Assembly: GCA_024244705.1 (NCBI GenBank)
Contig: JAAEOK010000103.1
Coordinates: forward strand, 1-64,000
DNA length: 64,000 nt
Direction of reading: 5' to 3'
DNA from: Alphaproteobacteria bacterium
GTDB taxonomy: Bacteria; Pseudomonadota; Alphaproteobacteria; JAAEOK01
A program made the translations under genes and the position numbers. This document shows, in pieces, positions 1 through 64,000 of the stretch (positions are counted from its first letter, which is position 1; the number at the start of each line of letters is the position of its first letter). The notes under the pieces are model-generated. The model saw only the letters and a program-made list of their open reading frames with translations. It did no database searches and was not told the DNA's origin.

Positions 1-387
<387 letters not shown>

Positions 388-449
388 CTCCCGAATTTTT
401 TTTTTATTTATCCAATAAATTCAGTTTTTTTTTTCATACCTTGTTTGTT

Positions 450-478
450 AATATCTACTTTTTTATAAAACATGTCAA
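450..478 (-). promoter_or_regulatory. Putative sigma-70 promoter of the rRNA operon
   Basis: Read on the minus strand: a perfect -35 box TTGACA (478-473), a 17-nt spacer, then GATATT (455-450). Transcription would start near 443, about 55 nt before the mature 16S 5' end. This is the usual arrangement for a plastid rrn promoter read by the plastid-encoded polymerase. Confidence 0.6.
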
Positions 479-682
479 CCCCTATTATTATATAATTAAT
501 GTGTATATAGATAACTAAACTTTGATTATTTACCGTAAAATTTTATTACTCGAATTGTATTACAAAAATATAAAGTTAAAAAAGCAAATATATATATCTA
601 ATATTTCATTTATCTTTTTTTAACTTTTTTGAAATAAAATATTCGAATTATAAGATTATATTTTTATAGAATAAAAAAATAT

Positions 683-711
683 TTGACTAGTAAATCTAAG
701 AATATTAAGAT
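683..711 (+). promoter_or_regulatory. Putative sigma-70 promoter upstream of rpl33-rps18
   Basis: TTGACT (683-688), a 17-nt spacer, TAAGAT (706-711). It points towards rpl33, whose start is about 155 nt downstream, so the leader would be long. Both boxes match the consensus well for such AT-rich DNA, but the call is by eye. Confidence 0.45.
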
Positions 712-868
712 AGAATATTATCAAACTTTAATTTTTTTTTAATATCATATTTTTAAAATGATATTTTTTCAAATTTTCGGAATATTATTAAATTTACTTA
801 CTTTTTTTAATAGATTTAATAATTTTTGTAATATATATATTTTTTTATTTTGAAACTAAATTCTATTT

Positions 869-1063
869 ATGACAAAAAAAAAAGGATCTCGTATAATTTT
901 AACAATAGAGTGTTTAAATTGTCGTAAAAAAGAAAATAAGCGCTCAAATGGATTATCACGTTATACTACGACAAAAAATCGTCAAAATACACCCAATCGT
1001 TTAGAATTGAAAAAATTTTGTACATATTGTAATTATCACACTCTTCATAAAGAAATAAAATAA
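869..1063 (+). CDS. rpl33: 50S ribosomal protein L33
   Basis: A 64-residue basic protein of the large ribosomal subunit. It has the L33 layout: an N-terminal [13 protein letters not shown] strand, then two Cys pairs (CLNC near residue 15 and CTYC near residue 51) that form a zinc-binding site in Cys-containing L33. Length is normal. Its TAA stop overlaps the rps18 ATG by one base, so the two are almost surely one transcript, as in many plastids where rpl33 and rps18 are neighbours. Confidence 0.93.
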
Positions 1064-1278
1064 TGTCTAATAAAAAATATAAAAAATCTCAACTTAAATT
1101 AATACAAAATTTTGATTATAAAAATATTAATTTTTTTAAGTCTTTTTTAACTAAGCAAGGAAAAATAAAACCTCGTTATGAAACTCGACTTACTGCGAAA
1201 AAACAACGAAAACTTTCCAAATCAATTAAACGTGCTCGAGACCTTAATTTATTACCATCTTCTAATAAAAATTATTAA
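1063..1278 (+). CDS. rps18: 30S ribosomal protein S18
   Basis: A 71-residue protein of the small-subunit platform that binds with S6. The central YKNINFFKSFLTKQGKIKPRYETRLTAKKQRKL region is the S18 core: the I-x-P-R motif followed by the Lys/Arg-rich helix. It starts inside the rpl33 stop codon (1-nt overlap), which supports translational coupling. Length is typical for plastids. Confidence 0.93.
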   Translation: MSNKKYKKSQLKLIQNFDYKNINFFKSFLTKQGKIKPRYETRLTAKKQRKLSKSIKRARDLNLLPSSNKNY

Positions 1279-1425
1279 AAAAATCGCAATACAAAATAAA
1301 TAAAAAAATTTTAAAATATATAATGTTTTAATTTTTATATATTCGAATTTTTATATAATATAACTTTTTTTAAACTCTATTAAATAAGAATAAAATGAAG
1401 TTTTTTTTATTTATTTTTAAAATAA

Positions 1426-2868
<1,443 letters not shown>

Positions 2869-2888
2869 TTTTAATTTTTTTTATTTAA

Positions 2889-3338
2889 ATGCAAACTAAT
2901 ACTAAACTTTATTTTGAATTAACAACAGTTTCTCAAGGAACAATATGGAAAAGTACAATCTTAGAAGCCATATTACCGACAACAACTGGTACAATAGGAA
3001 TATTACCTGGTCATACCAATTTAATAACAACAGTTGAGGCTGGTTTACTTCAAATTAGAAAAGATAAATTGTGGATTCCTTTTTTAGTTTTTGGTGGAAG
3101 TGCAATGGTAAAAAAAAATAGTATTTATATGACTGTGAGTGAAGTTGAAAAAATTGAAAAAAATTATAAAGATTTAGAAAAAGTTAAAATTTTATATGAA
3201 AAAACTAAAAAAAAAGCTATTAAAATTCTTGAAAATAAAAATTCTAATAAAATAGAGCGACTAAAAGCAATAAATCTTATGAAACTTGAAGTATCACGAA
3301 TAGCGGCATATAATATTTTACAAAGTCAAAATTTATAA
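2889..3338 (+). CDS. atpE: ATP synthase CF1 epsilon subunit
   Basis: The rotor-stalk subunit that regulates ATP hydrolysis. The N-terminal beta-sandwich (LYFELTTVSQGTIWKS, GTIGILPGHTNLITTVE) is clear; the C-terminal part is a Lys-rich helical hairpin. At 149 residues it is slightly longer than common plastid epsilon subunits (about 130), the extra lying in the helical region. It sits directly after atpB in the same transcript. Confidence 0.93.
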   Translation: MQTNTKLYFELTTVSQGTIWKSTILEAILPTTTGTIGILPGHTNLITTVEAGLLQIRKDKLWIPFLVFGGSAMVKKNSIYMTVSEVEKIEKNYKDLEKVKILYEKTKKKAIKILENKNSNKIERLKAINLMKLEVSRIAAYNILQSQNL

Positions 3339-3405
3339 AAAAATTAAATTTAATAAAAAAAACCTAATATTTTTAAATTTAAGAGAATCCATAAAAATTT
3401 ATATA

Positions 3406-3434
3406 CATAAAATTTTAAAAAAATAAATTTTATG
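3406..3434 (+). terminator. Hairpin after atpE
   Basis: A perfect 10-bp inverted repeat (arms 3406-3415 and 3425-3434, CATAAAATTT type) with a 9-nt A-rich loop in the atpE-tatC spacer. It could be a 3'-end processing or termination element for atpBE; no strong U-tract follows. Confidence 0.4.
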
Positions 3435-3485
3435 ATTATTATTTAACTTAACCTTTTTTAAATTTATTTTTTATTCATAAATAAT

Positions 3486-4244
3486 ATGAATATTTTATTT
3501 AATTTTAATTTTTTAAAAAAAAATTATATAAATAATAAAAATTTAACTAAAATATACTATAGTGAACACTATAAAGAAATAAGACAAAGACTCTATTTAA
3601 CTTTAACTATTTTTTTATTGATAAGTTTTTTAGCTTTTATTTATGTAAAACCGATAACACAAATACTCCAAATACCAGCTTATGATATTAAATTTGTTCA
3701 ATTAGCTCCTAGTGAATATTTTTCCATAACATTAAAAATTGCTATTTACACTAGTTTAATTTTTTGCTTACCCTTATTTTCTATTCAAAGTTTACTTTTT
3801 TTAATTCCCGATGTAGAAAAAAAAAGAAAAAATTTAATTTTATACTTAATGTTTAGTGCATTAATTTTATTTAGTTTAAGTTTACTTTTTTCTTTTTATA
3901 TTTTAATACCGGCTGTTTTACAATTTTTTATTATTTATAATAAGAATATTATTGAACCTTTTTGGTCTTTTGATAAATATTATAATTTTATAATACCCCT
4001 TTTTTATACTACAGGGATTGCTTTTCAATTCCCAATATTACAAGTTTTTTTTGCTCTTAGAAAATTTATTTCTGGAAAATCTATGTTTCATTTTTGGAAA
4101 TATATTTTAATTGGTATAACTATAATAGCAGCTATTTTAACTCCATCTACTGATCCAATTACTCAACTTTTATTAACTAGTGCTTTATTTTGTCTCTATT
4201 TAGGTGGAAGTTTAGTAGCTTCACTGGTTATAAAAGATTTTTAA
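3486..4244 (+). CDS. tatC: Sec-independent (Tat) protein translocase subunit TatC
   Basis: The receptor subunit of the twin-arginine translocase, which moves folded proteins across the thylakoid or inner membrane using the proton gradient. It is 252 residues with about six hydrophobic segments. The TatC hallmark 'HYKEIRQRLYLTL' near residue 30 and the conserved PF/LF and 'ILTPSTDPITQLLL' near residue 217 are visible. It lies 147 nt after atpE. Known context: in colourless diatoms, retention of ATP synthase genes has been linked to the need of Tat for a proton motive force; the same pairing occurs here. Confidence 0.95.
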   Translation: MNILFNFNFLKKNYINNKNLTKIYYSEHYKEIRQRLYLTLTIFLLISFLAFIYVKPITQILQIPAYDIKFVQLAPSEYFSITLKIAIYTSLIFCLPLFSIQSLLFLIPDVEKKRKNLILYLMFSALILFSLSLLFSFYILIPAVLQFFIIYNKNIIEPFWSFDKYYNFIIPLFYTTGIAFQFPILQVFFALRKFISGKSMFHFWKYILIGITIIAAILTPSTDPITQLLLTSALFCLYLGGSLVASLVIKDF

Positions 4245-4329
4245 AAAATAATTTATAAAAAAAATTATTATAATTTATTTATACAGTCATAACATAAATA
4301 TATATTTATATTATTTATTTTTTATATAT

Positions 4330-4402
4330 TGCCAGAAACCAGATTTGAACTGGTGACACGAGGATCTTCAATCCACTGCTCTACCTACTGAGCTATCCCG
4401 GC
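4330..4402 (-). tRNA. trnF: tRNA-Phe (GAA)
   Basis: A cloverleaf with acceptor GCCGGGA, anticodon loop TTGAAGA and T-arm GGTTCAAATC-type. Discriminator A. First of five minus-strand tRNAs in a row. Confidence 0.95.
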
Positions 4403-4449
4403 AAAAAATCATTATAGAATATAGATATAGTAATATAGATAGAATATAA

Positions 4450-4522
4450 TAGATCTAGTAGGATTCGAACCTACATTAAAAGCTTAGAAGGCTTTGGTCC
4501 TTTTCCTTTAGACGATAGACCC
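4450..4522 (-). tRNA. trnR: tRNA-Arg (UCU)
   Basis: Anticodon loop CTTCTAA in an AAGC/GCTT stem; T-arm GTAGG-TTCGAAT-CCTAC. The acceptor GGGTCTA/TAGATCT has two G-U pairs. Discriminator A. Confidence 0.9.
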
Positions 4523-4591
4523 TTTATTTTAAAATATATTATAAAATATTTTTTATAATATGCAAACTAAAATAATAATTGTTTTTATCAT

Positions 4592-4663
4592 TAGATAGTA
4601 CTAGATTCGAACTAGTGACCCTCTGTTTGTAAGACAGACGCTCTTCCACTGAGCTAACCATCC
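4592..4663 (-). tRNA. trnV: tRNA-Val (UAC)
   Basis: Anticodon loop CTTACAA in a TCTGT/ACAGA stem; acceptor GGATGGT/ACTATCT with G-U pairs; discriminator A. Confidence 0.92.
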
Positions 4664-4859
4664 GTAAAAAAATTTAATTTTTTTTATTAAGTTGCAATAT
4701 CGAGTAGTTTAAAAATTTTAACTTATAAATTTATATATCGTCAGTATTATATAAAATATTTTTTTAATTAAATTTTAGTTAATTAAATAAATTCTCATCT
4801 ATTCCTAAATTTTTTTTAGTATTTTATTTTTATAAATCAAAATTTTATTAATTAAAAAA

Positions 4860-4931
4860 CTGGGGCGGAAGGATTCGAACCTTCGAATAACGGAGTCAAA
4901 GTCCGATGCCTTACCACTTGGCTACACCCCA
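4860..4931 (-). tRNA. trnQ: tRNA-Gln (UUG)
   Basis: Anticodon loop CTTTGAC; perfect acceptor TGGGGTG/CGCCCCA (one wobble); T-arm GAAGG-TTCGAAT-CCTTC; discriminator G as expected for Gln. Confidence 0.94.
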
Positions 4932-4996
4932 TTCAATACTATGTATTCCGTCTAATTTTTATTTACTTTTCAAAATCTATTTTGAAAAATTTATTA

Positions 4997-5070
4997 TGAG
5001 CTAGGAGGGATTCGAACCCCCGACACCGTAGTTCGTAGCCACGTGCTCTAATCCACTGAGCTACAAGCTC
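4997..5070 (-). tRNA. trnR: tRNA-Arg (ACG)
   Basis: Anticodon loop CTACGAA; acceptor GAGCTTG/CTAGCTC with one U-U mismatch; T-arm with GGGGG/CCCTC-type stem; discriminator A. It would read CGN codons after A34 is deaminated to inosine (family knowledge). Confidence 0.92.
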
Positions 5071-5162
5071 TTTTAAAAATAAAATAGGAGTTTTAACGAA
5101 AAAATACAAGTTAAATTAAAATTTAACCTATAAATAAAATTTTATTTTTTATTGTACATTTT

Positions 5163-5783
5163 ATGTCAAAATACAGAGGACCTCGTGTACGAATTATACG
5201 TCGACTTGGTGATTTACCAGGTTTTACGAGAAAAATTTTTTTAGAGTTTAATTCTTATCCACCTGGACAGCATGGTTCTAAGAAAAAAAAACAAAAAATA
5301 TCTGATTATAATATTCGATTAATGGAGAAACAAAAATTACGTTATAATTATGGTTTAACAGAAAAACAATTGGTAAATTATATTAGAAAAGCTCGTAAAA
5401 AGAAAGGTTCTACCGGATTTTATTTAATGCGATTATTAGAAATGCGTTTAGATTGTATTGCTTTTAGATTTGGTTTGGGGCCAACAATACCTGCTTCACG
5501 CCAAATAATAAATCATGGTCACATTTATGTTAATGATATATGTGTAAATATACCAAGTTTCCAATGTAAACCAGGTGATATCATTACTATTCGTAAAAAA
5601 TTATCAACAAAAAAATTGATTAAAAATAATATGGAAGATAGTAGTTTTTCTACTTTACCTTCACATCTTAAATACTACAAAAAAAATTCGCAAATGGAAA
5701 TACTTGATTATATTAAAAAAGAAAATTTAAGTTTTAAAATTAATGAATTATTAATTGTTGAATTCTATTCTCGTATTTTTTAA
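5163..5783 (+). CDS. rps4: 30S ribosomal protein S4
   Basis: A primary rRNA-binding protein that starts 30S assembly; 206 residues, normal length. The N-terminal SKYRGPRVRIIRRLGDLPGFT is the plastid S4 signature, followed by the S4 RNA-binding domain (MRLDCIAFRFGLGPTIPASRQIINHGHIYVN, about residues 92-122). It is convergent with dnaK, with only 27 nt between the stops. Confidence 0.97.
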   Translation: MSKYRGPRVRIIRRLGDLPGFTRKIFLEFNSYPPGQHGSKKKKQKISDYNIRLMEKQKLRYNYGLTEKQLVNYIRKARKKKGSTGFYLMRLLEMRLDCIAFRFGLGPTIPASRQIINHGHIYVNDICVNIPSFQCKPGDIITIRKKLSTKKLIKNNMEDSSFSTLPSHLKYYKKNSQMEILDYIKKENLSFKINELLIVEFYSRIF

Positions 5784-5810
5784 AATTTTTATAATATTAA
5801 AGCATACTTT

Positions 5811-7649
5811 TTAGTTTATTTTATCTATATCAATAACATTATTTTCTTTATTTTCTAATTCAATATTATTAATCTCTTCTAAAAGTTTAGTTAAATTGTT
5901 TACTTTTTCTTTTAATTCCTCAAAATTTTCTTTTGTTATTAATAAGCGGATTTCTTTTATTAAGTTTGTTATATTTTCTTTTTTATCTAAATTTTTTTTG
6001 TTTTCTATTTCTTTTTCACCTTTATAGCAAATTGATTCTGCATTATTTTTTAAATCTATTTGCTCTCGTTTTTCCTTGTCTACTTGTGCCATTTTTTCAG
6101 CATTTTTTAACATTTCTTCTACTTCATTCTTTTCTAATGTTGAAGAATTTTGTATTGTAATTTTTCGTGTTACATCAGTTCCTTGATCTCTTGCACTTAC
6201 TTTTAAAATTCCATCTACACTAATCTCAAAAGTTACTTCAATTTTAGGTGTACCTCTAGGAGCTAATGGAATACCTTCTAATCGAAAATTTCCTAAACTT
6301 TTATTATCTTGTGAAAGTTGTCGTTCACCCTGTAAAACATGAATTTCAACATTATCTTGATTATCTATTGCTGTTGAAAAAATTTCAGATTTTTGAGTTG
6401 GAATTGTTGAATTTCGTTTTATAATTGTTGTCATAACACCACCTAATGTTTCTACACCAAGTGATAAAGGAGTAACATCTAATAAAACTACATCTTTTAC
6501 GTCTCCAGCTAATACTCCTCCTTGTATAGCAGCTCCAATAGCCACAACCTCATCTGGATTTACAGTTTGATTAGGTATTTTACCAGTTAAGTTTTGTATT
6601 AATTCTTTAATAGCTGGTATACGTGTTGATCCACCAACTAAAACAACTTCATCAATTTGTTTTGTTTCTAAGCGAGCATCATTAATAGCATTTTTTAGAG
6701 GAGTATGACATTTTTGAATTAGATTTTCACACATTTTCTCAAATTGAGTACGTGTAAGTGATTTTTCAATATGTTTTGGTCCTTCATGTGTTGCTGTAAT
6801 AAAAGGTAAGTGAATATTTGTTTCAGTTAAATTTGATAATTCCATTTTTGCTTTTTCAGCTGCTTCACTAATACGTTGAAGAGCTTGAGGATCTTTTCTT
6901 AAATCAACATTTTCATTTTTTTTTAAATCATCTAATAAAAATTGAACAATTTTTTGATCAAAGTCATCCCCACCTAAATGAGTATCTCCAGAAGTAGATA
7001 AAACCTCAAAAACTCCTTCTCCAACTTCTAAAATAGAAACATCAAAAGTACCTCCACCTAAATCGAATACTAAAATAGTTTCATTATTTTTTCTATCTAA
7101 TCCATAAGCAAGAGATGCAGCTGTAGGTTCATTAATTATTCTTTCTACATCAATTCCAGCTATTTTTCCGGCATCTTTAGTAGCTTGTCTTTGTGAATCA
7201 TTAAAGTAAGCAGGAACAGTTATTATAGCTTTTTTAACAGTTTGTCCTAAAAATTTACTAGCGTCATTTATTAATTTTCTTAAAACTTGAGCAGAAATTT
7301 CTTCAGGACTATATTCTTTATTTAAAGCTGGACTAATTATTTTTATATTCCCTTTTGAATCTTCTTTAATTTTATAAGGCATCTGATCACGATCTTTTTT
7401 TAATTCCGAAATTTTTGATCCGATGAATCGTTTTATAGAAAAAAATGTATTTCCAGCATTAATAACCGCTTGACGCTTAGCAATTTGTCCAACTAACAAT
7501 TCTCCTTTTTTTGTATAAGCAACTACAGAAGGTGTTGTTCGTAATCCTTCACTATTTGGAATAACTGTTGGTTTTCCACTTTCAACTACAGCAACAACTG
7601 AATTAGTAGTTCCTAAATCAATTCCGACAATTTTCTCTTTTTCAACCAT
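5811..7649 (-). CDS. dnaK: Hsp70 chaperone DnaK
   Basis: A stromal Hsp70 that folds and helps import proteins; 612 residues, full length. The ATPase signature GIDLGTTNS is at 9-17, the [11 protein letters not shown] loop near 195, and the substrate-binding domain follows. The C-terminus is rich in Lys/Glu/Asn. It is divergent from rpl3, the gene order seen in other red-lineage plastids. The 214-nt spacer upstream holds two hairpins that may be regulatory. There is no classical CIRCE sequence. Confidence 0.98.
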
Positions 7650-7720
7650 AATTTATTATTATTTTTTATTAAATTTATTTTATAAATAAAATATAATACT
7701 TAATAAAAATTTAATTAGTC

Positions 7721-7764
7721 GGTTTTTTTTATTATTGTAACTAAAACTTATAATAAAAAAAACC
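7721..7764. promoter_or_regulatory. Perfect 15-bp inverted repeat between dnaK and rpl3
   Basis: Arms 7721-7735 (GG, eight T, ATTAT) and 7750-7764 are exactly complementary, with a 14-nt loop. It lies 5' of both divergent genes, 72 nt from dnaK and 100 nt from rpl3, so it is a leader or promoter-region element rather than a terminator of either gene. Confidence 0.5.
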
Positions 7765-7794
7765 AATCAGCCAGTAGACAAATAATAACAAATT

Positions 7795-7829
7795 AGTTTA
7801 CGCTTAAACTAGGTGAGCTCAATTATAAT
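7795..7829 (+). promoter_or_regulatory. Small palindrome and -10 like box before rpl3
   Basis: A 6-bp inverted repeat AGTTTA/TAAACT with a CGCT loop (7795-7810) lies just before TATAAT (7824-7829), 35 nt upstream of the rpl3 ATG. No good -35 box is seen at 17 nt, so the palindrome sits where a -35 box or an operator would be. Putative promoter for the large ribosomal-protein cluster. Confidence 0.35.
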
Positions 7830-7863
7830 CATTATAAAAAATTTAATAAAATTAAAATAAAAA

Positions 7864-8505
7864 ATGGTATCTATTGGAATAATAGGAAAAAAAATAGGAA
7901 TGACTCAAATTTTTAATAATAAAGGTTTTGCTATTCCTGTCACTATAATTAAAGCAGGACCTTGCATTGTTACACAAATAAAAAAAAAATCTAAATATAA
8001 TCGTGAATCTATTCAAATAGGTTTCTTTTTATGTAAAGATAATAAATTAACACAGCCCCAATTAGGTCATTTAAAAAAAAATAATTTACCTACAGTAAAA
8101 TTTTTAAAGGAATTTCATGTGAGTAATATAAATAAATTTTTTATAAATCAATGTTTTACCGTTAATATATTTTCGACTGGAGATTTTGTTGATATCACAG
8201 CTAAAAGTATTGGAAAAGGTTTTACTGGAAATCAAAAAAGACATAATTTTAAAAGAGGTCCTATGAGTCATGGTTCAAAAGATCATCGTGCACCAGGTTC
8301 TATTGGAGCTTGAACTACACCAGGAAGGGTTTTTCCAGGTAAAAAAATGTCGGGTCGACACGGTTTCAAACAAGTTACAAAAAAAAACCTAGAAATAATG
8401 GCAATTAATGAAAAAAATAATTTATTAATTTTAAAAGGATCATTACCTGGAAAACAAGGAAATTTAGTTAATATTATTGAATCGAAAAAAAAAGTTAGAA
8501 AATAA
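7864..8505 (+). CDS. rpl3: 50S ribosomal protein L3, interrupted by an in-frame TGA
   Basis: A core large-subunit protein near the peptidyl-transferase centre. The frame from ATG 7864 runs to TAA 8503-8505 (213 codons, normal L3 length) except for TGA at 8311-8313 (codon 150). Both sides are well conserved: MVSIGIIGKKIGMTQIF at the start, HRAPGSIGA just before the TGA, and TTPGRVFPGKKMSGRHGF just after. In other plastids the motif is GSIGAGTTPGR, so TGA stands where Gly (GGA) is expected, one base away. It could be a sequencing error, an inactivating mutation, stop read-through or RNA editing. Trp elsewhere in the window is written TGG, so a general code change is unlikely. Confidence 0.85.
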
Positions 8506-8552
8506 AAAATTCTTTAATACTGTAAATTATAATAAAGGATAAAAGATAAAAA

Positions 8553-9197
8553 ATGATAATTAATAAAAGGATTGTATCAACTATAGTAAAAGAAAAAACA
8601 AATTTTTTATCACATTCTCTTAATGACAAAAATTTTCAGATTTATAATCCAAAAATAAATTATTTAATTTATCGTTGTTTTCAAAATCAACAAATAAAGA
8701 ATCATCAAAGAAGCGCTAATTCGAAAACACGTGCAGAAGTTCGTGGTGGAGGAAAAAAACCTTGGAAACAAAAAGGAACGGGTCGTGCTCGTACAGGATC
8801 TATTAGATCTCCTTTATGGAAAGGTGGTGGAGTTATTTTTGGTCCTAAACCTAAAACTTATAAAAATAAAATTAATAAAAAAGAACGACGATTAGGAATA
8901 CAGTCTATTTTAAAAATAAAGTCTAAACAAATTAAATTAATTAATAATTTTACATTATATTCTTATAAAACAAAAGATTTTTTAAAAAATCTCAAAAATC
9001 TTAAAATTGAATTACAACCTAGAACATTAATTATTTTATCAAAAATAGATCCTTTGTTAAAATACAGTACTAAAAATTTAAAATTTATAAGTTTAATGGA
9101 AGCTAAACATTTAAATCTTAATAAAATATTAACAAGCCATTTAATTTTATTCGATTTAAATGGATTAAAAGAAATAAAACGAAATTATAAAATTTAA
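8553..9197 (+). CDS. rpl4: 50S ribosomal protein L4
   Basis: A 214-residue large-subunit protein that lines the exit tunnel. The long conserved loop is obvious: [43 protein letters not shown] (about residues 52-97). The C-terminal part is less conserved and AT-biased (Lys/Leu/Ile-rich). It follows rpl3 by 47 nt in the ribosomal cluster. Confidence 0.96.
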
Positions 9198-9223
9198 ATA
9201 TATTCTTTTTTATTAAAAAAAAA

Positions 9224-9514
9224 ATGATAAATCAACATATTTACTCATTAATTGATCAGATAAAATATCCATATATTACTAAAAAAACTGTTCATTTGTT
9301 AGAATCTAATCAATATACATTTATTGTAGATAGAAAAATAAAAAAACCTCAAATTAAAAAAATTATAGAATTTTTATTTGGAGTCACTGTAATAAAAATT
9401 AATACATGTAATTTAAAACAAAAACATCCGCGATTTATTACAAATAAAATGGGGGGTTATAAAAAAGTAGTAGTAAAATTATCACAAAAAAATAAAATTA
9501 ATTTATTTGTATAA
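9224..9514 (+). CDS. rpl23: 50S ribosomal protein L23
   Basis: A 96-residue tunnel-exit protein that docks the signal recognition particle and trigger factor. It has the L23 fold sequence: IKYPYITKKTVHLLESNQYTFIVDRKIKKPQIKKIIEFLFGVTVIKINTC. The C-terminal RFITNKMGGYKKVVVKL is typical. Normal length; 26 nt after rpl4. Confidence 0.95.
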   Translation: MINQHIYSLIDQIKYPYITKKTVHLLESNQYTFIVDRKIKKPQIKKIIEFLFGVTVIKINTCNLKQKHPRFITNKMGGYKKVVVKLSQKNKINLFV

Positions 9515-9565
9515 AAAAACTCTTTCTTGTGATATTTATTAATTTAATTAAAAGCAAAGAAAAAA

Positions 9566-10393
9566 ATGCCCATTCGTGTATGTAAATGTTCAACTCCTGG
9601 AACGCGTAATACAATTTTATCTTCATTTGACGATATAACAAAAAAAAAACCTACAAAAAATTTATTAAAATATAATTATCGTAGAAAAGGTCGTAATCAT
9701 AATGGAAAAATTACAATACGACATCGTGGAGGGGGACATAAACGATTATATCGAATAATTGATTTTAAAAAAAATAAATATAAAATTTCAGGAATTATTT
9801 CTTCAATAGAATATGATCCAAATCGTAATGCTCGTATAGCTCTAGTTCAATATTCTGATGGAGATAAACGATATATAATAAAGCCAGAAAATATAAGTAT
9901 AGGATCAGAAATAAATTCAGGACCCAATGCACCTTTAAAAATTGGGAATTCTTTACAACTAAAAAACATACCATTAGGATCATTTATTCATAATATTGAA
10001 TTATTTCCAAAAAAAGGCGGTCAAATTGCTCGTGCAGCTGGTACTTGTGCACGTCTAATAGCAAAAGAAGGTAATTATGTAACAGTAAAATTACCTTCAA
10101 AAGAAATACGACTAATACGTAATGAATGTTATGCTACAATTGGTGTTGTAAGTAATCAAGAGAATGTTAATCTTATTTTAGGTAAAGCTGGACGCCGAAG
10201 ATGGTTAGGATATAGACCTGTTGTTCGTGGTTCAGCAATGAATCCGTGTGATCATCCACATGGTGGTGGTGAAGGTCGAGCTCCAATTGGTCGAAAAAAA
10301 CCTGTAACACCCTGGGGTAAAGGTACATTAGGAGTTAAAACTAGACGAAAGATTAAATATAGTGATATTTTTATTCTTTGTAGACGAAAATAA
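9566..10393 (+). CDS. rpl2: 50S ribosomal protein L2
   Basis: A 275-residue core protein needed for subunit joining and peptidyl transfer. Conserved blocks: [22 protein letters not shown] near residue 43; the SH3-like and beta domains; and the C-terminal [29 protein letters not shown] loop containing the key His. Length and motifs are complete. Confidence 0.98.
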
Positions 10394-10435
10394 AAATTTT
10401 AAATAAAAATAAGTAAAATTTTAATAATATTTTTT

Positions 10436-10714
10436 ATGTCACGATCACTTTCTAAAGGTCCATTTGTTGCCTATCAATTGTTGAAAAAACTTAAAAAGAT
10501 GAATTCAAATGGAGAAAAAAAAATAATTAAAACTTGGTCACGAGCTTCTACAATAATACCAATGATGATTGGACACACAATTGCAGTTTATAATGGTAAA
10601 CAACATATTCCCGTTTTTATTACTGAAAATATTATAGGATATAAATTAGGTGAATTTGCTTTAACAAGAAATTTTCGAGGACATGCTAAAAGCGATCGAA
10701 AATTTAAACGATAA
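10436..10714 (+). CDS. rps19: 30S ribosomal protein S19
   Basis: A 92-residue 30S head protein. The start [19 protein letters not shown] and the core [47 protein letters not shown] match the family closely. Normal length and the expected rpl2-rps19-rpl22 order. Confidence 0.97.
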
Positions 10715-10740
10715 TTTTATTTCAAAATTAAAAAATTGAC

Positions 10741-11091
10741 ATGGACAAATCTATTTTAGTACAAGCAAAAGCAGTTGGAAAAAAAATTAATATGTCACCA
10801 TTAAAAGTTCGTCGAGTATTAAAACAAATTAATGGCCGCGTATACCGAGAAGCTTTAATGATACTAAAATTTATGCCTTATCGCGCTTGTGGTCCAATTT
10901 GGACAGTATTAAATTCAGCGGCTGCAAATGCAGAGCATAATTTAGAATTAAAAAAGGAGACTTTATTTATTAAAACAGCTTTTGTTAATAAGACTCAAAT
11001 AAGACGTCGTTTTCGAGCACGTGCTCGTGGCAAAGCTTTTTCTATTTGTAAGCCCACTTGTCAGATAACGATTATATTAGAGTCAAAGTAA
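10741..11091 (+). CDS. rpl22: 50S ribosomal protein L22
   Basis: A 116-residue tunnel protein. Motifs: KINMSPLKVRRVLKQINGR near the N-terminus; NSAAANAEHN near residue 60; and the basic beta-hairpin RRRFRARARGKAFSICKPTCQITI that extends into the tunnel. Normal length; 26 nt after rps19. Confidence 0.96.
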   Translation: MDKSILVQAKAVGKKINMSPLKVRRVLKQINGRVYREALMILKFMPYRACGPIWTVLNSAAANAEHNLELKKETLFIKTAFVNKTQIRRRFRARARGKAFSICKPTCQITIILESK

Positions 11092-11137
11092 AGATTTTGA
11101 TAAATAAATCAAATAAATAAAAACAAAATCAAAAATT

Positions 11138-11815
11138 ATGGGGTATAAAACACATCCTATAGGATTTCGACTTGGAATAACAGCGGAAGATAAATCTATT
11201 TGGCATATTAATATGAAAAATTATATAAATTATGTCCAAGAAGATTATACTTTAAGAAAAACATTAATCAATTTTTTAGATGAAATTGGATTTAAATTTA
11301 AGGGAATTGTTGCTATCTATATTTATAGAATAAAAACACATAATGTTTCTACAATTATAAAAATAAAAACAGCTCGTCCAGGAATAATAATAGGGAAAAA
11401 TGCTTTAATTTTAAAAGATTTGGATCGCAAATTATCAGCTAAAACTGTAAATAAAAAAATAAAAATCCAAATTGATCATATAAAAACACCAACTAAATAT
11501 GCAGATTTATTGGCAGAAATTATAGTGGAAGAATTAGAACAACGAGTACCTTTTCGACGTACTATGAAAAAAGTTATAGATCTTGCCATTCATGATGATG
11601 AGATTAAAGGTATAAAAGTACAAATAAGTGGTCGTTTAAATGGTGCTGATATTGCTCGAACTGAATGGTTAAGAAATGGACGTGTACCATTACAAACAAT
11701 TAGAGCTAATATTGATTTTTCTTATAAAACAGCACAAATAACTTATGGTACTTTAGGAATAAAAATTTGGCTTTTTAAAGGTGAAATTTTAAATTCTATA
11801 ATTCCTAAAAATTAA
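11138..11815 (+). CDS. rps3: 30S ribosomal protein S3
   Basis: A 225-residue protein at the mRNA entry channel. MGYKTHPIGFRLGI at the start, a KH domain with ARPGIIIGKNALILKDL (about residues 80-97), and the C-terminal domain with GIKVQISGRLNGADIARTEW. Complete and in the expected rpl22-rps3-rpl16 order. Confidence 0.97.
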   Translation: MGYKTHPIGFRLGITAEDKSIWHINMKNYINYVQEDYTLRKTLINFLDEIGFKFKGIVAIYIYRIKTHNVSTIIKIKTARPGIIIGKNALILKDLDRKLSAKTVNKKIKIQIDHIKTPTKYADLLAEIIVEELEQRVPFRRTMKKVIDLAIHDDEIKGIKVQISGRLNGADIARTEWLRNGRVPLQTIRANIDFSYKTAQITYGTLGIKIWLFKGEILNSIIPKN

Positions 11816-11856
11816 TAATGTTAATATTGTTAATTAAATAAAAAAAAATTATTACT

Positions 11857-12261
11857 ATGCTAAGCCCTAAACGGACAAAATATCGAAAACAACATCGAGG
11901 TCGACTAAAAGGTAAAGCAAATCGAGGAAATAAAATTAATTTTGGAAATTATGCCTTACAAGCTTTAGAACCTACTTGGATTACATCACGTCAAATTGAA
12001 GCCGCACGTCGTACTATAACACGATACACGAAACGTGATGGAAAATTATGGATTATGATCTTTCCAGATAAACCAATTACGGCACGGTCAGCAGAAACAA
12101 GAATGGGCTCTGGAAAAGGGTCTGTAAGTTATTGGGTTTCTAGTGTAAGACCAAATACTATTTTATTTGAATTAGCTGGAGTTAACTATAATATAGCAAA
12201 AGAAGCAATGCGAATTGCTTCTTTTAAATTACCTATTAAAACTAAATTTATTTCTAAGTAA
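11857..12261 (+). CDS. rpl16: 50S ribosomal protein L16
   Basis: A 134-residue protein at the A-site and 5S rRNA region. [19 protein letters not shown] at the N-terminus and [27 protein letters not shown] in the middle are diagnostic. No intron, unlike land plant rpl16. Normal length. Confidence 0.98.
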
Positions 12262-12281
12262 AATTATTAAAAATCATAAAA

Positions 12282-12485
12282 ATGAGTTTTTCAAATTTCA
12301 ATGATTTACAAAAATTAACAGATGAAGAGTTAGAACAAGAAATATTTAAATTAAAAAAAAATCTATTTGAATTAAGATTTAAAAAAGCAACAAATCAGGT
12401 ATTTTTACCCCATTTTTTTAAACATATTCGTCATAAAATTAAACAAATTTTTTTGATAAAACAACAACGAAAAAATTTTAAATGA
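12282..12485 (+). CDS. rpl29: 50S ribosomal protein L29
   Basis: A 67-residue two-helix protein at the tunnel exit. LTDEELEQEIFKLKKNLFELRFKKATNQ (about residues 12-40) is the L29 signature. It ends with TGA, one of only three TGA stops I see in the window. A second in-frame TGA follows six codons later, and reading through both would run well into rps17. This supports TGA acting as a genuine stop here. Confidence 0.92.
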   Translation: MSFSNFNDLQKLTDEELEQEIFKLKKNLFELRFKKATNQVFLPHFFKHIRHKIKQIFLIKQQRKNFK

Positions 12486-12525
12486 TTAAATAAAGTTAAA
12501 AAATGAGAACTTTATATTTTTAAAT

Positions 12526-12768
12526 ATGAAAAAAATCGAAAAAATTGGAATTATTTTAAGTAATAAAATGGATAAAACTGTTGTAGTTTCTATAGAATAT
12601 CGTTATCTTCATAAAGTTTATGGTAAAACAGTTATTCGAACAAAGCGTTATATGGCACATGATGAATTAAACACTTGTAATATTGGTGATCAAGTAGTTT
12701 TACAACAAAGCCGTCCAATTAGTAAAAAAAAACGTTGGATAGTTAAGTGTATTTTAAAAAATCATTAA
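12526..12768 (+). CDS. rps17: 30S ribosomal protein S17
   Basis: An 80-residue OB-fold protein. Conserved: [40 protein letters not shown] and the C-terminal [18 protein letters not shown]. Complete; 40 nt after rpl29. Confidence 0.96.
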
Positions 12769-12790
12769 TTACGAATTTAATAAAGGAAAA

Positions 12791-13156
12791 ATGATTCAAC
12801 CACAAACTTTTTTAACAGTAGCTGATAATTCTGGTGCACAACAAATCATGTGTATTCGTGTACTTGGAGGTCGAAGAAAATTTGCTAAAATTGGTGACAT
12901 TATTATAGGAGTAGTAAAAAAAGCAAGTCCAAATATGGAAGTAAAACGATCAGATATTATTAGAGCTGTTATTGTTAGAACAAAAAAAGCAATTCGGCGT
13001 ATAGATGGTAGTACAATTCGATTTGATGATAATGCTGCTGTTATTATAAATATGGTAAAAGCTCCTAGGGGAACACGAATTTTTGGACCAATCGCACGTG
13101 AAATTCGTGAAAAAGATTTTACAAAAATTATATCATTAGCTTCTGAGGTTTTATAA
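12791..13156 (+). CDS. rpl14: 50S ribosomal protein L14
   Basis: A 121-residue protein of the subunit interface. [27 protein letters not shown] at the start and [29 protein letters not shown] at the end are near consensus. A GGA-containing purine stretch (AAAGGAAAA) precedes the ATG. Confidence 0.98.
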
Positions 13157-13204
13157 TTATAATAAAAATATATAGATCTATAATATTTTTTTTTAATAAT
13201 TAAT

Positions 13205-13453
13205 ATGATTATCGAAAAAAGGAAAAGAAAAAAAATCCGTTTAAAAATAGGTGATAAAGTTAGAATTATTAGTGGTAAAGAAAAAGGTCAAATTGGTTTA
13301 ATCTCTTTAATCATAATAAAAAAACAAAAAGTTATAATAAAAGGATTAAATATGAAAATAAAACATAAAAAATCAAAACATTTAAATGAAAAATCGGGAC
13401 AAATAATTAAAATAGAAGCTCCAATTCATATTTCAAATGTTGTATTAATATAA
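13205..13453 (+). CDS. rpl24: 50S ribosomal protein L24
   Basis: An 82-residue assembly initiator. The KOW motif region KIGDKVRIISGKEKGQIG is at about residues 15-32, followed by the conserved ISNVVLI-type C-terminal strand. Slightly short but within plastid range. Confidence 0.94.
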   Translation: MIIEKRKRKKIRLKIGDKVRIISGKEKGQIGLISLIIIKKQKVIIKGLNMKIKHKKSKHLNEKSGQIIKIEAPIHISNVVLI

Positions 13454-13468
13454 TTTTAAAAATAGTCT

Positions 13469-14017
13469 ATGAATGAAATAGAAAATCTTCAAACTGTTTA
13501 TAAAAAAACAATAATACCAAACTTATACAAAAAATTTTTATATAAAAATATTCATCAAGTTCCAAAATTAATTAAAATCAAAATTAATCAAGGTCTTGGT
13601 AGTGATGCACAAACAAAAGGTGTAATAGACCAATCCATTAAAGAAATTCGTGCAATTACTGGACAACAGCCAATTATAACACAAGCAAAAAAATCTATTG
13701 CAAATTTTAAAATTCGTGAAAAAATGAATATTGGACTTACTGTAACATTACGTAAAAAAAAAATGTATTGTTTTCTAGAAAAATTTATTCATTTAACCTT
13801 ACCTCAACTTCGGGATTTTCGTGGACTTAGTACAAAAGGTTTTGATCAAACTGGAAATTATAATTTAGGTCTTAGTGAACAATCAATCTTTCCTGAAATT
13901 GCTCATGAAAATATTGATAAAATTAGAGGTTTCAATATTACAATTGTAACAAGTGCAACAACAAAAGAAGAAGGTAAAGCACTTTTATTGGAATTTGGTT
14001 TTCCATTAACTAATTAA
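13469..14017 (+). CDS. rpl5: 50S ribosomal protein L5
   Basis: A 182-residue 5S rRNA-binding protein. QVPKLIKIKINQGLG, TGQQPIITQAKKSIANFKIREKMNIGLTVTLR and LPQLRDFRGLSTKGFDQTGNYNLGLSEQSIFPEI are the standard L5 blocks. Normal length; 15 nt after rpl24. Confidence 0.97.
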   Translation: MNEIENLQTVYKKTIIPNLYKKFLYKNIHQVPKLIKIKINQGLGSDAQTKGVIDQSIKEIRAITGQQPIITQAKKSIANFKIREKMNIGLTVTLRKKKMYCFLEKFIHLTLPQLRDFRGLSTKGFDQTGNYNLGLSEQSIFPEIAHENIDKIRGFNITIVTSATTKEEGKALLLEFGFPLTN

Positions 14018-14029
14018 AAAAAAATTCCT

Positions 14030-14422
14030 ATGGATACTATTTCAGATATGTTAACTAGAATAAGAAATGCTAATCTTGTACGTCATAAGCTTGTACAAGT
14101 ACCAAATACAAAAATAACTCGTGGAATAGCTAATATTTTAAAAAATGAAGGTTATATAAAAAATTTTGAAAAAATTATATATACTAAAAAAACAAGTTTA
14201 TTACTTTATTTAAAATATAAAGGACCATTATATAAACCAGTAATTACAATGATTAAAATGGTTAGTCGACCAGGTTTACGAGTATATGTTGGACAAAAAA
14301 ATATCCCAAATATTCTAGGAAATTTAGGAATTACAATTTTATCAACATCAAAAGGGATAATGAGTAATCATCAAGCTAAAAATTTAGGGATTGGTGGTGA
14401 AGTTCTTTGTTATATTTGGTAA
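14030..14422 (+). CDS. rps8: 30S ribosomal protein S8
   Basis: A 130-residue central-domain protein. DTISDMLTRIRNANLVRH at the N-terminus and the C-terminal STSKGIMSNHQAKNLGIGGEVLCYIW are diagnostic. Complete; 12 nt after rpl5. Confidence 0.97.
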   Translation: MDTISDMLTRIRNANLVRHKLVQVPNTKITRGIANILKNEGYIKNFEKIIYTKKTSLLLYLKYKGPLYKPVITMIKMVSRPGLRVYVGQKNIPNILGNLGITILSTSKGIMSNHQAKNLGIGGEVLCYIW

Positions 14423-14441
14423 AATTAAAATATTAAAATTT

Positions 14442-14978
14442 ATGTCTAGAATAGGTAAACTTCCAATCCTAATACCTGATAATGTTAAAATTAAACTTAC
14501 AGGTTTAGTAATAAAAGTTTTAGGACCATATGGTGAATTATCTAGAGAAATTTCTCCATTAATTACAATTAAAATTAAAAAAAATTATATTTTATTGATA
14601 GCAAAAAACAATTCTCGGTTAGTACGACAATTTCACGGGTTATCAAGAATATTAATAAATAATATGATTTTAGGAGTTTCTCAAAAATTTGAAAAAGTAC
14701 TTGAATTAAAAGGTATAGGATATCGAGTACAAATTTCTGATAAAGAATTGATATTATATTTAGGATATAGTCATCCGATTATTATGCTATTACCAAAAAC
14801 TATTGAAATTTTACTTGAAGGAAATAATACAATTATTATTAGAGGAATTGATAAGGAAAAAGTTGGTCAATTTGCAAGTAGTATTAAAAGTAAAAGATTA
14901 CCAGAACCTTATAAAGGTAAAGGGATCTTTTACAAAGGTGAAAGTATTAAATTAAAAGTAGGAAAATCAGGAAGATAA
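14442..14978 (+). CDS. rpl6: 50S ribosomal protein L6
   Basis: A 178-residue protein. I chose the ATG at 14442 because the family begins MSRIGKLPI; an open frame continues 5' to 14391 but only overlaps rps8. The second domain carries ELKGIGYRVQISDKELILYLGYSHPI and the C-terminal RLPEPYKGKGIFYKGE. Normal length from this start. Confidence 0.96.
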   Translation: MSRIGKLPILIPDNVKIKLTGLVIKVLGPYGELSREISPLITIKIKKNYILLIAKNNSRLVRQFHGLSRILINNMILGVSQKFEKVLELKGIGYRVQISDKELILYLGYSHPIIMLLPKTIEILLEGNNTIIIRGIDKEKVGQFASSIKSKRLPEPYKGKGIFYKGESIKLKVGKSGR

Positions 14979-14990
14979 TAAAATATATTT

Positions 14991-15317
14991 ATGATTAAAA
15001 AAAAAAATTGTATTAAAAGTACAAAACAACGACCCCGTTTATGTGTCTTTCGATCAAATAAACACATATATGCTCAATTAATTGATGATGAATCCTCACA
15101 TGTTTTTATTTCATGTTCTACTTTGGATACTGAAATAAAATCTCAAATTAAATCGGGAGCCACAATTAAAGCATCTTTTTTAGTTGGTAAGACTATCGGA
15201 CAACGAATACTTAAAAAAAGAATTAAATCCATAATTTTTGATCGAAATGATAAACCTTATCATGGTCGAATAAAAGCTATTGCTGACGGAGCAAGAAGTA
15301 TAGGTTTGAAATTTTAA
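14991..15317 (+). CDS. rpl18: 50S ribosomal protein L18
   Basis: A 108-residue 5S rRNA-binding protein. RPRLCVFRSNKHIYAQLIDD and the C-terminal FDRNDKPYHGRIKAIADGARSIGLKF are conserved. Slightly short at the N-terminus, as is common in plastids. 12 nt after rpl6. Confidence 0.96.
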   Translation: MIKKKNCIKSTKQRPRLCVFRSNKHIYAQLIDDESSHVFISCSTLDTEIKSQIKSGATIKASFLVGKTIGQRILKKRIKSIIFDRNDKPYHGRIKAIADGARSIGLKF

Positions 15318-15335
15318 GTTTTAAATAAAAATATT

Positions 15336-15884
15336 ATGTACAAAAAAGTACAACAAATTTCTAATAAAAAACAAAAAAAGACTAAAAAACAAGTTTCAGA
15401 GTGGCGACAAAGTATAGTTGAAATTCAACGAGTTTCAAAAGTTGTTAAGGGTGGTAAAAAATTAAGTTTTCGTACGACTCTAATTTTAGGAAACCAAAAA
15501 GGTCAAGTTGGTGTTGGCGTTGGTAAAGCCGATGAAATAAGTCTTTCTATTAAAAAAGCTTTGAATGAAGCTAAAAAATGTCTTATAAATGTTCCAATTA
15601 CTAAAATATTGACTATAACACATATTTCAACTGGAGTTTGTGGATCTGCTAAAGTTTTAATAAAACCAGTCGGTCCCGGTACTGGTGTTATTGCTGGTAG
15701 TTCCATTCGTATTGTTCTTGAATTAGCGGGTATTCAAAATATTGTAGCAAAACAAATGGGAAGTAGTAATTTATTAAATAATGCAAGAGCTACGATTAAT
15801 GCTTTATCTTTTCTACGAACTATTAAGGATGTAGCTAATGCACGAGATATTTCAATAGAAAAAGTATATAGTTATAAAAATTAA
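15336..15884 (+). CDS. rps5: 30S ribosomal protein S5
   Basis: A 182-residue decoding-fidelity protein. VVKGGKKLSFRTTLILGNQKGQVGVGVGKA marks the double-stranded RNA-binding domain, and VGPGTGVIAGSSIRIVLELAGIQNIVAKQMGSSN is the C-terminal domain. The N-terminus has an extra basic stretch. Complete. Confidence 0.97.
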   Translation: MYKKVQQISNKKQKKTKKQVSEWRQSIVEIQRVSKVVKGGKKLSFRTTLILGNQKGQVGVGVGKADEISLSIKKALNEAKKCLINVPITKILTITHISTGVCGSAKVLIKPVGPGTGVIAGSSIRIVLELAGIQNIVAKQMGSSNLLNNARATINALSFLRTIKDVANARDISIEKVYSYKN

Positions 15885-15914
15885 TTGATTTTTATTGATA
15901 AAGCTTTAATTAGA

Positions 15915-17201
15915 ATGGATATCTTTTATCAAATGAATAGTGAACAATCTTTAAAAGAAAGAGTTCTTTTAACAATAACTCTTTTAACTATAGTTAAAAT
16001 TGGAAATTTTATTCCAATACCTTTTATTAATCAAAATTTTTTTTTAAATACACCACAAATTATAAATACGAATTTATACCAAAATTCAATTATTGAAATT
16101 TTAAATATTTTCTCTGGTGGGAACAATAAAATTTTTGGTTTATTTAGTCTAGGTATTTTTCCTTATATTAATGCCTCTATAATTATCCAATTATTAATAG
16201 TTTCTATTTCATCTTTAAAACAATTAAAACAAGAAGAAGGAGAATTTGGGAAAAGAAAATTAGTAAATTATACTAGAATTTTAACCTTTTTCTTAGCAAT
16301 TATACAAAGTTTTGGTTTAACCTATAGTTTAAAAAAAAATATTTTAAATTGGAGTTTTATAAGTATATTTTTAATTATAAGTATATTAGTTGGTGGATCC
16401 TTTATTTTAGTATGGTTTAGTGAATTAATAACAAAAAATGGAATAGGTAATGGTTCCTCTTTATTAATATGTTTTAATATTGTTTCACATTTACCCGATC
16501 AATTTAAAAAATTTTTAATTTTAATTAATAAACATAATAATATTGATTATCTAAAATTAATTATTATTTTAATTTTATTTTTATTTTCTATATTTAGTTG
16601 TGTAAGTTTGAATGAAACTATTATAAAAATTCCAATTATTACAGCTCGGCAATTTTCTTTTGGAAAAAGTTCTTTTATACGTCAAATTAATAGTTTTTTA
16701 CCTTTACGTATAAATCAAACAGGGGTAATGCCATTAGTTTTTGCTTCATCTATAATGATTGTTTTATCTTATATTTGGTTTATATTTAAAATACAATTTT
16801 TTTCTGTTTTAAATATAGAAAAAATTTTTCAATCTAAAATTGGATTTTGGAGTGAACATCTTCTTTTTCTAGGTCTTTACAGTGGATTAATTTTTTTCTT
16901 TACATATTTTTATTCAACTTTATTTTTTGAACCAAAAGAAATTGCGGAAGAATTAAGAAAAAATTCAGTGGTTATTCCAAAAATTACACCTGGTTTGGAA
17001 ACTGAAAAATATTTAACAAAAACATTAAATAAAATTGCAAGTTTTAATGCCATTTTTTTAGTAGGTATAATTGCTATAATTCAATTTTTTGAATTATTAT
17101 TAAATATTTCTAATTTAAATTCTTTTGGATTTACTTCACAAATTATTTTAGTTAATGTTTTAATTGATATTATCAAACGAATTAATAGTTTTTTATATTA
17201 A
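15915..17201 (+). CDS. secY: Preprotein translocase subunit SecY
   Basis: The channel of the Sec translocase in the plastid inner or thylakoid membrane. It has about ten hydrophobic segments and the SecY blocks GIFPYINASIIIQLL and TRILTFFLAIIQSFGL. The long open frame begins with TTG at 15885, right after the rps5 stop. I chose ATG 15915; ATG 15933 is also possible. From 15915 it is 428 residues, near the usual plastid size. It is the last gene before a strong hairpin, so it may end one transcription unit. Confidence 0.95.
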   Translation: MDIFYQMNSEQSLKERVLLTITLLTIVKIGNFIPIPFINQNFFLNTPQIINTNLYQNSIIEILNIFSGGNNKIFGLFSLGIFPYINASIIIQLLIVSISSLKQLKQEEGEFGKRKLVNYTRILTFFLAIIQSFGLTYSLKKNILNWSFISIFLIISILVGGSFILVWFSELITKNGIGNGSSLLICFNIVSHLPDQFKKFLILINKHNNIDYLKLIIILILFLFSIFSCVSLNETIIKIPIITARQFSFGKSSFIRQINSFLPLRINQTGVMPLVFASSIMIVLSYIWFIFKIQFFSVLNIEKIFQSKIGFWSEHLLFLGLYSGLIFFFTYFYSTLFFEPKEIAEELRKNSVVIPKITPGLETEKYLTKTLNKIASFNAIFLVGIIAIIQFFELLLNISNLNSFGFTSQIILVNVLIDIIKRINSFLY

Positions 17202-17281
17202 ATTTATTAGATTTGACTTTAATATATTTTATATTTTATTATATAAAAAATATTTATTTTAACTTAAAATCTAATAAATTT
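17200..17281 (+). terminator. Long stem-loop directly after secY
   Basis: Arms 17200-17214 and 17267-17281 form a perfect 15-bp stem (AAATTTATTAGATTT type) that begins inside the secY stop codon, with a 52-nt AT-rich loop that can itself fold. It lies in the 131-nt secY-rpl36 spacer, the widest gap in this gene cluster, which fits a processing or termination site. Confidence 0.5.
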
Positions 17282-17332
17282 TATAAAAATATACAATTTT
17301 AAATACAAAAATTTTTAAATTTATAATTAAAA

Positions 17333-17446
17333 ATGAAAGTACGCCCTTCTATAAAAAAGATGTGTGACCGTTGTCAAATTATTAAGCGTTACCGTAAAGT
17401 CCGTGTTATATGCTCTAATGCTAAACATAAGCAACGACAAGGTTAA
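17333..17446 (+). CDS. rpl36: 50S ribosomal protein L36
   Basis: A 37-residue zinc-ribbon protein. It reads [14 protein letters not shown], then [19 protein letters not shown]. The Cys-x2-Cys and C-x12-His zinc ligands are present. It lies between secY and rps13 as in bacteria. Confidence 0.97.
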
Positions 17447-17495
17447 TTATTAAAGTTAATAATTAAACAAAGATTTTAAAAATAAGGAGATAAAT

Positions 17496-17879
17496 ATGGT
17501 TCGTTTTTTAGGTGTTGATTTACCGCAAAATAAAAAAATAAATTATGCTTTAACTTCTATTTATGGAATTGGTTTATCACGTGCAACTGAAATTTTACAA
17601 AAAATTGATATTGATTTTAAGCAACACAAGAAAGGATTTAAAATAGAAGACTTAAGTGATTCAGATATTATTAAGTTAAGAAAGATTTTGGAAAAAGATT
17701 ATCAACTGGAAGGAGATTTAAAACGTATTATTAAAGCTAATATTAATCGTCTTATTAAAATAGGTTCTGTTAGAGGGCGACGACATCGAATTCTATTACC
17801 CGTTCGAGGACAACGAACACGTACTAATGCTCGAACAAGACGTAATATGAGGAAAAGATTATTGGTAAGAAAAAAATAA
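17496..17879 (+). CDS. rps13: 30S ribosomal protein S13
   Basis: A 127-residue 30S head protein that contacts S19 and tRNA. GVDLPQNKKINYALTSIYGIG at the N-terminus and the basic tail RGRRHRILLPVRGQRTRTNARTRR are diagnostic. A clear Shine-Dalgarno AAGGAG (17484-17489) lies 6 nt before the ATG, one of the few strong ones in the window. Confidence 0.97.
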   Translation: MVRFLGVDLPQNKKINYALTSIYGIGLSRATEILQKIDIDFKQHKKGFKIEDLSDSDIIKLRKILEKDYQLEGDLKRIIKANINRLIKIGSVRGRRHRILLPVRGQRTRTNARTRRNMRKRLLVRKK

Positions 17880-17911
17880 GGAGAATTATTAAAAAAATTT
17901 TGTTATGAATT

Positions 17912-18292
17912 ATGATAAAAAAACAAAAAAAAAAGTATAAAAATATTAATACTGGAATAATACATATTAAATCTACAACTAATAATACCCTTATAACTAT
18001 TACAGATATAAAAGGTAATACTATTTCTTGGGCATCAGCCGGTACAAGTGGATTTAAAGGAGCTAGAAAAAGTACACCTTTTGCCGCTCAAACTGCATCA
18101 AAAATTGCTGTACAAAAAGCAATGGATATAGTAAATTTACAAAAAGTTGAAATTATTATAAAAGGATATGGTCCTGGTAGAGATACAGCTATTCGTGCAT
18201 TACAAACAATAAATCTTAAAATTAGTTCAATAAAAGATATGAGTCCAATCCCATATAATGGTTGTCGTCCACCAAAACATCGTCGAATATAA
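17912..18292 (+). CDS. rps11: 30S ribosomal protein S11
   Basis: A 126-residue platform protein. [46 protein letters not shown] and the C-terminal [18 protein letters not shown] are near consensus. Complete. Confidence 0.98.
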
Positions 18293-18349
18293 ATTGATAA
18301 TTTTCCTAAGTTTAAAGTTATATAACTATAAAGAATATTTAAAATAAAG

Positions 18350-19060
18350 ATGGTAAAATTAGAAAATAATTGTTTGGAATTAGATTTTCAAAAACCAACG
18401 CTATTTTTTGGTCAATTTACTTTTCACTCATTAAATCATAGTGAAAGTCTTACTTTAGGTACAGCACTTAGACGTATTTTATTAACAAATATTCCTGGGT
18501 TAGCTATTGTTGCAGTAAGAATTGCAACAGTAAATCATGAATTTTCTACAATACCTGGAGTTCGAGAAGATGTTTTGGATATCTTATTAAATCTTAAGGA
18601 AATTATTTTTAAAAGTAAAATGAAATTTTCTTCGCCTATAATAGGTCGATTCAAAGTTAGCGGTCCAGCGATTATAACTGCAAATAGTTTAAAATTACCT
18701 TCTACAATTACTATTTGCAATCCTACACAATATATTGCAACTATTACAGATAATTCAATTTTAGAATTAGAAATTAAAATTGATTCTGGTATAGGTTATT
18801 TATTAACAGATTCGATAAATCAAAACGATTATTCAACAGATTTTTTAAAAATAGATGCTCCCTTCACACCAATACAAAATGTTATTTTTGAACAAAATGA
18901 AAAAAATAAAGAATTAGTTGTAAAAATTTGGACAAATGGTAGTATTACACCAACAAAAGCTCTTAGTTTAGCAATTAAAAATTTTGTAACATGGTTATAT
19001 CCAATACAACCGATATATACAAAACAACCTAGAAAAGAATTTAAAAATTTAACTTTATAA
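18350..19060 (+). CDS. rpoA: RNA polymerase alpha subunit, N-terminal domain only
   Basis: The assembly subunit of the plastid-encoded RNA polymerase. The alpha-NTD is clear: FHSLNHSESLTLGTALRRILLTNIPGLAI for dimerisation, then the insert domain, then ATKALSLAI-like helices near the end. The protein stops at 236 residues, whereas plastid alpha is usually above 300, so the C-terminal domain that contacts UP elements and activators is missing. The 41-nt spacer to rpl13 leaves no room for it. Core assembly should be possible; activator-type regulation through alpha would not (inference). Confidence 0.93.
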   Translation: MVKLENNCLELDFQKPTLFFGQFTFHSLNHSESLTLGTALRRILLTNIPGLAIVAVRIATVNHEFSTIPGVREDVLDILLNLKEIIFKSKMKFSSPIIGRFKVSGPAIITANSLKLPSTITICNPTQYIATITDNSILELEIKIDSGIGYLLTDSINQNDYSTDFLKIDAPFTPIQNVIFEQNEKNKELVVKIWTNGSITPTKALSLAIKNFVTWLYPIQPIYTKQPRKEFKNLTL

Positions 19061-19101
19061 GTAAATCCATTAAATTAATAACATAATATTATTAGTTGTT
19101 T

Positions 19102-19533
19102 ATGAAATATACAATTGTTCAATCATCTAATAAACTTAAATCAAAATGGTTTTTAATTGATGCTACAAATCAACGTTTGGGGCGACTAGCCACACGTATT
19201 GCTACACTACTACAAGGTAAAAATAAGACCTTTTATACACCTTATCAAAATTTTAATATTTTTATTATTGTTATAAATGTTGACAAAATTTATCTAACTG
19301 GTAATAAAATGAGACAAAAAGTATATTTCACTCATTCAGGACGACCTGGTGGAAAAAAAATAGAAACATTTCAACATTTACAAATACGAATACCTAAACG
19401 AATTTTGGAATATGCTGTTAAAGGTATGTTACCAAAAAATAGAATGGGACGAAAATTGCTTAAAAAACTTAAAATTTATAATACAGCTCAATATCAACAT
19501 TTTGCTCAAACTCCGCAATTAATTAAAATTTAA
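19102..19533 (+). CDS. rpl13: 50S ribosomal protein L13
   Basis: A 143-residue early-assembly protein. I took ATG 19102 (MKYTIVQSSNK) rather than the TTG two codons upstream. Conserved: WFLIDATNQRLGRLATRIATLLQGKNK and the GMLPKNRMGRKLLKKLKIY block near residue 112. Normal length. Confidence 0.96.
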   Translation: MKYTIVQSSNKLKSKWFLIDATNQRLGRLATRIATLLQGKNKTFYTPYQNFNIFIIVINVDKIYLTGNKMRQKVYFTHSGRPGGKKIETFQHLQIRIPKRILEYAVKGMLPKNRMGRKLLKKLKIYNTAQYQHFAQTPQLIKI

Positions 19534-19555
19534 TCAAAATTTTTTATATTTTTTT

Positions 19556-19972
19556 ATGAAAATTAAAGCTAAAAATTTTGGGATGGGTCGTAGAAAATCC
19601 GCTTCAGCTATTGTATACCTAATAAAGACTCTTAATTTAAAAAATGAAATTTCTTTTAACATTAATGGAAGAACTTTAGAAAAATATTTCCAGAATAATT
19701 TGATCTATTTAAAAAAAATTCTATTACCATTTACATTCATTAGTAAATTAGAAAATTATACTATTCTAATAAATGTTAAAGGTGGTGGCTTAAATGCACA
19801 AGCAGATGCTATTAAGTTAGGATTAGCTCGTGCTTTAGTCTTAAAAAATCCAAATGAATTTCAATCAATTTTAAAACTTAATAAGGTTCTAAGCCAGGAT
19901 ACAAGAATAAAGGAAAGACGTAAATACGGTTTAAAAAAAGCACGAAAAGCTTCACAATATTCAAAACGATAA
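19556..19972 (+). CDS. rps9: 30S ribosomal protein S9
   Basis: A 138-residue protein whose C-terminal tail reaches the P-site tRNA. GMGRRKSASAIVYLI at the start, VKGGGLNAQADAIKLGLARAL in the middle and the tail RKYGLKKARKASQYSKR with the terminal KR are present. Confidence 0.97.
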   Translation: MKIKAKNFGMGRRKSASAIVYLIKTLNLKNEISFNINGRTLEKYFQNNLIYLKKILLPFTFISKLENYTILINVKGGGLNAQADAIKLGLARALVLKNPNEFQSILKLNKVLSQDTRIKERRKYGLKKARKASQYSKR

Positions 19973-19987
19973 AAATTTATAAATTTT

Positions 19988-20206
19988 ATGAAAAAAAAAA
20001 TTCATCCGAAATGGTTCCAAAAAGTAAATGTTTATTGTGATGGTCAATTAATAATGAAGACAGGGTCGACAAAACAAAAATTAAATGTTGATATATGGTC
20101 AAAAAATCATCCATTTTATACAGGTTCACAACGTTTAATTGATGCAGAAGGTCGAATAGAACGTTTTTTTAAAAAGTATACTTTGAAAAAAACTGAGTTA
20201 ATTTAA
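19988..20206 (+). CDS. rpl31: 50S ribosomal protein L31
   Basis: A 72-residue protein at the central protuberance. It starts MKKKIHPKW and has TGSTKQKLNVDIWSKNHPFYTGSQRLIDAEGRIERFFKKY, the L31 signature. The zinc Cys residues of some bacterial L31 are mostly absent (one Cys near residue 17). rpl31 in this cluster is typical of red-lineage plastids. Confidence 0.96.
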   Translation: MKKKIHPKWFQKVNVYCDGQLIMKTGSTKQKLNVDIWSKNHPFYTGSQRLIDAEGRIERFFKKYTLKKTELI

Positions 20207-20239
20207 TTTATATTAAATAAAGAAAAATTTTGTTAAATT

Positions 20240-20614
20240 ATGCCAACAATTCAACAATTAATTAGAAAAGGACGTTATAAAAGTTTTGACCGAACAAAAT
20301 CACCAGCTCTAAAAGGTTGTCCACAACGTCGGGGAGTTTGCACACGAGTATATACAGCAGCACCTAAAAAACCAAATTCTGCAATTCGCAAAGTTGCTCG
20401 AGTTCGTTTAACATCAGGCTTTGAAGTTACTACCTATATCCCAGGTATAGGTCATAACCTTCAAGAACATTCTGTTGTTTTAATTAGAGGGGGAAGGGTA
20501 AAAGATTTACCTGGTGTAAGATATCATATTATTCGTGGTACTTTAGATAGTGATGGAGTGAAAAATCGTATGCAAAGTCGCTCCAAATATGGAACTAAAA
20601 AAATTAAAAATTAA
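20240..20614 (+). CDS. rps12: 30S ribosomal protein S12
   Basis: A 124-residue decoding-centre protein. [12 protein letters not shown] at the start and [58 protein letters not shown] are near consensus. It is a single uninterrupted gene, unlike trans-spliced land-plant rps12. Confidence 0.98.
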
Positions 20615-20649
20615 TTTTACAATTAAAAAAATTAATTAAAAATATTATT

Positions 20650-21132
20650 ATGTCACGTCGAATTAGATTAAAAAGAAAATTTCCATTAGCGGATCCTTTT
20701 TATAATAGTTTTTTAGTAAGTTTATTGACAGTTCGATTACTTAAAAAAGGTAAAAAAATGTTAGCTCAAAAAATTGTCAATGAAACATTGAATATTATAG
20801 AAAATCATACAAAAGAGATTCCTATATTAATATTAGAAAAAGCTGTTAAAAATTGTAGTCCAAAGATTGAAGTAAAAACAAAAAGGATTGGTGGGTCTAG
20901 TTTTCAAATTCCTACTGAGGTAACTACTTTTCGTGGAATTAATCTATCACTAAGTTGGTTAGTAAAATCAGCAAAAAAAAGATCTGGTCGTAAAATATCT
21001 ATTAAATTAGCAAATGAAATTTTAGATGCTTCTAATGGTATTGGTACTAGTTTACGAAAAAAAGAAGAAACTCATCGTATGGCTGAAGCTAATAAAGTTT
21101 TTTCACACTTTTATAAAAAAAAAAATAATTAA
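20650..21132 (+). CDS. rps7: 30S ribosomal protein S7
   Basis: A 160-residue 30S head assembly protein. MSRRIRLKRKFPLADPFYNS at the start and the C-terminal LANEILDASNGIGTSLRKKEETHRMAEANKVFSHF are diagnostic. It follows rps12 and precedes tufA, the ancestral str-operon order without fusA. Confidence 0.97.
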   Translation: MSRRIRLKRKFPLADPFYNSFLVSLLTVRLLKKGKKMLAQKIVNETLNIIENHTKEIPILILEKAVKNCSPKIEVKTKRIGGSSFQIPTEVTTFRGINLSLSWLVKSAKKRSGRKISIKLANEILDASNGIGTSLRKKEETHRMAEANKVFSHFYKKKNN

Positions 21133-21209
21133 AAATCATAATTTTTTTAGTTATAATTAAACATTCGCCAAAAGTAAATCTACTATATAAAAAATTTAGA
21201 AAATTTTAA

Positions 21210-22442
21210 ATGGCACGAGAAAAATTTGATCGTTCAAAACCACACATTAATATAGGTACTATTGGACATGTAGATCATGGAAAAACAACATTAACAGCAG
21301 CTATAACTGCAGTGCTTTCTCTTGGTGGGAGACCTGTAATTGCTAAAAAATATGAAGAAATAGATGCTGCTCCAGAAGAACAAGCACGAGGTATTACTAT
21401 CAATACTGCACATGTAGAATATGAAACTAACGAACGTCATTATGCCCATGTTGATTGTCCTGGGCATGCTGATTATATTAAAAATATGATTACAGGTGCT
21501 GCTCAAATAGATGGAGCTATTTTAGTTGTTTCTGCAGCAGATGGTCCTATGCCTCAAACTCGTGAACATATTTTGTTAGCAAAACAGGTAGGTGTACCAA
21601 GTATTGTTGTTTTTCTAAATAAAGAAGATCAAGTTGATGATCCTGAATTACTTGAACTTGTTGAATTAGAAGTTCAAGAATTATTAGAAAATTATAATTT
21701 TCCAATAGATGATATTCCAATTTGTTCTGGATCAGCTTTACAAGCATTAGAAGCAATTTCTGCAAATCCAGATTTAAAATATGGTGAAAATAAATGGGTT
21801 GATAAAATATACAAACTAATGGAGAATGTAGATTCATCAATTCCAACTCCAAAAAGAGATATAGAAAAACCATTTTTAATGGCAATTGAAGATGTTTTTT
21901 CTATAACAGGGCGTGGTACTGTAGCGACAGGTAAAATAGAGCGTGGTATTATTAAAGTTGGTCAAAATGTTGAAATAGTTGGAATTCATAAGACAAGATC
22001 AACTATAGTTACTGGAGTTGAAATGTTTCAGAAAATTCTTGATCAAGGATTAGCTGGAGATAATGTTGGTATTTTATTACGAGGTGTACAAAAAGAAGAA
22101 ATAGAACGTGGTATGGTATTAGCTAAACCTAATTCCATTACACCGCATAAAAAATTTGAAGGAGAAGTTTATATTTTAACTAAAGAAGAAGGTGGTCGTC
22201 ATACACCTTTTTTTGCAGGTTATCGTCCGCAATTTTATGTGAGAACTACTGATGTAACAGGTCAAATTTTAAATTTTACAGCAGATGATGGTTCTGATGT
22301 TGAAATGGCATTACCTGGTGATCGTATTAAAATGACTGTTGAATTAATTTCACCCATTGCTGTTGAAGCTGGTATGCGTTTTGCTATTAGGGAAGGAGGT
22401 AAAACAATTGGTGCTGGAGTAGTTTCTAATATTGTAGAATAA
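21210..22442 (+). CDS. tufA: Elongation factor Tu
   Basis: The GTPase that brings aminoacyl-tRNA to the ribosome; 410 residues, full length. GTP-binding motifs: GHVDHGKT (19-26), DCPGH (about 81-85) and NKED near residue 136. Domains II and III are complete, ending in [15 protein letters not shown]. Plastid encoding of tufA is standard for algae. It lies between rps7 and rps10. Confidence 0.99.
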
Positions 22443-22474
22443 TTTTTAAAAATATTTCTTAATTTGATTCTTTT

Positions 22475-22792
22475 ATGATAACAAAAAAAATTCGTATATA
22501 TTTAAAATCTTTTAATCATAAAATCATAGAGCAAGCATGTAATCTTATTAAAATTTCTTTAAATTCAAAAAAATCTTTAAATAAAATATGTGGTCCTGTT
22601 TCTTTTCCAACTAAAAAAAAAATTTATTGTGTTCTTCGTTCACCACATGTTGATAAAGATTCAAGAGAACATTTTGAGATTCGACAATATAAAAAATTAA
22701 TAGATATTCATACAGATTCCTCTGAAATTTTCGATATTTTGTTTTTTCTAAATTTTCCTGCTGGTGTTTCGGTTAATTTTTTTAAAGATTAG
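22475..22792 (+). CDS. rps10: 30S ribosomal protein S10
   Basis: A 105-residue 30S head protein. KIRIYLKSFNHKIIEQACNLI and the GPVSFPTKKKIYCVLRSPHVDKDSREHFEIRQYKKLIDI block match the family. It ends with TAG, one of two TAG stops I see. It is convergent with petF (21 nt apart) and closes the long plus-strand cluster. Confidence 0.97.
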   Translation: MITKKIRIYLKSFNHKIIEQACNLIKISLNSKKSLNKICGPVSFPTKKKIYCVLRSPHVDKDSREHFEIRQYKKLIDIHTDSSEIFDILFFLNFPAGVSVNFFKD

Positions 22793-22813
22793 TTTAAGTT
22801 TATAAAAATAAAT

Positions 22814-23113
22814 TTAATATAAATCTTCTTCAACACGGGGTTTTATTTTACAATCAGAAATAGGGTAAGATCTACAAATTAGAACAAACCCAGCTTTTAT
22901 TTGGTCATTATCTAAAAAAGATTGCTCTGATTGATCTACCTCCCCCTCTAATAATTTACCAACACAAGTAGAACAAGCACCAGCTCTACATGAGTAAGGT
23001 AATTCCAATCCTTGTTCTTCTGCCGCATCTAAAAGAAATTGGTCATCTCTACATTCAATTGTTGAATTTAAATCATCCGATTGATTTACAAAATTAATTT
23101 TAAACGTATTCAT
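22814..23113 (-). CDS. petF: [2Fe-2S] ferredoxin, plant type
   Basis: A 99-residue soluble electron carrier. The four cluster ligands are visible at Cys42, Cys47, Cys50 (CRAGACSTC) and Cys80. In photosynthetic plastids it takes electrons from photosystem I; with no photosystem genes in view it more likely takes electrons from NADPH through ferredoxin-NADP reductase, supplying Fe-S assembly, desaturation or similar reactions (inference). The sequence is well conserved, so it is under selection. Confidence 0.97.
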
Positions 23114-23181
23114 TTATATATATTTTTTTTTGTTAAAATGTATTTTTTAAATAACAAAAAGATTTTAAAAATAAAATATAA

Positions 23182-23212
23182 AAAAAACAAGTCATTTTTA
23201 AACTTGTTTTTT
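23182..23212. repeat. Perfect 10-bp hairpin upstream of petF
   Basis: Arms 23182-23191 and 23203-23212 (A-run plus CAAG / CTTG plus T-run) with an 11-nt loop. It lies 69 nt 5' of petF (minus strand) and 195 nt before dnaB (plus strand). On either strand the stem ends in a T-run like an intrinsic terminator, but no gene reads into it, so a role in the petF leader or promoter region is possible. Confidence 0.4.
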
Positions 23213-23406
23213 ACATTATATATAATCTATATAATCTATATAATATATAAAATAATATTTTTTAATTTTAAAATATAAATATGAATCTTATTAAATTTTA
23301 AGTTGAGTATAATATATTAAAAATCTATAAATAAAAATAATTAAGAAAACTATATTTCCTAAAATAATATAAAAAAAAAACTTTTTTTTTATATTTTAAT
23401 ACTATA

Positions 23407-24741
23407 ATGAATAAAAAAATTTTTAAATTAAAAAGTAAAAAAAAGATTTTACCTTACAGTTTGCTAGGTGAGCGAATGGTTTTGGGTATTATTTTAACTG
23501 ATCCAAACGCAATTAATATTGTTTATAAACAACTAAATATTGATGCTTTCTATTTAGAAACTCATCAGATTATTTATGAAGGAGCTTTATTTCTTCATGA
23601 ACAAGGTAAACCTGTCAATTATACTACAATAATAACCTGGATTGAAGATCAAAAATTAGTTAACAAATTTAATGATAGTAGATTAATTATAAATTTAATA
23701 AATCAAACAGTTTATACTTCTTTTTTAAACGATTATATTGCAATTGTTTATGAAAAATATTTAAGGCGTTCAATAATTCAATTAGGACAAGAAATTAAAC
23801 AATATGGATATTTTACAGAAGTTTCGTTGGAAGATCTTTTTTTTAATATCGAAGATAAAATCTTAACTTTAACTCAGACATATCAAAAAAAAAATTTAGG
23901 TAGTACAGCAGATGTTTTTTCTGAAATTTTAACAGAAATTAGATCACAACTTATATCACCTCAAATTACTGGCTTATTTTCTGGTTTTTTAGAAATCGAT
24001 AATATAATACAAGGTTTTCAAAAATCTGATTTAGTAATTTTAGCTGGTCGACCTTCAATGGGTAAAACAGCTTTAATTCTAAATATAACAAAAAATATGA
24101 GTACTCAATTTTCTATTGATAGTGTTTTTTTTAGTTTGGAACTTACAAGACAGCAATTAATGTATCGACTTTTGTCAACAGAAACAAAAATAACATCAAA
24201 TCGATTAAAGACCGGAAAAATTTCAAAAAGTGAATGGGTTCAAATAAATAAAAGTGTTAATAAACTTTCTCGATTATCCATTTTTATAGATGATAGCCCT
24301 GATCTTTCAATTTTAGATATTCAAGCAAAACTTAAACATTTAAAACGTACACAAGGTAGAAATCTTGGGTTAGTTGTTATTGATTATTTACAACTTTTGG
24401 AAAGTAATAAAGATGAAAGTCGAGTACAAGAATTATCAAAAATAACTCGAGCACTAAAAAAATTAGCTAGAACAATGAATATAACAATTGTGGTACTTTC
24501 ACAATTAAGTAGAAATGTAGAAATACGTCAAAATAAACGTCCTGTTTTATCAGATTTACGAGATAGTGGATCTATTGAACAAGATGCAGATGTTGTTTTA
24601 ATGCTTTATCGTGATGAATATTATAATTCGAATACAACAAATAAAAATATAATGGAAATTATTATAGCAAAACAAAGAAATGGTCCTATTGGGACAGCTT
24701 TTTTAAAATATATACCAAAATATTTTCTATTTGAAAATTAA
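23407..24741 (+). CDS. dnaB: Replicative DNA helicase DnaB
   Basis: A hexameric helicase for plastid DNA replication; 444 residues. The N-terminal primase-interaction domain is recognisable (LPYSLLGERMVLGIIL...). The RecA-like core has Walker A GRPSMGKT at 214-221, a Walker B strand LVVIDYLQLL near 326, and RDSGSIEQDADVVLMLYRDEYY. No intein is present. Plastid dnaB is a red-lineage trait. The N-terminal 15 residues are Lys-rich and divergent. Confidence 0.97.
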   Translation: MNKKIFKLKSKKKILPYSLLGERMVLGIILTDPNAINIVYKQLNIDAFYLETHQIIYEGALFLHEQGKPVNYTTIITWIEDQKLVNKFNDSRLIINLINQTVYTSFLNDYIAIVYEKYLRRSIIQLGQEIKQYGYFTEVSLEDLFFNIEDKILTLTQTYQKKNLGSTADVFSEILTEIRSQLISPQITGLFSGFLEIDNIIQGFQKSDLVILAGRPSMGKTALILNITKNMSTQFSIDSVFFSLELTRQQLMYRLLSTETKITSNRLKTGKISKSEWVQINKSVNKLSRLSIFIDDSPDLSILDIQAKLKHLKRTQGRNLGLVVIDYLQLLESNKDESRVQELSKITRALKKLARTMNITIVVLSQLSRNVEIRQNKRPVLSDLRDSGSIEQDADVVLMLYRDEYYNSNTTNKNIMEIIIAKQRNGPIGTAFLKYIPKYFLFEN

Positions 24742-24820
24742 AATTTTTAAAATATTAAAATATTCCATTATTTTTTATTCAAGATATTATTAAATAGAAA
24801 ACATCTTGATAATATCCTAA

Positions 24821-24893
24821 GCACCTTTAATTCAATTGGTAGAATATAGGTTTCCAAAACCTAATGTCGAGGGTTCAAATCCTTCAAGGTGTG
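24821..24893 (+). tRNA. trnW: tRNA-Trp (CCA)
   Basis: Anticodon loop TTCCAAA in a TAGGT/ACCTA stem; acceptor GCACCTT/AAGGTGT; discriminator G. Anticodon CCA reads UGG only, which bears on the in-frame TGA of rpl3. The D-arm is AT-rich and somewhat degenerate. Confidence 0.92.
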
Positions 24894-24947
24894 TAGTTTA
24901 AAAATTTAAATTTTTAAACTTTTTTATGAAAATAAGTTGTCAGGATC

Positions 24948-24976
24948 TTGTAGTTTTATTAAAAAAGTGATATACT
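24948..24976 (+). promoter_or_regulatory. Putative sigma-70 promoter upstream of rpl11
   Basis: TTGTAG (24948-24953), a 17-nt spacer, TATACT (24971-24976), about 48 nt before the rpl11 ATG. It shares a TTGTA-N-17-TATAYT layout with elements before rps20 and acpP. Confidence 0.55.
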
Positions 24977-25024
24977 TACACTGAGTTCTTTATTATAAAT
25001 CAGTATAAAGAGTAATATAAAATT

Positions 25025-25453
25025 ATGCCTAAAATAGTTTCATCTATAACTAAACTTGCATTAAAAGCAGGTAAAGCAACCCCGGCACCACCTGTTGGTC
25101 CAGTTTTGAGTCAATATGGAATTAATATTGCTACATTTTGTAAAGAATATAATGATCAAACAAAAGATCAGATTGGTACTATTATACCAGTTGAAATTTT
25201 TGTATATGAAGACAAATCTTATTCATTTATATTAAAAACACCTCCTACTTCTATTTTATTATTACAAATAATAAAAAAGAAAAAAGGAGCTTCTGAACCA
25301 AATCATTTTTGTATTGGTCAAATTACTCATGATGAAATAAAAAAAATTGCAAAAATTAAATTACCAGATCTTAATACAAAAAATATAGAATGTGCAATAA
25401 AAATTGTTGAGGGTACAGCTAAAAATATGGGTATTAAGATTATTTCTCCGTAA
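25025..25453 (+). CDS. rpl11: 50S ribosomal protein L11
   Basis: A 142-residue protein of the GTPase-associated centre. [36 protein letters not shown] at the N-terminus and the C-terminal [12 protein letters not shown] are conserved. Complete. First gene of the rpl11-rpl1-rpl12 unit. Confidence 0.97.
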
Positions 25454-25498
25454 TTAAACTTTTTGAATATTCTACTTATTTTTTGGTAAAATTTATTA

Positions 25499-26200
25499 AT
25501 GAAACAATCTTCAAAACGGAAAAAACAACTAGACTATTTAATTCAACATAATAAATATTCCATAGATCAAGCTATTAGTTTACTAAAACAAACCGCAACA
25601 GCAAAATTTATTGAATCAGTGGAAGCACATATAAATCTCAATATTGAACCAAAATATAGCGATCAGCAATTACGTGCAAGCTTGATATTACCAAATAAAA
25701 TTATTAAAAAAAAAAAAATAGCAATCATTGTTTCTAATGAAAAAATTTTACCAGAATATTATGAGCTTGCTGATATTGTCGGTTCAGAAAATTTAATTGA
25801 ATTAATAAAAAAAAAAGATTTAAATTTAGATTTATTACTAACAACACCAGATATGATGATTAAGTTAATAAAATTTAATAAAATTCTTAGCCTTAAAGGA
25901 TTAATGCCATCAATAAAAACTGGTACGATTACAAACGACCTTTTAACTAGTTTACATGAATTTAGAAAAGGTAAAATCTTATATCGTGCTGATAAATTTG
26001 GGGTAGTACATTTATTATTTGGTAAAATAAATTTTACAAATGAAGAATTGTCTCAAAATTTACAAGTAATTTATCAATCTATCCAACAGAATAGGCCTTC
26101 TAGTGTAAAAGGTCAGTATTTAAAGAGTCTCCATTTATGTACTACAATGGGGCCAGCTATTAATATAGATTTATCCACTTTCAAAAATAATAAAGTTTAA
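25499..26200 (+). CDS. rpl1: 50S ribosomal protein L1
   Basis: A 233-residue protein of the L1 stalk. Conserved parts: YSIDQAISLLKQTATAKFIESVEAHINLNIEPKYSDQQLRA and the C-terminal SSVKGQYLKSLHLCTTMGPAINIDLSTF. The usual MPNPKxGTVT motif is weakened to GLMPSIKTGTITND. Normal length. Confidence 0.95.
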   Translation: MKQSSKRKKQLDYLIQHNKYSIDQAISLLKQTATAKFIESVEAHINLNIEPKYSDQQLRASLILPNKIIKKKKIAIIVSNEKILPEYYELADIVGSENLIELIKKKDLNLDLLLTTPDMMIKLIKFNKILSLKGLMPSIKTGTITNDLLTSLHEFRKGKILYRADKFGVVHLLFGKINFTNEELSQNLQVIYQSIQQNRPSSVKGQYLKSLHLCTTMGPAINIDLSTFKNNKV

Positions 26201-26326
26201 GAGTATAAAAATAGATCAAAATAGTTTCTATATATTTATTTTTAAAAATTCTTAAAACTTAAAAAAAATTTTATATTAACAATAATAACAAACAACTTTA
26301 TAATTAATATCAAAAAATTTTAAAAA

Positions 26327-26719
26327 ATGAACAAAAAAATTAATCTAATTGTTAATCAATTAAAAGAATTAACTTTATTAGAGGCATCTGAATTAGTAAA
26401 AGAAATTGAGAAAAATTTTAATATAGATACTTCTATTTCTACAAATACTAATATAACATCTAGTATGAATATGGAAAAAAAAAATGAAAAACCATTAGAA
26501 CAAAAAACAACTTTTGATATTATTCTAGAAGATGTACCTACAGACAAAAAAATAGCTATACTTAAAGTAGTTCGTTCCATCACCGGCTTAGGCTTAAAGG
26601 AAGTCAAAAATTTAGTAGAAAGTTCACCTCAAATTATTAAAAAAAATATTTCTCAAATTGAAGTTGATAGTATTAAAGAACAACTAGTAGTTGTCGGAGC
26701 GGGTATTTCAATAAAATAA
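26327..26719 (+). CDS. rpl12: 50S ribosomal protein L7/L12
   Basis: A 130-residue stalk protein that recruits elongation factors. An N-terminal dimerisation segment (LVNQLKELTLLEASELVKEIEKNFNID), a flexible hinge, and the C-terminal KTTFDIILEDVPTDKKIAILKVVRSITGLGLKEVKNLVESSP. It is convergent with the unknown 631-residue gene (18 nt apart). Confidence 0.96.
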   Translation: MNKKINLIVNQLKELTLLEASELVKEIEKNFNIDTSISTNTNITSSMNMEKKNEKPLEQKTTFDIILEDVPTDKKIAILKVVRSITGLGLKEVKNLVESSPQIIKKNISQIEVDSIKEQLVVVGAGISIK

Positions 26720-26737
26720 AAAAAGTTTCATAAAATT

Positions 26738-28633
26738 TTAATTATAAAAAAGACTAAAAAAATCATGAATTAATGATGGTTTTAAACTCATTTTATTTTT
26801 TTTATCTAAAAGATTCAAATCTTTTTGTTTAATTTTTTTCAAGCTACTAAAAATATTTAATTTATTAAATTTTTCAAGTTTATGAGTTTTTTTACTAGGA
26901 AAAAGTAAAAATTCAATATTATTAGAGTTTTTTATTAAAATTTTATAATAATTTAAAAACTCACTTAATGTAATTGAATTTAACTTAGTTTTTTCAAATC
27001 TAGAAAACAAATTTTCTCTTATTTTTTTTACTTGTTTTAAATTAGGACCCTGTTTTTTTCCTTTTTTACTTAGGATAGCTCGGTTGAAAATTCCATCTTT
27101 TTTAATATAACGCTTATATGAATTAGCAATTTGTTCAAGCCACTCCGTTTTTGAATTAATAAAATCATTAGCCATTTCATAATCTAAAAATACAGGACAA
27201 ATTGGTTTAAAATTTTCAAAATCTTTATTTGAATAAATATCTAAACTCCATCTATGGCTTAATAGCCATAACGGATTTTGTATTATTTCTTGTAATAAAG
27301 TATCTGTATAATAATTAAAATTTAAAGAACTTTCTTTTAAATGTAAATCTTTAAGTTTTAAAAGATTATAATCTTTAATTCCATAAATTCCTGTATTTCG
27401 GGCTAAAAAACCTCCTTGTTTTAATTTTTTTAATTGATTATCATACCCCCAAAATTTATCTTGAATCATAGTGATTTGAGATGAATTTATACGAGGTGTA
27501 TTATCACCATAATATAAATCAATTGTTTCCGAATCTGGATGTTCTTGAGTATATTCTTGAAAACTATTAGTTTCAGCAATATATTTATCTTCAGAATCAT
27601 TATAAGTAAAATCATAAAAAGAACAACCTGATTGAGTCTCTATTTTATCTTGTAAAATAAGTGGTTTATTAAAAAAACTTACAATATTATTTCGATATGT
27701 TTGTAATAAAGATTCTTTATCATCATGGAAGAAATATACTTTATTAAAAGTATCTAAATTTTTATATTCTTCATTATAATTTTGTTTCTTTTTTGTTTTA
27801 TAAGTATTTATTGTATGTTGAGAACGGAAAAAAGTAGAATCATATGTTGAATATTTTGTTTTTTTAGCTCGTTGAAGCCATTTCTGAAGGAAAGGTGAAT
27901 ATTTTGATGAATGAATTTTCATTGTTTTAAAAAAACCTTCTCTTATAAGTAATATTTTTTCATAATAGTTAGGAAAAAAAGTTGCAGCTAATTTTTTAAA
28001 TAATAAAATTTGTTTTTCTTGTATCTTATATATTTTTTCTATTAAAAAATTTTCATATTTATTAAAAATTTGGAATAGTTTAATTTTTTCTATTATATTT
28101 AACTGATTTTTTTTTGGTGAAGTTCTTAAATTTGTTTTATATTCATGCTGAAGAGCTTGAATTTGTTTAAAAAAAAGATGTGAATTTTGATTATCATTTT
28201 GTAATCGGCGTAAATCAAGAGTTTCAAGTGTTAATAATGTGTTTATAGAAGGTACTTTTTCAGAAAATTTCTTTTTCATATCGTTACTTTTTAATTGTAA
28301 TTTTAATAATGAAAAAAAATTTAAAACACGTGTATCACTCATATCCGTTTCTTGTATTGGAAGAATAATCTTGAATTTACTATAAGTATTATCTTTAGAA
28401 TCTTTAGAAGTACAAATCGACCTTTTATCGTATACTGCTTCAATTTTATTTTTATTTGGCTTAAATTTTTTTATATTATTTATCAAACAGCTATTAATTG
28501 AACGAAATTTATTTAAAAATAAACTTGAATCGTTTTTTTTATTATAATTATTCTTTAATTCATACTTTTTCATTTCTAAACTTAAAGTATTTGGGTTATT
28601 TTCATCCAATAAAATTGATTTTATCTCTATCAT
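26738..28633 (-). CDS. Protein of unknown function, 631 residues
   Basis: I do not recognise this gene. It is a long uninterrupted frame (631 codons in very AT-rich DNA), so it is almost surely coding. The product is basic, rich in Lys/Asn/Phe/Tyr, with no clear transmembrane segment, no P-loop and no zinc motif. The least AT-biased stretches are about residues 225-260 (FFKTMKIHSSKYSPFLQKWLQRAKK) and 440-510 (NPLWLLSHRWSLDIY, CPVFLDYEMANDFI). The second faintly resembles the 'PVF...A..F' strand-helix unit of Tic22-like proteins such as red algal Ycf80; this is only a by-eye hint. It sits between rpl12 and rps20 and is divergent from rps20. Confidence 0.8.
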   Translation of the reverse strand: MIEIKSILLDENNPNTLSLEMKKYELKNNYNKKNDSSLFLNKFRSINSCLINNIKKFKPNKNKIEAVYDKRSICTSKDSKDNTYSKFKIILPIQETDMSDTRVLNFFSLLKLQLKSNDMKKKFSEKVPSINTLLTLETLDLRRLQNDNQNSHLFFKQIQALQHEYKTNLRTSPKKNQLNIIEKIKLFQIFNKYENFLIEKIYKIQEKQILLFKKLAATFFPNYYEKILLIREGFFKTMKIHSSKYSPFLQKWLQRAKKTKYSTYDSTFFRSQHTINTYKTKKKQNYNEEYKNLDTFNKVYFFHDDKESLLQTYRNNIVSFFNKPLILQDKIETQSGCSFYDFTYNDSEDKYIAETNSFQEYTQEHPDSETIDLYYGDNTPRINSSQITMIQDKFWGYDNQLKKLKQGGFLARNTGIYGIKDYNLLKLKDLHLKESSLNFNYYTDTLLQEIIQNPLWLLSHRWSLDIYSNKDFENFKPICPVFLDYEMANDFINSKTEWLEQIANSYKRYIKKDGIFNRAILSKKGKKQGPNLKQVKKIRENLFSRFEKTKLNSITLSEFLNYYKILIKNSNNIEFLLFPSKKTHKLEKFNKLNIFSSLKKIKQKDLNLLDKKNKMSLKPSLIHDFFSLFYN

Positions 28634-28678
28634 AATATTTGGTTATTAATTTATTATAAAGTTTATATATATGTTTAA

Positions 28679-28707
28679 TTGTAATAAATATAAAAAATAT
28701 TTATACT
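28679..28707 (+). promoter_or_regulatory. Putative sigma-70 promoter of the rps20-rpoBC-rps2 unit
   Basis: TTGTAA (28679-28684), 17-nt spacer, TATACT (28702-28707), about 140 nt before rps20. Same layout as the rpl11 element. The surrounding sequence is AT-repeats, so chance matches are possible. Confidence 0.42.
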
Positions 28708-28849
28708 ATAATATATAATACTATAAATAATTTTATACTAGGCTATTTAGAATTTTTTATATTTCAATTATATAAAATTTAAAACTTGAATATACAAATC
28801 TATAACAAACTTATTTAATTTTAATTAAAAATTTATAAAATAAGATTAA

Positions 28850-29137
28850 ATGACTAATAATAAATCAGCAAAAAAACGAGTAAAAATTAATAATCGAAAT
28901 CGAATTCATAATAATAATTATAAAGGGTTAATTAAAAACTTTACAAAAAAAATTTTACAATCATTAAAAGTATATTTGCTCAAACCAACGGATGAAAAAA
29001 AAAAAAGAATATTAAATCTTTTAAATATTACTTATAGTCAAATAGATAAAGCAAAAAATAAAAATATTATATCAAAGAATGCAGCTGCCCATAAAAAATC
29101 TCGCTTAATAAAAAAGTTAAATAAAACAATTTATTAA
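28850..29137 (+). CDS. rps20: 30S ribosomal protein S20
   Basis: A 95-residue helical 16S-binding protein. NKSAKKRVKINNRNRIHNNNYKGLIKNFTKKIL and the C-terminal YSQIDKAKNKNIISKNAAAHKKSRLIKKLNK (IDKAxxKGIIHKNxAARKKSRL consensus) fit well. It begins the ancestral rps20-rpoB-rpoC1-rpoC2-rps2 order. Confidence 0.95.
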   Translation: MTNNKSAKKRVKINNRNRIHNNNYKGLIKNFTKKILQSLKVYLLKPTDEKKKRILNLLNITYSQIDKAKNKNIISKNAAAHKKSRLIKKLNKTIY

Positions 29138-29166
29138 AATTAATTAAAAAAATTATGGACATTTAT

Positions 29167-29200
29167 AGTATAAATATAGTATAAGTATAAATATAGTATA
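29167..29200. repeat. 17-nt tandem repeat, two exact copies
   Basis: AGTATAAATATAGTATA at 29167-29183 is repeated exactly at 29184-29200, in the rps20-rpoB spacer. Each copy holds TATA-rich -10-like sequences. It may be a simple slippage product or a doubled promoter element. Confidence 0.75.
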
Positions 29201-29223
29201 AAAAAAGTACTATTATGATTATC

Positions 29224-29245
29224 AAACCTATATTAATATTGGTTT
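29224..29245. promoter_or_regulatory. Near-perfect palindrome before rpoB
   Basis: A 22-nt inverted repeat (AAACC ... GGTTT around ATATTAATAT, one T-T mismatch pair) 46 nt before the rpoB ATG. It is in the right place for leader control or processing of the rpoB mRNA; function unknown. Confidence 0.4.
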
Positions 29246-29290
29246 AAATTTAATCTAATAAAATCCCAATAAATTTACTTCATCATTTTT

Positions 29291-32200
29291 ATGGATCAAA
29301 AATTTTATACAACAAGTTTACCAGAATTATTAGAAATTCAAAAAAATAGTTTTTGTTGGTTTTTATCAAAGGGTTTATTAGAAGAACTTATACAATTTTC
29401 TTCTATTTTTGATATTACAGAAAGTTTAGAAATAAAAGTTTATTCCCATGAATATAAATTAAGAAAACCAAAATTAACACCACAAAGTACAAAAATTAAT
29501 AATACAAACTATACATTAAAAATTTATGTACCAATTAAGCTTCTAAAGATCAAAAATAATTTAAAACAAACAAATTATATCGAAAAAATTTTTGATAAAC
29601 AACAAGTATTTCTTGGTGAAATCCCCCTTATGACAGATAAAGGGACGTTTATTGTAAATGGGTGTGAAAGAGTTATAATTAATCAACTTATTCGTAGTCC
29701 AGGGATTTTATACAAAAAAGATAAAAAAAAAAATCAGTCATTAGATTATATATACTCAGGAACAGTAATTACACGAAAAGGTTCCTGGTTAACCTTTGAA
29801 CTTGATTCCACTAATATTATATGGGTGAAATTAGATAAACGTTATAAAATACCTATTTATAAATTTTTATCCTCTTTAAATTTAACAGATGAAGAAATTT
29901 ATACTAATATTAACAATAGTTCTTTTTTATCTCAGAGTATTAAAAAATTTAAAAAGAAATTTCGCAAAACAACTACTGTTAGTCATGAGAATTTAACTAA
30001 ACATAATGTTATATTATCTCAGGAGCGAATAAAAGAAATAATTGATTCACAAATCATGAATAATAAATATTATGATTTGGGTGAAGTTGGCCGGATGAAA
30101 ATTAATAAAAAATTTGGATTAAATATAACAACTAAAACTAGACTTTTAACTTCGATAGATATTCTTAAAATAATTGATTATTTAATTGATTTAAAATTAC
30201 AAAATAATGAAGGAGATGATATTGATAGTCTAGAAAACCGTCAAATACGATGTGTAGGAGATTTATTACAATTGCAAGTACGTATTGGTTTTACAAGATT
30301 AAAACGAATTGTTAGTGAAAAACTTACTTTATCAGATTTAAATACCTTAAAACCTTATACTTTATTTAGTTCAAAACCTTTAATAAGGGTTATGAGAGAA
30401 TTTTTTGGTTCAAGTCAATTATCACAATTTATGGATGAAATCAATCCATTATCAGAATTAACTCATAAAAGAAGAATTAGTGCATTAGGACCTGGTGGTT
30501 TAAGTACTGAACACGTAACATTTGCTGCTAGAGATATACATCCAACGCAATATGGTCGTTTATGCCCAATTGAAACACCTGAAGGTCAAAATGCTGGACT
30601 AATTAGTTCTTTAGCTTGTTATGCTAAACTTAATAAATTTGGTTTTATTGAAACTCCTTTTTTAAAAGTAACTAATGGTAAAATTGAATGGGATAGACCT
30701 TTCATTTTTTTAACGGCTGAACAGGAACGATTCTTTAAAATAGCATCGGCTGATATTCCAGTAACATCTAATAATGGTTTTATAGTAAATGATTTAATAC
30801 CTATAAGATATAATCATAAATTTCATTTAGTTTCTGTAGATCAAGTGGATTTAGTAACTATTTCACCTATTCAATTATTTTCTATAGCTACAGCATTAAT
30901 TCCTTTTTTAGAACATAATGATGCTAATCGAGCTTTAATGGGTTCAAATATGCAACGTCAGGCAGTACCACTTATCTATTCACAAAAACCAATTGTAGGA
31001 ACTGGATTAGAGTTATTTGTAGCATGGAACTCAGGTAAAGGAGTTATAAGTAGAACGGATGGAAAAGTAAATACTGTAACTGGAGATGAAATAATAATTA
31101 AAAATATTACTAAAAAATCATTATTACCAACTTATACAAAATATAAGCTAGAAAAATATCAAAGATCAAATCAAGATACTTGTATCAATCAAAAACCAAT
31201 TGTTTGGCCAGGACAAGAAGTAAAATCAGGCCAAATTCTTGCAGATAGTCCCGGAATACTTAATGGTGAATTAGCACTTGGTCAAAATTTATTAATAGCT
31301 TATATGCCTTGGGAAGGTTATAATTATGAAGATGCTATATTGGTAAGTCATCGTGTTTTATCTGATAATCTTTTTACTTCCATTCATATTGAACGTTATG
31401 AATTAGAGATAAAACAAACAAGAACAGGTCGTGAACAATTAACAAAGAACATTCCAAATGTAAATGAACAAGAGTTAACTCATTTAGATGAAAATGGTAT
31501 TGTAAAAGAAGGTACATTTGTTCAACCATATGACATATTAATTGGAAAAATAACACCTAAAGAAAACTCTGATCAATTACCTGAAGGAAAATTATTAAAA
31601 GCTATTTTTGGTGAAAAAATTCCAAATGTTCGAGATACTTCTCTTCGAATGCCGAAAGGTATTTCTGGAAGAGTTCTAAAAATTTTAAAATTTTCGAAAG
31701 AAATCGAAAATGAAAAGAATATCCCAGTTGAAAAAATAATATTAATTCAAGTTTTAATTGCACAAATTCGTAAAATCCAAATTGGCGATAAAATTGCTGG
31801 GAGGCATGGAAATAAAGGAGTTATTTCTAAAATAATGGCTATCGAAGATATGCCTTATCTCCCAGATGGAACACCTATAGATTTAATTCTTAATCCATTA
31901 GGAGTACCATCTCGAATGAATGTAGGTCAAATTTTTGAATGTTTACTTGGATTAGCTGGTGATAATTTGAATTATCATTTTAGAATTTTACCATTTGATG
32001 AAATGTATGGATATGAATCTTCTCGAATATTAATTAATAATAAATTAAAGGAAGCATCTTTAGTTTCGAAAAAACCTTGGTTATTTAATTCTAATTGTCC
32101 AGGAAAAATTTTTTTAACAGATGGTAGAACAGGAGAAAAATTTGATAATGCTATTTTAATTGGTAAAAGTTATATATTAAAACTTGTTCATCTTGTTGAT

Positions 32201-32563
32201 GATAAAATTCATGCAAGGGCGACAGGACCTTATTCTTTAATAACACAACAACCTATTGGTGGTAAATCTTTACAAGGAGGTCAAAGATTTGGTGAGATGG
32301 AAGTTTGGGCTTTAGAAGCTTTTGGTGCAGCATATACTTTGCAAGAATTATTAACTTTAAAATCAGATGATATAAAAGGTAGAAATCAGGTTATTAATTC
32401 TATTATACGTGGCCAACCTATTCCAAAACCCGGAATTCCTGAATCTTTTAAAGTTTTATTACGAGAATTACAAGGTTTAGGTTTAGATATTAATAGTTAT
32501 AAATTAAAAAGGTTAGAAAATGGATATATTGAAGATAATGAAATAAATTTTTTTTCTAATTAA
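29291..32563 (+). CDS. rpoB: RNA polymerase beta subunit
   Basis: A catalytic subunit of the plastid-encoded polymerase; 1090 residues, near the usual size. Visible: SPGILYKKDKKK in the lobe; HKRRISALGPGGLS followed by DIHPTQYGRLCPIETPEGQNAGLI (about residues 395-435); and GDKIAGRHGNKGVISKI in the hybrid-binding domain near residue 833. The C-terminus GGQRFGEMEVWALEAFGAAYTLQELLT is intact. Confidence 0.99.
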   Translation: MDQKFYTTSLPELLEIQKNSFCWFLSKGLLEELIQFSSIFDITESLEIKVYSHEYKLRKPKLTPQSTKINNTNYTLKIYVPIKLLKIKNNLKQTNYIEKIFDKQQVFLGEIPLMTDKGTFIVNGCERVIINQLIRSPGILYKKDKKKNQSLDYIYSGTVITRKGSWLTFELDSTNIIWVKLDKRYKIPIYKFLSSLNLTDEEIYTNINNSSFLSQSIKKFKKKFRKTTTVSHENLTKHNVILSQERIKEIIDSQIMNNKYYDLGEVGRMKINKKFGLNITTKTRLLTSIDILKIIDYLIDLKLQNNEGDDIDSLENRQIRCVGDLLQLQVRIGFTRLKRIVSEKLTLSDLNTLKPYTLFSSKPLIRVMREFFGSSQLSQFMDEINPLSELTHKRRISALGPGGLSTEHVTFAARDIHPTQYGRLCPIETPEGQNAGLISSLACYAKLNKFGFIETPFLKVTNGKIEWDRPFIFLTAEQERFFKIASADIPVTSNNGFIVNDLIPIRYNHKFHLVSVDQVDLVTISPIQLFSIATALIPFLEHNDANRALMGSNMQRQAVPLIYSQKPIVGTGLELFVAWNSGKGVISRTDGKVNTVTGDEIIIKNITKKSLLPTYTKYKLEKYQRSNQDTCINQKPIVWPGQEVKSGQILADSPGILNGELALGQNLLIAYMPWEGYNYEDAILVSHRVLSDNLFTSIHIERYELEIKQTRTGREQLTKNIPNVNEQELTHLDENGIVKEGTFVQPYDILIGKITPKENSDQLPEGKLLKAIFGEKIPNVRDTSLRMPKGISGRVLKILKFSKEIENEKNIPVEKIILIQVLIAQIRKIQIGDKIAGRHGNKGVISKIMAIEDMPYLPDGTPIDLILNPLGVPSRMNVGQIFECLLGLAGDNLNYHFRILPFDEMYGYESSRILINNKLKEASLVSKKPWLFNSNCPGKIFLTDGRTGEKFDNAILIGKSYILKLVHLVDDKIHARATGPYSLITQQPIGGKSLQGGQRFGEMEVWALEAFGAAYTLQELLTLKSDDIKGRNQVINSIIRGQPIPKPGIPESFKVLLRELQGLGLDINSYKLKRLENGYIEDNEINFFSN

Positions 32564-32623
32564 TTTAAAATAATCGGAAATATAAAAAGGTTTTATTAAA
32601 TTTTAATTTTTTTATAATTTTTT

Positions 32624-34579
32624 ATGAAACATAAAAATCAAGATTTTGATTATATCAAAATCAATCTTGCATCACCTACTCGAATTCGAGGTTGGGCAGA
32701 ACGAATTCTTTCGAATGGTCATATAGTTGGTGAAGTTCTAAAATCTGAAACTATAAATTATCGGACTTTTAAACCTGAGATAGATGGTTTATTTTGTGAA
32801 AAAATTTTTGGTCCAATTAAAAGTTGGGAATGTAGTTGTGGTAAATATAAACAAACTCATGATCAAGGCCGTGTTTGTGAATTATGTGGAGTTGAACTTA
32901 CTGAATCTAAAGTGCGACGACACCGAATGGGATATGTTAAATTATTAACACCTATAGCTCATATTTGGTATCTAAAAAGTAGACCTAGTTATATAGCAAA
33001 AGTTTTAAATAAACCAATTGAATTTATAGAATCCATTATTTATTCTAATGAAATAAAAAAAAATAAAACAAAAACATTTTCCGAAACAAAACTAAATACA
33101 AACAAATTTTTAAATTTATTTAATAAAGAAGATGAAAAAAAAGATATTGTTAATTTAGAAATGAATACACAATCGGAAACTGTATGGCTTCATAAATTAC
33201 TTCAAAATATTGATATAATAAAAGAAATTAAAGATAGTCGTAATGAGTTATTAAAGGTAATTGAAATAAAAAATCAATTTAAAGGGATTAAAAATAATGA
33301 TGATCAATCAAGTCAAAAAAATGGAATAAAAATAAAAAAAATAACAACACGTATAAGAATTTTAGAAAGTTTTATTGCAACAAATTCAAAACCAGAATGG
33401 ATGATATTAGAAATTTTACCCATTATTCCTCCTGGTTTACGACCTATGGTACGACTTGATAGTGGTAGATTTGCAACGTCCGATATAAATGAATTATATC
33501 GGCGTGTAATTACCAGAAATAATAGATTAAAACGGCTAATATCTATTTATGCTCCTGATATAGTTTTACGCAGTGAAAAACGTATGCTTCAAGAAGCTGT
33601 AGATAGTTTAATAGATAATGGAAAACGTGATTTAAAATACAAAGATATGCATAACCGTGTTTTAAGATCATTAAGTAAAACAATTGAAGGTAAGCAAGGT
33701 CGTTTTCGCCAAAATTTACTTGGGAAACGTGTGGATTATTCTGGACGATCAGTTATAATTGTAGGACCACAATTAGAATTACATGAATGTGGATTACCTT
33801 ATGAATTAGCGATAGAGCTTTATCAATCTTTTCTTATACATGAGCTGATTAATCAAAATCTTGCTGGAACAATTCGTATGGCAAAAAAACTTATTAGGCA
33901 AAATAATACTTTTATTTGGAATTTATTAAAAGAAATTATAAAAGGTCACCCTGTTCTACTTAATAGAGCTCCTACTCTGCATCGATTAGGAATCCAAGCT
34001 TTTGAACCTATTTTAGTGAATGATCATGCTATATTATTACATCCATTAGTCTGTTCAGCTTTTAATGCTGATTTTGATGGTGATCAAATGGCAGTTCATT
34101 TACCATTATCTTTAGAAGCTCAAATCGAATCGAGAATTTTGTTATTTAGTACAAATAATATTTTATCACCAGCAACGGGCCAGCCTCTTATTCAACCTAC
34201 ACAAGATATGTTATTAGGATGTTATTATTTAACTATAACCAATCAAGTAAACGCTATAGGAAAAAATCATTATTTTTCTAGTTTTAATGATGTATTACTT
34301 GCTTATAAACAAAATTCAATCAATTTACATTCATTTATTTGGGTACGATGCTCCAATTCTTTTAATTTTTCTAAAACTGAAATTAATAAAAATAATCGTT
34401 TAAAAGTTCTTTATATAAATAAAGAAGAAAAAATTGAATTTTATAAAAATTTACAGAGAAAAATACTAATAAATGAAAATAAAATAATACAACAATATAT
34501 TCGCACAACTCCAGGACGAATTATTTTTAATAATAGCTTAAATAAAATTTTATCTTCTAAAAAATTGAAAAAGAATTAA
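32624..34579 (+). CDS. rpoC1: RNA polymerase beta' subunit (N-terminal part)
   Basis: A 651-residue subunit with the catalytic NADFDGDQMAVHLPLS motif near residue 486. The N-terminal zinc ribbon has Cys residues in CSCGKY...CELCGVEL. RGWAERILSNG at the start of the clamp is recognisable. A Lys/Asn-rich insert occupies about residues 145-245. rpoC2 begins 2 nt after its stop, so the two are translated from one mRNA. Confidence 0.98.
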   Translation: MKHKNQDFDYIKINLASPTRIRGWAERILSNGHIVGEVLKSETINYRTFKPEIDGLFCEKIFGPIKSWECSCGKYKQTHDQGRVCELCGVELTESKVRRHRMGYVKLLTPIAHIWYLKSRPSYIAKVLNKPIEFIESIIYSNEIKKNKTKTFSETKLNTNKFLNLFNKEDEKKDIVNLEMNTQSETVWLHKLLQNIDIIKEIKDSRNELLKVIEIKNQFKGIKNNDDQSSQKNGIKIKKITTRIRILESFIATNSKPEWMILEILPIIPPGLRPMVRLDSGRFATSDINELYRRVITRNNRLKRLISIYAPDIVLRSEKRMLQEAVDSLIDNGKRDLKYKDMHNRVLRSLSKTIEGKQGRFRQNLLGKRVDYSGRSVIIVGPQLELHECGLPYELAIELYQSFLIHELINQNLAGTIRMAKKLIRQNNTFIWNLLKEIIKGHPVLLNRAPTLHRLGIQAFEPILVNDHAILLHPLVCSAFNADFDGDQMAVHLPLSLEAQIESRILLFSTNNILSPATGQPLIQPTQDMLLGCYYLTITNQVNAIGKNHYFSSFNDVLLAYKQNSINLHSFIWVRCSNSFNFSKTEINKNNRLKVLYINKEEKIEFYKNLQRKILINENKIIQQYIRTTPGRIIFNNSLNKILSSKKLKKN

Positions 34580-34580
34580 A

Positions 34581-37500
34581 ATGAAAGATAATTCAATATT
34601 ATTTAATAATAACATTATTGATAAAAAAAAATTAAAAGAAATTATTGCTTGGGCTTTTTCAAATTTTGGATCTGTTAAAACAGCACATTTAATTGAAAAA
34701 TTTAAAAATCTTGGTTTTAAATATGCAACTCAATCAGGCTTTTCTATAAGTATTGAAGATTTAACTGTACCACCATCTAAAGATTCTCTGATTAAAATAG
34801 CAGATATAAAGGTATTTCAAACTGAATTGAAAGCTAATCAAGGTAAAATAACAGAGAATGAACGGTTTCAACAAATTTTAAATACATGGGCTAATACGAG
34901 TGAAAAATTGAAAGATGCTGTAGTAGATTTTTTTAATAAAACAGATCCATTTAATCCTGTTTATATAATGGCTTTTTCCGGTGCAAGAGGTAATATTTCT
35001 CAAGTAAGACAACTAGTGGGTATGAGAGGTCTAATGTCTGATCCAAACGGTCAAATTATAGCCTTTCCTATAAAAAAAAATTTTAGAGAAGGATTAACTT
35101 TAACTGATTATATTATTTCAACATACGGAGCTAGAAAGGGATTAGTAGATACTGCTTTACGTACTGCAGATTCAGGCTATTTAACAAGACGATTAATTGA
35201 TGTTGCTCAAGATATTATTATAAGAGAAAAAGATTGTGGAAGTAAATCCGGTATTTTAATAACAAATAATACTAATAATAAAAATTCCAAATCATTGTGG
35301 ATAAATCAAATTTTTGGTCGAGTAACAGCACGAAAAATTATAAATCCACAAACAAAAAAATGTATAATATTTCCTAATAAACTTATAACAAAAGATTTAA
35401 CTAAAAAAATTACTCAAAATAATATTAAACAAATTATTTTACGTTCACCATTAACATGTTTATCAAGACGCTCTATTTGCCAATATTGTTATGGATGGAA
35501 CTTAGCTTCAGAGTTAATGATTAATCTAGGAGAAGCAGTTGGAATTATAGCTGCTCAGTCTATAGGTGAACCTGGAACACAATTAACAATGCGGACATTT
35601 CACACAGGAGGAGTTTTTACTAGCGAAAATATTCGTCAATTTTTTGCAAAAGACTCGGGTCAAATAAAGTTCTCAAAAGATATTAAAACAAATTTTTATC
35701 GTACTGAGTATGGGGAATGTATTTTAATTTGCGAAAATGAATCTAGTATTAATTTATATAATTATAAAAATAAAGTCTCTATCATAAAGGTATACCCAAA
35801 AACCAAAATTTTTGTTCAAAATGAAACATTTGTTAAACAACAAGATTTAATTCTTGAATATAATTTTCAATCACAGGAAAAGAATGAAGAAAATTCTATA
35901 ACAAATGTTTATGTTAAAGAATCTGGAGAAATTAAAAATCAAACTCTCTTTTTATCAAATGATAAAAATAAAAATTTAACAAATAATTTAGTATGGGTAT
36001 TGTCCGGTCATGTTTACACTATTCCTTTGAATAGTAGTCTTATTAATAAATCTTCTTCCATTTTTAAACAATCACAAAATTTTGCACATACTAAATTGGT
36101 AAATAAAATCGGAGGGATATTTAATTTATCACATTTATCTGACAATAATACTTTTAAAAACTTTTATATCTTTTATAACCATTTTGTATTAGATAAAAAT
36201 CAAATTTACTTAATAAAAAATGTTAAAAAAATATCTAAAAAATTTAAGTGTACTTACTTTTTACATAATGAATATAAAATTCATTTGCAAATTCCAAAAT
36301 TAGAACAACCAGTGAATCAAAAATTTAAAAAAATTGGTATTCTAGTTCAAAGAAAGTATAAAGTTAAAACTGGAGGAATTTTTTCAAATCCTACAAAATT
36401 TTATCAAAAAAAAAGAAATAATTCTCAACCTTCTAAAATAGGAGGAAGTATTTTATATATACCACAATATATTTATCCAGCAAACTGTGATTTTAATGAA
36501 CTCACAGTAAAAAAGGGACAACAAATAAATGGAAAAACAAAATTATACAAAAATACTTATACAAATGCTTCTGGTTTAATTGATTATATTTTAATTGGAA
36601 ATTTAATTCAAAAAATTTTGGTAAAACCTGGATTATTTATACAGGTAAAGGAAATAAAAAAAATAAAACAATATAATAATCAAATATTTTATCCAGGTGA
36701 AATAATTTTAAATAAAATTCAAATTAAACGTTTATGTTATAGTGAAATTAAGAATATTAATAAAAAAATACTTCTTTGTTTTTATCCAATAATTCGTTAT
36801 GAAATAACAGAAAAATCTTTAAAATATAATTTATTCTCTAAAAATACAACTATTAAAATTGAAAAAATTAATTTAAATTGTATTTCAAATAATCGTTTAT
36901 CTAAGAATCAACCTTTTTATTTAGTTCAACAAAGTCTTTATATAAAAAACCAAAATTCAGGGAATAATTTACTTAATAAAATAAGTTTAATTCCGAAATA
37001 TAAAATAGAAAAACAAAAACATTTAAATTTACGTTTAAATTCATTAGAACAATTAATTATTCAAAAATACCAGTTTAATAATAGAATATTTAATAAAACA
37101 AAATTTTTAATAAATATTTTACAAAAACAATATGTGGAACCTTATTCTCAATTAGCAAATTATGGTATTTTAACAGAATCTCCTATTAACATTTTGAAAA
37201 TTAAAGAACAATATAATCAAAACGAAAGAAAAGTTCTTTTTTTAAGTGATAATAATTTTAAAAATCTTTATTTAGAAAATAAGCAAATAGGATTTAAAAA
37301 AAGAAATTTTATAATATCTCAAGAACCATTTACTAATGCATTTATAAGTAAAAAATCGGGATTAATTGATAAGATTTCTGGAAATCAAATTTCTTTACGT
37401 TTTGGAACTCCTTATTTATTTTCACAATTTGCTGTAATTAAAAAATATAAAGGTGATTTAATAAAAAAAGGTGAATTATTAGGTCAAATTTATTATAAAA

Positions 37501-38387
37501 GTCTAAAAACAGCTGATATTGTTCAGGGATTACCAAAAGTAGAAGAAATTTTAGAAGCACGACGAACAAAATCAAGGACTACATTAATAAGAAAACCAGG
37601 AATAATTAGAAAAATTAAATCATTAAAAAATAATATTCAAGTTTTTGTTAGTGATAAAGATACATTTCATGTTTATTATTTATCAAAATCACAACGTTTA
37701 TTAGTAAAAGAATCAGAGTTTGTCACAGTTGGTCAATCTTTAGTCGATACTACAACAAATTATCATAATATTTTATACATATTTTTTATTTATTATAAGA
37801 ACTTAAATTTCTTAAACTTATACCAATCTGCTTATCGTAGCTTACGGAAAATTCAATCTCTTATTATAAAAGGTATTCAATCTGTATATTGGTCACAAGG
37901 AGTAAATATTGCCAATAAACATGTTGAAATTATTGTAAAACAAATGACAAGTAAAGTTAAAATAATTGATGCGGGTAGTTCCGCTTTTTTACCTGAAGAA
38001 TTAATTGATTTAGAATATGTTAATTATATAAATAAATGTTTAAAAAAAAAGAATTATATAAAATTTGAGCCTATTTTATTAGGAATTACACGAGCATCGT
38101 TAAAAACAAATAGTTTTATTTCAGCTGCGAGTTTTCAATATACAACAAATATTTTAGCTGAAGCAGCAATTCGAGGTAAAATTGATTGGCTTCGTGGATT
38201 AAAGGAAAATATTATAGTGGGTCGTTTAATACCTAGTGGTACAGGTTTTAATCTGCATAGTGATATTTCATATATTGCAACAAGAATCCCTATGGATAAA
38301 CAAAAAAATAATTTATTTATTCAAAACAAAAGACAAAAAAAGTATAATCGTATGCGGAATCGTATAAAATTTTTTAAAAAGACCTAG
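34581..38387 (+). CDS. rpoC2: RNA polymerase beta'' subunit (C-terminal part of beta')
   Basis: A 1268-residue subunit. Conserved ends flank a long variable insert: the AFSGARGNISQVRQLVGMRGLMSDPNGQII trigger-loop region near residue 135, LGEAVGIIAAQSIGEPGTQLTMRTFHTGG near residue 315, and the C-terminal GLPKVEEILEARR and SFQYTTNILAEAAIRGKIDWLRGLKENIIVGRLIPSGTG. The middle (about 400-960) is low-complexity and Asn/Lys-rich, as is usual for cyanobacterial-type beta''. Ends with TAG. Confidence 0.98.
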   Translation: MKDNSILFNNNIIDKKKLKEIIAWAFSNFGSVKTAHLIEKFKNLGFKYATQSGFSISIEDLTVPPSKDSLIKIADIKVFQTELKANQGKITENERFQQILNTWANTSEKLKDAVVDFFNKTDPFNPVYIMAFSGARGNISQVRQLVGMRGLMSDPNGQIIAFPIKKNFREGLTLTDYIISTYGARKGLVDTALRTADSGYLTRRLIDVAQDIIIREKDCGSKSGILITNNTNNKNSKSLWINQIFGRVTARKIINPQTKKCIIFPNKLITKDLTKKITQNNIKQIILRSPLTCLSRRSICQYCYGWNLASELMINLGEAVGIIAAQSIGEPGTQLTMRTFHTGGVFTSENIRQFFAKDSGQIKFSKDIKTNFYRTEYGECILICENESSINLYNYKNKVSIIKVYPKTKIFVQNETFVKQQDLILEYNFQSQEKNEENSITNVYVKESGEIKNQTLFLSNDKNKNLTNNLVWVLSGHVYTIPLNSSLINKSSSIFKQSQNFAHTKLVNKIGGIFNLSHLSDNNTFKNFYIFYNHFVLDKNQIYLIKNVKKISKKFKCTYFLHNEYKIHLQIPKLEQPVNQKFKKIGILVQRKYKVKTGGIFSNPTKFYQKKRNNSQPSKIGGSILYIPQYIYPANCDFNELTVKKGQQINGKTKLYKNTYTNASGLIDYILIGNLIQKILVKPGLFIQVKEIKKIKQYNNQIFYPGEIILNKIQIKRLCYSEIKNINKKILLCFYPIIRYEITEKSLKYNLFSKNTTIKIEKINLNCISNNRLSKNQPFYLVQQSLYIKNQNSGNNLLNKISLIPKYKIEKQKHLNLRLNSLEQLIIQKYQFNNRIFNKTKFLINILQKQYVEPYSQLANYGILTESPINILKIKEQYNQNERKVLFLSDNNFKNLYLENKQIGFKKRNFIISQEPFTNAFISKKSGLIDKISGNQISLRFGTPYLFSQFAVIKKYKGDLIKKGELLGQIYYKSLKTADIVQGLPKVEEILEARRTKSRTTLIRKPGIIRKIKSLKNNIQVFVSDKDTFHVYYLSKSQRLLVKESEFVTVGQSLVDTTTNYHNILYIFFIYYKNLNFLNLYQSAYRSLRKIQSLIIKGIQSVYWSQGVNIANKHVEIIVKQMTSKVKIIDAGSSAFLPEELIDLEYVNYINKCLKKKNYIKFEPILLGITRASLKTNSFISAASFQYTTNILAEAAIRGKIDWLRGLKENIIVGRLIPSGTGFNLHSDISYIATRIPMDKQKNNLFIQNKRQKKYNRMRNRIKFFKKT

Positions 38388-38482
38388 TCTTTTTTATTGT
38401 TAATAGGTAAAATGGTGTAAATTTAATATTAGTTTTATTGTAAAATTTATAGAATTATGTTATTAATTTATTAATAGTTTAT

Positions 38483-39172
38483 ATGTCTGAAATAAAATTA
38501 TCAGAACTTATGGATGCTAGTGTACATTTTGGGCATAAGGTTAATCGTTGGAATCCAAAAATGCTACCTTATATTTATGGTGAAAATGGTGGTATTCATA
38601 TTATAGATTTAATAAAAACAAAAAGCCTACTTCAACAAGCTTGTGATTTTCTTAAAAAAAGAACTAAACAAGATAAAAAGATCTTGTTTATTGGAACAAA
38701 AAGACAAACTGCATCAATTATTAAAAAAGAAGCACAACATTGTAATGCATTTTATATAAACAATCGGTGGTTAGGAGGAACACTAACAAATTGGGTAACA
38801 ATAAAAAAATGTATTAAACGCTTAAATATTTTGGAAGAAGTTGAAAAAAATACTCAATTTAAAAATTTTCCGAAAAAAGAATCTTACAAATTAAAAAAAG
38901 AATTGAATCGCTTACGTAAATATTTTTCTGGAATAAAAAATATGGAAAAAAAACCAGATATTATAATAATTGCAAATCAGAAAGCTGATTTAACAGCAAT
39001 TAAAGAAGCACGTAAGTTAGGAATATCTATTATTTCACTCCTTGATACAAATTGTAATCCTGAATTAGCTGATATTCCAATTCCGGCAAATGATGATGCA
39101 ACAAAATCTATTCAATATATAATTGGAAAATTAGCGGATAGTATTTACTATGAAACTACTTTGAAAGAATAA
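38483..39172 (+). CDS. rps2: 30S ribosomal protein S2
   Basis: A 229-residue protein needed for S1 and mRNA binding. LMDASVHFGHKVNRWNPKMLPYIYGENGGIHIIDLIKT at the start and GISIISLLDTNCNPELADIPIPANDDATKSIQYI near the end are near consensus. In most red-lineage plastids tsf follows directly; here ycf19, thiS, trnH, ilvB and ftsH intervene. Confidence 0.98.
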   Translation: MSEIKLSELMDASVHFGHKVNRWNPKMLPYIYGENGGIHIIDLIKTKSLLQQACDFLKKRTKQDKKILFIGTKRQTASIIKKEAQHCNAFYINNRWLGGTLTNWVTIKKCIKRLNILEEVEKNTQFKNFPKKESYKLKKELNRLRKYFSGIKNMEKKPDIIIIANQKADLTAIKEARKLGISIISLLDTNCNPELADIPIPANDDATKSIQYIIGKLADSIYYETTLKE

Positions 39173-39352
39173 GTTAACAATAATTTATTTTTAATTTAAT
39201 TTATTCAATATTAATTGAAAATTAATTAAAAAAATATAAAAAGGAGTATTCAAGTAACAAAGCTAAGAAATTTATTATAAATATTAAGGACAAAATAAGA
39301 TTTATTGGTTACTAATTTTTTATTAAAATTTATTGTTAATTATTTATAAATT

Positions 39353-39796
39353 ATGTTACTAGCATTTAATTTTTTTCAGTTAATTTATAAAATATGTGAT
39401 TTTATTTTTTGGCATTTTTATTTAACTACTCTTTTTATAGCATATATTATTGAAGCTATTAGTAGTTATTTTATTTTTCCAATTGTTTGGTTTACTGGTT
39501 ATTTTCCAACTCTTATACCTCTTATTAATGAAAGTTTCTTAATAATGTTTTTTTTTATGCGTTTTATAATATTTCTTCTTAATATGCGTTATATTTTATT
39601 TTTATTTCCTAATCTTAATCCATATATTCAACCATGGTTTTTTATTGAACTTGCAACTAGGCCTTTAATTCGATTTAGTGAAATTCTTTTTCCAAAAATT
39701 TTTGGATTTGATGCTTCACTTTTTATTTTATTCTCAGTTTGTGAATCACTTTGTGAATTTTTATTGTATACACGGTTTATACCTCCAACATTATGA
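39353..39796 (+). CDS. ycf19: YggT-family membrane protein Ycf19
   Basis: A small membrane protein of 147 residues with several hydrophobic segments. The YggT signature is in the second half: FFMRFIIFLL, FPNLNPYIQPWFFIELATRPLIRFSEILFPKIFGFDASLFILF (the 'FPNxNP...P...RP..R...P' pattern). Relatives have been linked to membrane organisation in cyanobacteria and plastids; the exact role is unclear. The N-terminal about 55 residues are extra. It ends with TGA and has TAA three codons later. Confidence 0.85.
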   Translation: MLLAFNFFQLIYKICDFIFWHFYLTTLFIAYIIEAISSYFIFPIVWFTGYFPTLIPLINESFLIMFFFMRFIIFLLNMRYILFLFPNLNPYIQPWFFIELATRPLIRFSEILFPKIFGFDASLFILFSVCESLCEFLLYTRFIPPTL

Positions 39797-39803
39797 TTAT
39801 TTT

Positions 39804-39837
39804 AAATAATATTGTTTAAAAAAATTTTATATTATTT
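39804..39837. terminator. Hairpin between convergent ycf19 and thiS
   Basis: A 9-bp perfect stem (AAATAATAT / ATATTATTT, arms 39804-39812 and 39829-39837), 16-nt loop, followed by a T-run on the plus strand. It fits a terminator for ycf19, and possibly for thiS from the other side. Confidence 0.42.
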
Positions 39838-39855
39838 TTTATAATATAACAAATT

Positions 39856-40089
39856 TTATCCACCTCCCACAATAGTAATTATATTAATATGAAATTTGTT
39901 AGATAATAAAATATTATTCCATTCTTGTTGTAAACAAATTTTACCATTACATTCAACTATAATAAATTTATTTGAAAAATTAAAAAATTTAAGAATATCA
40001 TTTAGAATTGGAATTTTATAAGTATAAAAACAATAAATTTTAGTATTTATTTTAAGAATAAAAGAATATAATTTTTGTTGTTTATGCAT
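39856..40089 (-). CDS. thiS: Thiamine sulfur carrier protein ThiS
   Basis: A ubiquitin-fold sulfur carrier for thiazole synthesis, working with ThiG. It is 77 residues and ends in the required GG (VGGG), the residue activated by thiocarboxylation. The pattern ILNDILKFFNF...VECNGKICLQQEWNNILLSNKFHINIITIVGGG fits ThiS (LLxxL..., V.xNG.i..r..w....L...D.i.i...vGGG). The N-terminal half is divergent. thiG lies about 15 kb away in this window, so the pair is split. Confidence 0.85.
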   Translation of the reverse strand: MHKQQKLYSFILKINTKIYCFYTYKIPILNDILKFFNFSNKFIIVECNGKICLQQEWNNILLSNKFHINIITIVGGG

Positions 40090-40139
40090 AAAAATTTTTC
40101 GTTTTTTTAATAGTATAAAAATTCTTTCATTTTAATTAT

Positions 40140-40213
40140 GGTGAGCGTAGCCAAGTGGTTAAGGCATCGGGTTGTGATTCCGATATACGAGGGTTCAAAT
40201 CCCTTCGTTCACC
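40140..40213 (+). tRNA. trnH: tRNA-His (GUG)
   Basis: Anticodon loop TTGTGAT; acceptor GTGAGCG/CGTTCAC; the genomic G at 40140 supplies the His-specific G-1 opposite discriminator C. Confidence 0.94.
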
Positions 40214-40255
40214 CTTTTAAAAATTTAAAAAAATTATTTAAAGTTTTATACAAAT

Positions 40256-42286
40256 TTATTTATTTTTTAATCCTTCTAGAAAACCTAAAGACATTTCATA
40301 GATATAAGATAATAATGTCTCATGACTAACATCTTTTAAAAGATCTCCAAATTGGGTTCTTAATAAAATAGCTGATTTTTCTAAAATATCTGAAGAGATC
40401 ATCCTAAAAATATCATCTTTTTCAATCATTGAAATATTAGATTCTCCTGGTTTTACCATAGGATAACAATTAGTTGTTTCCTCCACAATAATATCAACTA
40501 ATATAGGTCCTTCTATTGCAATTAATTCTGCTATAGTTTGAGTTAAATTTATTGTTGAATTTATGCGAAATCCTGAAATTCCATATGTTTCAGCTAATTT
40601 TATTAGATCAGGTGCACCAGATTTCATTCTAGAATTAGAAAATCGTTTATCATAAAAAGATTCTTGCCATTGTCTAACCATTCCTTGCCAATAATTATTA
40701 ATTACAAATATTTTTATAGGTAATTTATATTGCATAATTGTTCCTAATTCTTGTAAATTCATTTGAAAACTTGAGTCACCACTAATACAAACAACTATTT
40801 TTTCTGGGTGAGCTATTTGCATACCAATAGCAGCAGGTAAACCATAACCCATTGTTCCTAATCCAGAACTTGAAGCCCAATGATACGGAAGACAACTTAT
40901 ATATTGTGCAGCCCACATTTGATGTTGACCAACATCTGTACTAAAAAAAGCATTTGGTACTAATCTACCAATTTTATTAATTATCAGAGGACCAGTTAAG
41001 TCTCTTTTAAGATAATTTTCTTTTATATTATTTGTTATTCTCAACCTAATTTTAGAACTTTTTTCTTTTTGTTGTTGTATATAATTTAAATTAAATTTTT
41101 CTTTTTTTAAAACATTAGACCATTGATTATTTAAAGTATTTTTTTTTTGATCTTTTAATTCATAAAATTTTGAGATTAATGGTAAATGATATGCTTTTTT
41201 CCAGTTAAGAATTTTTTTTTGCCAACTTCCAATTTGTTTCGAATATACCCGATAATTAGCCTGTTCTAAACTTAAAATTATAAGATTTTGCAATATAGGT
41301 TTTATATGACCAAGAAGACCTAAATGTATTATTTTATTTTTATTAATTTCTGAAGAATCTACGTCAATATGTATAATTTTAGCTTTTTCAGCAAAACTAC
41401 TTAATTTTCCAGTTACTCGATCATCAAATCTTGCTCCCATTGCAATAAGTAAGTCGCAATTATTTACTGTATAATTTGCATATGCTGTACCATGCATTCC
41501 TAACATACCAAGAGAAAGAGCATTGTTTTGATTAAAAATACCTTTTCCCATAAGAGTATAAGTAGTAGGAATATTAAAAAGTTGTTGAAAATAATTAACT
41601 TCATTTGTGGCCTTTATAGCACCACCACCAATATATAATAGTGGTCGTTTTGAACAACTTAATAAGAATAATATTGCATAAAATTGTTTTGAAAATAAAG
41701 GAAATCGAAATCTTATCTCTAAGATTCGAGCTATACTACTAGGCATTATTGGATTATAAGTTGAAACAAAATCTGCTCCCATATTTTTAGGTAAATCTAT
41801 TAGAACTGGACCTGGACGACCATGTTGTGCTATATAAAAACCTTCAGCAATACAACGATTTATATCATTAATATCTTTGATAATATATGAATGTTTTATA
41901 ATTGGTAATGTAATACCAAAAATATCAACTTCTTGAAAAGCATTACTTCCTAATAAATGTGTTGGGATTTGGCCTGTTATAACTAACAAAGGAATAGAAT
42001 CCATATAAGCTGTTCCTATACCTGTTACAAGATTAGTAGCTCCTGGACCAGAAGTTGCAAAACAAACTCCAATAGAACCTGTAGCTCTTGAATATGCATC
42101 TGCTGCATGAACAGCAGATTGTTCATGACGTACTAAATAATGATTTACTAAATTATTAGATTGCCAATAGTATAGTTCATCATAAAGAGGTAAAATTGCT
42201 CCTCCTGGATAACCAAAAATAACTTTTACACCATGAGTTATTAATGTATCCATTAAAACATAAGCTCCAGTAATATTATTCTTCAT
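40256..42286 (-). CDS. ilvB: Acetolactate synthase large subunit
   Basis: The catalytic, ThDP-dependent subunit for the first common step of Val/Leu/Ile synthesis. N-terminal domain: [20 protein letters not shown], then the active-site Glu in [17 protein letters not shown]. The C-terminal ThDP site reads [15 protein letters not shown]...[12 protein letters not shown]. At 676 residues it is longer than usual (about 590). The excess is mainly a Lys/Asn-rich insertion around residues 345-435, before the ThDP domain. It probably works with the IlvH encoded at 52873. Confidence 0.97.
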
Positions 42287-42811
42287 ATTAAAATTAAAAA
42301 TTAAAAGTTTATTATTATTTTTTAGTATTTTGCCTCATATTATCAAACAACACAATAACAAGAACTAAGCTCATTAAATTATTATAATCTTTTTTTAATA
42401 AAATAATATATTAAAATAAAAAATCAATGAAATGAATATAATCCTTTGATAAATTTTAAAGACCAGATTTATTGAATATTCTAAAATATATTACTATTTT
42501 ATTAATTTATTACTTTAATAATTTTTTCATATATTTTATACTATGGATTGTTCTTAATATTTATGGTTTTACATAAAAATATTTATCAGAATATTTTTCT
42601 CATTTTTTATACTAATTATAAATTATAATTACCAATAATTTAGTTTAAAAATCTTTTGATAATTTTTATTTTTTACAATTATTAAAAAATTTATTCTATA
42701 ATCTTTTTTATTTGAATTAAATTTTTTATTTTAGTAACAATATTAAAATCAAGATTATAAGAAAAAATTATTTTATATTTTAATATTAATAACATAACAA
42801 AATTAAATATT
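42287..42811. other. Divergent spacer between ilvB and ftsH
   Basis: 525 nt of AT-rich DNA with no credible gene. One hairpin with a T-run stands out (listed separately). I could not fix convincing promoters here for either gene. Confidence 0.6.
42575..42598. repeat. 9-bp hairpin in the ilvB leader region
   Basis: AAAAATATT (42575-42583) and AATATTTTT (42590-42598) pair perfectly around a 6-nt loop. It is terminator-like on both strands and lies about 290 nt 5' of ilvB and 214 nt 5' of ftsH. Confidence 0.35.
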
Positions 42812-44758
42812 ATGAATAACAATTATTCGGTTAAAATCAAATTTATTATTATTAGTATATTTACAATTTTTTTAGCCTTTCTTTTAAATTCTCAAATAGT
42901 TGGGGAAAATTTATATTTAAATTCTAAAAATTCAAAAATAAATAATTTTGATATACAAAAATCACCAATTATTTTAAAAAATGATATTATAACTAAGGTA
43001 GAAAATAAAGCTAATTCTGATATTAATTATGGTAATTTTCTTAATTTTATGAAAAATGGAGATATTACGAAAATGCATTCTTATAAAAAAGGTCAAATAA
43101 CTATTGTTGAAAATAAAAAATTAGATGATAAGATTCAAAAAGTAAAATTCAAAAGATTCGATAAGATATCTTCTTTAAATATTCTATTAAATGATGAAAA
43201 AGTAAATTTTATAACTCATCTTATAAAAGATGATCAATCTTTTTTTCTAAAATTAACAAATTATCTTATTCCAGTAATATTTTTATTAGGATTTATTTTT
43301 TTACTTCAACGAACTAGTAATAATATTTTTATAGGACCAAATCAATTAATGAATATTAGAAAGTCACAAGCTAAAATAAAAAAGTCAGCACAAACTGGTG
43401 TCTTTTTTGATATGGTAGCGGGAATTGATGAAGCAAAAGAAGAATTACAAGAAATTGTAACATTTTTAAAAACTCCAAAACGTTTTATAGAAGTTGGTGC
43501 TGTAATTCCTAAAGGAGTTCTTTTGGTAGGGCCACCAGGAACTGGGAAAACTTTATTAGCTAAAGCAGTTGCTGGTGAAGCAGGGGTCCCTTTTATTAGC
43601 ATTTCTGGATCTGAATTTATAGAAATGTTTGTTGGTGTGGGTGCTTCAAGAGTAAGGGATTTATTTAAAACAGCAAAAAAAAATGCCCCTTGTCTTTTAT
43701 TTATTGATGAAATTGATGCAATAGGTCGACAACGTGGTACTGGTATTGGTGGAAATAACGATGAACGTGAGCAAGCATTGAATCAACTTTTAACTGAAAT
43801 GGATGGTTTTCGAAATAATACAGGAATAATTGTTATTGGTGCAACAAATAGAGTTGATTTTTTAGATGTTGCTTTATTAAGACCTGGACGGTTTAATCGA
43901 CAAATTACTATATATTTACCTGATGTTAAAGGACGAAAAGAGATTTTAAAAATTCATGCTCGAAATAAAAAATTTGCAACAAATGTTTCTATAGAGGCAA
44001 TAGCTCAACGTACACCAGGTTTTTCTGGTGCAGATCTTGCAAATTTGCTCAATGAGGCTGCAATAGGAAGTGCTAGACAAAATAATGAAACAATATCCAT
44101 AATAAACATTAATTTAGCGTTTGACAGAATTATAGCAGGTTTAGAAGGTCAAAATTTAAAAGATGCTAAAAATAAAAGATTAATAGCATATCATGAAGGT
44201 GGGCATGCTATTGTTGGAACACTTTTACCTTATCATAATAAAGTAGAGAAAGTTACAATAATTCCACGTGGTCAAGCTCAAGGTTTAACTTGGTTTATAC
44301 CAAATGAAAATCAAAAATTTATTTCTCAAGGAGAATTAACTGCTCATATTATTGGATTACTTGGTGGTCGTGCAGCCGAAGAAATTGTTTTTGGTGAGAA
44401 AGAAGTAACAACTGGTGCTATGAATGATTTTCAACGAGCAACACAAATAGCTCGACAAATGGTTACGGAATTTGGTATGTCTAAACTTGGTCCCATTTTT
44501 ATAAAATTTGATAATAATGATACGTTTTTTTTAGGTCGTGAAATTGAATTACGATCAGAAGAATCTCAAAAAATGTTAAATTTAATTGATGATGAAGTAA
44601 ATTCAATTATAAAATATTGTTATAATCAAGCTAGAAAAATAATTTTGAATAATCGTATTGTTCTTGATAATTTAGTAGAATATCTTATAAATAATGAGAC
44701 TATAAATATGGATGAATTGGAAAATAATATAAAAGCTTATAGTTTAATACCAAAATAA
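42812..44758 (+). CDS. ftsH: ATP-dependent zinc metalloprotease FtsH
   Basis: A membrane AAA+ protease of 648 residues. It has two N-terminal transmembrane segments (about 9-27 and 149-167), Walker A GPPGTGKT at 240-247, Walker [12 protein letters not shown], and the [21 protein letters not shown]. The zinc site HEGGH is at 461-465. All catalytic features are intact. In photosynthetic plastids it is best known for photosystem II repair; here it must serve general membrane protein quality control (inference). Confidence 0.98.
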
Positions 44759-44851
44759 GATTTTGGATTGTATAAATTGTTTTTTAAAAATATAAAATAA
44801 TACTTACAATTCTTTTTTGTATTTAAAAAGAATAGTAAAATAAGAAAAAAA

Positions 44852-45478
44852 ATGGAAAAAAAAGATAATAAAGAAAATACTATAGGGGTGAAAACTGAAA
44901 TGGTTAGATTTTTACGTAAACAAACAGGAGTTAGTATAATAGCTTGTAAAAAAGCATTACAAATAGCAAAAGGAGATTATAATAAAGCAGTAAAAGAGTT
45001 AAAAATTCAAGGTTTTCTTTCTGCTGCAAAAAAAATAAAACGCCAAACTAACGCTGGATATATTTTTTCTTATGTACATCGTGGAAAAATAGGAGTTTTA
45101 GTTGAAATAAATTGTGAAACTGATTTTGTTGCAAAACATAAAATTTTTCAAAATTTAGGGAAAGATATAGCAATGCAAATAGCTTCATCTTCTGATGAAA
45201 TTCAATATATTTCTGAGGAGGATATTCCTAAAAGTATTATAGAATATGAGCGAAAAATGGACTTAGAACGAGAAGATTTAAAGAATAAAGAACAAAAAAT
45301 TAAAGATAAAGTAGTAATTGAAAGAATTCAAAAATTAAAAAAAAATAGAACTTTACTTAATCAAGAATTTATTAAAGATAAGAACATTACAATTGATGAA
45401 CTTATTAAAAATAATATAATGATATTGGATGAAAAGATAAAAATTTCACGATTTTGTCGTTATATACTTAGAAATTAA
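44852..45478 (+). CDS. tsf: Elongation factor Ts
   Basis: The guanine-nucleotide exchange factor for EF-Tu; 208 residues. The N-terminal UBA-like module (VRFLRKQTGVSIIACKKALQIAKGDYNKAVKELKIQG) and the core GKIGVLVEINCETDFVAKHKIFQNLGKDIAMQIA are diagnostic. The second core half is short and Lys-rich. It precedes atpI as in red algae. Confidence 0.95.
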   Translation: MEKKDNKENTIGVKTEMVRFLRKQTGVSIIACKKALQIAKGDYNKAVKELKIQGFLSAAKKIKRQTNAGYIFSYVHRGKIGVLVEINCETDFVAKHKIFQNLGKDIAMQIASSSDEIQYISEEDIPKSIIEYERKMDLEREDLKNKEQKIKDKVVIERIQKLKKNRTLLNQEFIKDKNITIDELIKNNIMILDEKIKISRFCRYILRN

Positions 45479-45579
45479 ATTTTTTAAATATAGTATAATA
45501 ATAAATTATATAATAGTTTATAATTAAAAAAACTATTAACTAAGATTTAAAGTTTGATTATTATAAAAGAAATATTTAT

Positions 45580-46296
45580 ATGAATCTTTTGCTACCGTTA
45601 TTATCGCAAATTGAAGTAGGAAAGCATTTATATTGGGAAATTAAAGGAATTACCATACATGGTCAAGTACTTCTTGTAAGTTGGTTTGTCATTTTTTTAA
45701 TTATTTTAATATCTTTTTTAGGGACTTTTAGACGATCTCTTATACCTAATTCTTGGCAAAATTTTATGGAATTAGTTATTGAATTTATTGAAGATATTAC
45801 TAAAAATCAAATTGGTGAAAATGAATACAAAGCATGGGTACCCTTTATTGGAACACTTTTTCTATTTATTCTTGGATGTAATTGGATAGGAACTTTTATT
45901 CCTTGGAAAATGATAAAACTTTCTAAAGGAGAGTTAGCAGCGCCAACTAATGATATTAATACAACAATGGCTTTATCTTTGTTAACTTCTATAATGTATT
46001 TTTATGCTGGTATTAAAAAAAAAGGTATTGCTTATTTTAAGAAGTATTTAGAACCAACACCAATACTTTTACCTATAAATGTATTGGAGGATTTCACTAA
46101 ACCTTTATCTTTAAGTTTTCGACTATTTGGAAATATTTTAGCAGATGAATTAATAGTTTCTGTCTTAACAATGCTAGTGCCTTTAATTATACCATTACCA
46201 GTTATGATTCTTGGTGTTTTTACGAGTTCAATTCAAGCAATTATTTTTTCTACTTTAGCTGCAGCTTATATAGCTGAAGCATTAGAAGTACATTAA
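45580..46296 (+). CDS. atpI: ATP synthase CF0 subunit a
   Basis: The proton-channel subunit, 238 residues, about five transmembrane segments. The essential Arg lies in [18 protein letters not shown] near residue 187. [17 protein letters not shown] is near consensus. First of the atpI-H-G-F-D-A unit. The intact channel Arg shows that the complex is still proton-coupled. Confidence 0.97.
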
Positions 46297-46644
<348 letters not shown>

Positions 46645-46745
46645 TAGAAAATAAAAATATAAATGTTTTATTTTTATTTTATTATTAAATTTTATTATTC
46701 TTTTATTATTATTTTTAATAAAGTTTCTATCAAACAAACAAAAAA

Positions 46746-47213
46746 ATGATTTATCCATTTATCTTCTTTTTAGTAACTAGTAAAACTGGTGGATTATTTG
46801 ATTTAGATGGAACATTATTATTAATACTGTTGCAATTTTTAATTTTAATGTTTATTCTAAATCTTATATTATATAATCCTATTACAAATTCGATAATAGA
46901 ACGGACTAATTATATTACTAATAATATAAAAATGTCTTCTAATATTTTGTTAAAAGCAGATGAATTAACAAAGTTATATAAAAATCAAGTTGCTCATATA
47001 CAAAAAATAATATACTTAGAAAAGAAAGAATTACAAAAACAATACAAAGAGGTTACCTCAAATAAAAAAGAAATTCTACAAAATACACTTGATAAACACG
47101 TAAATAATATAATAAATTTTTTTAATTTAGATAAGGACATTATTTATGTAACTATACATCAAAAAATTTTATTATTAAGTGATGAAATAATTTCAAAAAT
47201 TTTTACAGATTAA
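46746..47213 (+). CDS. atpG: ATP synthase CF0 subunit b' (subunit II)
   Basis: A 155-residue peripheral-stalk subunit: a hydrophobic N-terminal segment preceded by GGLFDLDGTLLLILLQFLILMFILNLILYNPI, then a long charged helix. The FDLDxTLPLxxxQFLxLMxxLNxxxYxPI consensus of plastid AtpG is evident. Divergent in the helix, as expected. Confidence 0.93.
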   Translation: MIYPFIFFLVTSKTGGLFDLDGTLLLILLQFLILMFILNLILYNPITNSIIERTNYITNNIKMSSNILLKADELTKLYKNQVAHIQKIIYLEKKELQKQYKEVTSNKKEILQNTLDKHVNNIINFFNLDKDIIYVTIHQKILLLSDEIISKIFTD

Positions 47214-47249
47214 AATACTTTAAAATAAAAAATTTTGTCAACAAAAAAA

Positions 47250-47777
47250 ATGATAATTTTTATAAGTAATATAAATAATTTTTTTAGTCAAATTTCATTC
47301 AACACAAATTTATTGGAAACTAATATAGTTAATATTGGGTTTTTAACTTTTTTATTTATATTTATGGTTCGAAAAAATTTATATGAAATTTTAGATCATC
47401 GATATCAGAAAATAATAAACACAATTCAAGATGCAGATGAACGTTTAAACAAAGCCAAAATTTGTTTGATAAAAGTAAACACCCAATGGTCTCAAATTCA
47501 AAGTATAATAAAAGAAATTAAAAAACAAACTGTTTATGATAAAGAAAATTTGTTACAAACCGAATTGATATTGGGTGAAGAGAATCTTTCAAATCAAATT
47601 GAAAAAACTAAAAAAATGTTAAATATACAAAAACAAAAAATATATAAAGAAATAATTCAACATGTTTCAAAAAAAGTTTTTAAATATGTAATCTCAAAAT
47701 TAGCATACGAAGTTACACCATCTAATCATATTTTAATAATTGATACTAAATTAAAACAGTTAGAAAAACAAATATGA
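47250..47777 (+). CDS. atpF: ATP synthase CF0 subunit b (subunit I)
   Basis: A 175-residue peripheral-stalk subunit: one N-terminal membrane segment (VNIGFLTFLFIFMV), then a long coiled coil. I used ATG 47250; a TTG five codons upstream is also open. No intron. It ends with TGA, followed at once by TAA, and overlaps atpD by 4 nt (ATGA). Sequence conservation is low, as is usual for subunit b. Confidence 0.9.
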   Translation: MIIFISNINNFFSQISFNTNLLETNIVNIGFLTFLFIFMVRKNLYEILDHRYQKIINTIQDADERLNKAKICLIKVNTQWSQIQSIIKEIKKQTVYDKENLLQTELILGEENLSNQIEKTKKMLNIQKQKIYKEIIQHVSKKVFKYVISKLAYEVTPSNHILIIDTKLKQLEKQI

Positions 47778-48457
47778 TAAATAAAATAATGGAAAAAAGA
47801 ATAGCAAAACCTTATGCTGAAGCTTTTTTTCAATCCTCTGTATTAACTTTAATTAAACAAAAGAATTTAAAAAAATTTTTTAAAATAATTTTTGATGTAA
47901 GGACAATATTAACTTATCTAGTTTGTTTAGATAAAATAAAAATTTCAGAAACTATTAAAATTGAAGAAATAATTTTTAATTCAAATACTTCTTTAACTGA
48001 ATTAAACTCTTTTATTAAAGACCCTATTAATAATCATGAATTTAAAAAAATTCTTTTAACTAATTGTTTCACATCAGTAATTAGTGAAAATATGATGGAT
48101 TTTTTAATTTATCTAGTAAATAAAAAAAAAATAGCTTATCTTAGTAATATTATGGAAAAGCTTCTTGAATTATTTTATGATTTTTTAGCTATTAAATTTA
48201 TTAGAGTAGATACTCAAGTAAAATTTACTTTTTCTCAACAAAAATTTTTAATAAAGTTAATTCAAAAAAATTTTGATTCTATTATAATAAATAATACAAA
48301 TTTGAAGATAAAACCAAAAATTTTATTATTTGTCAATATAAATAAAACTCTTATCGGTGGATTTACTATCCAAATTGATTCTAAGATCATTGATTTAAGT
48401 ATAAAAACAGATCTTTACAATTTAGGAAAGCTTTTAAATTTATCTATAAAAATATAA
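47774..48457 (+). CDS. atpD: ATP synthase CF1 delta subunit
   Basis: The 227-residue subunit that joins the stalk to F1. Motifs: [13 protein letters not shown] near the start and the C-terminal [32 protein letters not shown]. The start overlaps the atpF stop; ATG 47789 ([12 protein letters not shown]) would be an equally plausible start. About 40 residues longer than usual. Plastid-encoded delta is a red-lineage trait. Confidence 0.93.
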
Positions 48458-48506
48458 TTTTCAGTTAATTTCCGTTTATATTTGTTATTTTAATTTTTTA
48501 AAACAT

Positions 48507-50027
48507 ATGATAAACGTTTCTAAATCTAATGAAGTTACATCTATTATTCGTCAACAACTAACTAATTTAAATTTAAATCACAATATAAAAATTAGTAATA
48601 TTGGAACTGTTGCACAGGTAGGAGATGGTATTGTTCGTGTTTATGGACTAAATGATGTTATGGTAGGGGAATTAGTAGAATTTGAAGAAGGGACTGTTGG
48701 AATTGCTCTAAATTTAGAAGAAGATAATGTAGGTGTTGTTTTAATGAGTGATGGATTAAATATAATAGAAGGTAGTAAAGTTTATGGCACTAAGCGTGTA
48801 GCACAAGTACAAGTAGGCTATAATCTTTTAGGTAGAATAGTTGATCCTTTAGCAAATCCTATTGATGGAAAAGGAGAAATTAATTCAACGGAAACCCGTC
48901 TTATTGAATCATTGGCACCAGGAATTATTAATCGAGAATCAATTAATGAACCTCTTCAAACAGGTATTACTGCAATTGATGCTATGATACCGATTGGAAA
49001 GGGTCAACGAGAATTAATCATTGGTGATCGACAAACTGGTAAAACTTCAATTGCGTTAGATACTATTATTAATCAAAAAACAGAAAATATTATATGTATT
49101 TATGTAGCAATTGGACAAAAAGCATCATCAATTGCTCAAGCTGTTTCTATTTTAGAAGAGAATGAAGCATTAGATTATACGATTATTGTAGCTACGAATG
49201 CTAATACTCCAGCAACTTTACAATATATTGCTCCATATACTGGAGCATCATTTGCTGAATATTTTATGTATAAAGGAAAAGACACATTAGTTATATATGA
49301 TGATTTGTCAAAACAAGCTTCTGCCTATAGACAAATGTCATTATTATTACGAAGACCACCAGGTCGAGAAGCTTTTCCTGGTGATATTTTTTATTTACAT
49401 TCTCGATTATTAGAACGTGCTGCTAAATTAAGTGAAGAAATGGGAGGAGGTAGTATGACTGTTTTACCGATTGTCGAAACACAAGCTGGGGATGTTTCAG
49501 CATATATACCGACAAATGTTATTTCTATTACTGATGGACAAATTTTTTTATCTAGTAATTTATTCAATTCTGGATTACGACCTGCAATTAATGTTGGTAT
49601 CTCTGTTTCAAGAGTAGGATCTGCTGCACAAATAAAAGCTATGAAAAAAATTGCAGGAACATTAAAGCTTGAATTAGCTCAATTTGATGAATTAGAAGCT
49701 TTTTCTCAATTTGCATCAGATTTAGATCGCACAGCACAAAAACAATTAGTGCGAGGTCAACGTTTGCGAGAAATTTTAAAACAAAATAAAAATAAACCTA
49801 TTCCAGTCGCTGAACAAATAGCAATAATTTTTGCTGGAATAAAGGGTTATTTAGATAGTATTGAATTAAATCAAATTTCGTTATATATTAAAAATTTACG
49901 TCAATATTTACGAGAATCTCAACCAGAATTTATTTCATTAATTAATACAAGTAAAATTTTCACTTCAGAAGCCGAAGATTTATTAATTTCAGCTATTCAT
50001 ACAACAAAAGATAATTTTCTTTCTTAA
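48507..50027 (+). CDS. atpA: ATP synthase CF1 alpha subunit
   Basis: A 506-residue regulatory nucleotide-binding subunit. Walker A GDRQTGKT at 173-180, [32 protein letters not shown], and the [11 protein letters not shown] region are intact. Full length. Last gene of the atp cluster. Confidence 0.99.
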
Positions 50028-50085
50028 TAAATTAAATTATTTAACAAAAATTTTCTTAATTATCCTTTTTTTTATTAAAAAATAA

Positions 50086-50157
50086 AGCTGGTAAAAGGAT
50101 TTGAACCTTCAGCCTACTGATTACAAATCAGTTGCTCTACCATTGAGCTATACCAGC
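50086..50157 (-). tRNA. trnT: tRNA-Thr (UGU)
   Basis: Anticodon loop TTTGTAA in an ACTGA/TCAGT stem; perfect acceptor GCTGGTA/TACCAGC; discriminator T. Confidence 0.94.
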
Positions 50158-50199
50158 AAACAATTTAATCTATATATTATATAAAAATAATATCTTAAT

Positions 50200-50436
50200 A
50201 TGTTAAAATTACGATTAAAAAGATACGGACGAAAAAAAAAAGTATTTTATAGAATTGTTCTAATAAATAATCGATCACCTCGTGATGGATTAGCAATTGA
50301 AGAACTTGGATTTTATGATCCTATAAATAAATTATGCCAAATTAATAAAAGAAAAGCAATCTTTAGATTACAGCAAGGAGCACAACCAACACTTATTGTT
50401 AAACGATTATTACAAAAATTAGCAATAATTTATTAA
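50200..50436 (+). CDS. rps16: 30S ribosomal protein S16
   Basis: A 78-residue assembly protein. MLKLRLKRYGRKKKVFYRIVLINNRSPRDGLAIEELGFYDPI is diagnostic. No intron. Isolated between trnT (opposite strand) and trnN. Confidence 0.97.
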   Translation: MLKLRLKRYGRKKKVFYRIVLINNRSPRDGLAIEELGFYDPINKLCQINKRKAIFRLQQGAQPTLIVKRLLQKLAIIY

Positions 50437-50519
50437 AATAAAAATTTAAATATAATAAATAGTTTTTTTTTTAGTATTTTTATTAAATAAAAAAAAATTA
50501 CGTAATAAAATTTAACTTC

Positions 50520-50591
50520 TCCTCAGTAGCTCAGTGGTAGAGCAATCGGCTGTTAACCGATTAGTCGTAGGTTCAAATCCTATCTGGGGAG
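50520..50591 (+). tRNA. trnN: tRNA-Asn (GUU)
   Basis: Anticodon loop CTGTTAA in an ATCGG/CCGAT stem; acceptor TCCTCAG/CTGGGGA; T-arm GTAGG-TTCAAAT-CCTAT; discriminator G. Confidence 0.95.
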
Positions 50592-50763
50592 TTAAATTCC
50601 TTTAATTTAATTTTTATTCTTATGTTTATCTATATTGTTTTTAATATTGACGAAAAGAATACAAATTAATAATATTATGAAAATTAACTTAAACTTTTAA
50701 AAAAATATTAAAAAATAAAGCAAACAAAAAATAAAATTTTGAGAATTAATTAATAAAGCCTTT

Positions 50764-50792
50764 TTGATAAATTATAGTAAATAAGTTAGTAT
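50764..50792 (+). promoter_or_regulatory. Putative promoter of trnY
   Basis: TTGATA (50764-50769), 17-nt spacer, TAGTAT (50787-50792). The predicted start is about 6 nt before the tRNA, a typical tRNA gene layout. Confidence 0.45.
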
Positions 50793-50804
50793 AAGAAGTA
50801 TAAA

Positions 50805-50886
50805 GGGTCGATGCCCGAGTGGTTAAAGGGAGCGGATTGTAAATCCGTTAGCATTGCTTACATTGGTTCAAATCCAATTCGACCTA
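50805..50886 (+). tRNA. trnY: tRNA-Tyr (GUA)
   Basis: A class II tRNA with a long variable arm. Anticodon loop TTGTAAA in a GCGGA/TCCGT stem; acceptor GGGTCGA/TCGACCT; discriminator A. Confidence 0.95.
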
Positions 50887-50944
50887 ATATTTTTTGATAA
50901 ACAATTCTATAGGAGTTTATGTTATTAAAATATATGATTTGAGA

Positions 50945-51010
50945 AAAAAAAAGAATAGCATTTATTCATAAATTATAAAAATTTATTGAATAAATACTAT
51001 TCTTTTTTTT
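50945..51010. terminator. Bidirectional terminator hairpin between trnY and acpP
   Basis: A 24-bp stem with one C-A mismatch (arms 50945-50968 and 50987-51010). It ends in eight A/eight T, so either strand gives a stem followed by a U-run. It lies between convergent trnY and acpP, the expected place for a shared terminator. It is the strongest hairpin I found. Confidence 0.7.
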
Positions 51011-51038
51011 CATTAAGAAATTTATTATAGTTTTTTAT

Positions 51039-51323
51039 TTATAATAATTGAGAAAACCTATTTTCTATAATAAAAACTAATGCATCTTCAAGACAATCTA
51101 ATTCAGTAACTACTGTTTCTGGAATTTTCATATCAAAAGCTTCTTCAAGTGACATAACCACTTCAACAACATCTAAAGAATCAGCACCTAAATCCTCAGT
51201 TAAGCTTGATTTTAATACAACTTTATCTAAATCCACACATAATTGTTCTGAAACAATTGCTTGCATCTTAGTAAAGATATTAATTGGCATTGTTTCTTCG
51301 TTTAAATTTTCAAATTGTGTCAT
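51039..51323 (-). CDS. acpP: Acyl carrier protein
   Basis: Carries acyl chains in type II fatty-acid synthesis. 94 residues. The phosphopantetheine site is Ser49 in DLGADSLDVVEVVMSLEEAF. An N-terminal extension of about 12 residues precedes the usual start region. A strong Shine-Dalgarno AAGGAGG (51339-51333) lies 9 nt before the ATG. Its presence implies that fatty-acid or lipoate synthesis persists in the plastid. Confidence 0.97.
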   Translation of the reverse strand: MTQFENLNEETMPINIFTKMQAIVSEQLCVDLDKVVLKSSLTEDLGADSLDVVEVVMSLEEAFDMKIPETVVTELDCLEDALVFIIENRFSQLL

Positions 51324-51384
51324 AATTAATTTCCTCCTTAATTTTTTTAATTATAAATTTATTATAAAATTTTCGCACAAAAGT

Positions 51385-51413
51385 AATATACATTATTATA
51401 AATTTTTTTACAA
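51385..51413 (-). promoter_or_regulatory. Putative sigma-70 promoter of acpP
   Basis: Minus strand: TTGTAA (51413-51408), 17-nt spacer, TATATT (51390-51385), about 62 nt before the acpP ATG. Same layout as the rpl11 and rps20 elements. Confidence 0.5.
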
Positions 51414-51526
51414 ACCTAAAATAAATTTAAAAATAACTCTTACAAAATTCTATTAAATAATTTAAACTTATACATTAAAGAAAAAAGTAGAATAAACGAA
51501 GTTTATCTAAAAAAATAAAAAATAAT

Positions 51527-51892
51527 ATGGATAAATTAAATAAAAAAATTAATTTTAAAAAAATTATTGAATCAACTTATGAAAAAAAATTATTACCAAA
51601 TATATCCATTGGTAATTTTGTTAAACTTGGATTAATGGTACAAGACGGAAAAAAAAATAGAATACAATTTTTTGAAGGAATTATTATCGCAATAACAAAT
51701 GAAGGTCTTAATAAAACAATAACTGTTCGCAAAAAAATTCAAGGAATTGGAGTGGAAAAAACATTATTATTACATTCTCCACTTCTTATATCTATAGAAA
51801 TTAAAAAATATTCCCAAGTTAGAAGAGCAAAACTTTATTTTTTACGAAACTTATCAGACAAAGCTAGTCGTCTTAAAAGAAAAATAATTTAA
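51527..51892 (+). CDS. rpl19: 50S ribosomal protein L19
   Basis: A 121-residue subunit-interface protein. ISIGNFVKLGLMVQDGKKNRIQFFEGIIIAITNEGLNKTITVRKKIQGIGVEKTLLLHSPLL and the tail RRAKLYFLRNLSDKASRLKRK match well. Complete. Confidence 0.97.
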   Translation: MDKLNKKINFKKIIESTYEKKLLPNISIGNFVKLGLMVQDGKKNRIQFFEGIIIAITNEGLNKTITVRKKIQGIGVEKTLLLHSPLLISIEIKKYSQVRRAKLYFLRNLSDKASRLKRKII

Positions 51893-51923
51893 TTAATTGT
51901 TACTAATTTAATTAATCTTTTTA

Positions 51924-52008
51924 TGCATCTGACTGGGTTTGAACCAGTGACGTTCCAAAAGAAAACGGATTATGAATCCGGTGCCTTCAACCACTCGGCC
52001 ACAGATGC
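51924..52008 (-). tRNA. trnI: tRNA with anticodon CAU and long variable arm, probably tRNA-Ile (CAU)
   Basis: Perfect 7-bp acceptor GCATCTG/CAGATGC with discriminator A; anticodon loop TTCATAA (CAU); T-arm ACTGG-TTCAAAC-CCAGT. The acceptor start GCATC and the D-arm GGCCGAGTGGTTGAAGGC resemble plastid tRNA-Ile(CAU), whose C34 is converted to lysidine to read AUA. Unusually, the variable arm is long (class II, like Ser/Leu/Tyr). An alternative is a Ser-like tRNA with a changed anticodon, but discriminator A speaks against Ser. The initiator tRNA is separate (54618). Confidence 0.75.
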
Positions 52009-52201
52009 AAATACGAATGATATACGATGTTATTTTATGATATAAAAGCGGAACTCATTTATTTCTTTTTTACTCTAAATTAAAATAAATATTTAAAAAA
52101 GATTTAATAAAAAAAATTACTTGACTTTTTTATAATAATCATAAATGTTTAAAGTTAAAATCAAGATAGACCTTTTAAAAAAAGTTATTCAATTTTAAAA
52201 T

Positions 52202-52330
52202 CTATTTGTTTTTTAATAAGGATTTTGCTAATGATTCAGAAATTTTAGCAGTTTTTTTAGTTTTTGCCATCCAATTTGATTTGCGAGTTTTTGATTTTGT
52301 TTTTGATGTACGTTTTTTTGGTACAGCCAT
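52202..52330 (-). CDS. rpl32: 50S ribosomal protein L32
   Basis: A 42-residue protein starting MAVPKKRTSKTKSKTRKSNW, the L32 signature. An open frame continues upstream but only crosses the opposite-strand trnC, so I used this ATG. Shorter than usual (about 50-60); the C-terminal tail is trimmed. Confidence 0.93.
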   Translation of the reverse strand: MAVPKKRTSKTKSKTRKSNWMAKTKKTAKISESLAKSLLKNK

Positions 52331-52416
52331 AATAGAAATAATGAATAAAGTAAAAGAAAAGAGATATGTATACCTATTTACTTTTTTATAAATATTAATT
52401 ATATTATCCTTATAAA

Positions 52417-52488
52417 GGTGACATAGCCAAGCGGTAAGGCAGAAGATTGCAAATCTTTTATTCCTCAGTTCAAATCTGAGTGTCACCT
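52417..52488 (+). tRNA. trnC: tRNA-Cys (GCA)
   Basis: Anticodon loop TTGCAAA; perfect acceptor GGTGACA/TGTCACC; discriminator T, as expected for Cys. trnL(UAA) follows after 21 nt, probably on one transcript. Confidence 0.95.
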
Positions 52489-52509
52489 CCAAAATATCGA
52501 ATAATATTA

Positions 52510-52855
52510 GGGGGCGTGGCGGAATATGGTAGACGCAACGGACTTAAATTTTGAGCCAACTAGTTAGTTAATACTAGTATGAGTAAGTTCTCAAATTCAG
52601 AAAAATCTACGTTAATATTTTTAATTTATGAAAAATTAATACGATAATTCTGAGCCAAATTAATGAGAATCTTAAAAATACTCATTGAAAGGTGCAGAGA
52701 CTCAACGGGAACTACCCTAAAAAAAGGTAAAGATAGAGTCCAATTTCAATATATTTAAAATTAAATTTTATTTTAAATAAACAATGAAAATTGTAATGGA
52801 ATGAAAATTCGTTGACTTAATTATAGTCGTGGGGGTTCAAGTCCCCCTGCCCCTA
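52510..52855 (+). tRNA. trnL: tRNA-Leu (UAA), split by a group I intron
   Basis: Exon 1 52510-52545 and exon 2 52804-52855. The acceptor GGGGGCG pairs with TGCCCCT; the restored anticodon loop is CTTAAAA. The break lies after U34 of the anticodon, the site of the ancient cyanobacterial and plastid trnL intron. Class II variable arm TGACT...AGTCG; discriminator A. Confidence 0.93.
52546..52803 (+). other. Group I intron in trnL(UAA)
   Basis: 258 nt, beginning AAATTTTGAGCC and ending in G, with the core sequence GGTGCAGAGACTCAACGGGA typical of group I P4-P7 elements. The exon U before the 5' splice site fits the conserved U-G pair in P1. No ORF inside. The same intron position is known in cyanobacteria, plants and several algae. 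Confidence 0.9.
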
Positions 52856-52872
52856 TTTTAAAATTTTTTAAA

Positions 52873-53619
52873 TTAATCTTTAACCTTATTAGATGATTCT
52901 AAAATTAGAGGTTGAATTATTCCTTTTTCAAAAATATAATTACTATCAAAACCTGAAGCTCGTGAAATAACGGTTTTTCCTGTACGTGTCAAATCCACTA
53001 ATTGAAACGTAGGTATTTCATTTTTCAATTGATCAAGCATAAGCTCCATCATCTGTATATTTCCAGAATCACCTGAAAATTCAATAATTAAAAAAGATGG
53101 ATTAATATCAACAATTTTTATTTGAAATGGTTTTAAAATATCAATTAATTGATCTCTATTTTGAATATTTATTTTTACTTTAATTAAAAGAAGTTCTCTT
53201 TCAATAATAGGAATATTATTAAAACTATTTATTTGCAAAATACTTGTAATTTTTTTTAATTGGTTACAATAATGTTCTATTTCATAATCATTTGCTAAGA
53301 TAACTAATATAATTGAACGAATTGTTTTTTTAGCAAAAAATGAAGTTGTGGTCATACTTTCAATAGAAATATTAAGACGATTAAATAAAGAAAAAATTCG
53401 AAGAAGCGAACCGATTTCTTCTTCTATTTTAATTTCTATAAAATATTTTCTTTGGGGTGCATTACGAAATTTAGATTCAAGAAATTCTTTTTTTTGTTCA
53501 AAATTTATTATAAGGTCTTGATAAGAATTAAGAGATTCTTTTTTTATAATTTGATTTTGATTTTTAATTTCCTCTTGAATACTATTTTTTTTTTTATTTA
53601 TTTTTTTTCTAGAGGACAT
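52873..53619 (-). CDS. ilvH: Acetolactate synthase small (regulatory) subunit
   Basis: The regulatory partner of IlvB that gives valine feedback. It has an ACT domain near residues 58-130 (IKIEEEIGSLLRIFSLFNRLNISIESMTTT...IRSIILVI) and the C-terminal domain (RELLLIKVKIN, ...FLIIEFSGDSGNIQMMELML, VDLTRTGKTVISRAS). At 248 residues it is long; bacterial IlvH is about 165. About 50 residues are an N-terminal Lys/Asn/Gln-rich extension. It follows rpl35-rpl20 on the minus strand, so it probably shares their transcript. Confidence 0.92.
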   Translation of the reverse strand: MSSRKKINKKKNSIQEEIKNQNQIIKKESLNSYQDLIINFEQKKEFLESKFRNAPQRKYFIEIKIEEEIGSLLRIFSLFNRLNISIESMTTTSFFAKKTIRSIILVILANDYEIEHYCNQLKKITSILQINSFNNIPIIERELLLIKVKINIQNRDQLIDILKPFQIKIVDINPSFLIIEFSGDSGNIQMMELMLDQLKNEIPTFQLVDLTRTGKTVISRASGFDSNYIFEKGIIQPLILESSNKVKD

Positions 53620-53664
53620 TTTTAATTTTTTTAAAATTATATATTTATTTTTATTTAGTAAATT

Positions 53665-54018
53665 TTAGAAATTATGATAAAGATCTCGTAGTAAACTATT
53701 AAATGTTTTTGAATCAACAACAGATAAATTTGCAAGCATTTTTCTATTTAATAAAATATTTGAATCTTTTATTAATTTTATAAAATGACTGTATTTATAA
53801 CCTTTTTGACGTAAAGCTGCATTAATACGTATAATCCATAATTGTCGAAATTTTCGTTTTTTTTGTTTTCTATGACAATATGAAAAAGATAAACTTTTCA
53901 TAACTCGTTGATTGGCTACACGAAATAATCGTGATGATGATCCTCTAAAACCTTTAGCCAATTTTAAAATTTTTTGTCGACGTCTCCGAGCAATACTACC
54001 TCTTTTAATTCTTACCAT
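53665..54018 (-). CDS. rpl20: 50S ribosomal protein L20
   Basis: A 117-residue early-assembly protein. [47 protein letters not shown] and [26 protein letters not shown] are diagnostic. Downstream of rpl35 as in bacteria; infC is not seen. Confidence 0.97.
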
Positions 54019-54079
54019 AATAATAACAAAATTGTTAATTCTTTTTTATTTTTTAATTTTTGTAAGAAATTCTATTTAT

Positions 54080-54280
54080 TTATTTTTTTATTAAAATCTT
54101 TTTCCAAAACATTTTAATATCAAATTTATGTATTAAAGAACTTTTAGAAAGTCGGCGTTTTCGTTTTGGACGCTTTCTTACTAAGATATGACTTTTAAAA
54201 GATTTTTTCCGTTTAAATTTTCTTAATCCAATTCTCTTAAATCTCTTCATTGCAGATTTACACGACTTTAACTTAGGCAT
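54080..54280 (-). CDS. rpl35: 50S ribosomal protein L35
   Basis: A 66-residue very basic protein. MPKLKSCKSAMKRFKRIGLRKFKRKKSFKSHILVRKRPKRKRRLSK fits L35 (KxKTxKaaaKRFk...gkikr..a...Hll.kks.krkr.L). First gene of rpl35-rpl20-ilvH. Confidence 0.95.
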   Translation of the reverse strand: MPKLKSCKSAMKRFKRIGLRKFKRKKSFKSHILVRKRPKRKRRLSKSSLIHKFDIKMFWKKILIKK

Positions 54281-54408
54281 ACCTTATTTTTTAATTAAAA
54301 CGTATCGATTCAAAAAATTGATTATTTTTTAACTCTCTCTAATTTCTAAGGTATATTAGAATAGACTTTCTTGTCAATATAAGTATTATAAAAAAAAAAG
54401 ATATGGAA

Positions 54409-54495
54409 AGGAGAGAGTGGGATTCGAACCCACGGAATGTAAAACATTCGTCTGATTTCAAATCAGATACAATCAACCAACTCTGCCATCTCTCC
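54409..54495 (-). tRNA. trnS: tRNA-Ser (UGA)
   Basis: A class II tRNA: anticodon loop TTTGAAA in a TCTGA/TCAGA stem; long variable arm; acceptor GGAGAGA/TCTCTCC. The discriminator reads T rather than the common G. Confidence 0.94.
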
Positions 54496-54617
54496 TCGAT
54501 AAATTTTTTTAACTAAGTTAAAAAATTTATAAATAGTCTAGATAAATTTATGATTTAGCTTTTTTAATTTTATAATTATTTTGTGAAAAAAAAAATTATA
54601 ATATAAAAGTAAAGACG

Positions 54618-54690
54618 TTGCGGAGAATGGATTTGAACCATTGACCTTCGGGTTATGAGCCCAATGAGCTACCAACTGCTCTACTCCGCG
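54618..54690 (-). tRNA. trnfM: Initiator tRNA-fMet (CAU)
   Basis: Anticodon loop CTCATAA with the three G-C pairs of initiators (GGG/CCC) and the C1-A72 mismatch at the acceptor end (CGCGGAG/CTCCGCA). Discriminator A. Confidence 0.93.
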
Positions 54691-54842
54691 TTATTTTAAT
54701 TATATTTAACTTTAATTAAAATGTCAAAATTAAAAAATAATTTGCATTAAATAATAATATTTATTATAATTCTCTTTTACATAAACAAATAATTTTTTGA
54801 GTTAGAATTTAAAAAATTTTATTTTTAAAATACATTTCTATT

Positions 54843-55145
54843 ATGTCTAAACAATCTGTTATTGAGAGAGAATTAAAGCGTCAAAAAATAACTAAAAAAT
54901 ATAAAAATATTAGATTATCATTAAAGAAAAATTTTATTAAAGCTAAAACAATTCAAGAAAAATTTTTTATTCATGAAAAAATTGAAAAGCTTCCACGTAA
55001 TAGTAGCTCAGTTAGATTAAGAAGAAGATGTTGGATTACAGGACGTGGTAGAGGTGTTTATAGAGATTTTGGCTTATGTCGTCATTCTTTTAGAGAAATG
55101 GCTCATAATGGTCTTTTACCAGGAATTAGAAAAGCAAGTTGGTAA
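54843..55145 (+). CDS. rps14: 30S ribosomal protein S14
   Basis: A 100-residue protein. LPRNSSSVRLRRRCWITGRGRGVYRDFGLCRHSFREMAHNGLLPGIRKASW is the C-terminal S14 signature. The zinc-less long form, as in cyanobacteria and plastids. Confidence 0.97.
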   Translation: MSKQSVIERELKRQKITKKYKNIRLSLKKNFIKAKTIQEKFFIHEKIEKLPRNSSSVRLRRRCWITGRGRGVYRDFGLCRHSFREMAHNGLLPGIRKASW

Positions 55146-55210
55146 ATATAAATTGTATTCTTAAAATTTATTTTTTAGTTATTAGAATTCTAATTTTTGT
55201 TGTAATTTTT

Positions 55211-55250
55211 TTGACAGAGAAAATAAACTAATGTAAAATGTATTTTACAT
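55211..55250 (+). promoter_or_regulatory. trnE promoter with palindrome over the -10 box
   Basis: A perfect -35 TTGACA (55211-55216), 17-nt spacer, TAAAAT (55234-55239); the start would be near 55246, about 40 nt before trnE. A 9-bp inverted repeat ATGTAAAAT/ATTTTACAT (55231-55239 and 55242-55250, 2-nt centre) covers the -10 box and the start site. This could be an operator or simply an AT palindrome. Confidence 0.55.
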
Positions 55251-55285
55251 AACATCTTTTAAAACTATCTAAAAAAGATTTTGTT

Positions 55286-55358
55286 GCCCCCATCGTCTAG
55301 AGGCCAAGGACATCTCCCTTTCACGGAGGCAACAGGGATTCGAATTCCCTTGGGGGTT
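55286..55358 (+). tRNA. trnE: tRNA-Glu (UUC)
   Basis: Anticodon loop CTTTCAC in a CTCC/GGAG stem; acceptor GCCCCCA/TGGGGGT; T-arm AGGG-ATTCGAAT-TCCCT. Besides translation, plastid tRNA-Glu is the substrate of glutamyl-tRNA reductase for haem synthesis (C5 pathway), a commonly proposed reason why colourless plastids keep DNA. Confidence 0.95.
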
Positions 55359-55481
55359 TTTTTGGAAACATTTCTAGAAAAATGAGACCATTTTTTTTAT
55401 TATTTTCAGTAAAGCTTAGTAATTTTTTTTATATGATTTCTTTTTAATTATAAAGATTTAAAATTAATCTATTTAATAAAA

Positions 55482-56300
55482 TTATACTAAAAAATTGGTC
55501 CCGGAAAATGGAGAACTTGCAGAAGCTAGATATTGCCTTTTTTCTATATTATCTTTAGTAGATATGAAGCTTAATCTTCCTGCTTCGACTGCTAGTTTCA
55601 TTGCTAAAGCCATTATTTCTGGATTTTTTGATTGTGCAACTGCAGTATTTAATAATACTGCATCTGCTCCTAATTCCATAGCTAATGCTGCTTCATGTGG
55701 ATTACCTATACCAGCATCAATAATAACAGGGATCTTAGCATTTTCAATAATTATTTGAATATTTTGAAGATTTTGAATACCTTGTTTTGAACCTATAGGT
55801 GAACCTAATGGCATTATAGTACTACAACCCAAATCTTCTAAATGCTTAGCTAACATAGGATCTGCATTGATATAAGGTAAGACTGAAAAACCTTTTTTTA
55901 CTAAAAACTTTGCTGCTTTTATTGTACCAATTGGATCTGGTAAAAGATATTTTGAATCAGAAATAACTTCTAATTTAACAAAATTATTTGTAGGTTGTTT
56001 TATTTTTTTTGCAAATTCACGTCCTAAATATGCTAAACGAATAGCCTCCTCTGCAGTCCTAGCACCAGCAGTATTTGGTAACAACCATAATTTTTTCCAA
56101 TTAAGTCCAGTTGTTATAGAATCTTCTGAAATTTTTCCAATTGTGAAATGTCGAAGAGCTACAGTTACAATGGAACAACTACTTTTTTGAATAGCGGTTT
56201 GTGTTTGTATTAAATTTTTATATTTACCTGTACCTAATAAAAGACGTGAATCAAAACTTTTTCCACTAATAACTAGTGGATCTTTTAATAAATTATTCAT
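55482..56300 (-). CDS. thiG: Thiazole synthase ThiG
   Basis: Makes the thiazole phosphate of thiamine from DXP, dehydroglycine and the ThiS thiocarboxylate. 272 residues. Conserved: [12 protein letters not shown] at the start; [46 protein letters not shown], with the Schiff-base Lys region; [61 protein letters not shown] barrel, complete. Confidence 0.98.
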
Positions 56301-56376
56301 AATATAGTTTTATCTTATTTAATATAATATTATTTTACAAAAATAATTATATTTTTTAATTTTTTTATTATAAACT

Positions 56377-56448
56377 AGCGGGTGACGCGATTTGAACGCG
56401 TGGCATCAACCTTGGCAAGGTTACACTCTACCACTGAGTTACATCCGC
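56377..56448 (-). tRNA. trnG: tRNA-Gly (GCC)
   Basis: Anticodon loop TTGCCAA in an AACC/GGTT stem; acceptor GCGGATG/CACCCGC; T-arm CGCG...CGCG; discriminator T. Confidence 0.94.
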
Positions 56449-56532
56449 TTTTTTTTTATTTTAAATTATTCTAAAAGAATAAAACTAAAATGTCAAATTT
56501 ACTTTATTTTTTTAATTGCAATATTTTAAAAT

Positions 56533-56604
56533 TAGGTTGCCTGGGATTTGAACCCAGAACTTTTCGGTTAAAAGCCGAGTACTCTACCATTGAGTTAGCA
56601 ACCC
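56533..56604 (-). tRNA. trnK: tRNA-Lys (UUU)
   Basis: Anticodon loop CTTTTAA in a CTCGG/CCGAA stem; acceptor GGGTTGC/GCAACCT; discriminator A. No intron and no matK. Confidence 0.95.
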
Positions 56605-56684
56605 AAAATATTATATATATATGATATTATTAAATTTTTTAGTGTTTCTATTCATAATTTCGTAATATATTTAAGGTTTTAGAA

Positions 56685-56755
56685 AGCGAGTAACGGGAAT
56701 CGAACCCGTATCTTAAGCGTGGAAGGCTAATATTTTACCATTAAACTATACTCGC
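56685..56755 (-). tRNA. trnG: tRNA-Gly (UCC)
   Basis: Anticodon loop CTTCCAC in a TTAGC/GCTTA stem; perfect acceptor GCGAGTA/TACTCGC; discriminator T. 71 nt; D-arm AT-rich. Confidence 0.94.
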
Positions 56756-56906
56756 TCATTAAGGTTAATCTTTTAAATATATTATACAATAAAAGATTAA
56801 AAGATGTTTTATTTTCTTTAAATAAAATATAGATAAATATGATATAATAAAAAAGTTAATAAGTTTAACTGTAAATTTTTAATTAAATTGTATTTAATTT
56901 TATATT

Positions 56907-57218
56907 ATGATAAATATTGGCTTTACTGCAAATTTATTATTAGGATTTTTAGTTGTTCTTGGAGCTACTATTTTATATTTTGTAAGGATTGTTCGACCAG
57001 AATTATCGCGTGATGAAGATATCTTTTTTGCAACAGTCGGTTTTATATACAGTTGTATTTTAATAGTTCATGGTTGGCGATTAGACCCTATTTTATTGTT
57101 TAGCCAAATTTTAATTATTATTATGACATTATCTGCAGGATGGGAAAATATAAGATTACGTGGTTTAATTGCAAAAAGAATTAAAGAAAATTCTAAAAGA
57201 CTAGATAATATGAAATAA
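56907..57218 (+). CDS. ycf66: Conserved plastid membrane protein Ycf66
   Basis: A 103-residue protein with three hydrophobic stretches (about 4-27, 41-54, 62-75). The pattern LLGFLVVLGATILYFVRIVRPELSRDEDIFFATVGFIYSCILIVHGWRLDPILLFSQILI matches Ycf66, known from cyanobacteria and several algal and moss plastids. Function is unknown. Its link to photosynthesis was assumed from its distribution, so retention here argues for another role (inference). Confidence 0.87.
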   Translation: MINIGFTANLLLGFLVVLGATILYFVRIVRPELSRDEDIFFATVGFIYSCILIVHGWRLDPILLFSQILIIIMTLSAGWENIRLRGLIAKRIKENSKRLDNMK

Positions 57219-57245
57219 AACTATAGTTGTTATTCTTTATTTTTT

Positions 57246-57551
57246 TTACTCAGTTAATAAGAAAGGATAAAATTTTATTATTGTAAATTCAGGTTCTTTA
57301 TCCAACGTAATACCTGAAACATTAGCTCTTAAACTTAAAAACCCTTCAACAATAACATAATCACCTATTTGATAATATTTACATATATCTCCTCCTAAAT
57401 CACCCCAAATTGATAATCTAATATCGTGAAAACTTTTTTTTTTTTTAGCTTTTGGAAATTCAACAATTAATTCCACAATACTAATATCTCCAATAAAGAA
57501 ACTTTGAATGGGTTGACTAACAATTTTAACTATAAATATAGATGTATTCAT
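57246..57551 (-). CDS. ycf41: Ycf41, single-strand-binding-like OB-fold protein
   Basis: A 101-residue protein. FIVKIVSQPIQSFF...VELIVEFP...KKSFHDIRLSIWGDLGGDICKYYQIGDYVIVEGFLSLRA follows the OB-fold pattern of single-stranded DNA-binding proteins and of plastid Ycf41. It lacks the acidic C-terminal tail of true SSB. Role uncertain; perhaps plastid DNA or RNA handling. Convergent with ycf66 (27 nt). Confidence 0.78.
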   Translation of the reverse strand: MNTSIFIVKIVSQPIQSFFIGDISIVELIVEFPKAKKKKSFHDIRLSIWGDLGGDICKYYQIGDYVIVEGFLSLRANVSGITLDKEPEFTIIKFYPFLLTE

Positions 57552-57768
57552 TTAAAAATTTTGTTAATTTTACAACTAAGTTTTTTATAAAAATTAGATT
57601 TTTTTTGCTTTTTTTTATCCTGTATATTAATATTATAAATAGACAAATTAGAATTAGAATCCAAAATTACATTTTTATAAAATAAAATAGAATTTTTTTT
57701 AAATATTATAAGATATAATATATAACGAAATATATTATATTAGTACATATCTTTTTTTATTATAGCAT

Positions 57769-59214
57769 ATGAATAGTGAAAATTTAATTCTTAATAAGTT
57801 AATAAATCAACCATATAAATATGGTTTTAATACTAAAATTGAAGTAGATAGCTTACCTTTTGGACTAAATGAAGATATTATTAATAAAATTTCTTTGAAA
57901 AAAAAAGAACCTAAATTTTTATTGAAATTTCGTTTAAAAGCGTTTCAAAAATGGAAATCTATGAAAAAACCAAGTTGGTCAAGTTTAGTTCTTCCATTAA
58001 TCAAATATGATAAAATAAAATATTATTCCGCACCTAAAATAAAACCACAACTTAATAGTTTAGATGAATTAGATCCTGAAATAAAAAAAACTTTTGAAAA
58101 ACTTGGTATTTCTTTAAATGAGCAAAAACGACTAGCAAATGTAGCTGTTGATGCTGTTTTTGATAGTGTTTCTATTACTATAACTTTTAAAGAAGATTTA
58201 GCTAAATATGGAATTATTTTTTGTTCAATTTCTGAAGGTATTCAAGAATATCCTTCTTTAATTAAAAAATTTTTAGGTAGTGTTGTACCTAGTGGGGATA
58301 ATTTTTTTTCAGCATTAAATTCTGTAGTTTATACAGATGGTTCTTTTTGTTATATCCCAAAATCTATAAAATGTCCATTAGAACTTTCTACTTATTTTCG
58401 TATTAATGATAAAGAATCAGGACAATTTGAGCGTACATTAATTATTGCAGAAAAAAATAGTTCTGTTAGCTATTTAGAAGGTTGTACAGCTCCTCAATAC
58501 GATAATAATCAACTTCATGCTGCTATTGTTGAATTAATTGCTTTTGAAAATGCAGAAATAAAATATTCTACTGTTCAAAATTGGTATGCTGGGGATAAAT
58601 TTGGAAAAGGTGGAATTTTTAATTTTGTTACTAAACGTGGTTTATGTGCAGGTAAAAATGCAAAAATTTCTTGGATACAAGTAGAAACAGGTTCTGCTAT
58701 TACATGGAAATATCCTAGTTGTATACTTTTAGCTAATAATACTAAGGGTGAGTTTTATTCAGTTGCATTAACAAATAATTATCAGCAAGCAGATACAGGT
58801 ACAAAAATGTTACATATAGGGTCAAATACAAAAAGTCAAATAATTTCAAAAGGTATTTCTTGTGGTTTCTCTAAAAATACGTATCGTGGATTAGTAAAAA
58901 TTGGATCTAAAGCTTTTAATAGTCGTAATTTTTCACAGTGTGATTCGCTTTTAATTGGAAAAAATTCATATGCTAATACTTTTCCTTATATAGAGGTCGC
59001 TAATTCTACTGCAAAAGTAGAGCATGAAGCTTCAATTGCCCGAATTGGAGAAGAACAAATTTTTTATTTTTTACAACGAGGAATTTCTATAGAAGAGGCT
59101 ATTGGATTAATAGTTGGTGCTTTTTGTAAAGATATTTTTACAAAATTACCAATGGAATTTGCAATGGAAGCAAATCGCTTATTGAGTTTAAAATTAGAAG
59201 GAAGTATAGGATAA
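57769..59214 (+). CDS. sufB: Fe-S cluster assembly scaffold SufB
   Basis: The scaffold of the SUF system, which builds [Fe-S] clusters in the stroma with SufC and nuclear SufD. 481 residues, full length. Conserved: [41 protein letters not shown] and [45 protein letters not shown]. The [20 protein letters not shown] segment includes conserved Cys and His residues. sufC follows after 5 nt. Confidence 0.98.
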
Positions 59215-59219
59215 ATAAA

Positions 59220-59972
59220 ATGAATAAAAGATTAGAAATAAAAAATTTATATACAAATATTGGAGAAAATTCTATTTTAAAAGGAATTAATTTAAGCATA
59301 AAAAGAGGAGAAATTCATGTTATTATGGGACCAAATGGTTCTGGAAAAAGTACTTTATCAAAAGTTATAGCTGGACATCCTGCATATAATATTACAAAAG
59401 GTGAAATTCTTTTTAATCATGAGAATATAAATAAATTAGATCCTGCTATTCGTTCACATAAAGGACTTTTTTTAGCATTTCAATACCCAATTGAAGTACC
59501 AGGTGTTACCAATGAAGATTTTTTACGTCTTATTTATAATTCATCACGAAAAGCCTCAGGTTTATCAGAATTAGGTCCAATAGAGTTTTTAGAATTTGTT
59601 ATAAAAAAACTTGAATTAGTTAATATGAATTTAGATTTTCTTTATCGAAATGTAAATGAAGGATTTTCTGGAGGTGAAAAAAAACGTAATGAGATTCTTC
59701 AATTTGCTATTTTAAATAGTACACTAGGAATTTTAGATGAAATAGATTCTGGTTTAGATATCGATGCTTTAAAATTAATTGCTTCTTCTATAAATAAATT
59801 AAAGGAGGCTGATAAAAATAAAAGTTTAATTATCATAACACACTATAATAGATTATTAAAATATATTAAGCCTGATTTTATTCATGTTATGGTAAAAGGT
59901 AAAATTATTAAATCAGGTGATCATACTTTAGCACAAGTACTCGAACAAAAAGGTTATAAATGGTTAAGTTAA
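59220..59972 (+). CDS. sufC: Fe-S cluster assembly ATPase SufC
   Basis: An ABC-type soluble ATPase that drives SufB-SufD. 250 residues. Walker [10 protein letters not shown] at 37-45; signature [11 protein letters not shown] near 150; Walker [17 protein letters not shown] near 176; H-loop IITHYNRLL. Complete and tightly coupled to sufB. The sufB-sufC pair is typical of red-lineage plastids. Confidence 0.98.
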
Positions 59973-59997
59973 AGTTTTAAAATTAAAAAATACTAAT

Positions 59998-60071
59998 TCG
60001 GAACGGCAGGATTTGAACCTGCGACATCCTGCTCCCAAAGCAGATACGCTACCAAGCTGCGCTACGTTCCG
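59998..60071 (-). tRNA. trnP: tRNA-Pro (UGG)
   Basis: Anticodon loop TTTGGGA in a CTGC/GCAG stem; perfect acceptor CGGAACG/CGTTCCG; T-arm GCAGG-TTCAAAT-CCTGC; discriminator A. Confidence 0.95.
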
Positions 60072-60604
60072 TTTAAATTTTCAAAGATAAGCTATTTTTA
60101 TAATTTTATTATTGTAATTTAATTATTAAAAAGATTCAAATATTTTTAATTAAAAAGATCAGTATTATAATAATAAATTATTCTAGATATAATTAAAAAA
60201 TTATGATATTATATATTTCATATATAAATTTTTAATGCATTACTTTTTCTGTTAAATAAAAAATTATTTTTCAATATTGAATTTCTTTATTCAAAATATT
60301 TTTTTGTGATTTCTATTTTTCAAATTAATGTAAATTGGCTTGTCATATTAAGTTAATAATTTTAACTTATATTTAAGAAAAATTTAATAAAATTTAAAGT
60401 AAGACCTTATTAAGAAAATTATATTTAGATCAAAATAAATTAGATTAAAATAAAAATTTTAAATAAAAAATCTATTAAAATTTATTTATTTAAAAATAAG
60501 TAATTTATAATGGATAAAAAAATAGATGATTAATAATACATTTTTACGAATAAAATCTAATAAATAATAGTTATATTTTTTAAAATATTTTAATTTTATT
60601 AAAA
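60072..60604. other. AT-rich gene-free region between trnP and secG
   Basis: About 530 nt without a credible ORF, tRNA or structural RNA. Only A/T-rich low-complexity sequence and weak inverted repeats (for example around 60273-60300) are seen. Confidence 0.6.
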
Positions 60605-60832
60605 TTATTTTAGATAAGATACTAAATTTAAAATATAGTTCGTTAGAAAAAAAATAAAAATTAATAAAGGAAGAATTTGATCTATAATTTTTTTAAAAAA
60701 ACTTATATTATTAAATATTCCTATATAACTTAAATTTTCTTGAAATGATAATTCATTAGGATCTCGAATTAAAATTAAAGTTAATAATATTATATTAAAA
60801 ATAAGACAAAAAAAATTTAAAATACGATTCAT
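60605..60832 (-). CDS. secG: Probable preprotein translocase subunit SecG (Ycf47)
   Basis: A 75-residue protein with two membrane segments: about 4-21 (LNFFCLIFNIILLTLILI) and 52-72 (ILPLLIFIFFLTNYILNLVSY). The first ends in LILIRDPNE, like the 'LI..p' exit of SecG TM1, and a polar loop joins the two. Size and topology fit plastid SecG. Sequence identity is low by eye, so another small membrane protein is possible. It would complete the SecY translocase. Confidence 0.6.
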   Translation of the reverse strand: MNRILNFFCLIFNIILLTLILIRDPNELSFQENLSYIGIFNNISFFKKIIDQILPLLIFIFFLTNYILNLVSYLK

Positions 60833-61194
60833 AATTCAATTTTCTTTAACAATTAAAACTCTTTAAAGTTAACATAATATAAAAAATTATCAAAGTAACT
60901 AATAAAATTAAAAAGAGATATAATAAACTTTTGATTAAATTTATATATTATTTAAATAATATATGTTTTTATAAATAATTTATAAAACTATTTTATCAAA
61001 TATACAAAAAGGGGATATTTCTTCTTTTTGATTAATAATTAAAAAAACTTAACTTCTTTTTTTAACTAAATTTTTATTATTAAAAAAAAAGTTGTATTTG
61101 TTTTTTTTTAATTCTATTCATTGTTATTTTTTTTATAGTATAATCGAACAAAAATAAATACCATTAAAATAAGGTAAAATTGTTTTTTTTTATA
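60833..61194. other. Divergent spacer between secG and clpC
   Basis: 362 nt, very AT-rich. It holds a perfect 22-bp palindrome (60943-60964) and a TATAAT (61139-61144) 51 nt before the clpC start, without a good -35 box. No gene seen. Confidence 0.6.
60943..60964. repeat. Perfect 22-bp AT palindrome
   Basis: Each 11-nt half (ATATATTATTT and its complement) is exact with no spacer. It lies in the secG-clpC spacer. It may extrude as a cruciform or be a chance AT palindrome. Confidence 0.6.
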
Positions 61195-64000
61195 ATGATC
61201 GATAAAATGTTTGAGCGCTTTACGGAAAAAGCCTTACAAGCTGTAATGATTGCTCAAGAGGAATCTCGAAAATTAGGGCATAATTTTGTTGGAACAGAAC
61301 AGCTATTATTAGGATTAATAGGGGAAAATACAGGAATTGCAGCTCAAGTCTTAAAATCTTATGGAGTTAATTTACGAAATGCTAGGTTAGAGGTAGAGCG
61401 TTTAGTAGGACGAGGTTCTGGTTTTGTTTCAGTTGAGATACCATTTACTCCACGAGCAAAACGAACATTAGAATTGGCTTTAAAAGAATCCAAAAATTTT
61501 GGTCATGGGTATATTGGAACTGAACATTTATTATTAGCTGTAACAGACGAAGAAACTGGGATTGCTCATAAAATTTTAAAAGCTTTAGGAGTTGATTTTT
61601 TTAAACTTCGAAATACTCTTTTAGATAGGATAGGTGAATTTGATAAAGAAAAAAAAAATAAAGAAGAAAATAATTTAGAGAAAGTATTTACTTTAACAGA
61701 TGATAAAAATTTTCAAAGTGTAAGTTATAATTCCAATATTAATAATTCACTTAATTTAAAAATTCTTGATGAATATACAGTAAATTTAACTAAAGCAGCT
61801 GAGGAAAATAGGTTAGATCCAGTAATTGGAAGGACTAAAGAAATTGAAAGAGTTATCCAGATTTTAACTCGTCGTCGTAAAAATAATCCAATACTTATTG
61901 GTGAACCAGGTGTAGGAAAAACAGCAGTTGCTGAAGGTTTAGCTCAACGAATTCGAACAGGAGATGTTCCATTAGGTTTAGATGGAAAAGAAGTAATTGT
62001 TTTAGATATTGGTTTATTATTAGCAGGTACAAAATATCGAGGAGAATTTGAAGATCGATTAAAAAAAATTGTCGAACAAATTCAAATAAATCAAAATTAT
62101 ATAGTTGTAATTGATGAAGTTCATACTTTAGTTGGAGCAGGAGCTGCTGAAGGTGCTCTAGATGCAGCTAATATTTTAAAACCTGCATTAGCAAGAGGTG
62201 ATTTCCAGTGTGTTGGTGCTACAACGATTTCAGAATACCGTCAACATATTGAAAAAGATGCTGCTTTAGAACGTCGTTTCCAACCTGTAAATGTAGATGA
62301 ACCAAGTATTGAAGAAACTATCTTTATTATGAGTGGTTTACGACAAAAATATGAACAACATCATCAAGTACATATTTCTAATCGTGCTATCGTTGCTGCA
62401 GCAAGTATGGGAGCACAATTTATAGCAGATCGATTTTTACCTGATAAAGCAATAGATTTAATTGATGAAGCCAGTGCTTTAGTTCGTTTTAATAATAGAA
62501 GATTACCTTTAGCAGCTAAAGCATTAGAAAAGGATTTGCAAAAGATACTTGTTGAAAAAGATAAGTGTATAAGAATACAAGATTATAAAAAAGCTGCAGA
62601 GTTGTTGGATAGTGAAATGAATTATAGAAATAGAATAAAAAAAGTTATTCAATATACTCTCGAAAGAGATCAAGCACGAGTAAAAGCAGAAGAAAAAGGA
62701 ATCTTATTAAAAGATCAATTAATGGAAAATGAAATAGATTTTGGACATAAGCTTCTAAATCAATGTTCCTTTAAAGATTTTGCTGTACTTGCACCAGATG
62801 GACTACCTTATCGAATTTGTTTAAATTCTAAATTACGTGAAAATGCAGATAAATTATTAGAAAATGAATTAAATAAAAACTATAACAAAAATTATTCTAA
62901 AGAATCAAATAAACATTTATACGATACTTTAAAAAAAATAACAGAAAAAGAATTTTATAATTTTTATAAAGGAAATAAAGTTTTAGTTGAAAAAATAAAT
63001 AAACAATTTCAGAAATATTTAGAGAATCAAATAAACGAAATTAAAGACCAATTAAAAATAGATGTAAATAAAAAATTTCAAGATTATAAAGATAAAGGAC
63101 CTGAAAAATCTAAAAAACAAATATTAGCAAAAATTAAAGAACAAAAAATTAAAAAATTTGATAGAAATCAAAAAGAGAATCAAATATCTAAAAGTAAAAA
63201 AGAAAATTTAATAATTAAACAAATTAGTCAATTATTAGAAATATTAGATCATGATAATAAATCGGAATTCAATATAACTAAAACTCTAACATTAAAAATT
63301 AATGACTTAAAAAATAGTAATAATAAAAATATAAAATTACCTAAAGAATTAGTTAATAATAATTCCTTAGAATTAAAAACTAATTCAAATAAAAAATTTA
63401 AACGGATTAAACCTTTAAAAAATTTATCATCATTACTGATGACTATTGAAGAATTATTGTGGTTTAACCTGTCTAAAGAAAAAAATGAGAAACTGAAATT
63501 AAAGGATTTAAAAATTAACCAAATAAAAGAATTAATTAATAAAAAAATGATATGGGATGAGCAATCAGAACAAATATCAAAAAATAATGAAATTAAAAAA
63601 GATGAAGATTTTATTTGGTTTCTTTTTGAAAGAATCGGTATAAATTTATTGGAAAAAATGAAAGAATGGCGTAATAATTATTTTTTAAATAAAGAAAATA
63701 CTTATTTTTCTTTACTTCCTAATTTAGATAATTTTAACGCTATAATTAACGACTTTACTTATAAAGGATGGGCTTCTCATGATAATCCTAATGTAATTGA
63801 AGAAAAAAATATAATATTTGAATTGATAAACCAAGTTTTATTTTCTTCAGATAATATGTCTAATTTAATAGATTCTTTGTTTAAAAATTTAATACCTATT
63901 AATTTAACTGAGACTTCTCTGGAGGAATTATCTTGTTTTATTTTTTTATTAGATGCTCCAACTAGATACGGTAAAAATTTTCAATTAGGATTTATAAATA
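61195..64000 (+). CDS. clpC: Clp protease ATPase ClpC with a long insertion (partial, runs off the window)
   Basis: A Hsp100 unfoldase of the stromal Clp protease; 935 codons are in the window and the gene continues. Start ATG 61195; ATG 61207 ([11 protein letters not shown]) is the family's start. Residues 1-150 hold two Clp-N repeats. AAA1 has Walker A GEPGVGKT near 236-243, Walker [10 protein letters not shown] near 305 and a UVR-like middle ([14 protein letters not shown] near 465). The usual link to AAA2 is then replaced by about 340 residues of Lys/Asn/Glu-rich low-complexity sequence. Near residues 914-928, [16 protein letters not shown] aligns with the AAA2 Walker A region (SFIFLGPTGVGKT) but is altered. 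Normal ClpC ends at about 820 residues. Confidence 0.92.

Follow-up and report, generated by a model that had tools for sequence, protein, structure and literature searches.

A 631-codon frame between rpl12 and rps20

The stretch of DNA analysed here (the window, positions 1-64000) makes up most of a 73181-bp contig that continues for a further 9181 bp beyond it (G+C 24.7%). Between the ribosomal protein genes rpl12 and rps20, both identified by Pfam, lies a continuous frame of 631 codons, hereafter ORF631 (Table 1). An earlier interpretation of this DNA, made from its letters and open reading frames (the sequence-only reading), had placed a 631-residue frame between these two genes and left its strand unnamed; the placement was right, because both genes flank ORF631, and the frame runs on the minus strand, opposite to its neighbours. 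Over positions 26650-28900, promoter-like matches occurred at chance level (18, against a shuffle mean of 21.2), and no terminator-like site was found in the same interval.

Table 1. Features at the ORF631 locus and at the contig ends, in window coordinates unless stated.
Feature	Position	Strand	Basis
Plastid 16S rRNA, 5' part (first 403 model positions), left contig end	1..387	minus	rRNA model match
rpl12, convergent with ORF631, whose stop lies 18 bp away	26327..26719	plus	PF00542, E 1.5e-23
ORF631, orphan protein-coding gene	26738..28633	minus	ATG start, TAA stop, 631 aa
Second segment collinear with a Tic22 half-domain (marginal), residues 547-581	26891..26995	minus	Half-domain profile h1, -1.2 bits alone
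Best Tic22-like segment (marginal), residues 473-507	27113..27217	minus	hhalign 445-509; half-domain profile h1, 4.3 bits
AT-rich divergent spacer between ORF631 and rps20, 216 bp, presumed promoter region	28634..28849		Sequence
rps20, divergent neighbour	28850..29137	plus	PF01649, E 7.1e-16
5S rRNA and 3' end of 23S rRNA	Right contig end (9181-bp part beyond the window)	minus	rRNA model match

The contig appears to be a non-photosynthetic plastome in a bacterial bin

The contig was binned with a bacterial genome (127 contigs, 4.5 Mb, contamination 4.44%). Its two ends carry the 5' part of the 16S gene and the 5S gene with the 3' end of 23S, all on the same strand, an arrangement that suggests one rRNA operon closing a circle, with the core of the operon unassembled. 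A single-copy region flanked by inverted repeats would instead carry one and the same end of the operon on both sides. The contig encodes 24 tRNA genes (19 + 5) covering 18 of 20 amino acids, those for Ala and Ile being absent. Genes for tRNA-Ala and tRNA-Ile usually sit in the 16S-23S spacer, which was not assembled in this contig. Only one tRNA-Leu was called, by anticodon tag, so the set may be slightly incomplete. Judged from its ends and its tRNA genes, the contig seems to contain almost all of the plastome.

Profiles for PsaA/PsaB (PF00223), Photo_RC (PF00124) and RuBisCO (PF00016) gave no match in the whole assembly, with all candidates scored (1, 3 and 3, respectively), and no psa, psb or rbc gene was recognised by eye among the ORF translations or small gap ORFs of the contig. 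A 16S search of the assembly found none; it scored only 26 of 89 candidates, missed the window's own 387-base fragment and is no evidence. The contig thus looks like an almost complete plastome that carries a single rRNA operon and in which no photosystem or RuBisCO gene was found; it would accordingly be classed as non-photosynthetic, and it lies inside a bacterial MAG. One caveat applies: if the rRNA operons are direct repeats and another region of the plastome went unbinned, the question of photosynthesis would be open again.

What is retained, assigned partly by profile and otherwise by eye, comprises genes for transcription and translation, ATP synthase, TatC, SecA, SecY, FtsH, ClpC, DnaK, DnaB, SufB/C, ferredoxin, IlvB, IlvH, ThiG, ThiS and AcpP. 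When 20 gene readings of the contig were checked against Pfam, 18 frames matched the expected family; a 52-aa piece following rpl3 and a secG-like frame matched none. tatC is reported from non-photosynthetic cryptophytes and diatoms, and the Tat system has been linked to ATP synthase (PMC7511666, in part).

Several other genes of the contig deserve description. rpl3 seems to be broken into two frames, one at 7864-8313 (149 aa, PF00297 E 1.1e-8) and the 52-aa piece at 8347-8505, which we read as the Rpl3 C-terminus; the break may be a frameshift, a sequencing error or recoding. A 77-aa ORF on the minus strand at 39856-40089 matches ThiS (PF02597, E 2.5e-5), and thiG is located apart from it, at 55482-56300. 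Between rps2 and thiS, a hydrophobic 147-aa ORF (39353-39796) has no Pfam or NCBIfam match; it is perhaps a diverged ycf19. ClpC, 2003 aa long, extends from window position 61195 to position 3206 of the 9181-bp part beyond the window, and its AAA domains 1 and 2 are separated by an insert of some 1000 residues, spanning about 515 to 1480-1585, for which Pfam gives no convincing match. Close to it, at positions 3370-4035 of the same part, a hydrophobic protein of 222 aa is likewise devoid of Pfam and NCBIfam matches; it is perhaps ycf60, by analogy with the Tic20-like Escp124 of Ectocarpus, which has the same length (PMC2765969, in part).

Gene content points to an ochrophyte (heterokont) as the source of the plastid, and to one that is neither a diatom nor a chrysophyte or eustigmatophyte. 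The contig encodes Ycf66 (Pfam, E 5.8e-28), an SSB-like protein (E 5.4e-4, below Pfam's cut-off) that we take for Ycf41, an IlvB-type TPP enzyme and IlvH, a set that agrees with the entries for non-diatom heterokonts in PMC2765969 (Table 1). Its Rpl36 (E 1.9e-16) has the CxxC zinc finger form; PMC4226036 reports this zinc finger as absent in haptophytes and cryptophytes. ClpC is unsplit at the N-domain, Clp_N and the AAA domains sharing one frame, and clpC is described as split at that domain in chrysophytes and eustigmatophytes (PMC11528492, in part). Together, ycf66, ycf41, ilvB/ilvH, unsplit clpC and zinc-finger rpl36 provide an assignment by gene content and not by a tree, and this fit to non-diatom heterokonts agrees with the ochrophyte plastid context supposed in the sequence-only reading. 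For comparison, the non-photosynthetic Actinophrys, which is related to ochrophytes, reportedly has no plastid genome (PMC9004409).

ORF631 is a coding gene of no recognised family

Several measurements establish that ORF631 is a genuine coding gene, as had been proposed from its length. In 20 simulated 64-kb sequences, generated by a first-order Markov model trained on window positions 22001-34000, the longest ATG-started ORF reached by chance was 68-131 codons, and the other five frames of the ORF631 DNA itself contain 36-108 stops. At its three codon positions the G+C of ORF631 is 0.29/0.23/0.10, compared with 0.11 in six non-coding stretches nearby (998 bases), and synonymous codon use correlates with that of ten known contig genes at r = 0.98. 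The low values at the first two positions (0.29/0.23) resemble those of the ClpC insert (0.28/0.19) and not those of rpoB (0.40/0.32).

The encoded protein is predicted to be soluble and basic. Hydropathy revealed no membrane span or signal peptide-like stretch, the maximum over 19 residues being 0.46, at residue 209. Lysine is abundant (K+R 108 versus D+E 69), for a net charge of about +39 that is partly a mere effect of AT-rich DNA. Tandem Repeats Finder returned short, low-scoring arrays only, in and around the gene.

We obtained no credible match for ORF631 in Pfam, searched with the whole protein and five fragments, in PHROGs, in NCBIfam (best E 0.042) or in the PDB by sequence (best E 0.72). 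Two candidates were considered and dropped, each of them a single short stretch: phosphoheptose isomerase, far below the cut-off in NCBIfam (E 0.072 with the whole protein, 0.042 with a fragment) and at E 0.72 in the PDB, and GPAT_C, far under the cut-off at E 0.05 on one fragment. Single-sequence AlphaFold2 models had a pLDDT of 32.2 for the whole protein and 33.0 for residues 425-631, so that no fold could be read from them. A Foldseek search of the PDB with the low-pLDDT model of residues 425-631 gave nothing with E <= 0.001; two matches with E above 8 were disregarded.

Relatives were sought by pattern scans, which reach close relatives only. In the GTDB genome collection these returned 188 pattern matches and no relative of ORF631, and in IMG/VR viral contigs 14 pattern matches and again no relative. 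Among 398 genomes of the bin's phylum, the bin's own included, only the window itself matched; the order to which the bin belongs holds one genome, the bin itself. Both the earlier impression that ORF631 belongs to no recognisable family and the suggestion that it may be specific to its lineage are in keeping with these results, the first across Pfam, PHROGs, NCBIfam and the PDB, the second across the pattern scans and the 397 other genomes of the phylum.

Other plastid genes were also used as baits. RpoB retrieved two loci in IMG/VR, read as bacterial and virus-like and set aside, and RpoC2 gave 12 pattern matches there and no relatives. A degenerate tufA motif was present in at least 119 stretches of the GTDB collection, which among the matches listed came mostly from cyanobacteria and Firmicutes; in IMG/VR it found one contig, read as phage-like and unrelated. 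Eighteen of the GTDB stretches were used to reach the genomes for the Tic22 comparison below. An RpoB check of two contigs bearing the tufA motif, the IMG/VR contig and a plastid-like contig of the MAG 'Pseudomonadales bacterium isolate SP163', gave a match only in the genome of SP163. The SP163 contig (1-7223) reads by eye as a green-type plastid, with rps12, rps7, tufA, rpl19, a cemA-like ORF, rpl2 and others. It would be another plastid inside a bacterial bin and was the only other contig from the scans that we read as plastid.

A marginal resemblance to Tic22 in the C-terminal third

The sequence-only reading had pointed to a faint Tic22/Ycf80-like pattern near residues 455-510 and had proposed, if the pattern was real, a plastid-encoded import component. 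In the corresponding explanation, ORF631 would be a much diverged Ycf80/Tic22, acting as a soluble import helper at the innermost plastid membrane; a half-domain interrupted by 39 inserted, lysine-rich residues would make up its C-terminal third (about 445-581). We consider this unlikely. ORF631 was compared with 18 Tic22 proteins from cyanobacterial genomes (18 of 20 matches, two short matches of one genome being omitted), of which 17 have frames of 244-289 aa and one has 394 aa.

hhalign aligned ORF631 to the Tic22 set in a single match at residues 445-509 (score 22.5, probability 1.4%), at the position named beforehand. No shuffle out of 60 equalled this score in a smaller set, and when the contig ORFs of 120 aa or more were compared in the same way, ORF631 scored highest of the 50 for which a result was obtained, the runner-up having 19.4. 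With a larger set, however, 6 of 300 shuffles did as well, and in HMMER the Tic22 profile scored 3.4 bits against whole ORF631, a value reached by 17 of 728 scored shuffles (1000 made); the reversed protein scored -1.1 bits. The location of the pattern was reproduced, and a second segment, at residues 547-581, was added to it; the resemblance itself is marginal.

The Tic22 fold is a duplication of two similar half-domains, and profiles of the two halves behaved differently (shuffles without a score being counted as lower). The first-half profile scored 6.2 bits on residues 425-631, through two collinear segments, and 6 of 2000 shuffles scored as high, a figure that is optimistic because these bounds were picked after the place of the match had been seen. 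For whole ORF631, the scores of the first-half and full profiles were reached by 49 and 73 of 2000 shuffles, respectively. The second-half profile did no better on full-length ORF631 than on shuffles (-3.5 bits, a value reached by 1632 of 2000) and was weak on the C-terminal stretch (3.7 bits; 64 of 2000), and only 50 residues follow the matched part. Of the two half-domains of Tic22, then, only the first has a profile that stands out.

Further observations weigh against membership. The Pfam family PF04278 matched neither whole ORF631 (up to E 1) nor its five fragments (E 10), nor anything in the assembly at E <= 10. In a control, the same family was above its cut-off in 15 of 18 genomes reached via cyanobacterial or cyanobacterial-endosymbiont contigs; a 19th genome searched, that of the SP163 plastid-like contig, had no match. 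The cyanobacterial Tic22 consensus begins with what we read by eye as a signal peptide, and ORF631 has no such N-terminal stretch. In a 2014 paper (PMC4226036), ycf80 is reported only from haptophyte and red algal plastids, and the rpl36 found here is not of the haptophyte/cryptophyte type. In Leucomyxa, a non-photosynthetic ochrophyte, Tic22 was one of the import components identified from the transcriptome (PMC11528492, in part).

Neither Tic22/Ycf80 membership of ORF631 nor the proposed plastid-encoded import component is thus supported: PF04278 does not match, signal peptide and membrane segment are lacking, and only one of the two half-domains is suggested. Should the marginal signal be real, ORF631 would be a protein of a known kind. 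In a bolder form of this idea, which we regard as very improbable, a non-photosynthetic ochrophyte has kept or regained a plastid-encoded import factor of the Tic22 type, now joined to a long novel N-terminal region, alongside ClpC and its insert of ~1000 residues; ORF631 would then be a subunit of a rebuilt import and turnover apparatus.

Discussion

ORF631 might instead be one of the large ORFs that occur patchily in ochrophyte plastids, either a vertical relative of the brown algal ORF501/Escp152 type or a gene acquired through a plastid plasmid, as in raphidophytes. This explanation, which we find doubtful, is in line with a gene content typical of non-diatom heterokonts (Ycf66, SSB/Ycf41-like, IlvB, IlvH) and with the large unnamed ORFs described in their plastids (PMC2765969, in part). 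Gene order speaks for it as well: rps20 adjoins ORF631, but rpl33 and rps18 lie at 869-1278, and rps20, glnB, rpl33 and rps18 form one cluster in several red-lineage plastids (PMC2410131, in part), so a rearrangement joint near ORF631 is likely. Yet its likeness to ORF501 is one of description and not of sequence or map position, no PHROG matched, and codon use is fully adapted, which means that any insertion of ORF631 must be old.

That ORF631 is a decaying gene or non-functional DNA left open by accident, as its compositional bias and the failure to find a relative might suggest, is barely credible for 631 open codons in DNA whose other frames carry 36-108 stops, with codon use matching known genes at r = 0.98 and chance ORFs that stop at 131 codons.

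We hold with moderate confidence that ORF631 is a genuine, fast-evolving, lineage-restricted gene of a reduced, apparently non-photosynthetic, non-diatom ochrophyte plastome, and that its lysine-rich product, predicted to be soluble, serves gene expression or import and turnover as a stromal accessory protein. The product would have no membrane span, and, with photosystem and RuBisCO genes missing, we infer that it serves the functions that remain: plastid gene expression, or protein import and turnover. As a stromal accessory protein it is most likely bound to the ribosome or RNA, or to the ClpC/SecA/Tic side, and its architecture is probably that of a poorly conserved body followed by a short C-terminal interaction domain. 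We likewise infer selection on its amino acid sequence, expression, stromal location and a housekeeping role, the last presumed from gene content.

Reduced plastid genomes reveal which functions are unable to leave the organelle, and ORF631, with 631 codons kept after the loss of photosynthesis genes, is a candidate for encoding one of them. Provided that its apparent completeness holds, the plastome adds a gene-rich non-photosynthetic ochrophyte plastid to the few known, one with a notable retained set (ATP synthase, TatC, IlvB/IlvH, ThiG, SufB/C and ferredoxin) that was hidden in a bacterial bin.

Comparison with known systems

Three known systems invite comparison. With Tic22/Ycf80, ORF631 shares a weak local resemblance, in the right order, at residues 445-509 and 547-581, together with the lack of a membrane span. 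It differs in length (631 aa versus 244-289 aa in 17 cyanobacterial proteins and 394 aa in one), in having no PF04278 match and no signal peptide-like start, and in comprising one half-domain at most.

Brown algal ORF501/Escp152 is, like ORF631, a large unnamed plastid ORF of the heterokont lineage, from plastids of similar gene content (PMC2765969, in part). The two differ in length, 501 aa (by name) versus 631, in a comparison made by description only.

The third system is the Leucomyxa plastome, whose orf293, orf374 and orf241 are, in the account given in part by PMC11528492, orphans of a reduced plastome that profile and structure searches fail to identify. All three are shorter than ORF631; two membrane helices are predicted in each of orf374 and orf241, and none in ORF631. 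The Leucomyxa plastome is also far more reduced, at 42 kb and, according to the same account, with neither ATP synthase nor Sec/Tat genes. Since the Leucomyxa ORFs resist HHpred and AlphaFold2, ORF631 may be counted as a further member of that kind, so far an orphan of the sort known from Leucomyxa until relatives are found.
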